From contig OW569369.1 in assembly GCA_937625935.1 (NCBI GenBank), positions 124,001 to 188,000 on the forward strand: a stretch of 64,000 nt of DNA, given 5' to 3'. Within the stretch, counting starts at the first letter, position 1; each line of letters starts with the position of its first letter. The notes below the pieces were generated by a model that searched no databases, was not told the DNA's origin, and saw only the letters and a list, made by a program, of their open reading frames with translations. The translations under genes and the position numbers were made by a program. Source of the DNA: Tetramitus jugosus. Taxonomy: Eukaryota > Heterolobosea > Eutetramitea > Acrasida > Vahlkampfiidae. This document shows, piece after piece, positions 1 to 64,000 of the stretch.

Positions 1-763
1 GCTTTTGATTTGATTGGGGCATTGACTCAACTTGTCAAACACCAAATGATCCTTCTTTGTCATTATGACTTCACAATCAACAAACAAGTGAATATCAGGA
101 TGTTTCAGTACGATCCGATCCATCACATCCATCAAGATATCAATTGAGAAATGCTTTGTAAATCTTATCTGACGAACTTGTTTCCACAACATTCTATGAT
201 CAAATATACAATATCTGCTCGAAGCTTCATCCAACATAACGTTGCAAAACATTCCAATGACTTTACCGTCGTACAATCGACCGTAGGACTCACTGACTGA
301 CTCATAGGGAATTTCAGACAATCGAACAAAGGGTCCAAACAAAAATATCAATTGTATCACATCACTGGGCAACTCCATAAACGTCAGCTCTCTCTTCTTG
401 TTTCTCTCAATCGCACATGAATCGTCATTCAATGTTTCACTAGTCATGAACGAGGCTTGATTGCTCGGAATCCAATCCATCTCATCCAACACGTAAACTG
501 ATTCTCTACTTGTGCCGCCCGTATAGTCAATATTCATCTGATTGAGTACGGTAGGGCACTGAGCTTCCTCGCTCAACTCTTCATTCGATGTGATCGTTGA
601 TCTCTTTGCAGGAAGTTGGGGAGATGATGAATTGGAAGATGGTGAGCTCGTGTATAACTCTTGTTCTTCTTCTCCGGTTTTCTTTGATGTTTTGCAGCAG
701 TCAAAGCAGTTGGGTCTCATTCTCTTCAGAGATCGATAGCAATACTGAACAGAGTCAACCATG
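1..763 (-). CDS. F-box-like protein, 3' end beyond window
   Basis: An open frame of 254 codons starts at ATG 763 on the minus strand and runs off the left edge, so the C-terminus is missing. An in-frame TGA six codons upstream supports this start. Residues 24-125 are polar and low in complexity (Ser/Glu/Thr rich). Around residues 128-190 there is an F-box-like pattern: a LPSDVIQLIF helix, then a Cys-containing segment and a MLWKQVRQI helix, as in proteins that dock substrates to SKP1-cullin ligases. The family call is inferred from pattern only. The substrate-binding part would lie outside the window. Confidence 0.5.
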
Positions 764-1005
764 TTATATTCTCCAAATCAATTGTTAACTAGAAGTTGAT
801 CAATAGTAATATTAATAATACCCCAAAGAATGATTGATTCCTTTTGGTCAGGCCCACACATGACAGTGCACAACGAAAACTGGAGTATGATACAATGAGG
901 GCCAAAAATGATCACCAGCACTAAAATATCGATTATTTTGCCCGCTTGTTTCTGTTCATCAAATTTGTTGAACTAGCAAAAAAAGCTTTCACACAGACAC
1001 AAACA

Positions 1006-1599
1006 ATGCAAAAAATGAAGGCGAATAAAGACGTGAATCAAAAGAAGGAGACGACTGCCCAACCTGAGGATGAAAGAGAGGCAATCGATATGAGCGATGT
1101 CCGGAAACAACAAAACAAGGAGGAAGAAGAAGCCAACTTTCGAATTTCTCAATTCATGGATTTTACGAATGATACAATCGATGAAAATGATGACGAAGCA
1201 GCGGCTACTACAACAATGGACACTGAAGAAGACAGCAACCTGACATTTGAAGAAAGAATTGCAAAGCACGAGCGATTATTATCATTTGCTTTTCCATTGA
1301 GTGCACATCATTTCTTGGAACAAGTGGATGACATGAAACTAAGTAAGAAGAGCATGCCAACAGAAACAGAAATCAATGACTATCTTGTAAATCCGAGTAG
1401 GGGTTATGGAATACGAGGACACATGTTCTATACGACACAACAAGCAACACTCAAAGGACAGAGAGAACGTACGCAATTGAAGAATCAGCTAAAGCTCAAG
1501 GGATACATGAATGCAGCCAAAAAGTTGTCAAAGGAGAAAAACCTGGACGCTGCTAGTGCCTTTGAGAAAAGAAAGAAGCTAATGAAGAGGAGACGATAA
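1006..1599 (+). CDS. Hypothetical charged coiled-coil-like protein (197 aa)
   Basis: The reading frame is open from 946, but that upstream part begins at TTG. The first ATG, at 1006, follows an ACACAAACA leader like those of neighbouring genes, so I start there. The protein is highly charged: an acidic middle containing runs such as NDDEAAA and TEEDS, then a Lys/Arg-rich C-terminus ending KKLMKRRR that could act as a nuclear or nucleolar signal. The segment NPSRGYGIRGHMFYTT looks conserved-like, but I do not recognise the family. No membrane segment or signal peptide is visible. Confidence 0.6.
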   Translation: MQKMKANKDVNQKKETTAQPEDEREAIDMSDVRKQQNKEEEEANFRISQFMDFTNDTIDENDDEAAATTTMDTEEDSNLTFEERIAKHERLLSFAFPLSAHHFLEQVDDMKLSKKSMPTETEINDYLVNPSRGYGIRGHMFYTTQQATLKGQRERTQLKNQLKLKGYMNAAKKLSKEKNLDAASAFEKRKKLMKRRR

Positions 1600-2066
1600 A
1601 AAAATTTCCATGTGACTCTCTGTCGTGTTTTCTTTCTTTTTCTCGCGAAAACTGTTTTTGATTACTCCTCTCATTTTTAGGCGCGTATTTCCTTCAAGTT
1701 TCTGATCTGTCATGACACATCGAATCTTTTTTCTGGAGGGAGATTAGTTACAACGGACAAACCAAATTTTGTAAAAATCGAATGCTTGTCAGTCATCAGT
1801 CGTCACTAATCCATGTCAAATATGTGACATGTCAACAAGGTGTGGATCATTGTCGACACAGGAGACAGGCTTGGGAACCATCAAAAACATTCCTTGGTTG
1901 GCGCAATACGATTCACACATTCCCAAACAACAAACAACAACATCAACAACAACAACTGCTGTATCTATATTCTCCCTTGTGTTTAACTCACACAACAACA
2001 ATCACCGAATCCTCCCAAACAAACAACAACAACTATTATTAACAACTACTAAAATTATAACTAAAC
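1600..2066 (+). promoter_or_regulatory. Myosin upstream region with CAA-rich leader
   Basis: This 467-bp gap between the small charged protein and myosin II holds no convincing gene. From about 1925 to 2060 it is dominated by CAA/ACAACA runs leading directly into the myosin ATG, the same leader style seen before several other genes here. A partial E2F-like core (TTTTTAGGCGCG) lies near 1674. Short overlapping frames in this stretch come from the CAA repeats. Confidence 0.5.
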
Positions 2067-5000
2067 ATGAGTGAAACAAGAAGAAGAAGAAGACAGGCAG
2101 ATGACTCCGGAGCAACATCCGCACCAAAGTCATCCTCCTCCTCAAAATCCGCCGCAGCAGCAGATGCATCCAACGTTGACACTGTCGATGAGAACATCAA
2201 GGTCGATTCCAATCTGTTTGTTCCAGACAAGGAACACGAATATGTCAATGCTCGTGTCATCTCCATGTCAGGCAACAAGGTTACTGTCGTCTTTGATGAA
2301 ACAAATGAAACAGCCGATTTCGATTTGAAGGATGTATATTTAAGGAACCCAAAGGCACTGCACGCCACTGATGATATGGCAAGATTGTCTCACTTGAGTG
2401 AACCTGCTGTGTTGGAGAATTTGAGACAGAGATATGACTTGAACAAGATTTATACTTATTCTGGTCTGTTTTTGGTGGCTGTCAATCCGTACAAGATGCT
2501 CCCCATCTACACCAATGAAGTCATCAAGAAGCACACGGGTAAGAGAAGAAACGATGTTGAGCCTCACGTGTACACCGTTGCCGATGTTGCCTATCGTCAA
2601 ATGTTGACCAACCAGATCAATCAATCCATGTTGGTCACTGGTGAGTCCGGTGCCGGTAAGACTGAAAACACAAAGAGAGTCATCCAGTACTTGACTGCCA
2701 TTGCCGGTGCACAGAGCGGTGGAGGTAAGCTTGAACAACAATTGTTGCAAACGAATCCATTGTTGGAAGCGTTCGGTAATGCAAAGACCTTGAGAAACAA
2801 CAACAGTTCTCGTTTCGGTAAGTTTATCGATATTGCGTTCAATGCCAGCGGATTCATTGCCGGTACCAAGATTGAGCACTACTTGTTGGAAACATCCAGA
2901 GTTGTCTTCCAAGCTGACGGTGAAAGAAATTTCCACTTCTTCTATCAAATGTGCAAGAACAATGAGGCCAGAAACAAGTATGGTCTCAAGGACGTTTCTC
3001 AATACTCGTACTTGAAGGCCGAGAGCGCTGTCGTACAGGGTATGGACGACGCTGCCGAATACGCTGAAACATTGAAGAGTGCCAGAATCATTGGTTTCTC
3101 CGAGGAGGAGATTGATAACATTCAGAGAGCTTCTGCTGCCATTTTGCACCTCGGTAACGTTGTGTTCAATCCGGATGATGAAACTGAGGGATCATTGGTC
3201 GCCAACCATGAACCAACTCAAATTGCTTCTCGATTGTTGGGTGTGGATCAAACTGCTTTGGAAAGAGCATTTACCAACCCAATGTACAAGTCTGGAAAGG
3301 ACTTGATCCAAACCAATGCTACACCTGAACAGGCCAGCAACAACAGACACTCATTGGTCAAGAGTTTGTACTTGAGATTGTTCGATTGGATCGTTTCAAG
3401 AATCAACCAGAACCTCGTGTCCAAGGAAGCAATCAAGAACTCTATCGGTGTTCTGGATATTGCCGGTTTCGAAATCTTTGACTACAACTCTTTTGAACAA
3501 CTCTGCATCAATTTCACCAATGAAAAGTTGCAACAATTCTTCAACAATCACATGTTCAAGAAGGAACAAGAGGAGTACATGAAGGAAAAGATCAACTGGG
3601 TGTTCGAGGACTTTGGTCTCGACTTGCAACCAACTATTGACTTGATTGAGAAGAAGGGTGGTATTTTGGACATTTTGGACAACAATACCTTCATGTCTGC
3701 TTCATCTGACAATGGATTCGCATTGGCTGTCATCAAGGCTCACGAAACTAAGTCCGTGTTCGGCAAGGACAGATTCGATGCCACCAAGTTCAGCGTTAAG
3801 CATTATGCTGGTACTGTACCATACAACACTGAGAACTGGTTGAGCAAGAACGTTGATCCATTGAACGACGACTGTAAGAAGGTCATGAACGCATCTACCA
3901 TTGATTACTTTAGAGCATTGTTCCCAATTGACTCATCTGAGGCTGCAAGAGGCTCTGGTGCCAGATTCAACACTGTTGGTGGTCAACACAGAGAACAATT
4001 GACTGTTTTGATGAATGTCTTGAAGGCAACTGAGCCTCACTTCATCAGATGTATCAAGCCTAACGAATTGCAAAAGCCTGGCATCATTCAAAACAGACCA
4101 GTTTTGGAACAATTGAAGTGCAATGGTGTGTTGGAAGGTATTAGAATCTCCAGAAAGGGTTATCCAGGTAGAATCAAGTATGCTGATTTCTTGAGAAGAT
4201 ATGGCTTGTTGGCTGATAAGACCAAGTTGGCAGAGACTGTTGATCCAAAGGCCAAGTGCAAGTTGGTCACTGCTATCTGCAACATGAACGAAGGATCCGA
4301 TTACCAATTGGGTCAAACCAAGGTGTTCTTAAGAGCTGGTCAAGAAGCTCGCTTGGAAGAAGCAAGAGAAGCCAGATTGGAAACTGTCATGATTGTCGCT
4401 CAAGCTGCATGCAAGGGTGGTTATGAGAGAAAGAGATTGGGCAACATGTTGAAGAAGATCAACTCTGCCAAGCTCCTCCAAAGAAACTACCGTGCCTATC
4501 AACAATTGAAGGACTGGAACTGGTTCCAACTCTTCCAGAGAGCTCGTCCATTGGTTGCTCAAATGAAGAAGGACAACGCCAAGTTGTCCGAGTTGCAAGA
4601 TGAAATCGAAGACTTAAAGGAAGACGTCGAGCACGAGTTGGCTGTTCTTGCTGAGAAGAACAAGGCAAGAGATGCAGTTCAATCTCAAATCGATGGCTTG
4701 AAGAAGTTGTTGCAAGAGAACGCTTCCAAGTACTCCAACATTCAAAAGGATATTGAAGGTTTGCAAGCTGACTTGAAGAAGAAGGAATCTGAATTGCAAT
4801 TCATCCTCGGTGAGAAGCAATCCAAGGACAGTGAGTTGCAACACTACAACTTGCAATTGGACGGTATCAGAAAGCAAATCATTGAGAAGGAGAGAGAAGC
4901 TGAAGATATGGAAGAGCAAATCAAGGACAACCAACAAGCTATCAAGTTGATGGGATCTGATGAAGACACCAAGAACAATGAAATCTTCAGAGCCAAGCAA

Positions 5001-7856
5001 CAAATCAAGGAACTCGAAGATGAGATCAAGAACTTGAAGCAAGACATTGAGAAGGAGCACTCTGAACAACAAAACGTCAAGCAAGTTCAACGTAACTTGG
5101 AAGACAGATTGAGAGACACTCAAGCCAAGTTGGAGACTGAAGCTAAGGCTAGAAAGGACAAGGAAGACAAATTGAGAGATTTGTTGAGTACTATCAAGCA
5201 AGCTCAAAGCGAGTTGAATGCTGAGAAGACCAAGGGATTGAACTTGGACTCTGAAATTGGCAGAGCTACCGCTGAGAAGGAAGCCTCTGAAGAAGAATTG
5301 GCTGAAAAGTCCAAGTTGTTCGATGAGTTGAGCAGACAAAAGAAGCAAATTGATGCTCAAATTGCTGACTTGAGCAGAAGATACGAAGAAGAAGTCAGAA
5401 GCAGACAAGGAGCTGAAACCAAGAACAGACACTTGCAAGGCGAAATCGCTGAAGCCAAGATGCAAATCGATGGCTTGTTGGAGACTCAATCTTCCCTCGA
5501 AGATGAAATTGCTTCCTTGAGATCTGAAATCGAAGAATTGAAGCAAAAGATTCACGATCTCGAAGATGACATTGAAGAGATCGAAGAGAAGAACTCTGAT
5601 ATCGAAAAGCAATTGCAAGACATCAAGTTCAACTTGGAAGCTGAAGTCAAGAGAACCAAGGAAGATTTGGAGAGAATCAACAAGAGACACGAAGATGCTG
5701 TTCGTGACTTCACCGACCAATTGGAACAATTGGCACAAGGTACTGACCAAGTCGACAAGAAGTACAGAAAGGCCGATGGTGACTACAAGAAGCTCAAGCG
5801 TCAATATGAGGATGCTCAAAGAGCAAAGGAAGAAGCTGAGCAAAAGGTTGCCAAGCTTGAAAACGACGTTCACAGCGGTGGTTCCGACATCGACTCCTTG
5901 AGAAGAGAGAGCGAAAAGTTGGAAGCTCAAAAGCGTGAGGTCGAAAGTATCAAGAAGGACTTGGAAATGTTGTTGTCCTCTGAGAAGGAAGAACTCTCTC
6001 GTCAAAACTTGAAGAAGTCTCAATTGAAGAGAGAAGTTGATGACTTGAAGGAGAGAGCTGACCATTTGGATGAAGAGAAGCAAACATTGGAGGAATTGAA
6101 GTCCAAGGATGAATCCATTGTCAATGATTTGCAAACTTCTGTCACTGCTGAACGTGATACCAACAACAAGAGCAAGAGTGAGCTTGGTTATGCTCGAAAG
6201 GCATTGGATGAGTTGCAAAGCAAGTACAACCAATTGTTGGACGAGAAGACTAGAGTTGAATCTGGAATCAGAGGAAACGACTCTCAATTGTCAGACATTG
6301 CTGCCAGTCTCGAAGCCGAGAAGAATGCCAAAGCCAATCTTGAGAAGAAGAAGAAGGCTTTGGAGTCTGATATGAAGAAGTTGAAGGACGAACTCGCTTC
6401 TACTCAAAGCAAGATTAGAGATGAGACCAATGGAGCTCAAAACATTGAGCAACAATTGAGAGAGTCCGAAGTTGCTTTGTCTACTCAAAGAAGCGGCAAC
6501 AACGATATCAACAGAGCGCTCAAGAATGTTCAGACTGAAATGGCTGCTGTTCTTGAAAAGTTGAGAGAATCTGAGGCTGCTTACAAGAAGTTGAAGGAGG
6601 AGAAGGGTGGCTTGAAGAAGTCCGCCGATGGTTTGGGTGAGCAAAAGGAAGAGTTGAACGAACAGATCCAATCTGTCAACTCTCAACTTCAACAATTGAA
6701 GAGCAAGTTGGCTCAACAACAAACCAAGACTCAACAAGAATCTGGTTTGAAGAGTCAATTGGAGGCTGAGAACAACAGAATTCACTCTGAGATCTCCAGA
6801 TCAAAGGACGAGAAGTCTTCTGAGAACACTCAATTGAAGTCTTTGATGGAACAGTTGAAGTCTCAATTGCAATCCTTTGACAACGACAGCTCTCGTGAAA
6901 TCAAACAATTGCAAGATGAGAAGAATGCCATCAAGAAGGAACTCAAGCAAATCCAAAAGGAGTTGGCCAACAAGCCTGCTGATGGTCTTGACACTCAGGC
7001 CTATGACAACTTGAAGAGAGAATTCGAGTTGGAGTTGGCCAAGTTGAAGGCTAAGCTCGATGAGGAACTCACTGCAAGAAACAATGCAGAGGCCAGAAAG
7101 AGAGCCATTGAGTATCAAATCGGTGAAACAAGAGACTTGTTGAACAATGAAGAGAGATTGAGAAAGAAGACTGAGACTCAAAAGAGAGCTTTGGCTTTGG
7201 AGGCTGATGAATTGAGAGAGTTGGCTGAAGAAGCTGAGGACTTGAGAGAGGAGATCAACAACTTGAGAGGTGATCAAGAAGGTCAAGTCAGCAGCCTAAA
7301 GGGTGAATTGGAAACTGAGAGACAACTCAGAATGCAAGCTGACGAGATTGATCAAAGAATCAAGCGCGAGTCTGAATCATTGAAACTCGAGCTCGAGCAA
7401 GAGAAGTCCAAGTTGGTTGACAATCAGAGAAGAATTGAACAACAATACGAATCTGAGATTGCTGAGTTGAACCAATTGCTCAACAAGGCAAAGAGAGACA
7501 GAACTAACACCTCTGCTTCATCCAAGAAGATGGACCGAGATGTGAGAGAGTTGAACAGAAGAGTTCAACAAGAGTCTGTCGAAAAGTCTGAGGCTCTGCA
7601 AAAGTTGTCTCAAGCTGAACGTGACTTCAAGTTGCTCAAGAACAAGTATGACCAAGATACCTTCGATATTGAGAAGGCTGAACAAGACAAGGCTAGAATT
7701 GAACAAAATGTTACACGAGAACAAGAAAGAATTGCTGACTTGGAGGATGAGTTGGCAAAGCTCAGAATTCAGATCGCTAACGAACGTAAGAGATCATCTC
7801 AAATGAAGAGAAAGATGTCTTCAATGAGAGGTGGTGACTCTGACGATGAGTACTAA
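2067..7856 (+). CDS. Conventional (class II) myosin heavy chain
   Basis: A 1,929-residue intronless motor protein that forms actin-activated bipolar filaments in the cortex and cleavage furrow. A short basic/Ser-rich N-terminus is followed by an SH3-like subdomain (residues about 48-95). The motor has P-loop GESGAGKT at 192-199, switch I NNNSSRFG near 246, and switch II DIAGFEIF at 464. The neck has IQ-like helices and ends in WNWFQLF at 817, the usual head-tail junction. The remaining roughly 1,090 residues form one continuous heptad coiled coil with little non-helical tailpiece, ending RGGDSDDEY. Length and layout match myosin II heavy chains. Codon use is strongly biased (TTG, AAG, GAA), consistent with high expression. 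Confidence 0.97.
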   Translation: MSETRRRRRQADDSGATSAPKSSSSSKSAAAADASNVDTVDENIKVDSNLFVPDKEHEYVNARVISMSGNKVTVVFDETNETADFDLKDVYLRNPKALHATDDMARLSHLSEPAVLENLRQRYDLNKIYTYSGLFLVAVNPYKMLPIYTNEVIKKHTGKRRNDVEPHVYTVADVAYRQMLTNQINQSMLVTGESGAGKTENTKRVIQYLTAIAGAQSGGGKLEQQLLQTNPLLEAFGNAKTLRNNNSSRFGKFIDIAFNASGFIAGTKIEHYLLETSRVVFQADGERNFHFFYQMCKNNEARNKYGLKDVSQYSYLKAESAVVQGMDDAAEYAETLKSARIIGFSEEEIDNIQRASAAILHLGNVVFNPDDETEGSLVANHEPTQIASRLLGVDQTALERAFTNPMYKSGKDLIQTNATPEQASNNRHSLVKSLYLRLFDWIVSRINQNLVSKEAIKNSIGVLDIAGFEIFDYNSFEQLCINFTNEKLQQFFNNHMFKKEQEEYMKEKINWVFEDFGLDLQPTIDLIEKKGGILDILDNNTFMSASSDNGFALAVIKAHETKSVFGKDRFDATKFSVKHYAGTVPYNTENWLSKNVDPLNDDCKKVMNASTIDYFRALFPIDSSEAARGSGARFNTVGGQHREQLTVLMNVLKATEPHFIRCIKPNELQKPGIIQNRPVLEQLKCNGVLEGIRISRKGYPGRIKYADFLRRYGLLADKTKLAETVDPKAKCKLVTAICNMNEGSDYQLGQTKVFLRAGQEARLEEAREARLETVMIVAQAACKGGYERKRLGNMLKKINSAKLLQRNYRAYQQLKDWNWFQLFQRARPLVAQMKKDNAKLSELQDEIEDLKEDVEHELAVLAEKNKARDAVQSQIDGLKKLLQENASKYSNIQKDIEGLQADLKKKESELQFILGEKQSKDSELQHYNLQLDGIRKQIIEKEREAEDMEEQIKDNQQAIKLMGSDEDTKNNEIFRAKQQIKELEDEIKNLKQDIEKEHSEQQNVKQVQRNLEDRLRDTQAKLETEAKARKDKEDKLRDLLSTIKQAQSELNAEKTKGLNLDSEIGRATAEKEASEEELAEKSKLFDELSRQKKQIDAQIADLSRRYEEEVRSRQGAETKNRHLQGEIAEAKMQIDGLLETQSSLEDEIASLRSEIEELKQKIHDLEDDIEEIEEKNSDIEKQLQDIKFNLEAEVKRTKEDLERINKRHEDAVRDFTDQLEQLAQGTDQVDKKYRKADGDYKKLKRQYEDAQRAKEEAEQKVAKLENDVHSGGSDIDSLRRESEKLEAQKREVESIKKDLEMLLSSEKEELSRQNLKKSQLKREVDDLKERADHLDEEKQTLEELKSKDESIVNDLQTSVTAERDTNNKSKSELGYARKALDELQSKYNQLLDEKTRVESGIRGNDSQLSDIAASLEAEKNAKANLEKKKKALESDMKKLKDELASTQSKIRDETNGAQNIEQQLRESEVALSTQRSGNNDINRALKNVQTEMAAVLEKLRESEAAYKKLKEEKGGLKKSADGLGEQKEELNEQIQSVNSQLQQLKSKLAQQQTKTQQESGLKSQLEAENNRIHSEISRSKDEKSSENTQLKSLMEQLKSQLQSFDNDSSREIKQLQDEKNAIKKELKQIQKELANKPADGLDTQAYDNLKREFELELAKLKAKLDEELTARNNAEARKRAIEYQIGETRDLLNNEERLRKKTETQKRALALEADELRELAEEAEDLREEINNLRGDQEGQVSSLKGELETERQLRMQADEIDQRIKRESESLKLELEQEKSKLVDNQRRIEQQYESEIAELNQLLNKAKRDRTNTSASSKKMDRDVRELNRRVQQESVEKSEALQKLSQAERDFKLLKNKYDQDTFDIEKAEQDKARIEQNVTREQERIADLEDELAKLRIQIANERKRSSQMKRKMSSMRGGDSDDEY

Positions 7857-7908
7857 ATCAAAAACCAAATACTAATAGTTGTATAAAATAGAATAAATCA
7901 GTTGTTAA

Positions 7909-9313
7909 TTAATCTATGGAAGCATATTTTCTCATCGCTCTTCTGAACATGTCCAATGTTATCCCTTCAAAGTCCGAGTCCAGTCTGTCTCTTTGCTTCA
8001 CAAATTCAATTTCTGAGGCAAAATCTTCGATGGCCAAGTTGTAAATGTGATCAAAGTCAGAATCATCGTCAAGAGCCCCACTCGTTAAAATCAAATCTTT
8101 CATCAACTCTTTGTCAATAACTGAATCAAAATCATCTTCATTTAATCCCTTGTAAATGAATCTGTTGGGATACAAACTGGCATTTGCGGCCGGGTCTTTG
8201 CCGTAGTTTTGAGGGTCTGCAATCGATTTGACCTTTGGGGCCTTAATGTCGTATCTGATTGTTGGAACTCCAAACACCCTGTCATTTGATATTCGATTTC
8301 TGTATCCATAGTGAAGAGATTGCCCTAGATCTGGATCTGGGGCTTGCTCCTCCGCGGAATAGTCTCCCTTTATGCATTCAAGAGCTCCCCATTCATCACC
8401 TGGAGTCTTCTTGCCAAAAACATAATTTTCATCAAATTCTGCATCACCAGACTTCTTGATTCTACCCACAGGATCACGTGAAGTCTCAATAAATCGACTC
8501 TGCAGTTCTGAAACAATCGCTGGTTCATTGTTAAAGTTTGATTTCTTATCCAATTGATTAGGGTGAATGCACTTTGCTGCTCCATTCTGCTCTTCTGCTC
8601 TGAACAAACCAAATCGATGTTCTGCAGGATCGGGTATCTTTGTGTTTTCCCAGTCATAATTTCTCTTCATCTGCTCACCAGCATCGTATCCTTTATGAGT
8701 TTTAATGTACAATTGCCTCGCTTCTTCATCATTGTGATGAACATCTTTCGGGAAGAGTAATTCCTTGGCTGTAATATCCATGTTAGATTTCACTCCAAAA
8801 CGGTAGCTTGCGTCCTTTGTATACTGAGGTAGTTGATATCCAACAGAGGAGGATTTACTAAGAGGTTCCTTCTTGGCTGAACGATAGATGGATTCATTTT
8901 TGCTTCTCAGGTAATCCAACAACGGATTGGATTCATCTGGATTGACCACATCTCGTGCTCTTTCACTCCTATCAGTTCTCTTGCCAAATCTATCGTCAGG
9001 GTATTGGTCTTCAGTGTACCCAAAATGCCTAGACGCAGCTCCAGGTTGATGCAATGAGTTTCGGTACCTCTTGACCTCCTTTGGAGTCTCGGGTAGTAGG
9101 TCATAAATGTCCGTGCGAATCGTTTTGGCTACACTGTGGTCATCTTTAGCCGTGCTGATTCCATACTATGTTTGTTCATTCAAGGAATAAGAAGGATATC
9201 ATTGTTAGACGTTAGAAAATACAGAGCTTCATCCCTAGCCGTAGATTAGAGTTCTTAGCTTAGACACATACCCTCTTGATATGTCTGTAGTTGTCCCTCG
9301 GTTGCGCGCTCAT
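7909..9313 (-). CDS. EFHB/FAP21-like ciliary microtubule inner protein
   Basis: Two exons: 9313-9272 and 9165-7909, joined across a 106-nt GTATGT...AG intron with CTAAC branch candidates, giving about 432 residues. The first exon (ATG AGC GCG CAA) restores a start for an otherwise ATG-less frame. The protein repeats short RFG/VFG-centred motifs (RYGI, HFGY, RFGV, RFGL, VFGK, VFGV) and has a NYG...LYPNRF segment typical of the EFHB family, which binds inside axonemal doublet microtubules. The C-terminus is acidic and helical, where the family has EF-hand-like elements. The family call is from memory of motif style. The gene converges on myosin with 52 bp between stops and shares a promoter with the oxygenase gene. 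Confidence 0.6.
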
Positions 9314-9348
9314 GACTGTTTTTTTTATCCGTACGGAAGCGGCTATAA

Positions 9349-9360
9349 TTTTGGCGGGAA
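9349..9360 (+). promoter_or_regulatory. E2F-like site TTTTGGCGGGAA
   Basis: A perfect match to the classical E2F/DP consensus (TTTSGCGSGAA class) lies in the divergent promoter between the EFHB-like gene (start 9313, minus) and the MpaB-like gene (start 9564, plus). Similar sites recur through the window. Confidence 0.5.
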
Positions 9361-9563
9361 GCGTCACCAATCACAGACTCCTCACGAATCGGGGTAAGTC
9401 CACACATAAAAAAAGTCTCCTTGCGACGGAAAAGTCAGAAAAATTGGCACCCACCTCCTCACTCGAGATCTCAAGTGACAGACAGGAGTTCACAAAACGC
9501 TTCTTTGTTTTCAGACAAAATAAAACAACAACAAAACGAACATACAGACACAGAATAAACCAT

Positions 9564-10583
9564 ATGCTCCTCATACCGTTCATTGCTTTGTTGTTGGTCG
9601 CCATTTCTCTGACATTGCTCTACTATCATGTGATTCATGTGAGAAGTGAGAGGTGGAAGCTGCGTGATCACATTCTGACTCTTGATCCTCGCAAGAACCA
9701 CTCAGAGATTATCAACTGGATATACTATACAGAGTTCCCATTCTTGGCTCACAAGGCCCTTGAATTTGCATTCTTCAGGACTTATGGTATCCCATCTGTT
9801 TCTAAACTGTTGGACAAGACTGGTGGTTTCGCTCCGGAGAAGATTGGAAAGCGATATGATGACACAGAGTTGTTGATGAGAGAGATGATGGAGCAAGGTG
9901 GTGCGAGTGCACGTGCTGATATTGCCATTCAGAGAATGAATTTCATTCATAGTCAATATCGGATTGACAATGTTGACTTCATCTATGTTTGGGCACTGTT
10001 TGTGGTGGAGTCTGTTCGATGGATTGATCGATTCGAGTACAGAAAGACAACAGATGTGGAGAAGCAGGCCTTCTACTATCACTGGGTTGAAATTGGTCAC
10101 AAAATGGGTATCAAAGACCTTCCAAAGAGCTTTGAGGACACTATGAACTACATGGAGCACTTTGAGAAGAAGCACATGGTCTATCAGCCTTCTAATCATC
10201 GAATTGCTGATCACACTGTGAATCTCTTCCTATCTGCTGTTCCATTTCATTCACTCAAGCAACTCGGTCGAATTGCAATCTATTCAATGCTGGACGAACG
10301 ATTATCCAAGTCGTTGGGTTATCCTGTGTGGCCAAGAAGGATACTGGGCGCTCTGACAGATTCTGTTCTGTTGCTTCGAGGTCAATTTATACGATACTTT
10401 ATGCTCCCAAGAAAAACTCCATTGTATCGTTTAGGAACGATCGATGAATCCACAGGTATTCGACAACTGAACTATCATTTATATGATGTTGTGTATCCGA
10501 ATGGTTATGATCTCAAGGGATTAGGTCCAGTGGGATGTCCTTATGGAAAACTAGCGTCCAGTGGCTCGAAATTACAAAAGTAA
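9564..10583 (+). CDS. ER-bound oxygenase MpaB/rubber-oxygenase-like (DUF2236) protein
   Basis: A 339-residue protein. The frame is open upstream to 9291, but only from TTG; ATG 9564 follows a CAGACACAGAATAAACC leader and gives an immediate membrane anchor, MLLIPFIALLLVAISLTLLYYH, so I start there. The body carries the family hallmarks: RMNFIHSQYRI, FIYVWALFVVESVRWIDRF and an IGHKMGI-DLP stretch, then a conserved C-terminal half. The family is heme-associated and includes fungal MpaB, which cleaves a farnesyl chain at the ER; the substrate here is unknown. It is divergent from the EFHB-like gene and convergent with the decarboxylase-like gene. Confidence 0.8.
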   Translation: MLLIPFIALLLVAISLTLLYYHVIHVRSERWKLRDHILTLDPRKNHSEIINWIYYTEFPFLAHKALEFAFFRTYGIPSVSKLLDKTGGFAPEKIGKRYDDTELLMREMMEQGGASARADIAIQRMNFIHSQYRIDNVDFIYVWALFVVESVRWIDRFEYRKTTDVEKQAFYYHWVEIGHKMGIKDLPKSFEDTMNYMEHFEKKHMVYQPSNHRIADHTVNLFLSAVPFHSLKQLGRIAIYSMLDERLSKSLGYPVWPRRILGALTDSVLLLRGQFIRYFMLPRKTPLYRLGTIDESTGIRQLNYHLYDVVYPNGYDLKGLGPVGCPYGKLASSGSKLQK

Positions 10584-10644
10584 AAGAGTAAATGTATCAT
10601 TAGTTATTATATCCAGCAATTGTTTGTTTTGTTCGAATGGTTTC

Positions 10645-11457
10645 TCACCAGGAAGCACGAGAGCGATCTAGAGCGAAAAAGGTTGCTTGTGCTAGGGCTT
10701 GTGCATCCTCTCCGAACACCAAGTGAGTTTGACTTAGAATAGAACTCAATTGGTCTCTGGTACATCCCACATTTAGTGCACCTCTCAAATGGGATCCGAG
10801 TTGGGGACTAACATCAGGACCTGATGTCAAAGAACTCACAGCACACAGCTCTCTTAAGCGTAAGGGACACTGGTCAGACCGTGACAGAACTGTTCCATAT
10901 CCATGAGATAACATGTACTGTGCAATAGCAGGATGCAAAACGTTCATCTTATCAAACACTCTTTGGGAACCATAAATTGCATCATACACAACCTTTCCCT
11001 TGTTTCTTCTCGTGTTCTCAGTCTGTTCACCCACAGATTGCAAGTATGATGCTTCGTCTTCATGAATCTCCTTGATCAAATCCTTTATCACTTCATTCTT
11101 GTGATTAATTTCGTGAATGACAGAGAGCGAGTTTATGACTCTAGGGAATCCACTGAACAAATGAGTTTGAACGGCAATGTCCAACGCTTGTCTCAACATT
11201 TCCTTCCTGGTCGCTCTCGGATCTTCAGCGAGTACTGTGCAATCCAAAATGTTTCGAACAAGAAATGTCCAATCTTGATTCACAGAGGCCAGATCACCCT
11301 TGACAATATTCATGCCCAGAAAAGTACACAATCGTTCATGCATTGATATTTCTTCACATGCATCAAAATGACCAACATACGGATGAGAGATCGGCTTGAT
11401 CGTTGGAGAAGCACACTGCTGCAGTAATAACTTTTGTGTGGTCTTGAAAATTTTCAT
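10645..11457 (-). CDS. Carboxymuconolactone decarboxylase/AhpD-like protein
   Basis: A 270-residue protein starting at ATG 11457. It shows two AhpD-like helical repeats: residues about 85-115 (TRKEMLRQALDIAVQTHLFSG, family pattern of a regulatory helix pair) and about 200-255 (RLRELCAVSSLTSGPDVSPQLGSHLRGALNVG). Bacterial relatives act in beta-ketoadipate catabolism or as alkylhydroperoxidases. A CxxC redox pair is not evident in either repeat, so peroxidase activity is doubtful. The N-terminus (MKIFKTTQKLLLQQ) is basic and could be a mitochondrial presequence. It is divergent, over 184 bp, from the small gene at 11642. Confidence 0.75.
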   Translation of the reverse strand: MKIFKTTQKLLLQQCASPTIKPISHPYVGHFDACEEISMHERLCTFLGMNIVKGDLASVNQDWTFLVRNILDCTVLAEDPRATRKEMLRQALDIAVQTHLFSGFPRVINSLSVIHEINHKNEVIKDLIKEIHEDEASYLQSVGEQTENTRRNKGKVVYDAIYGSQRVFDKMNVLHPAIAQYMLSHGYGTVLSRSDQCPLRLRELCAVSSLTSGPDVSPQLGSHLRGALNVGCTRDQLSSILSQTHLVFGEDAQALAQATFFALDRSRASW

Positions 11458-11641
11458 GTTTTTTTTTTCTGGCTTTGCTGGATTTTCTCTCCAGAGAATG
11501 CAAGTGACAAAACTGCCTGTTTTTTACAACTAGCTACATTGTATTTTTATCCTGCAAAGCTCGACTATTTTTCTCTTCCATGTTTCTTCCCAATGCCCAC
11601 AAGATGCTGTCCCGAACGCACAACAAAACAACTCTGATAGA

Positions 11642-11815
11642 ATGAAATTCCACAAGTTTGTCAAGGCATCTAACCTGAGTAAGGCAATAGCCAGAAACAG
11701 GCAACTCTTTCGACCTCAAGCCCATCGATCTTTTCCCTCAACTCCTCCAACGATCGGAAAAGTGCCAATGGATCACTGGTTCTCCACCAAAAGAAAGCCA
11801 ATCGTATTCTTGTAA
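11642..11815 (+). CDS. Candidate small protein (57 aa), possibly mitochondrial
   Basis: An ATG-initiated 57-codon frame fits exactly between a divergent neighbour (start 11457, minus) and a convergent one (stop 11825, minus), and its ATG is preceded by an ACAACAAAACAAC leader like those of real genes here. The product is strongly basic, with no acidic residue before an aspartate near position 44, and ends KRKPIVFL. Its first 30 residues (MKFHKFVKASNLSKAIARNR...) resemble a mitochondrial presequence or a very small organelle subunit. I do not recognise a family. The evidence is positional and compositional only. Confidence 0.4.
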   Translation: MKFHKFVKASNLSKAIARNRQLFRPQAHRSFPSTPPTIGKVPMDHWFSTKRKPIVFL

Positions 11816-11824
11816 ATAATGGAT

Positions 11825-12926
11825 TTATTCACTCAATAAATTAAGCTTGTCCAATCCAAAATTGCCACCACACAAAATGACAGCAATGTTCTTGATTGGC
11901 TCACCAAACTTTTGTTGGTGATAGTCAAAAACTTGAGGAAGAGCTGCAACAGAGCAACTCGTCGATGGTTCAGTCAATTGCTTGTCATGCTGCAGAATTT
12001 CACGCAGAGAATTCATGGATTCACGATCAGACACGAGGAAGCTGTGCTCAGTATTGTCTCTCACATAGTCCAATGTCCTCTGAGAAACCTTTTTTGTTGC
12101 CAGTCCCTCACAAATGGTGCTCACAGATTCCAGAGTGATCAACTCATTATGCTTCAAGCTCATGTGCATGGTAGGTGCTCCCGTGGCCTCAACAATGTAA
12201 ACTCTGGTTTTTGGGCTGAGTTCCTTCAAAATAGATGATACTCCACTGCTCAAACCTCCTCCACCAACAGAAACGACCACAGCATCCAAGGAAGCATCAA
12301 CCAAATTCTCATTCAACTTGTTAAACTGTTCAATCAATTCCAGAGCAATCGTTCCTTGACCAAGAATCACAGTTTCATCATCAAACGGATGAATCAAATG
12401 CCTGGTTTCTGGCTCCTCAGCAACATATCGCATGGCTTCCTGATTCGTCTCATCCCACACCTTTCCAAACACGTGCAACTCTCCACCCAGCTTTTGAATG
12501 GCTTGCTTCTTCTGATCGGACACTGTCTCAAACACAAAGACATGTGCTCGACAGCCCAACATTCTTGCTGCGTACACCATTCCAAGTCCATGGTTACCAC
12601 CAGATGCACAAACAAATTCAATCGATGACATGTCAATGTCTGGATTTCTCTGCTTCAGTGACTGCACAATTTCAAACACCTTGTTGCATGCACCTCTGGC
12701 CTTGAATGAATTCGTGTGCTGCAAATTCTCCAACTTGAAGTACACATTGGCGTCATACTGCAATCGAAAAAAAAAGTGTCAGAATGATAAAGAGTGTTGT
12801 GGGTGTAAGTGATGATCCACTAACCTTGGCAGAAAAGTGTTGACTCTTGATGAGTGGTGTGTTGATAATGAAAGATCTGATTCTGGCACTCGCTTCCTCT
12901 GCCTTAGCCAGTTGGGTATTGGTCAT
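11825..12926 (-). CDS. PLP-dependent threonine dehydratase/serine racemase family enzyme
   Basis: Two exons: 12926-12825 (34 codons) and 12757-11825, with a 67-nt intron (GTTAGT...TTGCAG), giving 344 residues. Fold-type II PLP enzyme: the Schiff-base lysine is K53 in SFKARGA, the substrate loop is SGGNHG, and the phosphate-binding tetraglycine loop is GGGGLSSG. Relatives deaminate threonine or serine to 2-oxoacids, or racemise serine. The protein lacks the C-terminal ACT domain of biosynthetic threonine deaminases, so a catabolic dehydratase or serine racemase is more likely. Exon 1 begins MTNTQLAKAEEASARI, matching the usual helix that precedes the catalytic core. Confidence 0.85.
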
Positions 12927-12978
12927 GGTTCTGATTTTGTGAGGGAAAATCTTTGTCGAGCCCCACCAAAATGGAATG

Positions 12979-12983
12979 AAAAA
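12979..12983 (-). terminator. Pol III T-run terminator of tRNA-Val
   Basis: Five T residues on the minus strand lie four bases beyond the 3' end of the tRNA, as expected for RNA polymerase III termination. Confidence 0.7.
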
Positions 12984-12987
12984 CTTT

Positions 12988-13060
12988 ACAGGCTATGAGA
13001 ATCGAACTCATGACCTTAACGGTGTAAACGTTACGTTCTAACCGACTGAACTAAGCCTGC
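12988..13060 (-). tRNA. tRNA-Val (anticodon UAC)
   Basis: A 73-nt cloverleaf reads on the minus strand. Acceptor GCAGGCT pairs with AGCCTGT over seven base pairs (one G-U). The D arm is GTTC/GAAC around AGTCGGTTA. The anticodon stem TAACG/CGTTA encloses loop TTTACAC, giving anticodon TAC. The T arm is ATGAG/CTCAT with loop TTCGATT. There is no intron, and CCA is not encoded. The anticodon reads GUA valine codons. Confidence 0.93.
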
Positions 13061-13107
13061 TTGTGCTATTAATAACTCTTAGTATTTCTGCAATGGTTGG
13101 TTTTTAA

Positions 13108-13425
13108 AAAACATTGCTGAAGGATAAACTGGGCAGGTTGAGTCTGGCAGACACTATCGAGGACCATATGGTTCGAGGATGTCTTGTTCGTAAGTGGAAA
13201 GGGACTACCACGAAACATGAAACGAGCACCTGAAGGTACGCTGGAGGGACGGATGGGAAAAGAAGGAGACTTCTCCTGGACGAAATGAAACTCTCCGGTA
13301 AGAAGAGAAGTGAAGCAGAGAAAAGGATAAGGAGGGTCATTGACTCAGTCAAGAGGTCGTGCATCAAGGCACTATACAAGATATATATTGTCGCGCAGAG
13401 AAGTGAAACACTGCTCGTCACCTAA
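13108..13425 (+). pseudogene. Possible broken ORF interrupted by one TGA
   Basis: Between the tRNA and the F-box/Rab-like gene is a 499-bp gap with no intact gene. One plus-strand frame stays open for 105 codons except for a single TGA at 13231-13233. An in-frame ATG lies at 13168. The conceptual product is basic; the second part (after TGA) contains a helical, Lys/Arg-rich stretch around EAEKRIRRVIDSVKR. I do not recognise a family. It may be a decayed gene or chance openness. The rest of 13061-13559 shows nothing I can name. Confidence 0.2.
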
Positions 13426-13559
13426 CGGAATCATGACTCACAGTAGTGTATAGAATAAAGTGCAAAATCAGAGTCAGAGAAGTTGATAAAAGAAGTGTAA
13501 GACTGTAGTCCTATTGGATAGACTTATAGGTAGTTGAGGGATAAGCACAAGTGTTTGGC

Positions 13560-14567
13560 TCAACTCAAGATGCAAATCGATTGCGGAGAAGTAACTACCT
13601 CTGTCTTTTCGATTGGCTGAACCTGTTGATCAACACATCCATCTTCCATAGTTTGTTGGTGAAATGTGTAAATGCGCCTCAAAATAAGATCAGACATTTC
13701 TGATGCATTGTCACAGGTCAACTCAAAATATTCCAAAGGTAAAATATCAAACGATCGAGCACAATCCTTGAGGAACCTCTCTTTTGAGATTGGTGCAGCC
13801 GCTGACCAAGCACCAACACCAACAATCAACACGCCTTTACAAGGACTTGGTGGTTTAAACCTTACGTGGAGTTTACATTCTTTAAGTGCAGCGAAGGCTC
13901 TTGATAAGGAGTTGCTCCCAAAATCACTTTTTGGATGATTTGTGGAATAGTTGTGCTCGTTCCATGCATGTTTCGTATTGACTGCTATCACCAAGCATTG
14001 AGTATCTCTGTAGAAAAGTGTGGCAATCCTATCCAAGTTTCGACAGGGCAGCCAAAATCGAACGACTAAGTTTGGAGTTGTCTTTAGTTCTCTTGAAGCC
14101 ATGAACGAGGTTCTAAAATCAATACCAATCATGTTGGATGGTGTATCATCCTGTGGTATTTCGAGTTGTTTGCTCCGTAAGGTATCAATCACTGGTAGAT
14201 TCAATCGACTGTCTGCCACACCCAAAACAACCTTTGCCAGCGTGCGATTGCCTGGATCGTCATACTCGGCATGGGACTGCACTTGATAGAAGGGAAATCG
14301 ACCAAATTTTGCATGGAAACAAGCATAAGCTCCCATTTCGTCACACCTACCATGTTGAACCGCTGTGTCTGCTGTGAGAGTTGTCAACAGAAATGACTGC
14401 AGTACTAACTCGAAGTCTCTCTTGAAGAGCACTGCCCACAAGTGTTGATTGGATCTGATGCAGTCATAGGCAGTGGAATTGATCTGAGAATAGTGACATA
14501 CATCTGGCCCTGGAAGAAAGAGCAGAATTTGGAAGAGTTCATCCCAGCTGAGCGTTATGGATGGCAT
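13560..14567 (-). CDS. F-box protein fused to degenerate Rab-like GTPase domain with CaaX box
   Basis: A 335-residue protein from ATG 14567 (the frame is open further upstream only through TTG). Residues about 5-50 form an F-box (LSWDELFQILLFLPG...LWAVLFKRDF). From about 112 on, the order of motifs follows a Rab GTPase: KVVLGVADSRL where the P-loop GxxxxGKS should be, IGIDFRTSF (switch I/RabF-like), VVRFWLPCRN where WDTAGQE is expected, FYRDTQCLVIAVN, LIVGVGAWSA in place of the NKxD strand, then a Cys/Glu-Thr-like G5 region. The nucleotide-binding Lys/Ser and NKxD are absent, so it probably does not bind GTP. The last four residues CILS are a CaaX farnesylation motif. It is divergent from gatC. 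Confidence 0.7.
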   Translation of the reverse strand: MPSITLSWDELFQILLFLPGPDVCHYSQINSTAYDCIRSNQHLWAVLFKRDFELVLQSFLLTTLTADTAVQHGRCDEMGAYACFHAKFGRFPFYQVQSHAEYDDPGNRTLAKVVLGVADSRLNLPVIDTLRSKQLEIPQDDTPSNMIGIDFRTSFMASRELKTTPNLVVRFWLPCRNLDRIATLFYRDTQCLVIAVNTKHAWNEHNYSTNHPKSDFGSNSLSRAFAALKECKLHVRFKPPSPCKGVLIVGVGAWSAAAPISKERFLKDCARSFDILPLEYFELTCDNASEMSDLILRRIYTFHQQTMEDGCVDQQVQPIEKTEVVTSPQSICILS

Positions 14568-14735
14568 GCTGTTCCTTGTCCGCTTTTTGGCTCGAAGAAC
14601 CTCGAGATTGGAAGAACAATCACCAATGTTCAAGTCAAGGGTAAAATCCAATCAATCGGTTGTCTTGTTTTTGGTATAACAGACAGAGGATTCCAATCGT
14701 GGTTGGAACTTCAAGGAAAAATCCGCTCCAAAAAA

Positions 14736-15224
14736 ATGCAGTCCATTCGACGAAAGCTACCCTCTCATCTCAACTCTCTATCGTTACATGAACTGAGGCA
14801 ATCATCAGAGTGTGAGTCGCTCTTCTTCTCAGCAACTCAAATGATCCATCCCGCCTCTGCACAACAAACCTCCATTACCACTGAACAAATTCAAAAGCTT
14901 TGCAAATTGGCAAGATTAGCTCCTCCAAAGCAACCAGAAGCCATAGCAAAGCTAAAGAAGGATTTGAATGATGTGATTGGTTGCTTGAATCAACTACCAC
15001 AAGATATTGACCCAAATGTTGAACCGACATACTCTCCTCTGCAACTCTACGGTCGCAGCAATCATTTGAGTCAACGATGGCGCCAAGATCAAGCACAACA
15101 CAAAATCGCTCCAAAGGATTTGATAAAGCATGCACCATTCACCAAAGCAAACTGCTTTGTGGTGCAAACAAAGATTGTGACGAGTGGAGACTCCAGCACA
15201 GCAACACAGGAAGAAGAGTTCTAA
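14736..15224 (+). CDS. gatC: Glutamyl-tRNA(Gln) amidotransferase subunit C, mitochondrial
   Basis: A 162-residue protein starting at ATG 14736; the frame is open upstream to 14442 but that part overlaps the divergent F-box gene and lacks a good start. The N-terminal 60 residues are basic and Ser-rich (MQSIRRKLPSHLNS...) and look like a mitochondrial presequence. The core follows GatC: ITTEQIQKLCKLARL, a spacer helix with LNDVIGCLNQLPQDIDPNVEPTYSP, and the C-terminal HAPFTKANCFVVQTKIV. GatC stabilises the GatCAB complex, which converts Glu-tRNA(Gln) to Gln-tRNA(Gln) in organelles. The last 15 residues are a Ser/Glu-rich extension. Confidence 0.85.
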   Translation: MQSIRRKLPSHLNSLSLHELRQSSECESLFFSATQMIHPASAQQTSITTEQIQKLCKLARLAPPKQPEAIAKLKKDLNDVIGCLNQLPQDIDPNVEPTYSPLQLYGRSNHLSQRWRQDQAQHKIAPKDLIKHAPFTKANCFVVQTKIVTSGDSSTATQEEEF

Positions 15225-15290
15225 ACAAAAAACACATCATACACAACAACAAGCGAACCTTCACACAAGGACTGCAGCAATAATAAACTG

Positions 15291-15301
15291 TCGCGCCAAA
15301 A
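15291..15301 (-). promoter_or_regulatory. E2F-like site (TCGCGCCAAAA)
   Basis: On the minus strand this reads TTTTGGCGCGA. It lies 66 bp past the gatC stop and about 200 bp before the ATG of the IPT/ankyrin gene, so it probably belongs to that gene's promoter. Confidence 0.45.
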
Positions 15302-15507
15302 TGTTTCATTTTTTTTCGTAGAGCGGAACAATTTTTGGACATGTTCGCAACGAACGCACATGTCTGTTCCAAGTCACTTCCCCGCCTCAAAACAAAAACT
15401 GTGTGGGAACAGAAGACGAACAACAAAAATTTTCATTCCCCTTCGCAACGAACCGCCCCATCCAACACACAGCAACAACCAACGCACCAAAAAACCTGTT
15501 CTCACAA

Positions 15508-18441
15508 ATGAACAACATTGACTCTTTCAAAGAAGAATTTTTCTCGTCCAGTGATTTGGTTGATTTCAAATTGCCAACACCTCAATCCTTTAGTCAACAT
15601 CCATTCCTTGACTCCAACAACAACATCAACACTCCATCATCATCCAACATTGGCGTTCTACCAACACCAAACATTATCAACAGCAGTCCATTCGTTCCTA
15701 TTCAACACCACAACGAAGACAACTCCAATATCAATCACACCATCAACAATAACAACAACAACAGCACCAATAGCTTAGACAACAGAATGGAACTATTTAC
15801 ATCTTCTCTCCATAATCAACTATTGGAAGTGTCATCCAATCAACAATCATCAACTTCACCCAACAACATTTCATCATCTACTTCTTCACCCAATACATCA
15901 TTGCCAACAACAACAGCAAACACAAACATGAATACCTCTACTTCATCAAACAACAAGTTTTTTGTCGATGAAGATGTCAATCAATTCTTGGGTGGATTAG
16001 ACAGTAGCACCTTTAGCATTAGTCCTTGGGGCTCTGGTGGTTTCAATTTACCAACACCCAACATTGGAAATTTGACTGCACAAAAAATGTTTCAGTCATC
16101 TACAACGAACAATGCACCTGTACAGCATCAACAACAGCATCAACAACAACAACAGCACTCAACTTCATTTATGCCTCCTCATCCGCAGCAGCAACAATCA
16201 ATGTTGCAGCAAATGCATAATCAACATCAATATCAACAGCAACAGCAACCACAACACAATCCCTTCTCCAGTCAATCACCCGGTAATTTTGTCGTGTCAT
16301 CACCACAACAGCATCAATTCATTCCTTCGCCTTCCTCTTGCTACTCTCATCCATTTGCAAGCAACAATAATGGCAGTAACAGCAGTGGTCGCATCAACTC
16401 TCCACACAACTTTAGTGGATCACCTTCTGCACCACCTACCAATCTCATCAAACTGGTTGAAGGATTCAATAAGCCACTCAAGGACAAGCAAATTGGAGGA
16501 AAGGACAACACGAAGCACACGATACCAACACAGACTGTAGAGCTGGCAGCAAGCAAATTACCTCCAAACTCTGATCCATCTGTTCTCTGTGTTCGTGCCA
16601 GTGTTCTCGGATATGATCGATCAGCAAGAACAAAGATTATCTTGGGTCACATCTCAGACAAGCCATTTGAAGAGAGAGCATCCAAATGGATCTCTGTTTT
16701 TGATGATATTGTTGTACAGTTCAGCAGTCACAACAATGGACAGAAACTTGCACTGAGATTCCAATTGTTGGACGCAGACAAGAAGCCAGTGTGCCATGTT
16801 GATTCCTATGAATTCGAAACAATTACCAAGAGAGGTCTGGAGAAGATTAAGGAGAGAGCCAAGAGAAAGAGAAGTGACAGTGAACATGAATCGATTGTTG
16901 AGTTCTGTGATCCGTCAATGGGTCTTACCCAGGGTGGACAATTGGTCAAGGTGATGGGCAGAGGATTTGTCTGTCCACCAGCTACTCAAGCAGTTGTGCG
17001 ATTTGGCGAGAAAGATGCAAGAGAGGTTCACAGTGTCAAGAGAAACATTATTGTTTGTGAGACTCCAGAAGGAGATCCAGGCAAAGTTGATGTTACTGTG
17101 TCTTTGGACAAGAAGGGAATACTGCCTACAACTGCAACATTTGAGTATGTGGATCCAGCAGATCAGGAACGTGTTCAAGAGATGATACGTAATATGCTAA
17201 AGCCACCACACTACGAATCAGATGAAAGCAGCTCTGGTGGATCGAGCAAGAAATCAAAGGGCAATGACGGCAGAGCAAACAACTCCTCACCAACTGACAT
17301 GTACGCATGGGCCAGTGGAAAGGAAACTGACAATTGCGGTTTTAACATGCTTCATCACGCTTGTGCACGTGGTTTCTTTGAATTGACATGCTTCTTGGTT
17401 GAAAATGAGTTTTGTGATGTGAATGCTGTGGATAACTATGGACGAACAGCCTTGTTCTGGGCCATGTGGGCCAAGAGCACCATAATCACTTCTTATTTGA
17501 TCAGCAAGAGTGCTGACATGACTATCTGTGATGATGTGAATGACAACTTTTTGCATATTGCATCTTCAGTTCCAGATGCTGACAACTCAGACAATATTCA
17601 ACACATCAAGTCACTTCTATTCTGGATGTTGAAGTTTGATGACTCACAACACAATCAAGCAAGATTTTTGTCCAATACTCTGAAGCAAAAGAATGATGAT
17701 GGATATTCCGTTGCTGAATTGGCAGCCAAACACTCTCACAATCTCCTTGCTGATTTGTTCAAAGCTGTCGAGCAATTGTCTGACGCCATTGTGAAGAACA
17801 GTTCAGTCGAGTTAGATAACATCAAATTCAGATCTGGACTAAACAATGGAAAGACAATTAAGCAAGTTCTTAACGAGGACGACGGTGTACAGTTGAGCCT
17901 TGATTTGAGTAACTCCTTTATTCTCTATGCTCAATCTGCAAATATCAACTTAAGGGCAATCATACCACATCACAATGTGGCATTCTTAATTTTAGATAAG
18001 AAGCAGAACACGGCACAATTTACTTTGATGAACTCACCACTTATCGAATCATTGGACTCTGATGGAGAATGGAGAGAGTATAATGAAGATAGTATCCTGA
18101 ATGTATTGTCATTCAACTTGGGCATAGTGGATACCAACAAAATGCCACAAGTGTACAACTATGTTATCCAGACAGGACAACTTCGCGAGTTCCAGGAAAT
18201 GTGCTTCCACTACATGGGAGTTGCAGGACAAGACAGCAAGAAGACGTCGAACACTTCCTCCAATGAATCAACTGCTCCCTCAAAGCAATCTGACCTCAAA
18301 GACTCTCTCAATGGTGAAACAACCGACAAAATGCACGTCCTTCGGATGAGAATGAGAAGCCTGAGTCTCAGCAAAACTACCCCAGTTACTAACAACACGA
18401 ATCTAGCTGATGAAACGACATCTCAGCAGCACGTGCTATAA
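15508..18441 (+). CDS. IPT/TIG plus ankyrin-repeat protein, putative transcription factor
   Basis: A 977-residue protein from ATG 15508 (open upstream from GTG 15403). Residues 1-320 are Asn/Gln/Ser-rich low complexity. Residues about 335-460 form an unrecognised folded region (LCVRASVLGYDRSARTKI..., KWISVFDDIVVQFSS) ending in a basic KIKERAKRKR stretch that resembles a nuclear signal. An IPT/TIG immunoglobulin-like domain follows at about 465-547 (DPSMGLTQGGQLVKVMGRGF), then ankyrin repeats at about 611-700 (NMLHHACARGFFELTCFLVE, DNYGRTALFWAMW). IPT followed by ankyrin is the architecture of Spt23/Mga2, CAMTA and NF-kappaB-like factors. The middle domain matches none of these clearly. No C-terminal membrane anchor is visible, unlike Spt23/Mga2. 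Confidence 0.7.
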   Translation: MNNIDSFKEEFFSSSDLVDFKLPTPQSFSQHPFLDSNNNINTPSSSNIGVLPTPNIINSSPFVPIQHHNEDNSNINHTINNNNNNSTNSLDNRMELFTSSLHNQLLEVSSNQQSSTSPNNISSSTSSPNTSLPTTTANTNMNTSTSSNNKFFVDEDVNQFLGGLDSSTFSISPWGSGGFNLPTPNIGNLTAQKMFQSSTTNNAPVQHQQQHQQQQQHSTSFMPPHPQQQQSMLQQMHNQHQYQQQQQPQHNPFSSQSPGNFVVSSPQQHQFIPSPSSCYSHPFASNNNGSNSSGRINSPHNFSGSPSAPPTNLIKLVEGFNKPLKDKQIGGKDNTKHTIPTQTVELAASKLPPNSDPSVLCVRASVLGYDRSARTKIILGHISDKPFEERASKWISVFDDIVVQFSSHNNGQKLALRFQLLDADKKPVCHVDSYEFETITKRGLEKIKERAKRKRSDSEHESIVEFCDPSMGLTQGGQLVKVMGRGFVCPPATQAVVRFGEKDAREVHSVKRNIIVCETPEGDPGKVDVTVSLDKKGILPTTATFEYVDPADQERVQEMIRNMLKPPHYESDESSSGGSSKKSKGNDGRANNSSPTDMYAWASGKETDNCGFNMLHHACARGFFELTCFLVENEFCDVNAVDNYGRTALFWAMWAKSTIITSYLISKSADMTICDDVNDNFLHIASSVPDADNSDNIQHIKSLLFWMLKFDDSQHNQARFLSNTLKQKNDDGYSVAELAAKHSHNLLADLFKAVEQLSDAIVKNSSVELDNIKFRSGLNNGKTIKQVLNEDDGVQLSLDLSNSFILYAQSANINLRAIIPHHNVAFLILDKKQNTAQFTLMNSPLIESLDSDGEWREYNEDSILNVLSFNLGIVDTNKMPQVYNYVIQTGQLREFQEMCFHYMGVAGQDSKKTSNTSSNESTAPSKQSDLKDSLNGETTDKMHVLRMRMRSLSLSKTTPVTNNTNLADETTSQQHVL

Positions 18442-18454
18442 ATTATTAATACCT

Positions 18455-19231
18455 TTATGTACTTTCCGTCCAGGTTTCATCTTTTGGGTCCAGTGTTTCA
18501 GGAATATGAGAAAACTTGATATCTTCTGCTGTGCTGTACGCCAATTCTTCAATGTAGTCACCAATTGCCTTATCGTCCCTGAAAGCTTCTTGCTCAGCTC
18601 GACTACCAGGCACATCTCTCGGATAGTGTCTAAAGTGACACTTGTGAATTCCAGAATGGCCAGGCGAATACACACAACGGCCCTCACAGTGCCTGCAATC
18701 ACATACATGCGGACACTTGGGTATCGGTGCTCCTTCTGCATGATTAAACACGCACTTGTGAGGCCCTGAATGACCCTCATAGTACTGACAAATGTGACCT
18801 TCTGAACACGTCCACGGACACAAGAGCTTCACTTGCGTCGTCGACCGGAAGCCCAACACCTGAACAAGTCTCTGATTCTGCAGCACTCTCGGAAACAACA
18901 AGTGAATCATTGGCTGCAACAAATAATTGGCTAACACTCGTCTGTACACTCGCGCAAACAGTCCATTCGACTGATCCGTGATACCCATTCGAATCGGGTA
19001 CGTGTCCGAGAGTCTCTGTGATCGAATATCTCTCGTATTGCTCACTGTAGCTTCGAACAAACTCTCTTCATCTTCTTCATTGTCTTCGTTGTTGCTTTCT
19101 GCTGTTCGTTTTCGCTTTCTTTGACCTAGTTGATCAGAATGGAATCGAACAATACGGAGACCATTGGATTGATCGTCATCTTCATCATCATCACCAGCAT
19201 TGATACCTGGTTGGTCACGCAAAATGTTCAT
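18455..19231 (-). CDS. Protein with tandem Cys/His GHSGxHKC motifs
   Basis: A 258-residue protein from ATG 19231; the upstream frame to 19327 has only GTG and probably is leader. The N-terminal third is acidic with a basic RKRKR cluster. The central part is helical. Residues about 155-225 contain two copies of a Cys/His pattern: CPWTCSEGHICQYYEGHSGPHKC-like and CRHCEGRCVYSPGHSGIHKC-like, each followed by FxH. The spacing suggests two metal-binding knuckles. I know similar GHxGxHxC elements from protist proteins with varied partners but cannot name a function. The stop lies 13 bp from that of the convergent IPT/ankyrin gene. Confidence 0.6.
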   Translation of the reverse strand: MNILRDQPGINAGDDDEDDDQSNGLRIVRFHSDQLGQRKRKRTAESNNEDNEEDEESLFEATVSNTRDIRSQRLSDTYPIRMGITDQSNGLFARVYRRVLANYLLQPMIHLLFPRVLQNQRLVQVLGFRSTTQVKLLCPWTCSEGHICQYYEGHSGPHKCVFNHAEGAPIPKCPHVCDCRHCEGRCVYSPGHSGIHKCHFRHYPRDVPGSRAEQEAFRDDKAIGDYIEELAYSTAEDIKFSHIPETLDPKDETWTEST

Positions 19232-19416
19232 TTTCCTTTGATGGAGTTTTTCTGTTCGCTCAACTCCGTCTTTGAGAGTTGGGAACAGAAAGAAAAAGTA
19301 TGCCTCATCATTCGAAGATGTCTGCACTCTTGCAAAGCGTCGAGTGAGATATATGATGAAAGAGAAAACATATCTGGTAGTTGTATTGGATCATTCAATG
19401 AAACGAAGTTTATAGT

Positions 19417-20334
19417 TTACAACTTCTTGTAGTGATACTTGAGATCGTGCAAAGAGAACACATCGTCCTCTGTTCTTTGCATCAAAATGACAGCGTACTC
19501 TGTCGCAATGGCATACAGTGGCAAGATGCATGGGAAAATGAATAGTGCAGGCTTTGCCAGAGCTTCTGTTGTTCCCAGTGCCCAAATGGCTCTCATTGGA
19601 CCATACCAACATCCCAACTCAATGATACAGATCATGAGTGTGATAACGAGTCCAGTGTTCCGTGACCACCAGCCTTGTTTTTGTTGCCAGTCGAGCTTGT
19701 TTGGATTACGCAAAACATCACCCAGATCCGATGTCTTGTTCAACTCTGGATTGAAAAACAGTGGTTCATTGTCATTCTCTTCAACATCATTGTCCAACAA
19801 CAGTAGACTATTGTTGGATGAAGTTTGAGGCTGTTTTGGACTATCGAACTGCAACTGTCTATACTCACCACCTGTCGTCTTGTTGTTATCACCATTGATC
19901 AAGTTACTGCCATTGTTGCTGCTCGTGTTCAACACGCTGTCATCCGTCTGTAGCAACGAAGCAAATGCACCCGTAGCCACAATGTACGAATTTTTTCGCG
20001 CCTTTTTTGCTCTCACACAAACAATCAAACAACCAACGGCAGTGAGAAAGTGAACGAGACTGGCACGACTCTTGCCAATGTTCTCACCAAATTCTTCACC
20101 AGTGTAGGCAAAGTATAGGAAAATGGCCGTTAGGAACAATCCAGCACCAGAAAAGCAAAAACGATAAATTTCATTGATGGTGTTTGAGCGTTGGTGAAGC
20201 TGTTGGATCATAGCTTCTTGCTCGTCAATGTCAAGTAGCTCTACCTCTTCTTGAACGTCATGATCATCTTGTTGTGATGACGATGATGAAATCACGTTGG
20301 ATGATCTGCTTCTCATGTAGCTATTGTCTGACAT
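19417..20334 (-). CDS. Four-pass membrane protein, unknown
   Basis: A 305-residue protein from ATG 20334. A Ser/acidic cytosolic-like N-terminus is followed by two hydrophobic segments (about residues 58-82, starting IYRFCFSGAGLFLTAIFL, and 91-108). A polar Asn/Asp-rich loop of roughly 110 residues comes next, then two more (about 222-245 with LVITLMICIIELGCW, and 255-285 with ALFIFPCILPLYAIATEYAVIL). No catalytic motif or family is recognised. The promoter carries two E2F-like cores. Confidence 0.65.
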   Translation of the reverse strand: MSDNSYMRSRSSNVISSSSSQQDDHDVQEEVELLDIDEQEAMIQQLHQRSNTINEIYRFCFSGAGLFLTAIFLYFAYTGEEFGENIGKSRASLVHFLTAVGCLIVCVRAKKARKNSYIVATGAFASLLQTDDSVLNTSSNNGSNLINGDNNKTTGGEYRQLQFDSPKQPQTSSNNSLLLLDNDVEENDNEPLFFNPELNKTSDLGDVLRNPNKLDWQQKQGWWSRNTGLVITLMICIIELGCWYGPMRAIWALGTTEALAKPALFIFPCILPLYAIATEYAVILMQRTEDDVFSLHDLKYHYKKL

Positions 20335-20360
20335 GACCAAAAATCGTTTCTTTTTTGTTT

Positions 20361-20399
20361 TTTTTGGCGGCTGATTTTTGTGTGCAATGGCGGGAAATT
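20361..20399 (+). promoter_or_regulatory. Paired E2F-like cores TTTTTGGCGG and ATGGCGGGAAATT
   Basis: Two GGCG cores 20 bp apart lie 27-65 bp upstream of the minus-strand four-TM gene and just past the stop of the NOSIP gene. The second has the GGCGGGAA form of the E2F consensus. Confidence 0.4.
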
Positions 20400-20429
20400 G
20401 AATGAAACGGGCTGGAAACTCACAATGGA

Positions 20430-21461
20430 TTAAGCATAACCGAGTGATGGTGTGTATTTGGAAGCTTCGTTAGATTTTCCTTCTTGTGTAAATACTGTTC
20501 CTGCAATCTGGATAGCAATTGGAGAATGAAGAATTCGCTTGGCACATTCGAGGCACTGAGGAATGGCTGATTGGTCTTCATTTGAAGACGAGTCACTCTG
20601 GTTCTTCTTATCATCAGCTTGTGTACCAATGATCTTTTTGTTCTTTTGCTTTTTGTTGATGGCAGGTTGCACAAACGATTGATAACATGTACCACAAATG
20701 ACGTGGCCACACTCGGTTATGCAGTGAGCTCCTTTTGTGGCATTGGTCAATGTCTTGAAGCAACAGCCACACATGAACCTGTTGTTGTACTCTACAGTAT
20801 CTTGATGAGATGAATGTTCATTGTTGGATGCTCCTTGATTCGTCGCATTACTTTCATTCTTTGTCACCTCCTTAAAGTGCAGTGTAATCAACTGCTTCAT
20901 TTTAATTGGTTTCTGACACATTGGATCATATACCTGATCATCTGGCTTCTTACTCTTCAAATTGGAGTGATTATTGTCAGTTAATAATCGACTCTTGTTA
21001 TTGTTGTTGTTGTTGTTCGCTTTGCTTGGATCAGAGTTTGCAAATGCCCAAAATCCTCCTGCGACTTTGCTCGTTTTCGAATTCGTCGTGTTGGATCCAC
21101 TGTCACTACCAATACCATCTTCCAACTGTTGAAACTGTTTCTTTTGTTCCTGTTGCTTCTGGTATTCCAACAATTGTTCTTCTTCTTGTTGAAGCTTCAA
21201 CAATGACTCATATTCCTTCTTTGCTCGCTTTATACGTTTCTTTTGCACCAAAATATTCTCTAGAATGCACTCTCTGCAGTAAATGTAGCCATGTTTCGTG
21301 AGAACTGGAGTCACACTGGGTTTCAAGCACAAACAACAAGCATCAAACGGTCTCATGGACTCTGTTCCTAATCGTTGCTTCATTGTTCCATAGCCGAGTT
21401 CTTTGCGCTCATGATGAGTGAAAAAGGGTCTCGTTGTACTGTTTTTACTGTGTCTCGTCAT
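20430..21461 (-). CDS. NOSIP: NOSIP homologue, U-box/RING-type E3 ubiquitin ligase
   Basis: A 343-residue protein from ATG 21461, where MTRHSKNSTTRPFFTHHERKELGYGT matches the highly conserved NOSIP N-terminus. A zinc-less or half U-box follows: FDACCLCLKPSVTPVLTKHGYIYCRECILENIL. A long Gln/Lys-rich coiled coil (RAKKEYESLLKLQQEEEQ...) comes next. The C-terminal RING-like half has CPKP-like DPMCQKPIKMKQL, then CGCCFKTLTNATKGAHCITECGHVICGTCY, and ends with IQIAGTVFT. In animals NOSIP is a nuclear and spliceosome-associated ubiquitin ligase. Internal Asn/Ser-rich inserts lengthen it slightly. Upstream codons before ATG are Gln/Asn leader sequence. Confidence 0.88.
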   Translation of the reverse strand: MTRHSKNSTTRPFFTHHERKELGYGTMKQRLGTESMRPFDACCLCLKPSVTPVLTKHGYIYCRECILENILVQKKRIKRAKKEYESLLKLQQEEEQLLEYQKQQEQKKQFQQLEDGIGSDSGSNTTNSKTSKVAGGFWAFANSDPSKANNNNNNNKSRLLTDNNHSNLKSKKPDDQVYDPMCQKPIKMKQLITLHFKEVTKNESNATNQGASNNEHSSHQDTVEYNNRFMCGCCFKTLTNATKGAHCITECGHVICGTCYQSFVQPAINKKQKNKKIIGTQADDKKNQSDSSSNEDQSAIPQCLECAKRILHSPIAIQIAGTVFTQEGKSNEASKYTPSLGYA

Positions 21462-21897
21462 TGTGATCAATAATTGTTTGATTGTTTGATTGTTGTTCTG
21501 TTGTTGTTGAATTTGTTGGACCATATGAAAAAAATGGAGAAAATGATCGATAAAATTTGTCTTTTACTAAGAAGTTGAGTGGTGCTGCCCAACAGATGCC
21601 CAAGGTCAATCTCTGACACAACAACCAGTTGTCTTTGTTGATCTGTGTCAATTGATGCTGAAGTTGAAGAAATCCATCTCAATCATCATCAATTTGACGC
21701 ATTTTTGCTTGCTTCCCCTTTGAAAAATGAAGTAGTTGTTGTGATTCTAAGGCAAACATTAGTTGTTGGGACAGCACACACACACAACAACTCATTCTCT
21801 CTCTCTCTTTCTGTGTGTGTATATATACAATACATAGCCTCCGTCAGTCTCTCAATGTTGTGACGAATCAAAGGTAGGAAGCAAAGTTTGATCATAA
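21462..21897. other. Intergenic stretch with simple dinucleotide repeats
   Basis: This 436-bp gap lies between the NOSIP start and the ISCU stop. It contains a compound microsatellite at about 21775-21835 (CA, then CT, then GT, then TA runs). I see no gene; short overlapping frames on both strands are artefacts of the repeats. Confidence 0.5.
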
Positions 21898-22401
21898 TTA
21901 TTGTTGAGCTTGAGCTTGTGATTGCTGTTGTTGTTGAGCACCTTCTCCTTCATTGTGCTTCTTCTTATAGTCGTCAATGGCGGCCCGAATGGCTTGCTCT
22001 GCCAACAAACTACAGTGCTTCTTCACTGGTGGAAGTGCCAAATAGGATGCAATGTCTTGATTTGTTATCTTTACACAGTCTTCGATCGTTTTTCCCTTGA
22101 CCCACTCGGTAGCCAAACTACTGCTTGCAATTGCTGATCCACATCCAAATGTTTTAAACTTGGCATCGATCACACGTCCGTCTTCACCGATTTGAACTTG
22201 GAATTTCATGACATCACCACATGCAGGTGCACCAACAATTCCTGTTCCAACACTTGGGCTGGACTTGTCAAGTGAACCAGTGTTTCTAGGGTTCTTGTAA
22301 TGATCAATCACTTTATCGCTGTATTTTGTACGAAGTTGTTGTTGAGTGGTGGAGGTCAATCTGTATAGCTTGGTTGAATTCTTGGTTATGGAGCGCAGCA
22401 T
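21898..22401 (-). CDS. ISCU: Mitochondrial iron-sulfur cluster scaffold IscU
   Basis: A 167-residue protein from ATG 22401. A basic presequence (MLRSITKNSTKLYRLTSTT) precedes the IscU core starting YSDKVIDHYKNPRNTGSLD. The three cluster-ligand cysteines are present in GAPACGDVMKF, TFGCGSAIASSS and PPVKKHCSLLAE, with the LPPVK Hsp70-recognition motif intact. It assembles 2Fe-2S clusters with the cysteine desulfurase Nfs1 and frataxin in the matrix. The C-terminus has a 20-residue Gln/Ala-rich tail beyond the usual end. It is divergent from the TopBP1-like gene. Confidence 0.95.
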   Translation of the reverse strand: MLRSITKNSTKLYRLTSTTQQQLRTKYSDKVIDHYKNPRNTGSLDKSSPSVGTGIVGAPACGDVMKFQVQIGEDGRVIDAKFKTFGCGSAIASSSLATEWVKGKTIEDCVKITNQDIASYLALPPVKKHCSLLAEQAIRAAIDDYKKKHNEGEGAQQQQQSQAQAQQ

Positions 22402-22890
22402 TTTTTATTGAGGATGAGTGATGGGGTGCGTTTAGGCTAATTGATGTTGGTATTGTATGACGTTGTTTGACGAGTTTGGTTTCTGAAGGGAATTTGCGAG
22501 AATTGTTGTTTTGCCGCTGCGGATTTATGTTTACAACATGAGGACTTTTTTCGCGAATAGAAAAGTGCTGGAATATTGGAGGAGCGGCGCAATCGGATGA
22601 CCTGTTTCTCAAAGTCACGTCGTTGTTACAGCCGGCTTGAACGCTATACTCACCAACCAATCTGATGAACAACATCACACTCAATGATGCCCAGTCGTTG
22701 AAAAAGAACGTTACGAATTCATGAGTAGGAGAATTGTTCGCGCCAAAATGACCTCGAGAATTTGTTGGAACAGAAAATTGCACCACCGAAAAAAACTTTT
22801 GAGATTCACCATTCTTTTGTTCCTCCCGAGCTGTTTGCTTCCCGACGAGATCACTTGATCAACAACATCGCTTTAGGCATCAAAAAAGTT
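22402..22890. promoter_or_regulatory. Divergent promoter, ISCU / TopBP1-like, with E2F-like sites
   Basis: A TTTTTTCGCGAA element lies at about 22547-22558 and TCGCGCCAAAA at 22738-22748, both E2F-like. The plus-strand frame of the BRCT gene is open here from a TAG at 22726 but has no ATG until 22891, so some of this stretch may be coding through an unseen upstream exon. Confidence 0.45.
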
Positions 22891-25800
22891 ATGAACGTTG
22901 AGTCCTTTTTGAGTGACATTGATTTTTCTGACCCCTCAAAGATTGAAGTCGTTCTGAGTGGCTTCGTTCCAGTGACAAAGGTATGTCGAATATACACAAA
23001 GCTTTCTTGGTTTATTTGCTCACACTAACTGTTCTGTGTGGCACAGAAATTATTGATGGACAAGTTGATTCATTTGGGGTTTCGTGTCGATGAAAACTGG
23101 ACCACAACAAGCAATATCCTGGTGACAGACAGAGTATTTGGCTCTGAAAAATACACAAATGCAGCAGCTGGGCTGTATCCAATTGTTCAGAGTGATTGGA
23201 TCAAGCAATCATTTATACAAGATACGCCACTTCCTCTGAAACCCTTCTTGTTGCCTCCGTTGAAAGGTTTGGCCATTTGTGTATCTCAATTGACAAGAGG
23301 TATGGAACTTATTTGTTCAATATGCACTCTGTTTTATCTTATTGTTTGTAACTCATAAATTCATCCCTCTTTAACTCACTCCACTGTCTCGTGCTTGTTA
23401 TTGTGTTCTTTAGACGAGAGAGAGCAGATTAAAGAAGTAGCAGAGAGAAATGGAGCAACCTATAATCCTTCTCTTCATGACCGGATTACACACTTGGTGC
23501 TTGAGGAACCTACAGGTCCCAAATTTGAGTATGCGAAAAAGTTGCGCAAGTATCAAAAGACGAGAGGCAAGGATTCACTTATTGCAGTCGTAACCAAAGA
23601 GTGGTTTGAAGATTCTGTTCGTCTTGGATATGCTCAGAGTCCACATTCATATCTCTTTCCAGAGATTGACATGGATTTGTCAAATGACGTCTCATTGGAC
23701 ACGAAGCATGGTCATATTCTAGAAACACAAACAATGATACCTAGTCAAACAACAATAACAACAAAACTACAACCGCCATCTCAGCGAGAAGAACTTCAGA
23801 TTGAATCAATTATTGATGAGGCATCATTCCTCGATTCGTGTCACATTTTCTTATTTGGATTCTCATCGAGTAAGCTAAGGGAGGCACATGAATTCGTTGC
23901 TGAGTCAGGGGCTCACTTGGTACCACTTTTACAATCTCATGATCTGACTCATGTTGTGTTGCAGAACAGCTCAAAATCGTATGTGATTCACTTGTGTAAT
24001 TTGATACAAGCAATGATTTTTTTACTAACACGCCAACGCTTGCTTAGAATCGCTACAAGTAGCCTTTCTGTGCACCAAGGAGTCCATATTGTGACATATG
24101 AATGGCTCATTAACTCTTGTAAACTCAAATCAAGAGAACCCGAACATAAATATTCCGTTAGCTCTGCCAATCGATACCTGCCCGCAACTATGCGCGTTAA
24201 ACACGAAACAATAGAGGAGCGTGAAATAGAAGTTCCAACAGTTAACTTCTCCTCTCTTTCTAGATCTAATGGCACAACACCAAATGTCAAATTAGAGAAA
24301 AGAATTGAGTCCGAACCATCACTTATGACAAGTGAGACTCTATTTTGTGGCTTAAAGTTCTTTATTGATCCTTCTTTGGAGGGGTCCTCAAACATCAATC
24401 TAATTGTAAATAATGGAGGTATTATTATGGATGAACCCTCGCAGGTTGACTATTACCTCGCTGATTGGATAAGACATGAAGAGGTGAATCATAACATCAG
24501 AGCAAAATATGTAAATACAATTTGGCTCAAGGTTTGCTTGAAGGAAGCAACTGTGAAGAGCGTGGATGATGAATCCCTGTACAAGACAATATTTAGGAAG
24601 GATGTAGACTGTCGTGGATGGATACGCATGAAAGATGGAAGCAAACCGAGATTTACCACCATTAATACTAAAATTTGCGAACGATACAACTTTGGAAAGC
24701 ATATTATTGAGGCTTTAGGAGGCGAGTTTGAAGCTGAAGGGAAAAAATCTCTCGATTACTTGGTTTGTGGAACGGATGCTGACTCTAAGAAGTATCAATT
24801 CTGTCAAAAGATTGGAACAATTGTTCCATTGAATCGTCAGTTCTTGATTGATAGTGCGTTGAGTGGTCACTTTGTCGATCCTGCTCTCTATCCTTTCCGA
24901 TTGAAATCCAACAAACCTGTCTCTATTCCGCAAACAAGTCCCTCCACCTCTACAACCATCAATATCGATACAAAAGATGCTATCGACCTGCTTGATCGGA
25001 ATAATGGAGCCTCGAGGGATGCAGCTCTAGATGAAGCATCTAATGAATCATATGACTCCTACCGAGCTTGTCCTCCATTAGTGAATGGGAAACCATCTCC
25101 AGGAAAATCGAGAAAATTAATCATAAATAAGCCTGATCCAATTGTGGAGGAAGATGAGATGGAAGATGAAGATTACTATGAGGATAGCTTAGAGTCATCA
25201 AAGAGTAGCGATTCTAATTCGTTTGGAAGTGCGATAAAGAACTACTTTAAGCCATCTGAGGCACCACAGTTCACTCAGCTGAAGACTCAGTTCTATCCTT
25301 CTCAGGAGGAGCAAGATGAGACGAATAGTATTACTAGAACCAGTATTGAAAAAGGAATGGTCAATAGCAACTCTGTGTTATCATCAAAACAAAAACATAG
25401 ATTGGAGATTTCCTATGGTGCTATGAGTGAATCAGATCGAGCTTACAACTCCTTGCTCGAGAAGAAATTACAAAAGGTCGAAACTCCATCAGTTTTGGGC
25501 ACAGCCCTTTCAACGCTTGTTGAATCGCAGGTCATTAAGTACGATATGAGTCATGATGCAAATACTTCACCTCTGCTTCAGAAGAAAGTATTCTTGGTAT
25601 CAGGACAACAATCAAACAAACAACTCTTGAATGATCAGATTGCCCAACTCAACGGCGAAGTAGTTTCGCATTTCGACTCCACTTGCACACATTTAGTGAT
25701 ATCCGAACTATCGAAGACTGAAAAGTTTCTATCAGCCGTTGCGGCACAACTCCTTATCGTTCATCCTACTTACGTTGAGCGTAGTGTAGCTGCGAATAGA

Positions 25801-26301
25801 TGGCTTCCTGAAGATGACTATTTATTTATGCCTCCTTCTGGAGTTCCAAACTTTGGCAAGCCATCAGAGCTGTACAATATGATTCAACGACAGTGTTTAT
25901 CTGGAAAACCAAAGGCATTTTCGAATTGGATCGTTCATCTTGAACTCGCGAGTAATACAAGGGAATCATTTGAGAGAATTTTCCTAGCCGGTGGTGCCAC
26001 AGTGTTGAACGCACTTCCAGAGTCTCAACGAAGCCAAAAGCCAACCCATGTGATCTACAATGGCAAGAATATGAATGAAGAAGAAAAGCGACGACTATGG
26101 AAAACTTATCATGACAAAGAAGATTTGACCATAATTGTCACCTTTGATTACGTGGCTAAGTACCTTGTAGATGATCAGTATCCATATGAAACCTACCAGC
26201 TCCAGTTAGCAGAACCTGACTCTGGTTCCAAAAAGCGCAAAATGTCAGGAAGCGACACGAACTCGGCAGATTCTAAAAGACGTAAAACGAGATCTCGATA
26301 G
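22891..26301 (+). CDS. TopBP1-like multi-BRCT DNA-damage/replication scaffold
   Basis: Four exons: 22891-22980, 23047-23299, 23414-23978 and 24048-26301, about 1,053 residues. The start is the first in-frame ATG and is uncertain. The third intron (69 nt, GTATGT...TTTACTAAC...TTAG) is a multiple of three without stops, so naive ORF calls read through it. At least six or seven BRCT repeats can be seen: two or three in the first 330 residues (WIKQSFI, WFEDSVR, YEWLINSC), two in the middle (TIWLKVCL, FLIDSAL) and two at the end (YVERSVAANRW, DYVAKYL). The tail KKRKMSGS...KRRKTRSR is a nuclear signal. TopBP1/Dpb11 relatives bind phosphoproteins at replication origins and activate ATR. Rtt107 or PTIP is an alternative identity. 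Confidence 0.75.
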
Positions 26302-26329
26302 GATTTTGATCTCAGTTTCTTTTGTCAAC

Positions 26330-27688
26330 TTACTTTTTGGCTCTCTTGGAGTAGTTTTTAGCAAAGAAGTCGAATGGTACATCATTAAGAAGTGCTCCAT
26401 TCTTCAATTGGAGCGTAGCACCATTTTCTTCCACTGCCTTCATGATTGCTCGCTTTCCAGCATTCCCTCCCTTCACTATTCTCACTTCATGATCAACATT
26501 AGGAATAACAGTCTCCAAAAACTGTTGATCAAGCAATAAAACATCGTCAAGTTTTATCATCTCAACAGTGGCATTGGTGCCGTCTACCTTCTTCACGATT
26601 CCTTTCTGCTTGTAGTACTTTCCATCGCCTAAAGTGCGATGAATTACCTTGACAACGATATTCTTGTGCAACCATGGCTCAACTGGTGGTGATATTGTTT
26701 GTAGGGGCTCATCTACTGCTGAAGGAGTCGTCTCTTCTTCTCGCCTGCTTGCTTGTGACAATTTCATTTCCCTCATCTCAGTTGCTCTTCTCTTTCTGCG
26801 CTCCTCTTCTTCAATCAACTGCTCCATGTTGGAACGTTTTCGCTTTCTGTTTATGGTATCCTCTTCGTCAACAGCTGAAGAAGAAACATTCAAAGTTTCA
26901 TCTTCATAATTAGACTCCAATGTATCAAACACAGATGGCTCATCATCACCAATCTGTTCTCTATGTGAGCGATCCTCTCTCTTCATGATTGAAAAATTGA
27001 CAGGTTCACTACTCGTCGCTGTTCCATCACTGCTCGCCTCCATATTCTCGTCACTCGATCTCTTTGTTTGATTCTGAGCCTCCAATTTTGCTCTCTTCTT
27101 GCTCTGTTTCTCCAACATTAGCAAATATCGTTGTTCGGCATCTAATCTCTCATCTGCCTTCTCTTCTCTTCTCTCTGTTTCGACTCGAACCTTCTCATCA
27201 TCCCTCTTCATGTACCGAATGTACCAAACACTCTTACCCGACGTTGAAGCATCTTCATCCAAACTGTTCACATCCACCAATGATCCATTCACTTCTTCCT
27301 CCACTTGTGCAATGCCTTCTCTGCCCAACATGCGCACAAACTGACCCAACGTACTCCAAACTGTCGAAGTCATGTGTACATGGTGTCGATCAGCAATATA
27401 TTCATTGTAAACCTTGTTTGCCATGACACGTTGATTGCAGTAACGTGTGCGCAACAAGTCAATAAAGTCCTTTTTGAATTGTTCAGAGAACTTGCTAATG
27501 AATTTGGAAGAATCTTGTCGAAAGAGCGCCATTTGACGCTGGTGAGACTCGCTTTGCATGTGGCATTTGAAACCGTTGGCGTCTCTGCACTGTTTCTCAC
27601 ACATTTGACAGTAAAATTTTAGCTTTTGAAGTCCTTTGGCTTTGATTGATTTGGCAATGGCCTTGTGGCCACCATAGTCGTGTCCCAT
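26330..27688 (-). CDS. KIN17: KIN17 DNA/RNA-binding protein
   Basis: A 452-residue protein from ATG 27688. Near the N-terminus is the family's AIAKSIKAKGLQKLKFYCQMC, with a zinc finger of C-x2-C...H-x5-H type at residues 26-53 (FKCHMQSESH). A winged-helix domain follows (FKKDFIDLLRTRYCNQRVMANKVYNEYI...WSTLGQFVRMLGREGI), then a charged coiled coil with EKADERLDAEQRYL. The C-terminal tandem SH3/KOW part starts at WLHKNIVVKVIHRTLGDG and includes VRIVKGGNAGKRAIM. KIN17 works in nuclear RNA processing and the UV/replication response. The stop is 28 bp from that of the convergent TopBP1-like gene. Confidence 0.95.
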   Translation of the reverse strand: MGHDYGGHKAIAKSIKAKGLQKLKFYCQMCEKQCRDANGFKCHMQSESHQRQMALFRQDSSKFISKFSEQFKKDFIDLLRTRYCNQRVMANKVYNEYIADRHHVHMTSTVWSTLGQFVRMLGREGIAQVEEEVNGSLVDVNSLDEDASTSGKSVWYIRYMKRDDEKVRVETERREEKADERLDAEQRYLLMLEKQSKKRAKLEAQNQTKRSSDENMEASSDGTATSSEPVNFSIMKREDRSHREQIGDDEPSVFDTLESNYEDETLNVSSSAVDEEDTINRKRKRSNMEQLIEEEERRKRRATEMREMKLSQASRREEETTPSAVDEPLQTISPPVEPWLHKNIVVKVIHRTLGDGKYYKQKGIVKKVDGTNATVEMIKLDDVLLLDQQFLETVIPNVDHEVRIVKGGNAGKRAIMKAVEENGATLQLKNGALLNDVPFDFFAKNYSKRAKK

Positions 27689-27832
27689 GTCGTTGTTATT
27701 GTCTTTCTATTGAGATCTCACTCGTTGTTCAAACTTTTTCTCTCAAATCGGGCAATGATTGTATTTTTCCTTCAAGCAAAGTTCTTTGGGTTGGTTGAAG
27801 ATTTTTCATGAAATTCCGATGAAAACAATTTT

Positions 27833-27850
27833 CCAAAATCCGGATTTTGG
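27833..27850. promoter_or_regulatory. Perfect 18-bp palindrome upstream of histone H4
   Basis: CCAAAATCCGGATTTTGG is its own reverse complement and sits 34 bp before the H4 TATA box. TTTT on the left and GAAAA on the right extend it imperfectly. It may be a histone-specific cis element bound by a dimeric factor. Confidence 0.45.
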
Positions 27851-27883
27851 GAAAAACTCGTTACTTTACCATTTGCTCGTGAA

Positions 27884-27890
27884 TATAAAA
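27884..27890 (+). promoter_or_regulatory. TATA box of histone H4
   Basis: TATAAAA lies 107 bp before the H4 ATG and about 30 bp before the A-rich leader, the expected distance to a transcription start. Confidence 0.65.
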
Positions 27891-27996
27891 CCAGCTCTTG
27901 GCAGTAAAAATTTTCATCTTTAAAACACAAATAACAAAAACAGTCAACAGACAAAAACTCCTTTCAATTTAATCAACAACAACAAATAAGAACAAA

Positions 27997-28326
27997 ATGG
28001 TCACTGGAGGCGGAAGAGGAAAAGGCGGTGGTAAGGGCGGTAAGGGTCTTGGTAAGGGTGCCAAGAGACACAAGAAGGTCCTTAGAGATAACATTCAAGG
28101 TATCACCAAGCCAGCAATCAGAAGATTGGCAAGAAGAGGTGGTGTCAAGAGAATTTCTGGTTTGATCTATGATGAATCCAGAACAGTCTTGAGAACTTTC
28201 TTGGAGAATGTTGTCAGAGATGCTGTGACTTACACTGAACACGCTAGAAGAAAGACTGTCACTGCTACTGATGTTGTCTACGCTTTGAAGAGACAAGGAA
28301 GAACTTTGTATGGTTTCGGAAACTAA
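27997..28326 (+). CDS. Histone H4 with divergent N-terminal tail
   Basis: A 109-residue intronless H4. The core from [25 protein letters not shown] onward is canonical, ending [10 protein letters not shown]. The tail [28 protein letters not shown] is six residues longer than the usual [21 protein letters not shown] type, with an extra N-terminal VTGG and an added Gly/Lys; acetylatable lysines are kept but the SGRGK start is not. Inside the core, [18 protein letters not shown] replaces YEETRGVLKVFLENVIRD. It has a TATA box, a palindromic element and a CAA-rich leader (ATCAACAACAACAAATAAG before ATG). Confidence 0.97.
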
Positions 28327-28674
28327 ACAATGTGTATTAGAAGAAACAATCCAAACAAGCGGCACCTTTGTAAATAAATTTCAAACGAGAGAGTCAATCA
28401 TTTTTTATACTAAATTGAATCCACCTTTCTTCTGACTTGTTTTCCTGTCTGCCGACTCGCCCAAACGCCTTGGCAGAAGAATTTTGCTTGCGTTTGCTGA
28501 CCAACGGTTGACTCAAAGCTTTCAATCTGCGACAAACAATTAAGCAGAGTCGGAATTTTGACACCTTTGTCGTTACGAACAAAAAAATAGCTGCAACGGC
28601 TGTAAAAGCAAAAATTGGCAGACAAAAACAATTGAAGCTTTGGCCAATAAATACTATTCCTCGAACATTGTTTT
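28327..28674. other. Intergenic region between convergent H4 and PRPS
   Basis: This 348-bp stretch separates two convergent stop codons, unusually wide for this window. I see no convincing ORF, tRNA or snRNA. A stem-loop for histone mRNA 3' processing was not identified with confidence. Confidence 0.3.
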
Positions 28675-29830
28675 TTAGAACAAGATACTGATGGATTCTT
28701 CGTTGTGCACACGTCTAATGGCTTCTGCAATCAACTTGTTGGCAGACACTTGGACAATCTTCTTCGATTTCTTCTTCTCTTGTGACATTGGAATGGTATC
28801 TGTGACAAACACTGTGTCTATCACGCTACCGTCAATTCTTTGAACACCAGGTCCATTGAGCAGTGCATGAGTGGCACAGGCATAAATCTTCTTTGCTCCA
28901 TTCTCTCTCAAAATTTGAGCACACATGACCAATGTTCCAGCAGTGTCAATCATGTCGTCCACAATAACACAATCTCTTCCTTCAACATCACCCACAAGTT
29001 CCATTCTGGCCACCTTGTTTGCTTCCTCACGCTTCTTGTTCATGACGGCCATTGTCACGTGATTCTTAAAGAAATCAGAATCGTTCAAATCACTTCTGAA
29101 TGAGTCTGCTCTTTCGGCACCACCAGCATCAGGACTCACAACAACGACATCAGTGAATCCATTGCCACGAGGAGATTCACCATTATTTTGCTCTGAACTA
29201 TTGTTGTTGTTCAAATCGATTTCTTCCTGTCTGTCTTGAACCAACTTTCGTATCAATTCTTGAACGAGTACTGGTTTGGCATACAAGTTATCGACTGGAA
29301 CTTTGAAGAAGCCTTGAATTTGACCACAATGGAGATCAACACTCAACACACGATCTGCTCCTGCACTCTCAATCAATCGAGCAACGAGAGCTGCACTGAT
29401 TGGAACTCTAGGCTTTGTTTTTCTGTCTTGTCTTGCATAGCCATAGTAGGCGAGAACGGCTGTGATTCTCTTGGCAGAGGATCTCTTCATTGCGTCCATA
29501 ATGAGACAAAGTTCCATCAAATTGTCATTGACTGGTGTGCAGGTGGGTTGAATGATGAACACGTCGCAACCACGCACATTCTCCTGGATTTGAACACCAA
29601 TTTCCCCATCGGCAAACTTGGTGACATTCAATTTGGAAAGAGGTCTGCCAAGTGATGAAGCAACTATTGATTTTTGTGATCAAATTGTTGATGATTTCGG
29701 TTCGGTTGTTAGCTCTGGGCGGGACAAGTCGTAAAAGAGATATTTTGGCGCCATGTGAAAAAAACATACTTTTTGCGGCCAATTCAGGATTGGACGTTCC
29801 TCCAAAGATTTTCATAGTATAGCCTGTCAT
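28675..29830 (-). CDS. PRPS: Ribose-phosphate pyrophosphokinase (PRPP synthetase)
   Basis: Two exons: 29830-29770 (MTGYTMKIFGGTSNPELAAK) and 29663-28675, separated by a 106-nt GTATGT...AATAG intron, giving 349 residues. The join creates the expected AAKIASSLGRPLSKLNVTKFADGE. Catalytic and binding regions: RQDRKTKPRVPISA flexible loop, SVDLHCGQIQGFF, VVVSPDAGGAERA, and PRPP-binding VIVDDMIDTAGT. It makes 5-phosphoribosyl-1-pyrophosphate from ribose 5-phosphate and ATP for purine, pyrimidine and NAD synthesis. An Asn/Ser-rich insert (about 20 residues after RQEEIDL) is lineage-specific. The frame upstream of ATG 29830 begins with GTG and is probably leader. Confidence 0.93.
29743..29752 (+). 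promoter_or_regulatory. E2F-like site TTTTGGCGCC inside PRPS intron 1
   Basis: The motif lies within the first intron of the PRPS gene, next to a GGGCGGGA stretch at about 29717-29724. It could mark an intronic enhancer or an alternative start upstream of exon 2. Confidence 0.4.
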
Positions 29831-30044
29831 TTTATCTGATGGTGGTGGTTGTGATTGTTGGGGGTGTTGAGCCAGAAGCTTTTCGGTGGATGCAGTGTTT
29901 TGTTTCTCTGGAATTTTGCTTCTGGTGTTGATATTTCTGAGACGAATTTGCCGCCCTCTCACGAATTTGGACTGGGGAATCTTTCCGACTTGGAAAAATA
30001 CAATGGGAGAAAATCAATCACTAACTACTGTTCATTGAAAAGCT

Positions 30045-30063
30045 TTAAGGTGGCCGTCCACTG
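30045..30063 (+). repeat. Left terminal inverted repeat
   Basis: TTAAGGTGGCCGTCCACTG; it pairs with 34612-34630 with a single mismatch (C versus G at position 11). Inverted similarity stops after base 19. Confidence 0.7.
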
Positions 30064-30064
30064 A

Positions 30065-30097
30065 AGAAATCGTATAAATAGGAGAAATCGTATAAAT
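30065..30097 (+). promoter_or_regulatory. Duplicated TATA-containing 18-bp unit
   Basis: AGAAATCGTATAAAT occurs at 30065-30079 and again at 30083-30097, so two TATAAAT boxes lie 18 bp apart directly inside the left TIR and 75-100 bp before the first plus-strand ATG of the element. Confidence 0.5.
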
Positions 30098-30169
30098 TTA
30101 CACATCGGACAACAAGTCAAACAACGAGAAACACATCAACTCGCTTTCCTATTATAATGAATACTGCCT

Positions 30170-30844
30170 CATGGTTCTGTTGGTGTTGGTTGTGTCACAA
30201 ATTGTCACAGGAGACTGCGAAGGTGATGTGCCCGTGCACATTTCATTGTTGATGGATTCAGAAGAGGATATCTCTGTGATGTCCTCTGTTTCGTGAAGAC
30301 CTCGCATCAGTTTCTCAAGATCGTTTGTTTCTTCCTCAGTGTTGTTGCTGCTGTTGTTCTCAACTTCCCTTGGTGTTTGTGTTTTTTAAGGGCATATCGT
30401 GAAGCTGCAAAAGAAGGATTTATATCCGTTGCACGTGCAATCTATTCAAACGCTCTATCGGAATTCCCCACTAAAGCCATACAACTTGATCATCTGAATC
30501 TTTGCCTCCCTCGTCTTCTCATCAGGTATATTCTTGACCCAACTACATCATTTGTCAACAACATCACATACACAATTATACTCAAAAACAACAAGTATGG
30601 GCAATTGCAGCTATATACATACTCTGGAACGAAAAATCTTGACTTCCTATCAATGTACTTTTGTGTCCGATTCACTAATCGTTCACTCATCAACTGTAAG
30701 CATTCTGATTTTTCAACCCACCACAGTGCATACACATCGGGCACTGTTGCATTCGACGATAACTTGACTTCACAATTGGCAGGCAACCCCGCAACCACCT
30801 TCTTCACACTACAATTAAAAAACATATACAAAACAATAGTTTAA
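30170..30844 (+). CDS. Possible secreted protein in the mobile element (two exons)
   Basis: ATG 30170 opens a signal-peptide-like frame, MVLLVLVVSQIVTG, that stops after 42 codons. A frame from 30293 to 30844 continues if a 47-nt GTGAAG...CTCAG intron (30293-30339) is removed. The joined product would be about 208 residues, with a second hydrophobic stretch, a Asn/Thr/Ser-rich middle and several potential N-glycosylation sites (NITY, NRSL, NLTS). The donor is not the GTATGT type usual here, so the model is weak. I do not recognise a family. The duplicated TATA unit upstream supports transcription. Confidence 0.3.
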
Positions 30845-30917
30845 CTTTACAAAAACATTCTTACAAATTGTAATACACAAAACAAAAAATACATACGCCT
30901 TTAACAAATCATTCTGT

Positions 30918-31382
30918 TTATTGATTAACAACTCTCCACCCTCCAGGGACCAATTCAAATTGTTCCCATGAACATGCCAAGTAGAATCCCTTCCACTTCA
31001 CATAACCATACCAAGAACCATTTTGATACTTCCAATCCAGAACATCATCAATTTGATAGAACTGTCCATTGGAGGTGTAGTTTTGGTGAATGTGACAGTA
31101 CTGGGTTCCACGTTTCCTTTGCAATTTGCACGGTAAGCCTGACTTGCAAACGGCCAAACAGTATGAGTACAAATTGTCCATATAAGACCTTATTGTTGAT
31201 AGATTATTGACCATCGAAGATCGAAAATCCCGACACGTCAATACCAAATTCAACACATCTTCTACACCAAGGAACGAACCAACTAGATACACAAATAAAT
31301 CAATATGTATATCGGTTATTCTTACTTTTATGTTGGTTATGTCTTCTTTTGGCGCCTTTTCCTTGTTTTCCCATTTGTTCAT
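30918..31382 (-). CDS. F-box / small zinc motif / chromo-like protein
   Basis: A 154-residue protein from ATG 31382. Residues about 22-70 form an F-box-like helix set (IDLFVYLVGSFLGVEDVLNLVLTCRDF). Residues about 78-100 hold a short zinc-type motif, CKSGLPCKLQRKRGTQYCHIH, of the C-x5-C...C-x-x-H style. The C-terminus (about 110-150) reads IDDVLDWKYQNGSWYGYVKWKGF...SWEQFELV, which resembles a chromodomain or chromo-barrel with the aromatic-cage strand YxVKWKG. It lies inside the TIR-bounded element, so it may be cargo. Chromo modules also occur in transposon integrases, but no integrase is present. Confidence 0.55.
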   Translation of the reverse strand: MNKWENKEKAPKEDITNIKVRITDIHIDLFVYLVGSFLGVEDVLNLVLTCRDFRSSMVNNLSTIRSYMDNLYSYCLAVCKSGLPCKLQRKRGTQYCHIHQNYTSNGQFYQIDDVLDWKYQNGSWYGYVKWKGFYLACSWEQFELVPGGWRVVNQ

Positions 31383-31383
31383 T

Positions 31384-31655
31384 GATTTTTTTCATCAAAA
31401 AAACTTGCAAAAAACAGAAAACAAACACTCTGAAGGACATCGTGAGAGCGAGTGACCTGATGATGAGTATGAGTTTTCTGAAGTTTGTCAAATTCTGTCC
31501 TATTGATACCATTAGAGATTTTTTCATCAAAAAAAACTTGCAAAAGCACAGAAAACAAACACTCTGAAGGACATCGTGAGAGCGAGTGACCTGATGATGA
31601 GTGTGAGTTTTCTGACGTTTGTCAAATTCTGTCCTACTATTGATACCATTAGAGA
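31384..31655. repeat. Head-to-tail tandem duplication (about 133 + 139 bp)
   Basis: Two nearly identical units, 31384-31516 and 31517-31655, start with GATTTTTTTCATCAAAAAAA and end with TTGATACCATTAGAGA. They differ by a few substitutions and short indels (for example AGTATGAG versus AGTGTGAG and an inserted CTA). The pair lies between the F-box/chromo-like gene start and the VPS35 fragment and fills that intergenic space. Confidence 0.85.
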
Positions 31656-31697
31656 GGTGTTGAATTGTCCGATAACTTGAGTATTCAGATCTCATTG

Positions 31698-32300
31698 ATG
31701 ACACTTGCTCTTCAAACATATCCTGATAACACTGACGATGTCAACAAGATTATTAATAACATTGCTAGTCAATTGAATAGCACTGCACTTGCTTCAGATG
31801 AAATTGTAGACATGTTGAAGCGATTGTTGTTGGTGCCACTCGAGTCATACAACAATGTGCTAACAGTTTTGAAGTTGGAGAAGTATGGTGATATTATTCA
31901 TTCTCTTGGATATGAACAGAGAAAGTTTATTGCACTGAGCATTGTGAGATGCGCACTTGACAATGGACACAAGATTTCAACATTTGAACAAGTGAACAAA
32001 CCGTTTGATTTGATTCGTCCACTGTTGAAGGATGAGGAAGACCAGACAACATTCTCACCTTCTGACGACTCACCAATAGCTGCAACATTGCTCGAAGATT
32101 TCGAAGAAGAACAGAACTTGATTGCCAGATTGGTTCATTTGTTTGACAATAGCGATTCTGATCAATTGTTTAAAGTTTTGGCCGCAGCCAGAAAGCACTT
32201 TGGTCAGGGTGGTGTCAAGAGAATTCAATACACATTGGTACCACTTGTATTCTCCTACTTGAAACTTGCTCAGAGAATCTACAATGCACACTGCGAATAG
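31698..32300 (+). pseudogene. Internal fragment of retromer subunit VPS35
   Basis: The frame is open from a TAG near 31650 to TAG 32300; the first ATG is 31698. The translated sequence matches only a middle part of VPS35: ISLMTLALQTYPDN, RLLLVPLESYNNVLTVLKLEKY, EEQNLIARLVHLF, and ARKHFGQGGVKRIQYTLVPLVF, the last being highly conserved in the family. In a normal VPS35 of about 790 residues this corresponds roughly to residues 385-610. Both the N-terminal retromer-assembly half and the C-terminal VPS29-binding half are missing. It borders the tandem duplication and lies inside the TIR-bounded element, so it is best read as a captured gene fragment. The frame is intact, so expression is possible. 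Confidence 0.75.
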
Positions 32301-32627
32301 ACACCTCTTGTCGACTCTCCATCTTTTTTGATTGATTTGGTTGTTGTTGTTGATGTTCGTTGTGCGACTTGTGTTTTTCGTTGTTGTTGTCGCGTTCAAG
32401 ATTGGATAGATAGGTGGATATATTATAAAAAAATACAATAAATGTTGTATCAGTTTCCTCTAAGCTGCGGAATTGGTGCAGTTGTAAAAATTTCCGTTGA
32501 GACTGTCTTTACAACGGCAACGGCCATCTACCTCGGTTTAAAAAGCGCTGTCTTTTTCGCTGTTTGATTCATCTCACACAACAAATACAACACAACAAAT
32601 ACACCACACAACAAATACAATAACATT
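32301..32627 (+). promoter_or_regulatory. Fanzor upstream region and repeated leader
   Basis: This 327-bp gap holds no gene. A GTT-rich stretch near 32340 is followed by AT-rich DNA, then a GGTTTAAAAAG TATA-like element near 32535. The leader from 32578 to 32618 has three copies of ACAACAAATAC, ending at the Fanzor ATG. Confidence 0.5.
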
Positions 32628-34541
32628 ATGCCACGAGGCGTGCCTAAGGACGGTAAGAGAAAGAGAAAGAGAGAGACTGTCAAAAAGAATGAATACTCAT
32701 CACATTACGTGGTCAAGGTCGGTCTGAAGTCTCTGTTGTTGCATCATCCAACTCTGTTACCAATCATACAAACTCAAGCTCTGGAGATTACAAGGATTGC
32801 TCTTCGACTCACAAGATTTATAAACATTTTTGTTTTGAGGCACTTGGAGAACAATTGTGATATCCCTCTCTTGAATCAAGGATTTATTCAACGAATCGGT
32901 TCAGTGTTGTTTGGACGCAAGTCGAAGACAAGAGACGATAATGTCAACCTCATCAACGGGTCAGTCAACATGGATGACGTAATAATCAAGCTAAGGAAGA
33001 TTTGTGAGAAGTTATCCAAATCCATCAATTACGTTGCCAAGTCTCTCAATGTCAATATTTCTAACATGCTCAAGTTCACATTGGAACAAAGACTGAGAAA
33101 GTACTTGAGAGTGAGGATGGCTCAATTGCACAATGGTCAATCAATCCCCAGGTCTGAATACAGAAGAGTAGTAGAATACATCATCAGAAAGTTGACATTT
33201 GTCACTCCAGTTTATGATTTTGTCAAACTGCCTCCAAAAGAGTTGATAGAGACTATTCCTGTGTTGATCCAAGAGGTTCGAACATTTGTTGGTGCTGAAA
33301 CCGACGAAGTGGTTGATGAATCGTTTGTGAACAACAACACCAATAACATGCTGAAGTTTTACTGGCATGTTCAACAGTTTCTGATTGTCAATGGAACAAA
33401 ATCATTTGCATTGTTGCCCTTGTCCCACTTTAAATGTAGATGCATGGAGATAGGTACAACGGACCTGATAGACATGCTCCAACAGAAGAAGAAGGGAAAT
33501 GTACAAGTAATTGAACCCATTGAATTGAAGTATAATCTCAAGTGTTTGAATGTTGGAACAAAGAAGATTCAAATCGACTCAATCAGAACAGACGGTATTC
33601 AGGCCTCTGTTGTTCTCAGACATCAACTCGTTGGCATCCACAAGAACAATAAGGCAAAGGTATCCAAGGGCCAGAAAGAAGCAAAGAAGATGAAGAAAGA
33701 AGCAACTATTGTTGATCAAAATGCAGATTACTTGATTGGTATCGATCCTGGTATTGTCACATTGATGAGTTGTGCAGATTCAGATGGTAAAAAGTGGGAG
33801 TTCTCCAATAAGGCATACAGACGACTGTCTCATCATTCACAGAACGCCAAACGTTTGTTGAAATACAAAGCAAAATGGAACACGAAAACTGGAAAAGATT
33901 TAGATGAACTCCATAATTCGATCAAACAAGCCAGTGTATCGACAAGTGATCTGTTTATCGAACACATTGATTCTGTTTTGAAAGTCGAAGATGACTTGCT
34001 TGGTTTTTATTGCACTCCAAAGGTGAAGAGACTGAATTGGGACAGCTATATTATGAGAGACAAAACAATTGCTGGAGTAATGAATGATTTTCACAAAAGA
34101 GCAAATGGAAGAAAGATGGTCATTGGCATGGGGAATGCTGGTTTCAAAAATAGTTACAGAGGACATGCTTCAACGCCCAAGGGCAAGCTGTTGAAGAAAC
34201 TGAATGAACGATTTGAAGTGAAAATGATTGACGAATTCATGACCAGCCAAAAATGTTGTGCTTGCCATTCCCATTTGAAGCCAGTCAAGCACAAACGAAT
34301 GGACAAGAAAGGTGTATCGGCAATCTCTATTGTACGAGGAGTTAAGCAGTGTGCAACCACTAAATGTTTAGTGACTCACAACAGAGACATCAATGCGGCC
34401 AAGAACATGCTCCATCTACTGAGAACAGAAATGGATGGACAGTCACGTCCCGATGCCTTCAAGAGGAAGAAAAAGGTCGCAAAAGAATTAATCAAAATGG
34501 TGGAACACCTCCAAGGCTCACTCCATCAAGCTGCTATGTAA
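32628..34541 (+). CDS. Fanzor (eukaryotic TnpB-like RNA-guided nuclease)
   Basis: A 637-residue intronless protein. The N-terminus, MPRGVPKDGKRKRKRET, is a nuclear-signal-like basic patch. The helical N-terminal half (residues about 30-300) has no clear domain, as in Fanzors. The RuvC nuclease begins at IGIDPGIVTLMS (D373). The canonical RuvC-II Glu position reads VIGMGNAGF, without Glu; an alternative Glu, E536, is in IDEFMTSQKC, the rearranged arrangement reported for Fanzors and some TnpBs. A zinc ribbon inserts between motifs: C543-x2-C546 and C575-x4-C580. RuvC-III is HNRDINAAKNM (D587). All catalytic residues and all four cysteines appear present, so it may be active. Family members are guided by an RNA encoded at the 3' end of the gene. 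Fanzor type 1 versus type 2 is not resolved. Confidence 0.9.
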   Translation: MPRGVPKDGKRKRKRETVKKNEYSSHYVVKVGLKSLLLHHPTLLPIIQTQALEITRIALRLTRFINIFVLRHLENNCDIPLLNQGFIQRIGSVLFGRKSKTRDDNVNLINGSVNMDDVIIKLRKICEKLSKSINYVAKSLNVNISNMLKFTLEQRLRKYLRVRMAQLHNGQSIPRSEYRRVVEYIIRKLTFVTPVYDFVKLPPKELIETIPVLIQEVRTFVGAETDEVVDESFVNNNTNNMLKFYWHVQQFLIVNGTKSFALLPLSHFKCRCMEIGTTDLIDMLQQKKKGNVQVIEPIELKYNLKCLNVGTKKIQIDSIRTDGIQASVVLRHQLVGIHKNNKAKVSKGQKEAKKMKKEATIVDQNADYLIGIDPGIVTLMSCADSDGKKWEFSNKAYRRLSHHSQNAKRLLKYKAKWNTKTGKDLDELHNSIKQASVSTSDLFIEHIDSVLKVEDDLLGFYCTPKVKRLNWDSYIMRDKTIAGVMNDFHKRANGRKMVIGMGNAGFKNSYRGHASTPKGKLLKKLNERFEVKMIDEFMTSQKCCACHSHLKPVKHKRMDKKGVSAISIVRGVKQCATTKCLVTHNRDINAAKNMLHLLRTEMDGQSRPDAFKRKKKVAKELIKMVEHLQGSLHQAAM

Positions 34542-34611
34542 GTCCCGATTATGTAGGAGCGTTAAGGTGTCTTCTCGGGAAATCATAATTTTTTTATTAT
34601 GGTTTGATCGA
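34542..34611 (+). ncRNA. Candidate Fanzor guide-RNA (fRNA) scaffold
   Basis: Directly after the Fanzor stop, non-coding sequence shows nested pairing. TCCCGA (34543-34548) pairs with TCGGGA (34575-34580). AAATCATAAT (34580-34589) pairs with ATTATGGTTT (34596-34605) as a hairpin with one G-U. A TTAAGGTG copy at 34562-34569 can pair with CACCTTAA at 34623-34630 in the right TIR. In TnpB/Fanzor systems the scaffold overlaps or follows the 3' end of the ORF, and the guide is the sequence just past the element's right end. Here that would be the RPC3 3' end. This is inferred from position and pairing; no transcript data are available. Confidence 0.45.
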
Positions 34612-34630
34612 CAGTGGACCGCCACCTTAA
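34612..34630 (-). repeat. Right terminal inverted repeat
   Basis: CAGTGGACCGCCACCTTAA, the inverted partner of 30045-30063 at 18 of 19 positions. It ends 10 bp before the stop codon of the convergent RPC3 gene. Confidence 0.7.
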
Positions 34631-34640
34631 TGAGCTGAAG

Positions 34641-36797
34641 TTAAAAATCTTCAAAGAACATGAGTAAAGTGTTTAGGTGGATGAGCGAAGCTTCCAGCCG
34701 ATCTTCCACTTTCTCTAAACGATAGATAAATGCTTGTTGTTCCTTGCTGAGATTGTTCAAGCTGGTCAAAAATCCACCACCAGTTGCGTTCACGGCGTCC
34801 TCTTGTTCCTTTGCCAGTCTACTTCTCAAGTTTCTGCATGTCTTGTACATGTTGTTGGTCAACTTTTCGTATACGAGGTCTAACTTGACATTCCATAAAT
34901 AAAAAGTTCTGGATGGAGCATGATCAGAATGCTTAGGCACTTCTTGAAGCTCCACTACTTCGTCTTGAAGCATCTTGTACAATAGAGTACGTGCTTCAGG
35001 CATAGGAATCATGGCAAATTCTGCAATCTGTTTTTGTTCCAACATTTTGTTCATTAACAACATTCTGAAGATTCTGCAACCGACTTGGCCGTGCTTTTGT
35101 TCTATGATACTCTCGGCGTATTGTTTCTTCAGCTTATCGACGATACCTGCTAGGTTGATGACATAGGATCCACCACCGGATTGAGAGCTCATTTTTTGCA
35201 AAATTCTCGTGTTATCTTGTGACATAATGTCCAGATATTTTTCAACATTACGCTGACTTGCTTGATATTCATCACCGGTCAACACAGCCTTAAAAATATC
35301 ATCAAAATGAACCACTGAAGATATTTGATCGTTCTTTGTCTTTTCGTATGGTGAAGTCAGATTGAGAATAGCACGAAAGATGGAAGCAGCAGTAGGATTG
35401 ATTCTTTCGGACACATACTTGGTAATGGCCTCATTTCTGAATGTTCTAATAAATTGATCAAAATTGACCATCCATAACACAGGATCTTCTCTCTTTGGCT
35501 GCTGCTGTTGTTGTTGTTGTTGTTGCTGCTGTTGAAGCTGTTGTTGTTGTAATTGTTGTTGTTGCTGTAATTGTTGAAGTGCTTGTTGTTGTAGTTGCAT
35601 CTGTAGTGCTTGTTGCTGGTGCTGTTGTAGCAACTCAGTTCCAGGCATCGGTATATTGAAGAAGAAGACATCGTCATCATTGCTTGATGATGCATGACCA
35701 TTCGTTGGTGGCATATTGGTCATCAATCCATTGTTTGGTTGCTGCAAGACGTTGACTACTACTTCGTCTTCATCATCGTCATCAACCAACATATTTCGTC
35801 TTCTTTTTCTCTTTTGGACATCCATTTCTGGCATGTCTTGTCCCGATGGACTCTTCCTCTTATTGTTTTTTCGTTTCTGTTCAAACTGTTGCATTTCAAT
35901 CATTTGTTGTTCCTTGAGTGTTTCCTTTAGCGTTTTATTGGTGGTCACAACTGTGGATTTGAGTTTTGATGCACTCTTGTTGAACGCTCCAGACTGAGTC
36001 TCCACATCTGAAATATATTTGACCACACGCTTCAAGAAACGATTTCTAACCATGGCATCAAACGCGTTTTGAACACTTCTCTTAAATCCATTCAAGACAG
36101 AGTTGTTGGCATTCATATCGTCCAATGACATTTCCTGAACATGAGTTGAAGAGTCACTCTGCAAATAGAGCTTCTGAGCAATCACATCCACAATTTGTTC
36201 GCTCGTGAGTCGACCATGCTCCAACAACTCTTCCATAATCAATTCACCGTTCGATCCAACTCGATCCTTGATCAATAGAATAAATTTTGCGCACTTCAAT
36301 CTCATTAACACCTCATCAATCATAATTTCATAGAAAAATGTAGTTTCTAGCGTGTTTTGTCTCGTGCTCGACTCTCCACTAGCAATGATTGCATCTTCTT
36401 GATCAAACAAGAGCGATGAACCACCTCCATTGACTCCAGCACCATTAGGCCTCTTCCACTTTTTGTTCTTCTCATTCATTTCTCGTTCCTTCTCGAATGA
36501 TAGCAGACCAACGTTTGATCTCGTTGAAAAATTGTCTGGATCCGATGCGTCCTTCTTGTCTCTCACCATTTGTTTCAATCTTCTCTCTTTTTCTTCCTTG
36601 TCGTAGAAGATGACCATGTTGTGCTGAATGAGCACCAATAGTGCGTTACGTACCTGTTGAAAGGTTAACTTTGTCTTTCGAATCAGTTCGACAAGTGTCA
36701 AAACGCCTTCCTTGAGCAGACACTCACCCACTTTCTCTACCAAGTCACCAAAGTGGTCATGTAGAATATTCATGGCCAATTTTACTCTGTTTGACAT
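34641..36797 (-). CDS. POLR3C: RNA polymerase III subunit RPC3 (RPC82/POLR3C)
   Basis: A 718-residue protein from ATG 36797. It begins with the family's winged-helix pattern (AMNILHDHFGDLVEKVGECLLKEG...LTFQQVRNALLVLIQHNMV). A second block follows (RLKCAKFILLIKDRVGSNGELIMEELLEHG). The C-terminal winged helices include QIAEFAMIPMPEARTLLYKM and VPKHSDHAPSRTFYLW, both diagnostic. RPC3 forms the RPC3-RPC6-RPC7 initiation subcomplex that opens Pol III promoters. A lineage-specific Gln-rich insert (about residues 395-435, CAA/CAG repeats at 35498-35640) and Lys-rich linker lengthen it beyond the usual roughly 530-650 residues. Its 3' flank is cut short by the Fanzor element. Confidence 0.9.
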   Translation of the reverse strand: MSNRVKLAMNILHDHFGDLVEKVGECLLKEGVLTLVELIRKTKLTFQQVRNALLVLIQHNMVIFYDKEEKERRLKQMVRDKKDASDPDNFSTRSNVGLLSFEKEREMNEKNKKWKRPNGAGVNGGGSSLLFDQEDAIIASGESSTRQNTLETTFFYEIMIDEVLMRLKCAKFILLIKDRVGSNGELIMEELLEHGRLTSEQIVDVIAQKLYLQSDSSTHVQEMSLDDMNANNSVLNGFKRSVQNAFDAMVRNRFLKRVVKYISDVETQSGAFNKSASKLKSTVVTTNKTLKETLKEQQMIEMQQFEQKRKNNKRKSPSGQDMPEMDVQKRKRRRNMLVDDDDEDEVVVNVLQQPNNGLMTNMPPTNGHASSSNDDDVFFFNIPMPGTELLQQHQQQALQMQLQQQALQQLQQQQQLQQQQLQQQQQQQQQQQQPKREDPVLWMVNFDQFIRTFRNEAITKYVSERINPTAASIFRAILNLTSPYEKTKNDQISSVVHFDDIFKAVLTGDEYQASQRNVEKYLDIMSQDNTRILQKMSSQSGGGSYVINLAGIVDKLKKQYAESIIEQKHGQVGCRIFRMLLMNKMLEQKQIAEFAMIPMPEARTLLYKMLQDEVVELQEVPKHSDHAPSRTFYLWNVKLDLVYEKLTNNMYKTCRNLRSRLAKEQEDAVNATGGGFLTSLNNLSKEQQAFIYRLEKVEDRLEASLIHLNTLLMFFEDF

Positions 36798-37205
36798 GTT
36801 GTTGTTGTTGGTTGTGTAATTTTCTGTTTGTTGTTAGTGATGATGGTTGTTGGTTATTGTTGTTGTTGTCGTGTGTGAATGATTATTGTGTGTTCGTTTG
36901 TGTTGTTGTAGCTCGCTGATTTTTTGAGTGCAAGCTTTGGTGTTTCTTCTTTTTGGGTGTTGCTGGATGAATGGAGGACGATTGGTGTGATACGATCGAC
37001 CAGCGGTGATGATGTTGGAGTGGTGATGATGAAGTGCACACGAACGACAAGGTAAGGAATTGTGAGTGGGTGCACGAACGGAGTGTGGAGTGCGTATGTG
37101 AAAAGCAACAACTGCCGCCAGAAAAAAAAAATAGGAGAAAATTGAATATTTTTTTAGGCAATCGGAAATTCAACCAAATCGATGAACACAAGAACTGAGA
37201 GCCTT
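36798..37205 (-). promoter_or_regulatory. RPC3 leader and promoter region
   Basis: This 408-bp stretch between the RPC3 start and the TMEM17 stop is GTT-rich on the plus strand, that is CAA-rich on the RPC3 sense strand, especially 36798-36920. No gene is supported. A weak GCCGCCAGAAA motif lies near 37110. Confidence 0.4.
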
Positions 37206-37984
37206 TTACTCTTGCTTATCTGAACTGGTGTCCTCTCCTTCAAACTCTTGAAGTTCCACACGATCCTTGTTCTCTTCTTCTGGCTGATAGAGAGTTCCAT
37301 CCTTGTTGAAATACAATGAGAATCGAGCTCCCGACACATGGACAAATCGCCTCAGAGCAATGAGGCCAAATATCAACTCCAACAACAATAGGAGCAACTG
37401 GGTGACTCCAAATATAATATTGATGGGTATGGAGACTGGTTGCATTATTGTGAGGTAGAGCTGGAGGGCAATTTGCAATAGCGTAAAGAGGAGGAAAGCA
37501 AAGGTTTTTGGCACCTTCTCTGATAAGTTTCCGCTCCAACCTGTGAGTACTCTTGCTAGCTCTATGATGATACTAACGATGAATATGATGATAAACACGA
37601 TAAAGAATCTCTGATCGACCATATCAATAAACATTCTCTTCTTGGCAATGAACAACGCCAGAGTAAATATGTAAAATACGATCGAGTAGTACATGTGAAA
37701 GTAAATGCACATTTGCAAGGGCAGATGGGAGTGAATTCGTACGACTGTTTGAAAAAGAAATCTGTATTAGTCTTGTTAAAAAATTACCAAGATGGATCTG
37801 TGAATTACATACGTCGTTCCTCATCAGGTAGCATCTGTTCCTTTGTTCGTCTATTCAATTGTTCATTCCGAGCTATTCTTTGGAAGAGAAAGGATCTGTT
37901 CCTGCCCACTCCTGAAACTGTTTCAATTCTGTTTCTTAAGTTTCCAAGCACTGACTGGGCTGTCCCCGGTCTCCATACATCCAT
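37206..37984 (-). CDS. TMEM17: TMEM17-like ciliary transition-zone membrane protein
   Basis: Two exons: 37984-37813 and 37744-37206, with a 68-nt GTATGT...CAAACAG intron, giving 236 residues. Exon 1 supplies a soluble N-terminus (MDVWRPGTAQS...); exon 2 holds four membrane segments. The LPLQMCIYFHMYY segment and ELARVLTGWSGNLSEKVPKTFAFLLFTLLQ match the TMEM17 family, where GNLxEKVPE is a hallmark. TMEM17 works with B9 and MKS proteins at the ciliary gate. It fits an organism that builds flagella only in its swimming stage. It is divergent from PEX11 over 125 bp. The C-terminus is acidic. Confidence 0.82.
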
Positions 37985-38109
37985 CTCCGATTCTCTCTTA
38001 GACAGACAACCCACAGTAAATTCCTTTTGGCCGAAACGACAATAATCCGAAACAGATCGAAAATCTCCTTCCGCCAGCAAATCAATCAAAAACAAAACAA
38101 CAACAACAG

Positions 38110-39315
38110 ATGAGCAATCATCAACCACCCAACCACCGAAGCCGCCATGTCATCACCGTCATAGACATTATCAACTTTCTCACCAAGCTCAACAACTTGA
38201 TGAACAGCACAAGTGGCAGAGACAAGATTACAAAAAGTTTACAAAACAGTTCTAAATTATTATCATTTTGGATGACTTCTCGATTCCTATCAACTAAAGA
38301 CAACAACAACAACAATAACAACAATAATCCTCTCATTTCACTCACCGTCAAAAAATTGAACTCATTCGAGAGTCATCTCAGTATGGCGCGCAAAGTGTTT
38401 CGGTTCGGAAAATTTTTATCGGGGTATATAAGTGCCTATCATTTTATGAAAAAGTGGATTCGAATACGAAAGAGCGAACAACAGTCGATAGAATTGCAAC
38501 TACAGAGCAGTGACAATGAACAACGAAAATCAACCATTTTGGATCATGTCATGCTATCCATGAACAACAATATCAATAGTAGTAATAATAGTGGCAGTAG
38601 TAATAGTAATAATAGTAATAGTACTAGTAATAGTCGTAGTGATAATAATGTGAATAAAAGTGCGACCAAGAAGCAAGAGGAGGAAAAACCGATAGAAACG
38701 ATCACATTGATTGAATTCTTGAATGAGATGCAACGGTTCATCATGGCCAACTTTTTCTTTTTCGACATGTTTAATTGGTGCGCAAAAATTGGTTTATTGT
38801 TCAATGATACCATTCCCACCAACAGGAAAATATCATGGTTCTCACGCGACAATTTCAATATTCGGTACAAGTTGAACAATCATAGAGCAAAAGACTATTC
38901 GAATTATGGATCTTATATATGGTTCGCAGGAATGTTGTGTCTCTTGTCTGCTGATGCACTCAAGATTGTAGAGAATTATAAGAGGGAGGTCAGTGTGCTA
39001 AAGGTGATGAACGAGAGTGTTACGTTGAGCACGTTGCATGCGATGCGATTAGAGGATGAAACAATTTTGAAACAAATGACAGATGAGCACAGTGAACTGA
39101 GAGATCAACTCGCACAGCAAGATGTACTGCAGTCTCAGTTGAACAAGATTTATGCGGACAGAGACAAGCAGTTTGTTACGATATCGAGAAATGTGTGTGA
39201 TTTTGGCATTGCTTCCAATTTGGTTGGTCTGTGGGACATTAGTGGTGGAACGAATGCTCTTCTAGGTCTGGTTTCAGCGTTGATTGGCACCTACGAGCTG
39301 TGGCCAGCCAAGTAA
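38110..39315 (+). CDS. PEX11: Peroxisomal membrane protein PEX11
   Basis: A 401-residue protein from ATG 38110, following a CAACAACAACAG leader. The N-terminus has the PEX11 pattern (FLTKLNNLMNSTSGRDKITKSLQNSSKLLSFWM), then a helix with MARKVFRFGKFLSGY. A hydrophobic pair flanks ANFFFFDMFNWCAKIGLL. The conserved end is IASNLVGLWDISGGTNALLGLVSALIGTYELWPAK, matching the terminal membrane helix of the family. PEX11 elongates peroxisomes before fission. An Asn/Ser repeat insert (AAT/AGT triplets, 38560-38650) and a second Asn run near 38300 lengthen it well beyond the usual 230-250 residues. Confidence 0.85.
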   Translation: MSNHQPPNHRSRHVITVIDIINFLTKLNNLMNSTSGRDKITKSLQNSSKLLSFWMTSRFLSTKDNNNNNNNNNPLISLTVKKLNSFESHLSMARKVFRFGKFLSGYISAYHFMKKWIRIRKSEQQSIELQLQSSDNEQRKSTILDHVMLSMNNNINSSNNSGSSNSNNSNSTSNSRSDNNVNKSATKKQEEEKPIETITLIEFLNEMQRFIMANFFFFDMFNWCAKIGLLFNDTIPTNRKISWFSRDNFNIRYKLNNHRAKDYSNYGSYIWFAGMLCLLSADALKIVENYKREVSVLKVMNESVTLSTLHAMRLEDETILKQMTDEHSELRDQLAQQDVLQSQLNKIYADRDKQFVTISRNVCDFGIASNLVGLWDISGGTNALLGLVSALIGTYELWPAK

Positions 39316-39350
39316 AATATTGTCACTTACGAGAGGAGCAATTTTCTTTA

Positions 39351-42128
39351 TTATTCGTCGCTCGTCAGATCACACACCTCTGTTGATTGTTGACTAGCAT
39401 TGCTTGTGAGTGCCCAGAGATCATTGTCATCGAATGTAACATTCTTCTTGGGGCTAAGAGACTTTTCAGCCACGTGGCAGATCTCGACTTCTGCGCCACT
39501 GGCAATCAGAACATCAATCCATGCGTGTTGTTTATCACTCAATCGATCTCTTGGACCTTTCACCTCGCTGAACATGGCTGTTCTAGAGTCTGGACTCCAC
39601 AGAATAAGGTCTGGCATTCCACTCCGATTGTGTCGATAGTCTTCTGACAACATACGACAAACAGCACTGATTACTGCACCTGTGAAGCAATGGCATATAT
39701 CAACCAAGTCTTGAATACTGAAGCTGTCCCATTTTCCAACACAACTGTCCACACCATATTGTTCTTGCCAAACTGTGCGTAGTGTATTTTCCATGAAGCT
39801 CTCATTGTCTTCCCGTATTGCTAGTAGTCGCTGCTCAATCTTGTCCTGTCGAGAAGCAAAGAAGGCATCTGTGCCCAGATCGAGAGGAGCCGACTGATAC
39901 TTGGATTGGAAAACATTTGGGATGCTGGAATCATAGATAATATCCCAAAAGAGCAATCCGAACATGGTTGACCAGACAGAGCCCTCACAGTGCATTCCCT
40001 TTGAGAATCTACTCTTGTGCAAGTAATACTGGAGGGCCAGTTCTTCTACTGTACAATTACTCTGCTTATCATAGGAGAGGAATCTACTCTTACGCGAAGC
40101 TTGACCTGGTGCCATCAATATCGATTGAATATGAACATCACGAGCCTTCTTCAAATCTAAGAATTGTAATTCCTTAGACAAGTTGAGCCATGTTTTACAC
40201 TTACGATTCAACCGTTCTGCTCGATTTTCAAGGGTGTATCTTTGTGCAGTTCTTAATGTTTTATCTTCTCTCAATGCGGTGAGACAAATCTCTAAAGCTT
40301 CCTTGTGTTGATTCATATGCTGTAGGTCAAGGGCGAGTCTGTTCCACCATTTTCCTCTTCTTCCTGAAACGAAAGGAGAATCTAACAATTCACGCAAGTG
40401 GAATGTCGCCTTTTCATAAAGTTTCTGTTGTTCCAGCATTGTCACACCCATAGATACAATCTTGGCGTAGATCCATCCTGCAGTGAATCTTAATAAATAA
40501 TGTTCGTTGGCTGAGATGATACTGTCAGCTTTTTGTTGGCGATAAAGGGCAGTTTCCTGGCATAGACCAGATACTGCTTTGTCCAATGTCTCCATCGTAA
40601 TCTCAATTTGATCATTCTGATCGAAGTCATCGTCTTGTTGGAACCTTGAATAAATTTCCATCTCATCTTCGCCTTTGTATGAAAGCAATCGAATAGATTG
40701 TTCATATCTATCCAGATCCTTTCTCGTCTTGAATACAGATATTGGTTTGTATTCATATTGGGGAAACTTGCGAATGTTCTTCGACTCAAGCACCATTATT
40801 GAAGCATCACGTGAACTTCTATCCAAGAAAAACAAATGATGTATCCGGCGGAATACCTCCTTTGCTAAGGGAGTTATCCGAATGAACTTTGTTTTAAAGT
40901 GGGATTCGATCGCACTATACACATTTTTCAAATGTTTCATTGTGTTATCCGATGGTGATCCGGTTGTCTCTTGAGAGTTGCTCGTTGCCTTAAAGAATGA
41001 GTGAATTGTCTTCTGCTTGGTTTTTTCAGCACTATTCATGTTCGAAGACTTTGTATCACTTACAATCAAATCAATAAGTGTGACCTTTTTTGGTGAAACA
41101 CTCGGCAGCTCTCTTCTTCCCTTCTTTTGTGTTTGTTGCAACTTCTTTGAAGGCAAGAAGCGTCGGATTCTCTTTGCTACTAATTCCAGCTCTGCTGTTG
41201 TACAAGAACTCAAAATTTGCCGTACATTCTTCTCATACTCCTCAATGCCCTTACTTGGTGACTCGTCCATCGAAAACTGTTCTACATAACGATGAGTGAT
41301 TAACTCTTCAAAGAGTGATTCGAATGAATTAGAGCTCTCTTGTTCTTCGTGGCTTGATGTTTCTTCACTCTCATTCTTCATCATTTGACTAAAATCATTC
41401 TTGCTGTTCTCGGTTTCTTCCTCTTCGTGCTGAGAAAAGTCATCCGAGTATCTGCTCGTTAACTTAATGGTTTGAAACCATTGCCACTTTCTATTGTACA
41501 GTCGAACGAATAATCTCTGAGCTTTCGAACTCAGATTCTTCTGAAATCCATCCAAATAAATTGCTTCATTGCGTATTTTCTCCAGCTCAACAGAATCTAG
41601 ACTATGATCCTCGTTAGACGATTCACCCTCGGTAACCTTTTGTTCTGGCACTTGAAACAGATGAGCATCCTTCTCCATTACCGTCTCCAGAATATGAATA
41701 AAATTCTTGAGATAATAGTGTCTTGGTTGCCTTTCAGAATTGTTATCTTGAGAAGAACCGAATAAGGAATGCCAACTATCTTCACCTACTTCTAGACTCT
41801 GAGACTGTGACTCTTCATCCTGAGTTAATGCTAAATCTTGTTCACTTTGTGTCGTGGAGCCAATAGATGATCTTTGACTATCGCTTGTGAGGTCATCTAT
41901 CAACTGAGAATCTACATTACTATCCAACTCTTCTCCATCAACAATCGATGAACAAGAACTGTATAATTCTGATTCTTCTGTCTGAGAGGCTTGTTGCTGA
42001 GAATCAAAATAGGCCTGTGAACAAACTACGCTCCCAAAAGTCCTTCTCTTTTTGGTGAATGGTACAGTGGAGGTAGATGTCTTGGATTTAGAGGCAACAC
42101 TTCCTGGAGTGGATAACTTTCGCTTCAT
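39351..42128 (-). CDS. FAN1: FAN1 structure-specific nuclease
   Basis: A 925-residue protein from ATG 42128 (TTG lies upstream). The N-terminus is basic (MKRKLSTPGSVASKSK...KKRR), a nuclear signal. The middle is Ser/Glu-rich and then helical (SAP/TPR-like region of FAN1, for example WWNRLALDLQHMNQHKEALEICL). The C-terminal VRR-NUC domain has the PD-(D/E)XK site: GMPDLILWSP (Asp about 839) and SEVKGPRDRLSDKQHAWIDVL (Glu-x-Lys about 854), the FAN1 signature. FAN1 unhooks interstrand crosslinks. No UBZ zinc finger is apparent at the N-terminus, as in many non-animal FAN1s. An E2F-like site lies 70 bp upstream. Confidence 0.9.
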   Translation of the reverse strand: MKRKLSTPGSVASKSKTSTSTVPFTKKRRTFGSVVCSQAYFDSQQQASQTEESELYSSCSSIVDGEELDSNVDSQLIDDLTSDSQRSSIGSTTQSEQDLALTQDEESQSQSLEVGEDSWHSLFGSSQDNNSERQPRHYYLKNFIHILETVMEKDAHLFQVPEQKVTEGESSNEDHSLDSVELEKIRNEAIYLDGFQKNLSSKAQRLFVRLYNRKWQWFQTIKLTSRYSDDFSQHEEEETENSKNDFSQMMKNESEETSSHEEQESSNSFESLFEELITHRYVEQFSMDESPSKGIEEYEKNVRQILSSCTTAELELVAKRIRRFLPSKKLQQTQKKGRRELPSVSPKKVTLIDLIVSDTKSSNMNSAEKTKQKTIHSFFKATSNSQETTGSPSDNTMKHLKNVYSAIESHFKTKFIRITPLAKEVFRRIHHLFFLDRSSRDASIMVLESKNIRKFPQYEYKPISVFKTRKDLDRYEQSIRLLSYKGEDEMEIYSRFQQDDDFDQNDQIEITMETLDKAVSGLCQETALYRQQKADSIISANEHYLLRFTAGWIYAKIVSMGVTMLEQQKLYEKATFHLRELLDSPFVSGRRGKWWNRLALDLQHMNQHKEALEICLTALREDKTLRTAQRYTLENRAERLNRKCKTWLNLSKELQFLDLKKARDVHIQSILMAPGQASRKSRFLSYDKQSNCTVEELALQYYLHKSRFSKGMHCEGSVWSTMFGLLFWDIIYDSSIPNVFQSKYQSAPLDLGTDAFFASRQDKIEQRLLAIREDNESFMENTLRTVWQEQYGVDSCVGKWDSFSIQDLVDICHCFTGAVISAVCRMLSEDYRHNRSGMPDLILWSPDSRTAMFSEVKGPRDRLSDKQHAWIDVLIASGAEVEICHVAEKSLSPKKNVTFDDNDLWALTSNASQQSTEVCDLTSDE

Positions 42129-42197
42129 GGGTGCGAGCAAGTCGAACAGAAATATTTTTTGTGTTTATCAATGTTCGACTTCCAGTGAATTTGGGAA

Positions 42198-42212
42198 ATT
42201 TTTTGGCGCGAA
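42198..42212 (+). promoter_or_regulatory. E2F-like site TTTTTTGGCGCGAAA
   Basis: A strong consensus site in the 153-bp divergent promoter between FAN1 (minus) and the LYR gene (plus). Confidence 0.5.
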
Positions 42213-42281
42213 ACGGATAAATCATGCATGTAAAAACATTCACACAATCAACATTGTAAAAGCTTTTGAATCACGAATAGA

Positions 42282-42485
42282 ATGGTCACCAAGACACAAT
42301 TTGCAACACTGTATCTAAATATTTTGCGCAGAGCAAGACACTTGAAATATTCTGACAAGGAATACGTTCAACGTCGTGTGAGACAAGAATTTGAGGTTTC
42401 TCCTCCAAAAATGTCGTCCAACGTCAAGGAGGCCATGTATCAAAAGGGACGGGAGTTTTTGGATACAATGGGTGGATTGGAGTAA
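42282..42485 (+). CDS. LYR-motif mitochondrial protein
   Basis: A 67-residue protein from ATG 42282. It matches the LYR/complex1 family: LYLNILRRARHLKYSDKEYVQRRVRQEFE. The first motif reads LYL rather than LYR, but the following helix with Arg pairs and the RxxVRQEF block are typical. LYR proteins bind acyl carrier protein and assist iron-sulfur delivery or respiratory complex assembly in mitochondria. The specific member is not assignable from sequence alone. Confidence 0.7.
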   Translation: MVTKTQFATLYLNILRRARHLKYSDKEYVQRRVRQEFEVSPPKMSSNVKEAMYQKGREFLDTMGGLE

Positions 42486-42880
42486 ATGTGGACGTCACGC
42501 ATGAGACCTCATTTGACGTCAAAGACTGAACTCTTTGTTTTCACACAAGCATTTTTCTGTGGGAACTTTTTTTGTTGAAGCTTACTGAAAAGCTATCGAT
42601 TGATTGGTTGTCCAGGGCAATCATATCATGCAACCAACACATAAAGCAATGGTATTTGTGTTCTTTTGTATATATTCTACTGCGTTAGCTGTCGCATTTT
42701 TGTTCACTCTTCCTGATGGATCAAACATTTCACGCAGCTGTAGTCAAGAGAAAAGTCGGTTTTGCTGGCTTTCCCGCCATCCCTCTATTTACGTTAGCTT
42801 TGAACCTTGTGGACTTATTCAATTGAGAAAAATACCAATTTCCTCTCTTGTGCTTCCTCCATTCCTTTTCATACCTGAGT
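42486..42880. other. Intergenic region, no gene seen
   Basis: A 395-bp gap between the LYR gene stop and the ZC2HC1-like start. It is AT-rich with T-runs; frames found here start at TTG or GTG or have no supporting composition. Promoter function for the downstream gene is likely. Confidence 0.35.
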
Positions 42881-44788
42881 ATGTCATCATACAAGGTGTC
42901 GAGTCGTCCATCTTCATCGAACATTAATGCAGCTCGGACAATGTCAAGTTTTTCATCCAACGAACAAGAGCCAAGTTATTCAAGAACATCGAGACCTCCA
43001 TTCCATAGTGGATACGAAAATCAAACATTGTCAACCAGTAGAATAAGCAATGGTGTTCAAAGAACTCAAGCCTCCTCATCCAGTAATACATATACACCAA
43101 ATAGTCCAGCAGTTTCATCGAGTAGTTCAAGTAAGGTTGGGTATCGCGTGAGTAACTCGATTCAGCAACCAAAGTACCCTTCCTCAACAAACAGGACACC
43201 TTCTGCTATCTTATCTACTGCTACCAGTCTTAGAACTCACCGTAATACTGAGAAAGACGATTACGACCAAGTTTCATCATACTCCCGGATTGGTAACTCC
43301 CAGAACTCTGGCGAAAGACAAAGTTCAATGGTTGCGGATCGAAGAAGTTCAAAAATTGTAGAAACATCAACTAGGTCAGTACTAGGGCCAACTGCAAATA
43401 ATTTGTCAAGCATTGGTGCCGCAAAGGTTGCTGCTCATGCTGAGAAAATGAAACTATCGCGAGAGAGGGCGGAAAGAATTAGGAGAGAAAGAAGCGGTAA
43501 TTCTGATGAACCTTTTGACCCGAAAGAGACCAGTAATCCCTCTGTCAATCGATCCAAACCTGTGACATCTATCGATGTTCCAGTTAGAAGAGCAGATATT
43601 GAAGACATGCCTATCCAAAGCAAATACATTCAAAAGAAACTAACTGAAATAGATATAGATATCGAAGAAGAGGAAGAGGAAGAGGAAGAAGTAGAACATC
43701 CCTCAATTCGCGATTCAATAGATGATAGATACTCTACTGCTATTCGTTCTGTTTTGAAAGAAGAGCGTGTTCATCCCAAACAACAGGCTTCTCGTGTACC
43801 ATTGACAAAATCTGAAGTTTTACCTGATCATCGGGTGCAACTCCCTGATGGAAAACCTCAACCAACTGCAAGTTCGAGAAGGACCTTCCATCCTACAAAT
43901 GTACATTCTTCTCAGGAAACGAGTAAAGAATTTACTGCTAAGGATCTCCTATATATGGATATGACAATTGGAACCGTCTTTGGTGGATCCCGAACTTATC
44001 AAGCACGCTTATCATCCAGATTGCTGAATGTGAAACAAAACCAATCTGAAATTAGAAATCAGTTACCTGAACCTACTATATCTAAACCGAACACTAACAA
44101 GATCTCTAAACCTCAATACAATCATCGGTCGAGTATCCGTGAAGAGGAAGATGAATTCAAGGAGAAAGAGCACGAAGAAACAAAAAGATATGAACTACCA
44201 ACACAGATCAAGGAATCGAAACAGATGTATCATCCTACCCAACAAAGAAGTGTTAATGAAGTGTCAGTTGTCCCTGGTAATCGAACAATCGAGACAGCAC
44301 CCAAATCGGAACAGCCCTTGGAGTATGAGGATGATGGTATTCCACTTGTCCAATGCCGGAATTGTACACGCCAATTTAAAAAGAATCGAATAGAGAAGCA
44401 TTACAATGCTTGCATAAAGCAACAAGCTCGAAAAGTATTCAAGGTTGATATTGTCCCAGAGGAACTAAAGGATGATTTAAAGAAGGCCAAGGCAGAGTTT
44501 GGCCAGTCGCATCCTGTCGAGAAACCCAAAATTTCCAAATGGAAACTTCAGAGCGAGCAATTGCGAGGAAGCGCAGGTAAATCGGCAAAAGGTGCAGAAC
44601 CGAAGGATATGAGAGAAGAGTGTCCCCATTGTACCAGAAAATTCGCAACAGATGTACTCGAGCGACATATTAACTTTTGTAAAAACTCGAGGGTGAAGAT
44701 TGGAACACTGAAGAAAGGTGGAGGAATTTCAGCAGGAAGAAAAGCTCCCAACACGTCTACCCAAACTATCACGTCAAGGAGAACATAA
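42881..44788 (+). CDS. ZC2HC1-like zinc-finger protein
   Basis: A 635-residue protein from ATG 42881 (TTG lies upstream). The first 480 residues are Ser/Arg/Glu-rich and disordered, with an acidic run (EEEEEEEEEVE). At the C-terminus are two C2HC fingers: VQCRNCTRQFKKNRIEKHYNAC and EECPHCTRKFATDVLERHINFC, the ZC2HC1 (FAM164) signature of C-x2-C-x12-H-x4-C. Relatives occur in flagellate proteomes and may bind nucleic acid or protein partners; function is not established. The protein ends in a basic KKGGGISAGRKAP tail. The stop is 20 bp from the convergent phosphodiesterase stop. Confidence 0.75.
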   Translation: MSSYKVSSRPSSSNINAARTMSSFSSNEQEPSYSRTSRPPFHSGYENQTLSTSRISNGVQRTQASSSSNTYTPNSPAVSSSSSSKVGYRVSNSIQQPKYPSSTNRTPSAILSTATSLRTHRNTEKDDYDQVSSYSRIGNSQNSGERQSSMVADRRSSKIVETSTRSVLGPTANNLSSIGAAKVAAHAEKMKLSRERAERIRRERSGNSDEPFDPKETSNPSVNRSKPVTSIDVPVRRADIEDMPIQSKYIQKKLTEIDIDIEEEEEEEEEVEHPSIRDSIDDRYSTAIRSVLKEERVHPKQQASRVPLTKSEVLPDHRVQLPDGKPQPTASSRRTFHPTNVHSSQETSKEFTAKDLLYMDMTIGTVFGGSRTYQARLSSRLLNVKQNQSEIRNQLPEPTISKPNTNKISKPQYNHRSSIREEEDEFKEKEHEETKRYELPTQIKESKQMYHPTQQRSVNEVSVVPGNRTIETAPKSEQPLEYEDDGIPLVQCRNCTRQFKKNRIEKHYNACIKQQARKVFKVDIVPEELKDDLKKAKAEFGQSHPVEKPKISKWKLQSEQLRGSAGKSAKGAEPKDMREECPHCTRKFATDVLERHINFCKNSRVKIGTLKKGGGISAGRKAPNTSTQTITSRRT

Positions 44789-44808
44789 TAAATAATATTA
44801 TTATTCCT

Positions 44809-46917
44809 TTATTCTTCGTCTCTGATATCATCCACGTCTATCTCATCGTGATCTGCCCAATAAGCTAGGTTGTTGGCAATATGTTCTTTGGTGTACTTTC
44901 TAAGTCTTGGTAGTAATTTGAATATGCTTTCATACATTGGGTTGACTATGTATGTTATAAAAGCATGTTGAAGATTATTCATGGATGGCTTCTGTCGGTC
45001 CATAAATGGAGAAATACCGAGAGATAACTCTCTCTCTTTGTCCCCTTGTTTGAAAAACTCAGTCTCGAGCCGAGAAGCCCACCTTAAATAGAGCTTCGTT
45101 GGTCTAGAGGGATTGCTGACGTCTGCCATTTTGATTGCCATCTGTAGAGCAAGTCTAACATCGTCTTTGGCAGAGAAATCGACATCAGTATCAATGCGAC
45201 TATTGAATTTTCCAACATATTTTGCGTGTTGACTCATATCTGTTGCTAAAACCATACCGATAATAGTCTCTCGAATATCCTTTTGTTGCTCTACTGTCAG
45301 TGTCTGCAAGATGTTGTTTTTATCGGATCTCATCATATCAAAGGCCTGAGAGCAGTGATGATGTTCGAGTACAGACCTATCATTGTAAAGGGTGGCCAAA
45401 TATGATTCTGAATTGATGTGAAAATTATTATTGAGTCCCGGATGATCGTAGTCATGAATCATTGCGGCTATTAAAGCCGCTAGAATATCTTCATCGGACA
45501 TATACTGAGACAACTTGCATTTGTATATAACAAAATGGAGCACTTGAAGTACGTCTGCAGCATGAATTGCGTTATGATATGGATTTTGATGATAACCACT
45601 TTCAACATTCTGTAACCAATTGATGAGTACTTGCTCGTCCATATTAAACTTGTTCACTAGATCATACTTTAAGAATAAAGTATACCCAGTGATGAACAAG
45701 GTTCTTCCCTCTGTGAGCTTCTCTAATGTGAACACGTCAAAGTTCCATTCATCAACTCGATCAAACATAGCCATAATGTCCTGTCGCATTTTGACTTTGT
45801 TAATCTTTGAGAGATTAACACTCTTCCTGAAATCCGAAGCACTGACCGTCGACTCGGAACCTTTCTTCATTTTTTGTATCTCGTCCTGAGAATCGACAGA
45901 AAACTTATCCTTAATCCAAGCCACAACTTCGGGGTCGATTTCTGTTGATATTCTCTGAGAAAAATCCAGTTTGTATAAATTATCAAACGAAATGGTGTTC
46001 ATCAAGCAGTTAAAACTATCTTGTTCCTTCTCTGTCATTGCTTTACTTGCAATCAACTTCTTCTTGAGCGCTTTTAGGAACTTTAGAATATCTTCATTTG
46101 GATAGTCCATACGAGATCTCGTTCCTCGATTTTGAAGTTTTTTGGTTGGCGCCACACTTAAATCGTCGCCACTATACTCCTCATGGGATGACTCTTGATG
46201 TTCTGAAGGATCTGTCTTTTTCCTCTGATTCTTGAGGAAAATGTACTTTTCCTTCATTAAATTCAGCTTTCTTTCCAATTCATCAACCTTCTCTGCAGTT
46301 GATGACTCTGTTCGGATTGCATAAAAGTCGAAAAGTGGATTCAAAAAACCATGAGAAAGGATACCAGCTCTATTATTGGCTTCTCTCAATTTAAACTGAA
46401 TGGATGCTCTTCCAATCTTATCCAAGTTCAGTTCTAGATTTAATAGGCATGATTCATTGGCGCTCTGATTTGATTCAAACTCAAAGGTCAATGTTTTCTT
46501 CTCAAAAGATTCCTTCAGAGAAGCAAAGAAAGATGCCCATTCAAGATTTGAGTTGATATCAAGAGCATTTTTCTTATTATTGAAAGATAATATTGTGTGA
46601 GATGGATGTTAGTGTCCATAATACAATCACTGTATGTTACTTACAATCTCCTTTAGTTCATCCATTGGCACTTCCTTGTGATAAAACTTGGCTCTGTGCA
46701 CATAGGCACAACCAAACATTATACTCTTGCAATTGGGACTGACTGTGCAAGAACAAATACACTTGTTAGAATTGTCTCCTGATTCACAAAAGAGTTTTGG
46801 AAGAGAAGCCAGGAGTTGTTGAAACGGCAAGTCTCCCTTTCTTCTGTCAACACTGACTCTGTGTCTCTCAAGGTCAGAAACAGTTTGCTTGTCTAAAGTA
46901 GAGCACCCACCACCCAT
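44809..46917 (-). CDS. Class I 3',5'-cyclic nucleotide phosphodiesterase, lipid-anchored
   Basis: Two exons: 46917-46645 (91 codons) and 46572-44809, with a 72-nt GTAAGT...CACTAACA...AATAAG intron, giving 678 residues. The start MGGGCS is a textbook N-myristoylation (Gly2) and palmitoylation (Cys5) signal. An upstream in-frame ATG at 47169 would begin only 12 bp past the RPL12 stop and is less likely. Residues 30-90 contain paired cysteines (CICSCTVSPNC). A helical linker follows. The catalytic domain has HNAIHAADV (about 424) and HDYDHPG (about 464), then MADVSNPSR; these are the metal-binding HD-type residues. It hydrolyses cAMP and/or cGMP at a membrane. Confidence 0.9.
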
Positions 46918-47180
46918 GTTAATTTGTTTCAAATTTTTGTGTTTTTGGACTCTTTCGCTTATTGGGACCTTCCAGTTATCCGTAATGTCCAGTTCAAATG
47001 TTACAGTTAATAATTCGAGCGCGAACATAACGAACAAATCATGCTTCATTATTGCGACTTTAAATTTTCCGTTCACACTTGCAATGAATCGTTGGTGCAA
47101 AAATCGCGGCAGAAGCCGCAAGCTTTTGTCAAAAGAAAAGTCTTCATTGGAATTATAATAAAATTTCATGAACAGATAGT

Positions 47181-47678
47181 TTATTCTTCTGGAACTTCGA
47201 TGGAGCCGTCATTGACTTGAGATTGGACATCTCTTGGGTCTTGACCGTTAACGGTGCAACCAACAGACACACATGTACCCAAAATCTCCTTAACGGTACC
47301 TTGAAGGGTCTTAGCGTTAGATTGATTTCTCAATGATCTAGCAATCTCCAAAATATCTTTGAATGCCAAATCTCCATTGTGCTTAATATTCTTAACCTTT
47401 TTTCTATCACGAGGAGGCTCCTTCAAAGCCTTGATGACCATAGCAGCAGCAGATGGGACAACTTCGACGGTTGCAACTCTGTTGATAACGGTCAATCTGA
47501 CGGAAACCTTGATACCCTTCCAGTCCTTGGTTGCCTTAGCAATATCGTCACCAACCTTCTTTGGTGCCAAACCCAAAGGACCGACCTTTGGGGCCAAGGA
47601 AGAGGCAGCGCCAGCCTCTCCTCCGACGGCTCTCATCATGATAATTTTAGCTTCTCCTGTTGCTGGTGGTGGTGCCAT
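47181..47678 (-). CDS. RPL12: 60S ribosomal protein L12 (uL11)
   Basis: A 165-residue protein from ATG 47678. It shows the uL11 core: [26 protein letters not shown], which binds the GTPase-associated 28S rRNA, and C-terminal [21 protein letters not shown]...[17 protein letters not shown]. Length matches eukaryotic RPL12. Codon use is strongly biased, as for myosin and H4, consistent with high expression. It is divergent from DDX46 over 200 bp. Confidence 0.97.
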
Positions 47679-47878
47679 TTTCTATTCTGTTATGACGTAT
47701 AGGTGTTGTTCAAGATTTTGTTTGTTTTTTTTCTAAAGATTGAGTAATTTTTTCGGTCAACCCGTTGGTTGAGTCAATCTAGAGATTGAAGTATGCAGGC
47801 GGAGAATGAACAGCATACAAAAGAAAAAAGACCAGGCCAAAAACACGAAATCAAGGCGGACAATCAAAGCACAAAAAC

Positions 47879-50809
47879 ATGAGCACAAAGAGAAGATTTG
47901 ACGACTACGATGGGATGTACACCAATTCGCAACATGCTCCCATTTCTAACCCAACAAAAAAGTTTAGAAGCGGAGCTGATCTGGATGAAGTTCTCAAACA
48001 AAAGATTCGCTTGGAAAAATGGAAGAAAAAGCTCTCACAACACAATTTGCTCAAGAAGTTGGAGGAACAGCTCCAAAAGTTGAATTGCAAGGAAAATGTA
48101 CCTATTTCTTCAAATAATCATTCTCTCCACACAAATGACAAACAAAACAATAATTTGATGATTAACACTGGTCCCAGATTACAGGTAACAACAACAACAC
48201 GTTCCCCTACAAATCACCACAATCATGTCCCTTCTGCATCAGCAGCAGAGGGTGAAATCGATACATTGGACGCATTCATGTCAGAGATTAGCGATCAAGT
48301 CAATGAAGGGCCACAACCAAATCATGATGTTTATGATGAGGATCAAGACGATATTTCTGGCAAGACAATTACCTATGACGAGATCTTTAAGAATGATGTA
48401 GCGAACGAGGCAACTAGTGAATCAGAGACGAGTCTGGCTGTTGATGATGAGACATTCCATCAACAGTTTCTAGAGGCCATCAGAAAAAAGGAAGAGTCCA
48501 ACAGCAACAACAAGCAAACCAACGAAAAAATGCACGTTGTATCATCTGAAGAGGCAGAATCAGTCGATCAAGCAAATGATGATAGAGAAGTGTACTTTCC
48601 GGATGATGATACAGAAGACGCTGCCGCTGTTGATCACTATTTTACAACACTATATGACTCTAGTCTCGTTGCATCCACAAACTCTGCTGCAAAGAATAAG
48701 AAGGACCTGAAGCCGGTGGATCATTCAAAAATGACCTATCTGCCTTTTAGGAAGAATTTTTATATTATCCCGCGTGAGTTGAAAGAATTATCATCGGAGG
48801 AAGTGTACAATATGAGAAAGGGAATGTCCAATATTCGTATCAGGGGCAAAGGATGTCCCCCTCCAGTGAAAACATGGGTCCAATGCGGTTTGGATGATTC
48901 TACACTGAGTATTATTGAAGGACTTGGATACACTCATCCGTTTCCCATTCAAGCTCAATCCATACCATGTATCATGAGTGGTAAGAATGTGATTGGTATC
49001 GCAAAGACAGGTTCAGGAAAGACTCTTGCCTATGTTTTACCCATGATCCGTCACATATTGGATCAACCTCCGCTGAGAGAGGGAGATGGACCTATCGGTC
49101 TAATTATTTCTCCCACTCGTGAACTGGCAACACAAATCTATGCCGAACTCCTCAACTTTTCCAAGTCACATGGCCTGAGAGCTGTTTGTGCATATGGCGG
49201 TGCCAGTATTGCCGAACAGATTGCTGCTCTAAAGAGAGGTGCACATTTAATTGTTTGTACACCAGGTAGAATGATTGATCTCTTGTGTGCCAATCGTGGA
49301 AGAGTGACAAATTTGGCTCGTGTAACATATATTGTTCTGGATGAGGCTGATAGAATGTTTGACATGGGTTTCGGTCCTCAGGTGACAAGAATTGTAAATA
49401 ATGTGAGACCTGACCGACAAGTGGTTCTCTTTTCAGCTACATTTCCAAAACCGTTGGAAGCATTAGCCCAGCAAACACTCAAGGATTCTATTGAAATTAT
49501 TGTTGGTAGTCGTTCTGTTGTTGCTGAAAATATTAAGCAATATGTGGAGTTGCGTGATGAGAGCACAAAGTTTTTACGCTTATTGGAACTGTTAGGTGTT
49601 TGGAGAGACAAGGGTAATGTTCTGATTTTTGTGGACAAGCAAACTGAGGTTGGTAACCTATATAAGGATCTGTTGATGGCTGGATATGAAACATTGTGCA
49701 TGCATGGTGGTATGGACCAAGTAGATCGTGATGACACAATTCAACAGTTTAAAAAGAAGGAAAAAACGATTATGATTGCTACTTCAGTGGCAGCGAGAGG
49801 TCTTCATGTGGATGACTTGGTATTGGTGGTCAACTATACAGTGCCTAATCATTATGAGGATTATGTTCATCGAGTCGGTCGTACAGGAAGAGCAGGTAAA
49901 GAAGGAACAGCATATACATTTGTTACTCCAGATGAAGAGAGATATACACCTGATCTCGTCAAGGCATTAAAACAGAGCAACAACGAAGTACCACCAGAGC
50001 TCGAACAAATTGCAAAACAATTCTTGGAGAAGAAGAAGGGTGGATTGGTCGGCAAGCAATATCCAACCAAATTGAGTGGATTCACCGGATCTGGCTTCAA
50101 GTTCGACTTGTCAGAACAGAATAAGAAGAAAGAGGAAATGAGACGTCAAATGAAGACTCTTGGTGTCGAAGAGACGACCGTCGAGTTATTGAGTGACGAT
50201 GAAGATGAGAAGGAGAAGGAAGAGGACGTAGACTCCATGATCAAACACGTGAAGAAGGGTGAAGTCGTTGCTCCAACTCCAGTCTCTGCACCAATTACAA
50301 TCATTCCTCATGCCACAATACCAAAAGTCACAACAGGGATGAGCGCCGTTGAGAAGGCCAAAGCTTTTGCCAGCGCGCTCAATATTACGACGTCGTTCGA
50401 AGCGGCTAATATCCCTCTCGCGAATGCTTCGGCTGCGAGTGCCACTTCACTTCACACACCTCCCAACACGGCTATCCTTCCCAATCCGACAGCTACAAAT
50501 CAAGACCATTATGAGACCGAGATTGAAATCAATGACTATCCTCAGCAAGCCCGTTGGGAGGTGACACACAAGGATGCCATGTACGAAGTGCATGAATACA
50601 CTGGCGCAGAGGTAACAACAAAGGGTATCTACGTTGAACCAGGACATACCGTACCAACTGGCGAACGAAGACTTTATTTGCTCGTAGAAGGACCAACACA
50701 TGAGTCTGTACGTCGAGCACGTATGTTTATCAAAAGAAAGTTGGATCAGGCAAGAATCAGAGCAGAGAGCACGGAAACACGAACGGTAGGACGGTTCTCC
50801 ATATTTTGA
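47879..50809 (+). CDS. DDX46: DEAD-box RNA helicase DDX46/Prp5
   Basis: A 976-residue intronless spliceosomal helicase. The acidic, Lys-rich N-terminus precedes the Prp5-type entry FRKNFYIIPRELKELSSEEVYNMR. RecA1 has the Q motif region (YTHPFPIQAQSIP), Walker A AKTGSGKT (374-381), PTRELA, TPGRMID, DEAD (488-491) and SAT. RecA2 has ATSVAARGLHVDDL and HRVGRTGRAG. The C-terminal domain (YETEIEINDYPQQARWEVT...GRRLYLLVEG-like) is the KH-like tail specific to DDX46/Prp5. It remodels U2 snRNP during branch-site recognition, relevant to the CTAAC branch sites in this genome. Confidence 0.95.
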   Translation: MSTKRRFDDYDGMYTNSQHAPISNPTKKFRSGADLDEVLKQKIRLEKWKKKLSQHNLLKKLEEQLQKLNCKENVPISSNNHSLHTNDKQNNNLMINTGPRLQVTTTTRSPTNHHNHVPSASAAEGEIDTLDAFMSEISDQVNEGPQPNHDVYDEDQDDISGKTITYDEIFKNDVANEATSESETSLAVDDETFHQQFLEAIRKKEESNSNNKQTNEKMHVVSSEEAESVDQANDDREVYFPDDDTEDAAAVDHYFTTLYDSSLVASTNSAAKNKKDLKPVDHSKMTYLPFRKNFYIIPRELKELSSEEVYNMRKGMSNIRIRGKGCPPPVKTWVQCGLDDSTLSIIEGLGYTHPFPIQAQSIPCIMSGKNVIGIAKTGSGKTLAYVLPMIRHILDQPPLREGDGPIGLIISPTRELATQIYAELLNFSKSHGLRAVCAYGGASIAEQIAALKRGAHLIVCTPGRMIDLLCANRGRVTNLARVTYIVLDEADRMFDMGFGPQVTRIVNNVRPDRQVVLFSATFPKPLEALAQQTLKDSIEIIVGSRSVVAENIKQYVELRDESTKFLRLLELLGVWRDKGNVLIFVDKQTEVGNLYKDLLMAGYETLCMHGGMDQVDRDDTIQQFKKKEKTIMIATSVAARGLHVDDLVLVVNYTVPNHYEDYVHRVGRTGRAGKEGTAYTFVTPDEERYTPDLVKALKQSNNEVPPELEQIAKQFLEKKKGGLVGKQYPTKLSGFTGSGFKFDLSEQNKKKEEMRRQMKTLGVEETTVELLSDDEDEKEKEEDVDSMIKHVKKGEVVAPTPVSAPITIIPHATIPKVTTGMSAVEKAKAFASALNITTSFEAANIPLANASAASATSLHTPPNTAILPNPTATNQDHYETEIEINDYPQQARWEVTHKDAMYEVHEYTGAEVTTKGIYVEPGHTVPTGERRLYLLVEGPTHESVRRARMFIKRKLDQARIRAESTETRTVGRFSIF

Positions 50810-51806
50810 GATATTCCCAATTAAATTTTCATCGGCTTCGTCTAGATTTCATTAGTCGGTACTGTCGCGTCATTTTTTTAACTGTTCACGGGCGAAAAGG
50901 GCAGCCATTCCTCCATGTCAAGCGGAACTAACAAAAGAAGCGACCCGCTCTCGCATCACCTGTCTAAAATCACACGCATAAAACTACTCATTTCCTTCTT
51001 TCCACACATTCCCACACAAAAACAATCAGCGAAACATCATCTCTCAACGCAACGTATTTTGTAGCTCCATTTTTTTGTTGTCATACTTCCTGTTTCAATT
51101 GTTTTTGTACCTCTAATTCATGAATAAGCGCATCGTCCTATTCAATCACGTTCTTCAGACATTTTGAGCCCAACGACTAACCGACTTCCAGAACTTGAAA
51201 ACTCTCCGCCGAAGGTTCTCTTCTCAGATGATGATACCCCCCTGTTCACGTTGGGTAGTTTGGCCTCCCATATAAAAACAACACAAATAACACACAAAGC
51301 AACAACAACCAAACAACAATAACCGACTAACCACAACAACTATTTAGAACTCACACATTTCTTTTTTAAACTGAATAGGTGTAGCTTCAACGGCAACAAG
51401 ACGACTCAAGGTCCACCAGAAGAAAGATCCAATAAAAACAAGAACTATTGTCTCGCACAGTGAGGCAGCAAAGGCATAGACTCAAGACAACTCAAGACAA
51501 GGTTTCGTCATGATGTGTGTAGTGATAGAGTGCTATCTAGTGAAAAGATGACACTGAATGTAGCAGGGAGTTCAGAGGAAGAGCTTGTTGCTACATGCAG
51601 TGTTGTTTTTTCGCTAGAGTTGCACTTCTATTGGTCTCATGTTGTGATATGACATGTGCGATCGCAAACGGAGCTTTTTTGCGCATTGTGTCACTCATGA
51701 CCTAATGTCCCAATAAGTGTGTTAACAAAGAAGGGGAAAAAATTGGCGCCAACAACTCCTGAAATTGGACAAAGTTTCATAAATATGATTTAATAGAGCA
51801 GATATC
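50810..51806. other. Gene-poor 1-kb gap with promoter signals
   Basis: This is the longest stretch without a confident gene. It contains TATAAAAA at 51271-51278 followed by a CAA-rich leader on the plus strand to about 51345, but the first plus ATG after it (51510) gives only a few codons. On the minus strand a protein-like exon may lie at 51344-51480. A perfect palindrome TTGGCGCCAA at 51743-51752 is E2F-like. A tRNA or snRNA was looked for and not found. Confidence 0.4.
51344..51480 (-). CDS. Possible terminal exon of a small membrane protein
   Basis: After a possible acceptor (CTTGAG at 51481-51482), a minus-strand frame runs 45 codons to TAA with a good hydrophobic segment (ETIVLVFIGSFFWW) and a polar tail (EATPIQFKKEMCEF). 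The composition looks protein-like and recalls the membrane segment of OPA3-type proteins, but no upstream exon or ATG could be joined with confidence. Confidence 0.22.
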
Positions 51807-53594
51807 TTAGTTTGGGTCATTACTATGATGATTGGTCATTTTGATCACTTGTTCCTTCAAAAATTCTTTAAATTGATTCAGGATGGCATTCTCTAACGTG
51901 ACTTGCAGAGAGTGATCATATCCCTTGATCGATACTCCACTTGGCATCACTGCTGGCACCGACAATGTCGTTGATATGTTGAAGTCCTCTGTTTTGATCA
52001 TGTTGTTTCCTCCTGGTGGTGTCATCATGGCTCCTGCTGCTGTTGCTGCAATTGTGGCTTGCTTCTTTTGTTCATTAGACAAGTCTTCTTCATCACACAA
52101 GAGTGATAGCGTGTCAGGAGATGGTTGTTGTGGATTCAGACTCGTGTTGGGCTTTTTTGACGGCGTACTAGTCACTGGTATAGTTGACAATGTTCCACTG
52201 ATTTGATTTGCTTGATGATGAGTGGGCGTCCTGGGTGCAACAAATGCCGAAATGTCTTCTATACTACTGTGCAGAGTCTGATGTTGATCCAAATTGTCAG
52301 CTGACGTAACAGCATGATCTCCACCATCACTGATCACACTCGTTGCATTCGTTGTCGTGGTTGCTTGAACACCAGGTTTTTGAGGTATCGTCGTTGTTGT
52401 TGTTGCTGTTGTTGTATTGCGTTGCTGTTGTTGTTGACTGATTTGTTGTTGCCATTCTCTGACAAACTTTTCCTCTTCGTCGTACGCTGTTTGAATCAGA
52501 GTCCTACACAGTGAAGCAATCACATTCGTGTCAATCATCTCTGCCAACGGTGTTGAATAAAACTGATGATGATAGTGAGGCGGCAACAATGACGGTGGTA
52601 GTGGTGGTGGTACACCTCCTCCTATTCCTCCTCTGTCACTGTTGTCTACAGATGATACTTTTGATAGATTACCACTATTATTATTGTTACTACTATTGTG
52701 ACGATTCGGTGTAGATCGAGCAGTCTTGTTTGATGACGATGACGACGACGACGAAGACGTATAGTTTGTCATTTCTCCACTACCACTACCACTACCACTT
52801 CCACTTGATTTGAGAAGAACTTGGGACAATTCATCACATCCCTCATAATTCTTGCATCCAATGCATCGACAACTCTCTGTACATCGTCTCCCATTCTGAA
52901 AACATTCACAATACCGTTTTAAACAACCTGATTTCTTACATGAACATCCCTTTCCACTACTCGCATGACCATGTGTATGATGATGATGAGAATGATGAGA
53001 ATGAGATGAAGAAGATGATGAAGATGATGGTGATTGGAGAGAAGAGAGTGATAGTGAGAATGGCAGTGATGATGATGATGATGATGACGATGAAGAGTTT
53101 GATGATGGTAATGGTGGTGCAGATGATTTCTTTTTCCTCTTTAATTCAAAACTTGTATTATGATTTGTATTGTTGTTGTTGGATGTTATTGTCGTTGTTG
53201 ATGATGACGTACCATCATTCATCTTGATTCGTTTCGATGCATCTGGTGGTGATAATAGTACACTATGTGGTGCATTTTGAGTATTCGTATGATGAGAGTA
53301 GTTGTTCAACTGTTGTTGTTGTAGTAGGAAGAAGGCCCCTGGATGTTGTTGGTTGGATCGATTATTGTTGTTGGAAGACTCTTGAGTGATAAATGAAGGA
53401 AAAGTTTTTGTTGTTGTTGTTGTTGTTGTCGTTTGTTGATGATGATGATTGTTACTATCAATGGAGCTATGGTCGCTATTGAAGCTATGGTTGGTGTTTT
53501 GAGCTTGTGGGTTGTCTGTGAGCAAAGATGCGAATACACTATTGTTGAGTGATGGTGGGTTGTTGTTGCTGTTATTCGATGGAGGATTGTTCAT
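51807..53594 (-). CDS. LIN54/tesmin-like CXC-domain protein
   Basis: A 595-residue protein from ATG 53594. Most is low complexity (Asn, Ser, His, Thr, Gln runs; many visible as CAA, ATG or GAT repeats). Around residues 212-250 is one cysteine-rich CXC motif: [20 protein letters not shown]...CRCIGCKN, with the DNA-contacting Tyr in KRYCEC. It matches the second CXC of LIN54/TSO1 proteins; the usual first CXC and the RNPxxFxPK linker are not present. LIN54 is the DNA-binding subunit of DREAM/MuvB complexes at cell-cycle gene promoters. The C-terminal 50 residues are helical ([20 protein letters not shown]). E2F-like sites lie in its promoter. Confidence 0.75.
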
Positions 53595-53677
53595 TATTAT
53601 TGTATGTGTCTGGTGGTGAGAGTCAGGTGTAGTGGTGTCATTGACGTTTGGTGTTTTTTAGCTTGTGAATTGAGTCG

Positions 53678-53717
53678 TTTTTTTTGGCGGGAACAGTGGC
53701 AAATTTTTACGCCAAAA
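53678..53717. promoter_or_regulatory. Inverted pair of E2F-like sites
   Basis: TTTTTTTTGGCGGGAA at 53678-53693 and, inverted, TTTTACGCCAAAA at 53705-53717 lie between the LIN54-like gene (minus) and the F-box/SPRY gene (plus, ATG 53724). Confidence 0.5.
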
Positions 53718-53723
53718 GATAGA

Positions 53724-54749
53724 ATGAGAGGGATGATCATGGCCAGAGACGTCTGGGTTCATGTGGGTGCCTTTTTGACAGTTCCAGGATTAAGAGAGTT
53801 TTCCTTGGTGAGTTGCCAGTTTCACAAGCTGGTGTTTGATCAAAATGATCACACAAGCAACCTCATTTGGAAGGAACAGTGCACCTCTCTGTTGCGAAGC
53901 TTTATTGTCGATTGTTCTGTTGCCACAGAGCGAGATCCAAGGGAGAAGAAACAAAAAATCTCGGACTTTGTTGCTCAGTACTTGCAGAAGAAGATTGAAA
54001 CAAATGGGACTTCCAATTTCCTTGAACTCTATCAGAATTTATTCTGCTTTAGTTACGAGAAAATTTCTCCTTCGGTCAACTCCTTGATATTTTCAAAGAT
54101 GAATCGATCGTGTGTCAATTCAAGTTCACTGAAAGATTCATCGATGAGATGGGAGAGTATAGATGTGAATTGTGAGATGGTACCTGGATATGTGTATGAG
54201 TTTGAGTTCATAGTCCGTCACTACGAGCGAGTGGCAACAAATCAATGGATGACAATTGTTGGAGTCAGTGATGACAAAGGGCAAATAATTCGTTCAGAGG
54301 CGACAAGTAGCTTTGGTGAGTGGATTGGGCATCATGGACAAGGAATTGGAATTATTTTGGCAGACGATTCAATCATCCATCACAATATTGTCAAGCGTAA
54401 CCAATATTATACAACGCGGGACAATGAGCAACCAAAGACAGGAGATGTAATTGGAATCAGGTTTGATATGAGATTGGCTGGTGAAGCGCAAGATAAGGAG
54501 TTGCTGAGCAAGTATGCATATGTTCTATTCGGTATCACTCGCAATCAGAAAGCAATTGAACTCTTTGACAGATGTGGTTCCAAAATTGAATTTTTTATCA
54601 ATGGAGTGCCAGTCATGACGGTACCATACAGTGGACTCCCTGGACAACAATTTTGGCCTTCTATTTCTCTAATCAACAAGCAACACATTGAGGTACGACC
54701 TGGATTTGAACTTACGAATCGTTTGATGACAAACACAAGTAGCCACTAA
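53724..54749 (+). CDS. F-box plus SPRY-domain protein
   Basis: A 341-residue protein from ATG 53724. An earlier in-frame ATG at 53604 would put the E2F-like sites inside the coding region, so the later one is preferred. Residues about 5-45 are F-box-like (DVWVHVGAFLTVPGLREFSLVSCQFHKLVF). The C-terminal half (about 150-335) is a SPRY/B30.2-type domain: GEWIGHHGQGIGIILADDS, TGDVIGIRFDMR, IEFFINGVPV, and FWPSISLINKQHIEVRPGFEL. F-box/SPRY proteins select ubiquitylation targets through the SPRY face (FBXO45-like). The stop is 17 bp from the convergent HIT gene. Confidence 0.7.
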   Translation: MRGMIMARDVWVHVGAFLTVPGLREFSLVSCQFHKLVFDQNDHTSNLIWKEQCTSLLRSFIVDCSVATERDPREKKQKISDFVAQYLQKKIETNGTSNFLELYQNLFCFSYEKISPSVNSLIFSKMNRSCVNSSSLKDSSMRWESIDVNCEMVPGYVYEFEFIVRHYERVATNQWMTIVGVSDDKGQIIRSEATSSFGEWIGHHGQGIGIILADDSIIHHNIVKRNQYYTTRDNEQPKTGDVIGIRFDMRLAGEAQDKELLSKYAYVLFGITRNQKAIELFDRCGSKIEFFINGVPVMTVPYSGLPGQQFWPSISLINKQHIEVRPGFELTNRLMTNTSSH

Positions 54750-54766
54750 ACAGTATTTGGTATAAT

Positions 54767-55513
54767 TTACGAATTGTGTTTAGATCCATTCGAATTATTT
54801 CGCTCCAGTATGGCATAGTAAGCATCTCTTATGATGTTCGCAGCTGCTTGACGCTCCTCTACTGTTAGAATCCTTCCCGCGTGTTCATGCTTTTGAAAGA
54901 AATCCAACCAATCTTGTTCATTTGGTAAATCACCCTTCGCTCGAGGAATCAAGTGCAAGTGAGTATGCTGTATGCTCTGTCCACTATATTCTCCTTCTTG
55001 AAGCAACGTGTTGAAAGATTCTGTCTGATACACTTGCTGCAATGCCAAAATCACATGTCTTTGAAATTGATGAAACTCAACCACGTGCTCCAACGGAACA
55101 TCCGTAAACTTGGATATATGACTCGTGGGAATGATCAGTGAGTGCCCTGGAAACACGGGACGAATATTGTAAAGTGCCAAAAACCAGTTGTTTGGAGAAC
55201 GGACAATCAGTCCTTCATTTAGTGTTTGCTCGTCACAGAATGGACACAGTGCACGCAATAGATCAGGTGTCAAATGTTGGTAGTGTCGACGGAGCATACT
55301 GGCCTTCCATTCGTGATTGCTCTGTTCTTTCCTGTCCAATTGCAAAAAGTGTTCGATTTGTTCGGGCGACAGTGACTCTATGGGTTGACTTGTCATGGTC
55401 GATTCACATCGATGCAAATTAAGAGGGAGAGATCTTGATTGAGCGATGATACATCTCGCATGGAATACTTGCCTAGATCTTCTCCCTATGATGATTGCGC
55501 TTCGTTTGATCAT
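54767..55513 (-). CDS. HIT-family nucleotide hydrolase/transferase
   Basis: A 248-residue protein from ATG 55513. The first 38 residues (MIKRSAIIIGRRSRQVFHARC...) are basic and amphipathic, a probable mitochondrial presequence. The core has CPFCDEQ zinc-like cysteines, the NIRPVFPGHSLIIPTSHISKF strand, and the histidine triad QHTHLHLIPR (HxHxH; about residues 181-187) that carries out nucleotidyl transfer. The length and the CPFC pair suggest an APA/FHIT- or HINT-like branch; the substrate (dinucleoside polyphosphate or AMP-lysine) cannot be decided. It sits between the F-box/SPRY and ABC genes. Confidence 0.85.
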   Translation of the reverse strand: MIKRSAIIIGRRSRQVFHARCIIAQSRSLPLNLHRCESTMTSQPIESLSPEQIEHFLQLDRKEQSNHEWKASMLRRHYQHLTPDLLRALCPFCDEQTLNEGLIVRSPNNWFLALYNIRPVFPGHSLIIPTSHISKFTDVPLEHVVEFHQFQRHVILALQQVYQTESFNTLLQEGEYSGQSIQHTHLHLIPRAKGDLPNEQDWLDFFQKHEHAGRILTVEERQAAANIIRDAYYAILERNNSNGSKHNS

Positions 55514-55619
55514 CTCTTGTTTTGCAAACTTTTATTTTGTTGACCGATCCAAAATCTGTCATGTCGTTGGTGTCCTTCAATGAGGGAGGGAAGATGGACC
55601 TAATAAATACAATAGTTAT

Positions 55620-56722
55620 TTATTCAAGGGTGATATGAGTGTCGTCCTGGTATGCTCTACCTGATTGATGATCAACAGCAATCGTACTGTCATTATCGAA
55701 TCCTCCAACGTTCAACTTCTTCACTTGATGTCTCTCCAGGAGCAAGTGTGCCTCCGTAATGGCACCTGCATCAAATGTTTCATAGCTGTGTGGTTTTCGA
55801 ATCTCGGTAGCCGCAGTGAAACGACCTCTTCTGGTCTGATTCGATCCCTGTTGTCCACTTCCATATAGTTCATTCTTAATCTTTTCTCTAAACTGTCTTC
55901 TCGTGTCTTCATCGATATCCTCTACTCGGTCAATCTTTCCATCACGCATATAAATCACACGCTTGGCTGCATTCTTCAGATTGGGATCATGAGTCACCAT
56001 TACCAGCGTAATTTTTTCTTCTTCGTTCAATTGCAGCAACAGATCCATGACATTGACCGTGTTCTTCGTGTCCAAATCACCCGTCGGTTCATCCAACAAC
56101 AGAATGTCTGGTCTATTGGCAATGGCACGTGCAATTGTGACTCTCTGTTGTTCACCACCTGATAATTGACTAGGCACATGACTAAATCTCTCTCCCATGC
56201 CCACCTTGGACAACAATTCCTTGGCTCTGTTTCTTCGTTCGGATGCAGTCAAATTTCCTCTGAGAATCATTGGCATCTCCACATTTTCCAGTGCACTCAT
56301 CGTACTCAACAGATTAAACGTCTGAAAAACAAATCCCATTTTTTGTAATCGAATATGTGCCAATGTACTATCCGGTGTCTTACTACCAATCCTCGTGCCA
56401 CCAATTGTCAAATGTCCCTTTGTAGGCTTATCAATCGTTCCAATAATGTTTAACATGCTCGTTTTACTATACATGTGTGAGTGACCAGTCAAACAACAAC
56501 AACCACAACAACAACAAAGAAAGGAGAGACTTACCCGCCTCCGGATGTTCCGTAAATGATGACAAATTCTCCGCGCTTGATTTTGAAAGAGACACCTCGA
56601 AGGGCAGGAACACCTTCAATTCCCAACAAGTATGTCTTTTGAATGTTCTCTAGTTCGATAATGTATTCTGCGTTGGGGTCTTCTTCATCGTTTGTTCCTC
56701 TTTTTTGGTACAGGTTTTCCAT
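55620..56722 (-). CDS. LolD/MacB-like ABC ATPase without membrane domain
   Basis: Two exons: 56722-56535 and 56466-55620, with a 68-nt GTAAGT...TATAG intron, giving 344 residues. The intron splits codon 63 within the Walker A, which reads GTSGGGKTS (58-66) after joining. Other motifs: Q-loop VFQTFNLL, signature [14 protein letters not shown] (about 163), Walker [11 protein letters not shown] (about 183), H-loop MVTHD. The sequence from NPLEN-like [14 protein letters not shown] to the signature is that of bacterial lipoprotein/macrolide exporter ATPases (LolD/MacB). There is no transmembrane part, so it would need a partner permease. A prokaryotic origin is plausible; the intron shows it is nuclear. 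The C-terminal 80 residues are a eukaryote-type extension. Confidence 0.85.
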
Positions 56723-56933
56723 GATTAAGTTTTATTGTTGATGTTTGTTGGTTGTTGGTTTGTTGGATAAGGATTCTAATGAGGATCAGATAGAGAGATT
56801 GAGATAGATGGATGGGTATGTGTTGTTGCTAGTGTTTCTTTGTTGGGCTTCCGCAGGTGCCTTTTTCTGATTTTTCTTCTGGCGGCCAATTAGTTTGTGC
56901 GAACTCCCTTCATCTCCGATGGTCGAAGGTTCT

Positions 56934-56942
56934 TGGCGCCAG
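56934..56942. promoter_or_regulatory. E2F-like palindrome TTGGCGCCA in HAUS3 promoter
   Basis: The motif lies 43 bp before the HAUS3 ATG; a GGCGGCCAAT element lies at about 56881-56890 and GCCGCCCAAAA at about 56949. The promoter is shared with the minus-strand ABC gene. Confidence 0.45.
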
Positions 56943-56984
56943 ATTCTGCCGCCCAAAACTCTCAAAAACTAAAGGTCAAGCAGA

Positions 56985-59304
56985 ATGAGGAAGACGAGTA
57001 TTGCAGGCGGAAATCGCCCTGGTCACGGCAACAATAATGTCAACAACAGTTCCTTTGTATCAAGAACGAATACTAGCATGTCCATCTCCAACAATAGTAC
57101 TAGAAGATCCAACAACAATGCAAGCTTTATTCATCCATCGTCATCGTCATTGGGCCCATCTTCCGGTCCATTGCTCAAGGAGGCCAAAGATTTTGTCGAA
57201 AAATTAAAGCATTGTGGATACAGAGATTCATTGAGTCATGAAGAGTTGGATTGGGTGTTTTCGTATCCTGAGACAAGGCCTCTCATTCGATTCTTGAGCG
57301 GTCGACTCAGCAAGGACATGGTATTGAGCGAGGATCAAGTCAGAGAGTACAGAATGTTGGAGAAGCAGGGAAAGGTACTGTCTGGAACAGAGTTGGAAGA
57401 AGCGTATCAGTCCAAGTTGGACAGTGATCGATACCATGCTGCGTCATCTTCTAGTGTTGAAGATCAGGAGGCCAGCAATGAAGAATTACAGTATGTGTCC
57501 GACAGTTGTAGTACTTTTTATTGATGACTGAGGTGAGTGTTTGATGTTTGAACTAACACGCTCATACTTGTATGAATGTAGACAAATATTGGAGCAAATG
57601 TCAGGAGAGCTCAAGCAGCTAGAAATGCAGTATGAGAGGAAGAAGATGCAACGAGATCAATTATTGTCTGTCACTGCCGCACAACAACAAACATTTGATT
57701 TGGATCAAAAGTTAAAGCTGAAACAAGAGGAACGACTTCGGATAGAGAATAATTTGGCTGCCAAAAACCGACAGATGAATGACTCGTTGGATAAGATACA
57801 AAAACTTGTGCAGTTGATCCTTGGCATGTACTCTAAAGCAAGAAGTACAATGCTGTGTGAATGTAATTTAACAAGGTATTTTCAGGAGGACAAGATGTTT
57901 TGCGAGAGATTAAATGCGTTCATTAATAAGCAGATTGAGATTAAAGAAGCTGTGAGAGCTTCAAAGCTCGAAAAAACAAGGACTCCCACCCAGCAGGCTG
58001 AATATGAGAAGAATACGAGGGAGTTGAGTCGGTTGCAATCAACGTAAGTTACCAATCGTTCATTGTCATGATGTCATCATAGGTAGATTTTAACACCCTA
58101 GGCACATAAATAGATTTGCTAAGAGCGAAGAGCAGTATATGAGTAGTTTAGTCAAGAATCAGAAGGTTGAAGCACAGTTAAAAATGGTAGAAGCATTTCA
58201 ATCGAGGTTCGATGGTTATTATCAACATTTGACAGAACAAACAATCACAGATCGGATACAATCAATCGAATCACAGACCAAAACAATAACAGAGCAACTC
58301 GAGCAATACTTAAAGTATGTTTTGTTATGTTGTAACATCGATGCAATTTCACTATTGTAGCCGACTAACTTTTGAAATTCATTATAGACGCGATGTTCCT
58401 CAATTATTTTCAGAGTTGACTTCGTTGTATACTCTTCCTGTTCTCGAGGCAGATTATGACTTCAAGATAGCGAGACAGGATTACGAGTTGTCCAAGCATG
58501 ATCAGATTTTGTATTATTTATTCAGACAGAAGAGTCGGAACGAGTTTCTGCGATTAGGGTTCGATTCAGAGATGAAGAGACTACAGGAAACCTTCTTTAT
58601 TATTAATGCTCTAAAGGCTGAATTGAATTCTATGAGTGAAGAGTTGTTAAAACGAATTGTAAGTGATTTTACTTTATTTCGTCAGACATTGAGACTAGGA
58701 GCTTACTAACACATTACAGACGTCATATGAAGAATATGTATCGAAGCCACATGAAACAACACAAGAGAAAGAAACCGACATCATACTCAAGACAGCAATC
58801 TCGTTAGCCCAGTCAGAGTCCGAGAAGGTGTTAGAAATATCCTCTTCATTCGATGCTCTGGTGAGTAACATGACAACGATCGAGGAGAGCTTTCAACACA
58901 ACATTTCCACAGTGCATCAAATGCAAAACACTTTGAATAATATGATACAGCGGATGACTGACCGGAGTGAAGAACTTGAGAGAGCAGCTTTCCATGACGA
59001 ACTGGCAAAGAATGATCAAATGTCCATATCATCTGAACAGATACAAACTGGATTACAATCATTACAAATTTCTACAGATTCCTTAGGAGAACGCATGAAA
59101 ACAATGCTTCAAGTCAAGACGGAACGCGAAGCCCATCTGGTAAGTCACTTTACACTTCTGCGAGCTTTACTTCTTTACTTCCCATCATGTCATCGAACTA
59201 ACAATCATTCAATTGAATACTGCTACAAATAACAGAATTTGAAGTCCATTAGCCAAAGAGCTTCCATTGATCCTTTACTCAACTCTACGCACTTGAACCT
59301 GTAG
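56985..59304 (+). CDS. HAUS3: HAUS augmin-like complex subunit 3
   Basis: Six exons: 56985-57490, 57582-58043, 58102-58314, 58388-58658, 58720-59139 and 59236-59304; introns are 58-96 nt, most with CTAAC branch sites, giving 646 residues. After an Asn/Ser-rich N-terminus, residues about 65-135 match HAUS3: FVEKLKHCGYRDSLSHEELDWVFSY, RFLSGRLSKDMVLSE, LEKQGKVLSGTELEEA. A long coiled coil follows, with LPVLEADYDFKIARQDYELSKHDQILYYLFRQK aligning to a conserved HAUS3 block. Augmin recruits gamma-tubulin to existing spindle microtubules to branch them. It is the most intron-rich gene in the window. An E2F-like site fits mitotic expression. Confidence 0.85.
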
Positions 59305-59434
59305 ATCTATCTGATCGGGCCTTTCCATAAAACCACAATCACAAAAATCAACAAAAAGGAAAGAAAAAAACTCACCACAAACAAAACAACACAAACGAAA
59401 CCACTCTCTCTCTAATTTATTGAACCTTCAAATC

Positions 59435-60781
59435 ATGCAATCTCTAGTCTCTCATCAAGTGACTCAACCACTACCCATGAGCAGCGCCGGTCGTCCCATT
59501 CTGCTCCAACAACCCGAAGAAGAAATTGAAGTTTCTACCGCCACAAATATTGCACTTTACAATGAAGACTCGGAGATTTCTGATTACACCGATTTGGCCG
59601 TCACTCTGACTACGATACGTCTATTGCTCGTTCCAACTGCGGATCACCACAGACAAAAGCCCTATTTTATCGAGCTAAAATGTGTAAAGAGTGTAGAAAA
59701 ACGAAACAAGTTGTTTTCTTCACCCAAAATTGTGATTCACTTGCTGAACACGACATCTTCCTCATTACAACCAAAATTCATCATGCTTAGCTTTCGAAAG
59801 GGAGGTCGAGATGAATTGTTGAATCACTTGGAAACACAACTCAAAAGGAAAAATTGGCTTGTTTTTGATCGAATGAATCGATCTTCATTACCATCATCAT
59901 CATCATTATTGACGACAACTATTAGCAACAACAATACCACTCCCGCTTTTTCACAACAGCCGCAACAACCGAACATGAATATTAGAAATAGCACTGGTGG
60001 TAGAGGTTTTGAGACGAGGAGTGCAGGATTGAGTGGAATTATTCAAACTGTAGAGACACAAAATAAGCAAACGGAGCAGCAATTGAATGAAGCATTTTCT
60101 GATTTGAATTCATTGATGGATAAAGCGAGAGAAATGGTTGATTTGGCTGAGAAATTTGCAGAGAAATTGAAGAAGAATGAACAACAGCATCAGCGCAATA
60201 GCAGTAGTAGTAGTGGCGGTGGTGGAATGAGCGACGAAGATCGAGAGACAGAGGAGATGAATGCTGTTTTGATGAATTTGGGTCTATCGTCGATTGTAAC
60301 AAAGAAATCAGCTGGAAACATGTTTCATCAACAATTGGCACGACAATTGGCAGAATTTTTACCGGCGCACTTAAAGAAGAATCAAGGCATTATGGCACTG
60401 TCAGATGCATTTTGTTTGTACAATAGGGCCAGAGGAACAGATTTGGTGTCGCCTGATGATATGTTCAAGGCATGTTCCTTGTTTGAACAGCTGCGATTAC
60501 CACTTGTTCTCAACAAATTTGAGAGTGGAGTGATTGTGATACAGAGTGCTGATTCGACGAATGACAAGATTGCAGAGAAGATTGTTCGGTTGATCGAGAA
60601 GGAGTATGAAGAGCAGCAATGTGTCAGTGCTGTCGATGTGGCTCATGCGCTTAAGATGTCCGTTATTTTGGCGCAACAACAGTTGTTGAATGCAGAGGAG
60701 ATGGGTGTCCTGTGTCGTGACGAGTCAATGGAAGGAATTCGGTTCTATTTGACAAGTGTATGTTTCCCTGTGCAGAATTAG
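59435..60781 (+). CDS. VPS36: ESCRT-II subunit VPS36
   Basis: A 448-residue protein from ATG 59435 (the frame opens at TTG 59420). Residues about 25-145 form a GLUE/PH-like domain (DLAVTLTTIRLLLVPTADH, KFIMLSFRKGGRDELLNHLETQLKRKNWLVF) that binds phosphoinositide and ubiquitin. A Ser/Asn linker and a coiled coil (LNEAFSDLNSLMDKAREMVDLAEKFAEKL) lead to the EAP30 winged-helix region (HQQLARQLAEFLPAHLKKNQGIMALSDAFCLYNRARG; SVILAQQQLLNAEEMGVLCRDES). No NZF finger is inserted in the GLUE domain. ESCRT-II sorts ubiquitylated cargo into multivesicular endosomes. The unrelated VPS35 fragment in the window is retromer, not ESCRT. Confidence 0.92.
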   Translation: MQSLVSHQVTQPLPMSSAGRPILLQQPEEEIEVSTATNIALYNEDSEISDYTDLAVTLTTIRLLLVPTADHHRQKPYFIELKCVKSVEKRNKLFSSPKIVIHLLNTTSSSLQPKFIMLSFRKGGRDELLNHLETQLKRKNWLVFDRMNRSSLPSSSSLLTTTISNNNTTPAFSQQPQQPNMNIRNSTGGRGFETRSAGLSGIIQTVETQNKQTEQQLNEAFSDLNSLMDKAREMVDLAEKFAEKLKKNEQQHQRNSSSSSGGGGMSDEDRETEEMNAVLMNLGLSSIVTKKSAGNMFHQQLARQLAEFLPAHLKKNQGIMALSDAFCLYNRARGTDLVSPDDMFKACSLFEQLRLPLVLNKFESGVIVIQSADSTNDKIAEKIVRLIEKEYEEQQCVSAVDVAHALKMSVILAQQQLLNAEEMGVLCRDESMEGIRFYLTSVCFPVQN

Positions 60782-60838
60782 ATCGCATGCATCACTTCAT
60801 ATTACTACATTTATTTTGGATTGAAGACCGGATAAAAA

Positions 60839-62600
60839 TTATAAAACAATAATGTCCTCTTTGGCTGTTTCGTTGTTCTGATCTGAGGCGCCAGTGGTTG
60901 TTGATGTTTCTTGGTCGAGGAGTTCATGTTCTCCACGGCTGGTAGTAGAAACGTTTGCTGGTTGGGAAGAAGGTTCATCATAGCTTCCAAAATCAAGATC
61001 CATATCTTCTTCATCACCTAGAATAATATCGTTCCTTGGTCCATCATCAGTATCCTCATCTCCCAAATCGTTGTATACATCTTCAAAATCATCTGATGAT
61101 AATTGCATCGTATTCAAAAACAGGAAGCTCTGATGTGATGGCAAGAATAGTCGCATGATGCCACACAGCACCAAGCAGAATATGATTTGGAATGCTGCGT
61201 CATAGAACCATGACGAAGACCATAGTCGTCCATATAGATCAAAGAAACTGTACAATCCCTCACTAATGAACACCAGGACTGAAGCAGCCACATAAAACAC
61301 GAGCAAATACATGATCCTCTTGAAGAATTGAATCTTTTCAATCTGATTCTTCTTTGATAACTCAACCAACGTAATAGTCAAAGCATAAAATATCCATGCA
61401 TAGAATGCTGCGTCAAGCAATGAAACTGGAACAGATGAAAGCGAGGACCAGTAGGTGGCAGTTCCCGACTCAACAGAAGATATGCGCGCAATATCGTTCA
61501 ACATTGTAAAGATCAAATATACAACAGCATAAGCACCAATTGCCATCCATGCCTTCTTTGTCAACTGTTTCTTAATTGATCCGAATCCCAAACATATCAA
61601 CAGAATCATCAATCGACTCAGTACCTTTCTTCCCAATTCGCACACAATGGCACAAAACACGAGAAAACCACTTCGCTTTCCATGCTTGTTGAAATACACG
61701 AGCGTACTCATATCAAACAACGACTCCAGCACACAAAGTACCAAAACAACTGAAATGGCAGCATGAATACGCGCAAAGTACCTCCTGCCCTGAACACTCT
61801 TCACACTCCACACAATTCCAATAATGACATAGGCACTGAACAAGAATGCATAAAAGAATAGCATACCCACTTGTTCGCCCATCAAATAACCATACGGATT
61901 CACGTACTCGATATCTCCGTCCAGTGTAATTGCCACTTTAGTAGCTTGTTTTTCCTGCGACACATTGTCATAGGGACACTTGACAACATATGTGTAAATG
62001 AGACTGCTCTTTTTGATCTCTAACTTGATATCACTCTCCTTGTCATCATCACCACCATCCGTTGTCAAATAAAAAGTGTGCAGCGTTCTCTGATCCAATC
62101 CTGTTTCATTACAGAAAAAGCTTTGCTGAACAGCAATGGAGCTATTGTGGATCAATCCTCCATATTGCCTGAACAAGTCACGATTGAGGATGGAGACTTG
62201 CAGTATAGTGCTACTGTTCTTACTGTTCCATATATCAGATGGTTTGATGCTTGCCTTCACTGTTCACCAGTCATGCAGGACACGTTTACAAAAAGTTAAA
62301 ATTAGAAAAATGGCGCGCCAATGAAAAACGAAAAAGACAGTGATCAAACAAAAGCTTACAATCGAGAGAGACGTGAGGTTCTTCACGACTCAAAAACCTT
62401 TTGAAAATTCGACGGAATGGGAATTCTTCCCTTGTAAAAATTCCGCTATTGTACTGGTAGAGGATGGCAAAGTCAGAAGCCTTCTTTTCAAAATTTTGAT
62501 CATCAAAAGAGATCACTTTGCAGTTGATCAGACTGAACAGGGCACATAATATCAGTAGAGAAACAAGGAATATCCTTGTTTTTGATGTGTGTTGCATCAT
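60839..62600 (-). CDS. GOST-family seven-TM protein (TMEM87/GPR107-like)
   Basis: Two exons: 62600-62360 and 62259-60839, with a 100-nt GTAAGC...AACAG intron, giving 553 residues. Exon 1 encodes a clear signal peptide (MMQHTSKTRIFLVSLLILCALFSLINC). The lumenal domain (to about residue 215) has paired cysteines. Seven membrane segments follow, beginning with YGYLMGEQVGMLFFYAFLFS, where the family has GYLxxxxxPxL..FY. Conserved blocks include HAAISVVLVLCVLESLFD and RLMILLICLGFGSIKK. The C-terminal tail is acidic (DDFEDVYNDLGDEDTDDG, DMDLDFG) as in TMEM87. Relatives work in Golgi trafficking or mechanosensation. An E2F-like palindrome lies in intron 1. Confidence 0.82.
62311..62320. promoter_or_regulatory. 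E2F-like palindrome TGGCGCGCCA in intron 1 of GOST gene
   Basis: A perfect 10-bp palindrome within ATTGGCGCGCCATTTT. Like the PRPS site it sits inside the first intron, not upstream of exon 1. Confidence 0.4.
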
Positions 62601-62776
62601 CTGTTGAGTTTGTTTTTTGTTGTGTTTTATTTTGGATTTTCTGCCCAGAAAGCATTGAACGTTCAAATAACAGTTATTTTTGGTGTTGCGTGTTGGAAGG
62701 GGAAATACTGGAGGCAAGCAGTGCGTTGGAGGAAGGAGTTGCAAGTTTACGGAAATTGCTTTCGAAAACACAACTC

Positions 62777-63970
62777 TCAGAGAAGGAGAGTCTCAGGTGA
62801 GCCACCCATGCGAATAATGAGGAACTGAAGCAGTAGGTCCGGTGTCATTACCTTGGCTCTCAGTTTGTCTTGTGCATTGTCCAATTTAGATGGTGTAATG
62901 CGCTCTAGCAACCATACCAAGTCAGAGCGACTTACTGTTCGATGGTTGCAGGTCACTTGCTCATCCGACAATTCATATCCTTGCCAAGTGAAGAGCACCT
63001 TTCGTTCTGACCCCTCAGAGTACTCGATATCAATGTACAACTCGGCATTCATCTCACTGATAACACCGCTGCGATCAGTAGTAGAGTGCTTACTTGCCCT
63101 GTTCTGTTCAAACTCATATTTTACATTGACATACAGCACAGAACTGTACTTTCGCTTGTCTTTTGGAATATATCTGCGCGTTGTGGACTGCTCAACCAAA
63201 TAAATCTGACTGAGGTAGAATCTTGCCTCAGAGTTAATCTCGGTGCACAGTTCTGACTCATCACGATGATAGCGTGTCATGTACAAACTCGGTTTCATGA
63301 ACCGCTCCACCGATTCACCAAACAGGTACTCGTCTTCGGAAGCAAGCAACATCTTGAGCCACGTATCAAAATAATTGTCATCTGCCTTGTGCAGCTCTCT
63401 GTTTGTCCATTCAATCATTTCCTTGAGAAACAGTGGATTCGGATAATGGCGATACCTCTTCATCAAATATTCCATCTTGTCCAATCGATACTTTGAACCG
63501 AGTTCCAATTCCTTTCGTTCCTTGTAATAAGTCTTCCAACTCGTCAGACACTGCTTATTGATAATGTTGCTCCGTTCCTGAGCCAACTGAAGATCCTTTT
63601 TTTGCTTTCGTTCCTTGTTCTTGACTTGGTCGTCATTGTCATCATCACCACTGTCCGTATTCGTATCTGTATCACTGTCCGTTTCATCATCATCATCACT
63701 GTCATCATCTTCATCATCATCATCATGATGACTACGACGATGATTAGACGTCAGTGAAATGGGAAAGTGCCAATTGAGATTGTACTTGGACTTTGATATT
63801 TGACTCCAATGAAAGTTTTGAGAACTGAGGAGGAACCATTTCTTGCAGACGAGACTCGCATGACGACAAATGTCTCTCGCATCCAAAAAGGAGAAAATTT
63901 GAAAAATGACAAACAAGTCCTTGGAGAATTGACTGTGGAGTTGATCAACGTGGGCATCAGTTGTTGCCAT
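62777..63970 (-). CDS. F-box protein with Asp-rich insert
   Basis: A 397-residue protein from ATG 63970. Residues about 14-65 form an F-box: SKDLFVIFQIFSFLDARDICRHASLVCKKWFLLSSQNFHWSQI, a good match to the consensus including the WK and W positions. Residues about 80-115 are almost entirely Asp/Ser (GATGAC repeats, 63640-63730). The remainder is helical and then beta-rich (RYIPKDKRKYSSVLYVNVKYEF; NAELYIDIEYSEGSERKVLFTWQGYELSDEQ), with no recognised substrate domain. The short upstream remainder of the window (63971-64000) is promoter. Confidence 0.7.
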   Translation of the reverse strand: MATTDAHVDQLHSQFSKDLFVIFQIFSFLDARDICRHASLVCKKWFLLSSQNFHWSQISKSKYNLNWHFPISLTSNHRRSHHDDDDEDDDSDDDDETDSDTDTNTDSGDDDNDDQVKNKERKQKKDLQLAQERSNIINKQCLTSWKTYYKERKELELGSKYRLDKMEYLMKRYRHYPNPLFLKEMIEWTNRELHKADDNYFDTWLKMLLASEDEYLFGESVERFMKPSLYMTRYHRDESELCTEINSEARFYLSQIYLVEQSTTRRYIPKDKRKYSSVLYVNVKYEFEQNRASKHSTTDRSGVISEMNAELYIDIEYSEGSERKVLFTWQGYELSDEQVTCNHRTVSRSDLVWLLERITPSKLDNAQDKLRAKVMTPDLLLQFLIIRMGGSPETLLL

Positions 63971-64000
63971 GTCAACTGATCGAGGTTGATAAACTGCAGC

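What the first reader, a model, noticed from the sequence alone, without database searches (positions are those of the whole stretch)
32628..34541. Intact Fanzor nuclease gene
The 637-residue ORF has the RuvC-I Asp (D373), an alternative RuvC-II Glu (E536 in IDEF), four zinc-ribbon cysteines (C543, C546, C575, C580) and the RuvC-III Asp (D587), with an N-terminal basic nuclear-signal-like patch. Fanzors are eukaryotic TnpB relatives shown to be RNA-guided DNA nucleases; examples from Naegleria are known. All catalytic positions are kept and the frame is uninterrupted, so this copy may be functional.
Basis: partly seen in the sequence, partly recalled or inferred. Interest (0 to 1): 0.85.

Follow-up and report, generated by a model that had tools for sequence, protein, structure and literature searches.

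The report
Self-targeting Fanzor transposon with repair scars
This is an intact RNA-guided DNA-cutting gene carried by a multi-copy jumping element, and broken relatives elsewhere in the same genome carry scars that look like the enzyme cutting empty insertion sites so that the element is copied back in.

Summary
In detail: 32628-34541 (+) is an open 637-codon Fanzor1 gene with D373, E536, C543/C546/C575/C580 and D587. The best match among solved structures is Spizellomyces punctatus Fanzor1. The gene is part of a 4586-bp DNA transposon, 30045-34630, bounded by TTAA and inverted repeats. The element also has a predicted guide-RNA scaffold ending at the right TTAA, and a fragment of host VPS35. 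I found 40 right ends of the family; 19 of 20 full-length Fanzor matches lack stops; dN/dS is 0.09-0.21. New: in 5 of 18 copies that kept the right end but lost the left, the left junction repeats TTAA plus the first 6-22 nt of that copy's own right flank. Mismatched pairs do so in 0 of 304, two-ended copies in 0 of 14. A cut about 20 nt past TTAA in guide-matched empty DNA, then aborted copying from the right end, should leave this. I read these as in vivo footprints of Fanzor-driven homing. RNA expression, motif use and cutting are inferred. The transposase was not found.

The parts
30045..34630 (+). whole transposon, TTAA to TTAA, 4586 bp
   Evidence: inverted TTAA-TIR pair (2 matches at up to 3 mismatches, 0.11 expected); the near-identical C22 copy also has both ends
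30045..30065 (+). left TTAA and terminal inverted repeat
30293..30844 (+). 183-aa ORF, no Pfam match; may be non-coding
30918..31382 (-). 154-aa ORF, only sub-threshold zinc-finger, snurportin and F-box-like hits
31387..31655 (+). tandem duplication of about 137 bp
   Evidence: L009 1260-1391 against 1392-1528 self-match, 94%
31613..32290 (+). captured internal fragment of host VPS35
   Evidence: Pfam Vps35 E 1.2e-42; 669 of 681 alignment positions identical to the gene at C22:83229-83909
32628..34541 (+). Fanzor1 nuclease, 637 aa
34526..34630 (+). predicted guide-RNA (omega RNA) scaffold, overlapping the last codons and ending at the right TTAA
   Evidence: MFE -31.0 kcal/mol, z -2.95; CGTTAA and the final CCTTAA kept in 10 of 10 aligned rows; expression not tested
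34562..34569 (+). TTAAGGTG, predicted to pair with CACCTTAA at the right end
34614..34630 (-). right TTAA and terminal inverted repeat
34631..34652 (+). predicted guide: first 22 nt of the right flank, running into the end of the neighbouring POLR3C/RPC82 gene
   Evidence: inferred from the published guide layout and from the footprints at other copies

Best explanation
The gene encodes a Fanzor1 RNA-guided nuclease that keeps and copies its own non-autonomous TTAA transposon. Steps. (1) A transposase supplied in trans (not found) inserts the element at TTAA. Shown: TTAA and inverted repeats at both ends. Inferred: the transposase. (2) The guide RNA is transcribed from the end of the ORF to the right TTAA and runs into the flank, so each insertion writes a guide against its own empty site. 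Inferred from anatomy, fold and literature. (3) TTAA, the insertion duplicate, doubles as the target motif. Inferred: GtFz1 uses TTAAN, and the duplications start at TTAA. (4) Fanzor cuts the empty allele or sister about 16-21 nt beyond TTAA. Inferred from duplication lengths. (5) The right-hand broken end invades the occupied copy and synthesis runs leftward through the element. If it finishes, a full copy results; if it aborts and joins the left-hand end by short microhomology, the result is left flank-TTAA-guide-truncated element-TTAA-guide-right flank. Shown: this structure at 5 loci. Inferred: the route.
For: Fanzor1 identity and purifying selection. TTAA-TIR element with 40 right ends found: 28 of one TIR type, 12 of a second. 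31 of 39 right ends read keep TTAAGG in the scaffold, and it can pair with the right end under both TIR types. Footprints at C3_522567, C24_126331, C25_365156, C48_129368 and C52_269743: own-flank scores 16, 19, 23, 13 and 15 at the junction, against at most 11 in 304 mismatched pairs and at most 7.5 for the same loci's flank further out. Duplicated guide lengths, read by eye, are 12, 18-20, 21-22, 6-9 and 8-11 nt, none above 22; SpuFz1 cuts after 16/17 and 20/21 nt (PMC10432273, passages). Joins show 1-3 nt of microhomology at four loci and a 6-nt filler at C3 (by eye). 18 of 40 copies with a right end lost the left end. GtFz1 motif TTAAN (one sentence of PMC11423790 swaps the GtFz1 and SpuFz1 motifs, a later passage gives TTAA for GtFz1). 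In Chlamydomonas, Fanzor1-bearing CRe-1/2/3 copies are 5'-truncated, keep their 3' ends and mostly carry 7-19-bp duplications just downstream of TTTT, while a Helitron family of similar ends without Fanzor almost never does, 1 of 200 (PMC3627910, section 8 read).
Against: 13 of 18 left-lost copies show no duplication, so most of the truncation is unexplained or eroded; C47_119538 and C52_91097 share their right flank and are probably one event. In scans of all sequence held upstream two matches of similar size lie away from the junction: an AT-rich one of score 17.5 near C48, not starting at TTAA, and a 13-nt one inside C2_615330 that does start at TTAA; the case rests on the position at the junction. 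Two of the five duplications are imperfect: C24 has 2 mismatches, C25 a 1-nt gap. At least two copies keep the left end and lost the right (C45, C12); such copies were not counted genome-wide because searches did not complete. Three copies with open Fanzor frames have lost part or all of the scaffold (C3, C11_444281, C34), one of them a footprint copy. Helix conservation is sequence identity, not compensatory change. In Chlamydomonas some duplications are much longer (44-443 bp), and the authors offered element length as another cause for the difference. No expression, cleavage or second-strain data.
Confidence: 0.66

Rival explanations
1. The truncated copies are one-ended insertions or random break repair by the TTAA transposase and host machinery; Fanzor is a passenger and the duplications have nothing to do with guided cutting.
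For: Transposons are known to leave truncated copies by failed gap repair (recalled). C45 keeps the left end and has TTAA right at its 3' junction without a longer duplication. 13 of 18 left-lost copies have no duplication.
Against: A 4-bp staggered TTAA cut gives no reason for 6-22 nt of flank to be repeated. Random breaks would give duplications of all lengths; none above 22 nt was seen in the sequence held left of each junction (277-1941 bp for 17 of the 18). All five repeats begin at TTAA.
Confidence: 0.2
2. A LINE-type reverse transcriptase copied transcripts of the element into TTAA sites; 5' truncation and short duplications are ordinary target-primed reverse transcription.
For: 5' truncation, variable duplications, short microhomology and filler at the 5' join are typical of LINE products (recalled); junctions.
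Against: In the five footprint copies the 3' end is exactly the TIR and TTAA, with no poly-A. C48 begins within about 50 bp of the left end, and C3 keeps about 2 kb upstream of the Fanzor ORF, so a transcript would have to start next to the left TIR. Two-ended copies of the same family have TTAA and TIRs. Reverse transcriptases in the genome were not searched.
Confidence: 0.08
3. The Fanzor has been taken over by the host for another job, and the transposon context is history.
For: Strong purifying selection.
Against: Many scattered copies, some 99-100% identical, 22 of the 40 right ends with a left end too, point to a mobile family rather than a single domesticated gene.
Confidence: 0.05

Closest known systems
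SpuFz1 and Spu-1 elements of Spizellomyces punctatus (PMC10432273, passages; PDB 8gkh)
   Same: Fanzor1 protein with matching D-E-D and zinc-ribbon positions; inverted-repeat element with no transposase found; guide RNA at the 3' end; copies that keep the RNA end but lack the gene ('ghost' loci)
   Different: TTAA ends instead of a conserved CA before the left repeat and a CATA motif; host-gene fragment inside; footprints not described for Spu-1 in the passages read
GtFz1 of Guillardia theta (PMC10432273, PMC11423790, passages)
   Same: Fanzor1 whose required target motif is TTAA(N), the sequence found at both ends here
   Different: GtFz1 loci were reported to lack inverted repeats; its third catalytic residue is N, here D587; no GtFz1 chain appeared in the sequence searches
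CRe-1/2/3 Fanzor1 elements of Chlamydomonas (PMC3627910, section 8)
   Same: 5'-truncated, 3' ends intact, short duplications directly after the target tetranucleotide, mainly in truncated copies
   Different: Helitron ends and TTTT motif; some duplications of 44-443 bp; read by the authors as one-ended rolling-circle transposition, before Fanzor was known to be a nuclease
TnpB in IS200/IS605 elements, cut-and-copy retention and gene drive (PMC11870625, abstract and passages)
   Same: guide written from the flank, empty site cut, element restored by recombination
   Different: bacterial, single-strand TnpA transposition; drive in plasmids shown by experiment there, only sequence scars here

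Membership tests
Fanzor1 | D-X(125,275)-[TS]-[TS]-X-X-[C4 zinc finger]-X(5,50)-RD motif (PMC3627910 abstract; shared with TnpB and Fanzor2) | tested here: met
   D373; T539 S540 Q K; C543/C546/C575/C580; five residues, then R586 D587
Fanzor1 | RuvC DPG and rearranged Glu six residues before the first zinc Cys (PMC10711439, passages) | tested here: met
   D373-P374-G375; E536 then FMTSQK then C543. The zinc spacings (28, then C-x4-C) exceed that paper's TnpB search pattern
Fanzor1 | sequence relation to a characterised Fanzor1 | tested here: met
   SpuFz1 E 5.3e-16 (residues 131-614) and 1.3e-22 with the profile; no chain named GtFz1 or PpFz1 appeared up to E 10 and E 1 respectively
Fanzor1 | Fanzor1-type fold with REC/WED lobe and clustered D-E-D | tested here: inconclusive
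   model pLDDT 40, pTM 0.27; no fold search run
Fanzor1 | 3'-end guide RNA with TIR and TSD in its scaffold | tested here: inconclusive
   stable fold and conserved sequence; no RNA data; no Rfam match up to E 1
Fanzor1 | RNA-guided DNA cleavage | not testable with these tools
   footprints only
piggyBac transposon | TTAA target duplication | tested here: met
   empty sites not seen
piggyBac transposon | piggyBac transposase inside the window element | tested here: not met
   no such domain in the four ORFs of the left arm or in P0001
piggyBac transposon | a piggyBac transposase element elsewhere that shares these inverted repeats | tested here: inconclusive
   none of the 12 PF13843 matches lies at a listed TIR site; one copy had no TTAA-TIR within about 1.5 kb on either side; three others could not be fetched

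The most novel reading that the evidence does not exclude
The truncated copies are fossil records of a eukaryotic RNA-guided homing system at work: Fanzor cuts the empty allele at TTAA plus about 20 nt, the element is copied in from its right end, and failed attempts leave a scar whose length reads out the cut site. The Chlamydomonas CRe duplications described in 2013 would then be the same scar with another motif (TTTT), so the biological job of Fanzor1, reported as unknown, would be transposon homing and could be read from genome sequence alone.
Probability: 0.58. Interest if true: 0.88.

Novelty: new variant of a known kind. Interest (0 to 1): 0.72.

Why it matters
The natural role of Fanzor cutting was stated as unknown in the 2023 paper (PMC10432273, passages). 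Scars that mark the motif, the cut position and the direction of copying would give evidence from inside a genome, and a simple test to run on any genome with Fanzor elements: look for motif-plus-guide duplications at truncated copies. The case also ties a TTAA-duplicating transposon to the TTAA motif known from GtFz1, whose own loci were reported to lack inverted repeats.

Tried and rejected
Structure prediction from six rows gave pLDDT 40; no fold search was run on it. A profile protein search gave only four further proteins, three of them short, P0007-P0009. A piggyBac copy (L059) was checked for TTAA inverted repeats and none was found. A plain segmental duplication as the source of the near-identical C22 copy was rejected: the right flanks differ from the TTAA on; its left flank was not compared. 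The VPS35 piece as an intact host gene was rejected: it is an internal fragment. A 13-nt match of the C2_615330 right flank inside that same element was left as probable chance. C39 was counted as left-lost and then found to have a probable diverged left end; C2_615330 took its place; the count is 5 of 18 either way. The first junction scan missed the C3 footprint because L003 did not reach the junction, and for C48 it reported an AT-rich match elsewhere; one search's best-hit column repeats that match. The C48 footprint was read and scored, the C3 one. Helix pair counting was skipped, since the closing-helix columns are nearly all invariant. No tree was built.

Full report
WHAT IS THERE. The reported ORF is real and open: 32628-34541 (+), 637 aa. 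Pfam finds the Cas12f1-like TNB domain at E 9e-10, and the best solved relative is Spizellomyces punctatus Fanzor1, E 5.3e-16 with the protein (residues 131-614) and 1.3e-22 with a six-row profile. The published Fanzor/TnpB motif (PMC3627910 abstract) is met. In the same 26.3-Mb genome a protein search gave 66 matches; 20 span residues 1-637, and 19 of those 20 have no internal stop. dN/dS was 0.09-0.21 in 12 of 12 pairs tested. AlphaFold2 with six rows failed (pLDDT 40).

THE ELEMENT. The gene lies in a transposon at 30045-34630, bounded by TTAA and an imperfect inverted repeat (2 matches, 0.11 expected by chance). At the right end the similarity of 20 oriented copies stops, by eye, at the TTAA and different flanks begin; one copy (C24) has TTGG instead. 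Searches with the two right-end types gave 28 ends of type A (27, plus C2_615330 found through its Fanzor copy) and 12 of type B. These 40 are a lower bound; 39 were read (C16:148641 was not held). Of the 40, 22 have a left end too, two of these by a judged, altered end (C8_461447, C39), and 18 have lost it. Both types share the scaffold up to ATTATGG and differ after it, so one Fanzor module has been joined to two transposon ends; a much diverged Fanzor (39-44% identity) at C32 also has type-B ends. The left arm carries an internal piece of VPS35, 669 of 681 positions identical to the gene at C22. Copies are mosaics: against the C8 copy, in 250-bp bins, 31295-32794 is 98-99% identical, 32795-34294 is 76-88%, and 34295-34544 is 93%. 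Neighbours are host genes: POLR3C/RPC82 at 34641-36797 (-), ending 10 bp from the element, and a ribose-phosphate pyrophosphokinase at 28675-29631 (-).

GUIDE RNA. The last 105 nt (34526-34630) fold with z -2.95; two other copies give -2.71 and -3.53. TTAAGG, kept at this place in 31 of 39 right ends, can close a helix with the CCTTAA of the right end, and ten aligned copies, including the two most diverged, all keep CGTTAA and CCTTAA (C10 has a 1-nt gap in TTAAGG). Of the other eight, C10 has that gap, four are remnants too short to hold the scaffold (C25, C11_254197, C47, C52_91097), and three copies with open frames have lost part or all of it: C3, C11_444281, C34. This agrees with published Fanzor1 guide RNAs, where repeat and target duplicate are part of the scaffold (PMC10711439, passages). 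No RNA data were available, and Rfam has no match.

THE FOOTPRINTS. In left-lost copies I compared 52 nt around the left junction with TTAA plus the first 26 nt of the same copy's right flank. Five of 18 match (C3_522567 16, C24_126331 19, C25_365156 23, C48_129368 13, C52_269743 15). Of 304 pairings of a junction with another copy's flank none reached 13 (maximum 11), and the same 18 loci's flank at +27 to +56 gave at most 7.5. Fourteen of the two-ended copies gave at most 8 (the other eight were not in that call). The repeated part, read by eye, is TTAA and then 12, 18-20, 21-22, 6-9 and 8-11 nt in that order of loci, followed by the truncated element with 1-3 nt of microhomology at four joins and a 6-nt filler at C3. 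The other 13 show nothing of the kind; C47_119538 and C52_91097 look like one insertion in a duplicated locus. Scanning all upstream sequence instead of the junction also turns up an AT-rich match of 17.5 near C48 and a 13-nt match inside C2_615330, so it is the place, not the score alone, that counts.

READING. SpuFz1 cuts after 16/17 nt on one strand and 20/21 on the other, GtFz1 after 14-17 next to TTAAN (PMC10432273, passages). A cut of that kind in the empty site leaves left flank-TTAA-guide on one side. The other side, starting inside the right flank, can copy leftward from an occupied allele, first the guide, then TTAA, then the element from its right end. Stopping early and joining gives exactly the observed order. 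The right-end bias (18 of 40 lost the left end) and the absence of duplications above 22 nt fit. C45, with the left end kept and TTAA directly at its 3' junction, looks like failed repair after transposase excision instead.

PARALLEL. Bao and Jurka (PMC3627910, section 8 read in full) described Chlamydomonas Fanzor1 elements that are 5'-truncated, keep their 3' ends and carry duplications of mostly 7-19 bp just after TTTT, in about 70, 57 and 10% of three families, against 1 of 200 for a Helitron family of similar ends without Fanzor. Some were longer, 44-443 bp. They left open whether Fanzor or element length made the difference. A TTTT motif plus guided cutting would explain it; that is my inference. 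Cut-and-copy retention and gene drive are known for bacterial TnpB (PMC11870625, abstract and passages). No paper linking Fanzor to such scars, or to a TTAA transposon, was found in searches. That library lacks most subscription papers, and of the listed papers I opened six, mostly as passages: PMC10432273, PMC3627910, PMC10711439, PMC12324416, PMC11423790 and PMC11870625.

LIMITS. One genome, no strains, no RNA, no enzyme test, organism unnamed. The transposase is unknown: 12 piggyBac-domain matches exist but none at a listed TIR site. Left-only copies were not counted genome-wide.

Noticed in passing
window 31613-32290; G000:C22:83229-83909: A VPS35 exon fragment was captured by the transposon (98% identical to the host gene). 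The left-arm stretch holding it (31391-32450) matches the longer copies at 93-98%, although their Fanzor genes differ far more, which suggests spread by recombination between elements.
   Followed up: partly
window 32545-33545 against 33795-34295: Window copy against the short C16 copy: 96-99% identical up to about 33545, 87% in the next bin, then about 78-80%, then 93% at the 3' end; Fanzor genes look recombined.
   Followed up: partly
G000:C3:522567, C11:444281, C34:437609: Copies with open Fanzor frames but a guide scaffold partly or wholly deleted; they could only supply protein in trans.
   Followed up: no
G000:C10:247203, C24:126311: Copies reduced to about 108-118 bp that hold little more than the predicted guide RNA and right end, like the ghost loci of Spizellomyces.
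   Followed up: partly
G000:C47:119538 and C52:91097: Two 35-bp right-end remnants at loci with near-identical right flanks; probably one insertion later duplicated with its locus.
   Followed up: no
G000:C18:38735-39766, C39:393561-394592: Two piggyBac-domain genes with the same score and open frame (582 codons); no TTAA inverted repeats near the C18 copy; possibly domesticated or of another family.
   Followed up: partly
window 2067-7856, 23395-26301, 39351-42140: Host genes by Pfam: myosin heavy chain, a BRCT-repeat protein and a FAN1-like VRR nuclease.
   Followed up: no
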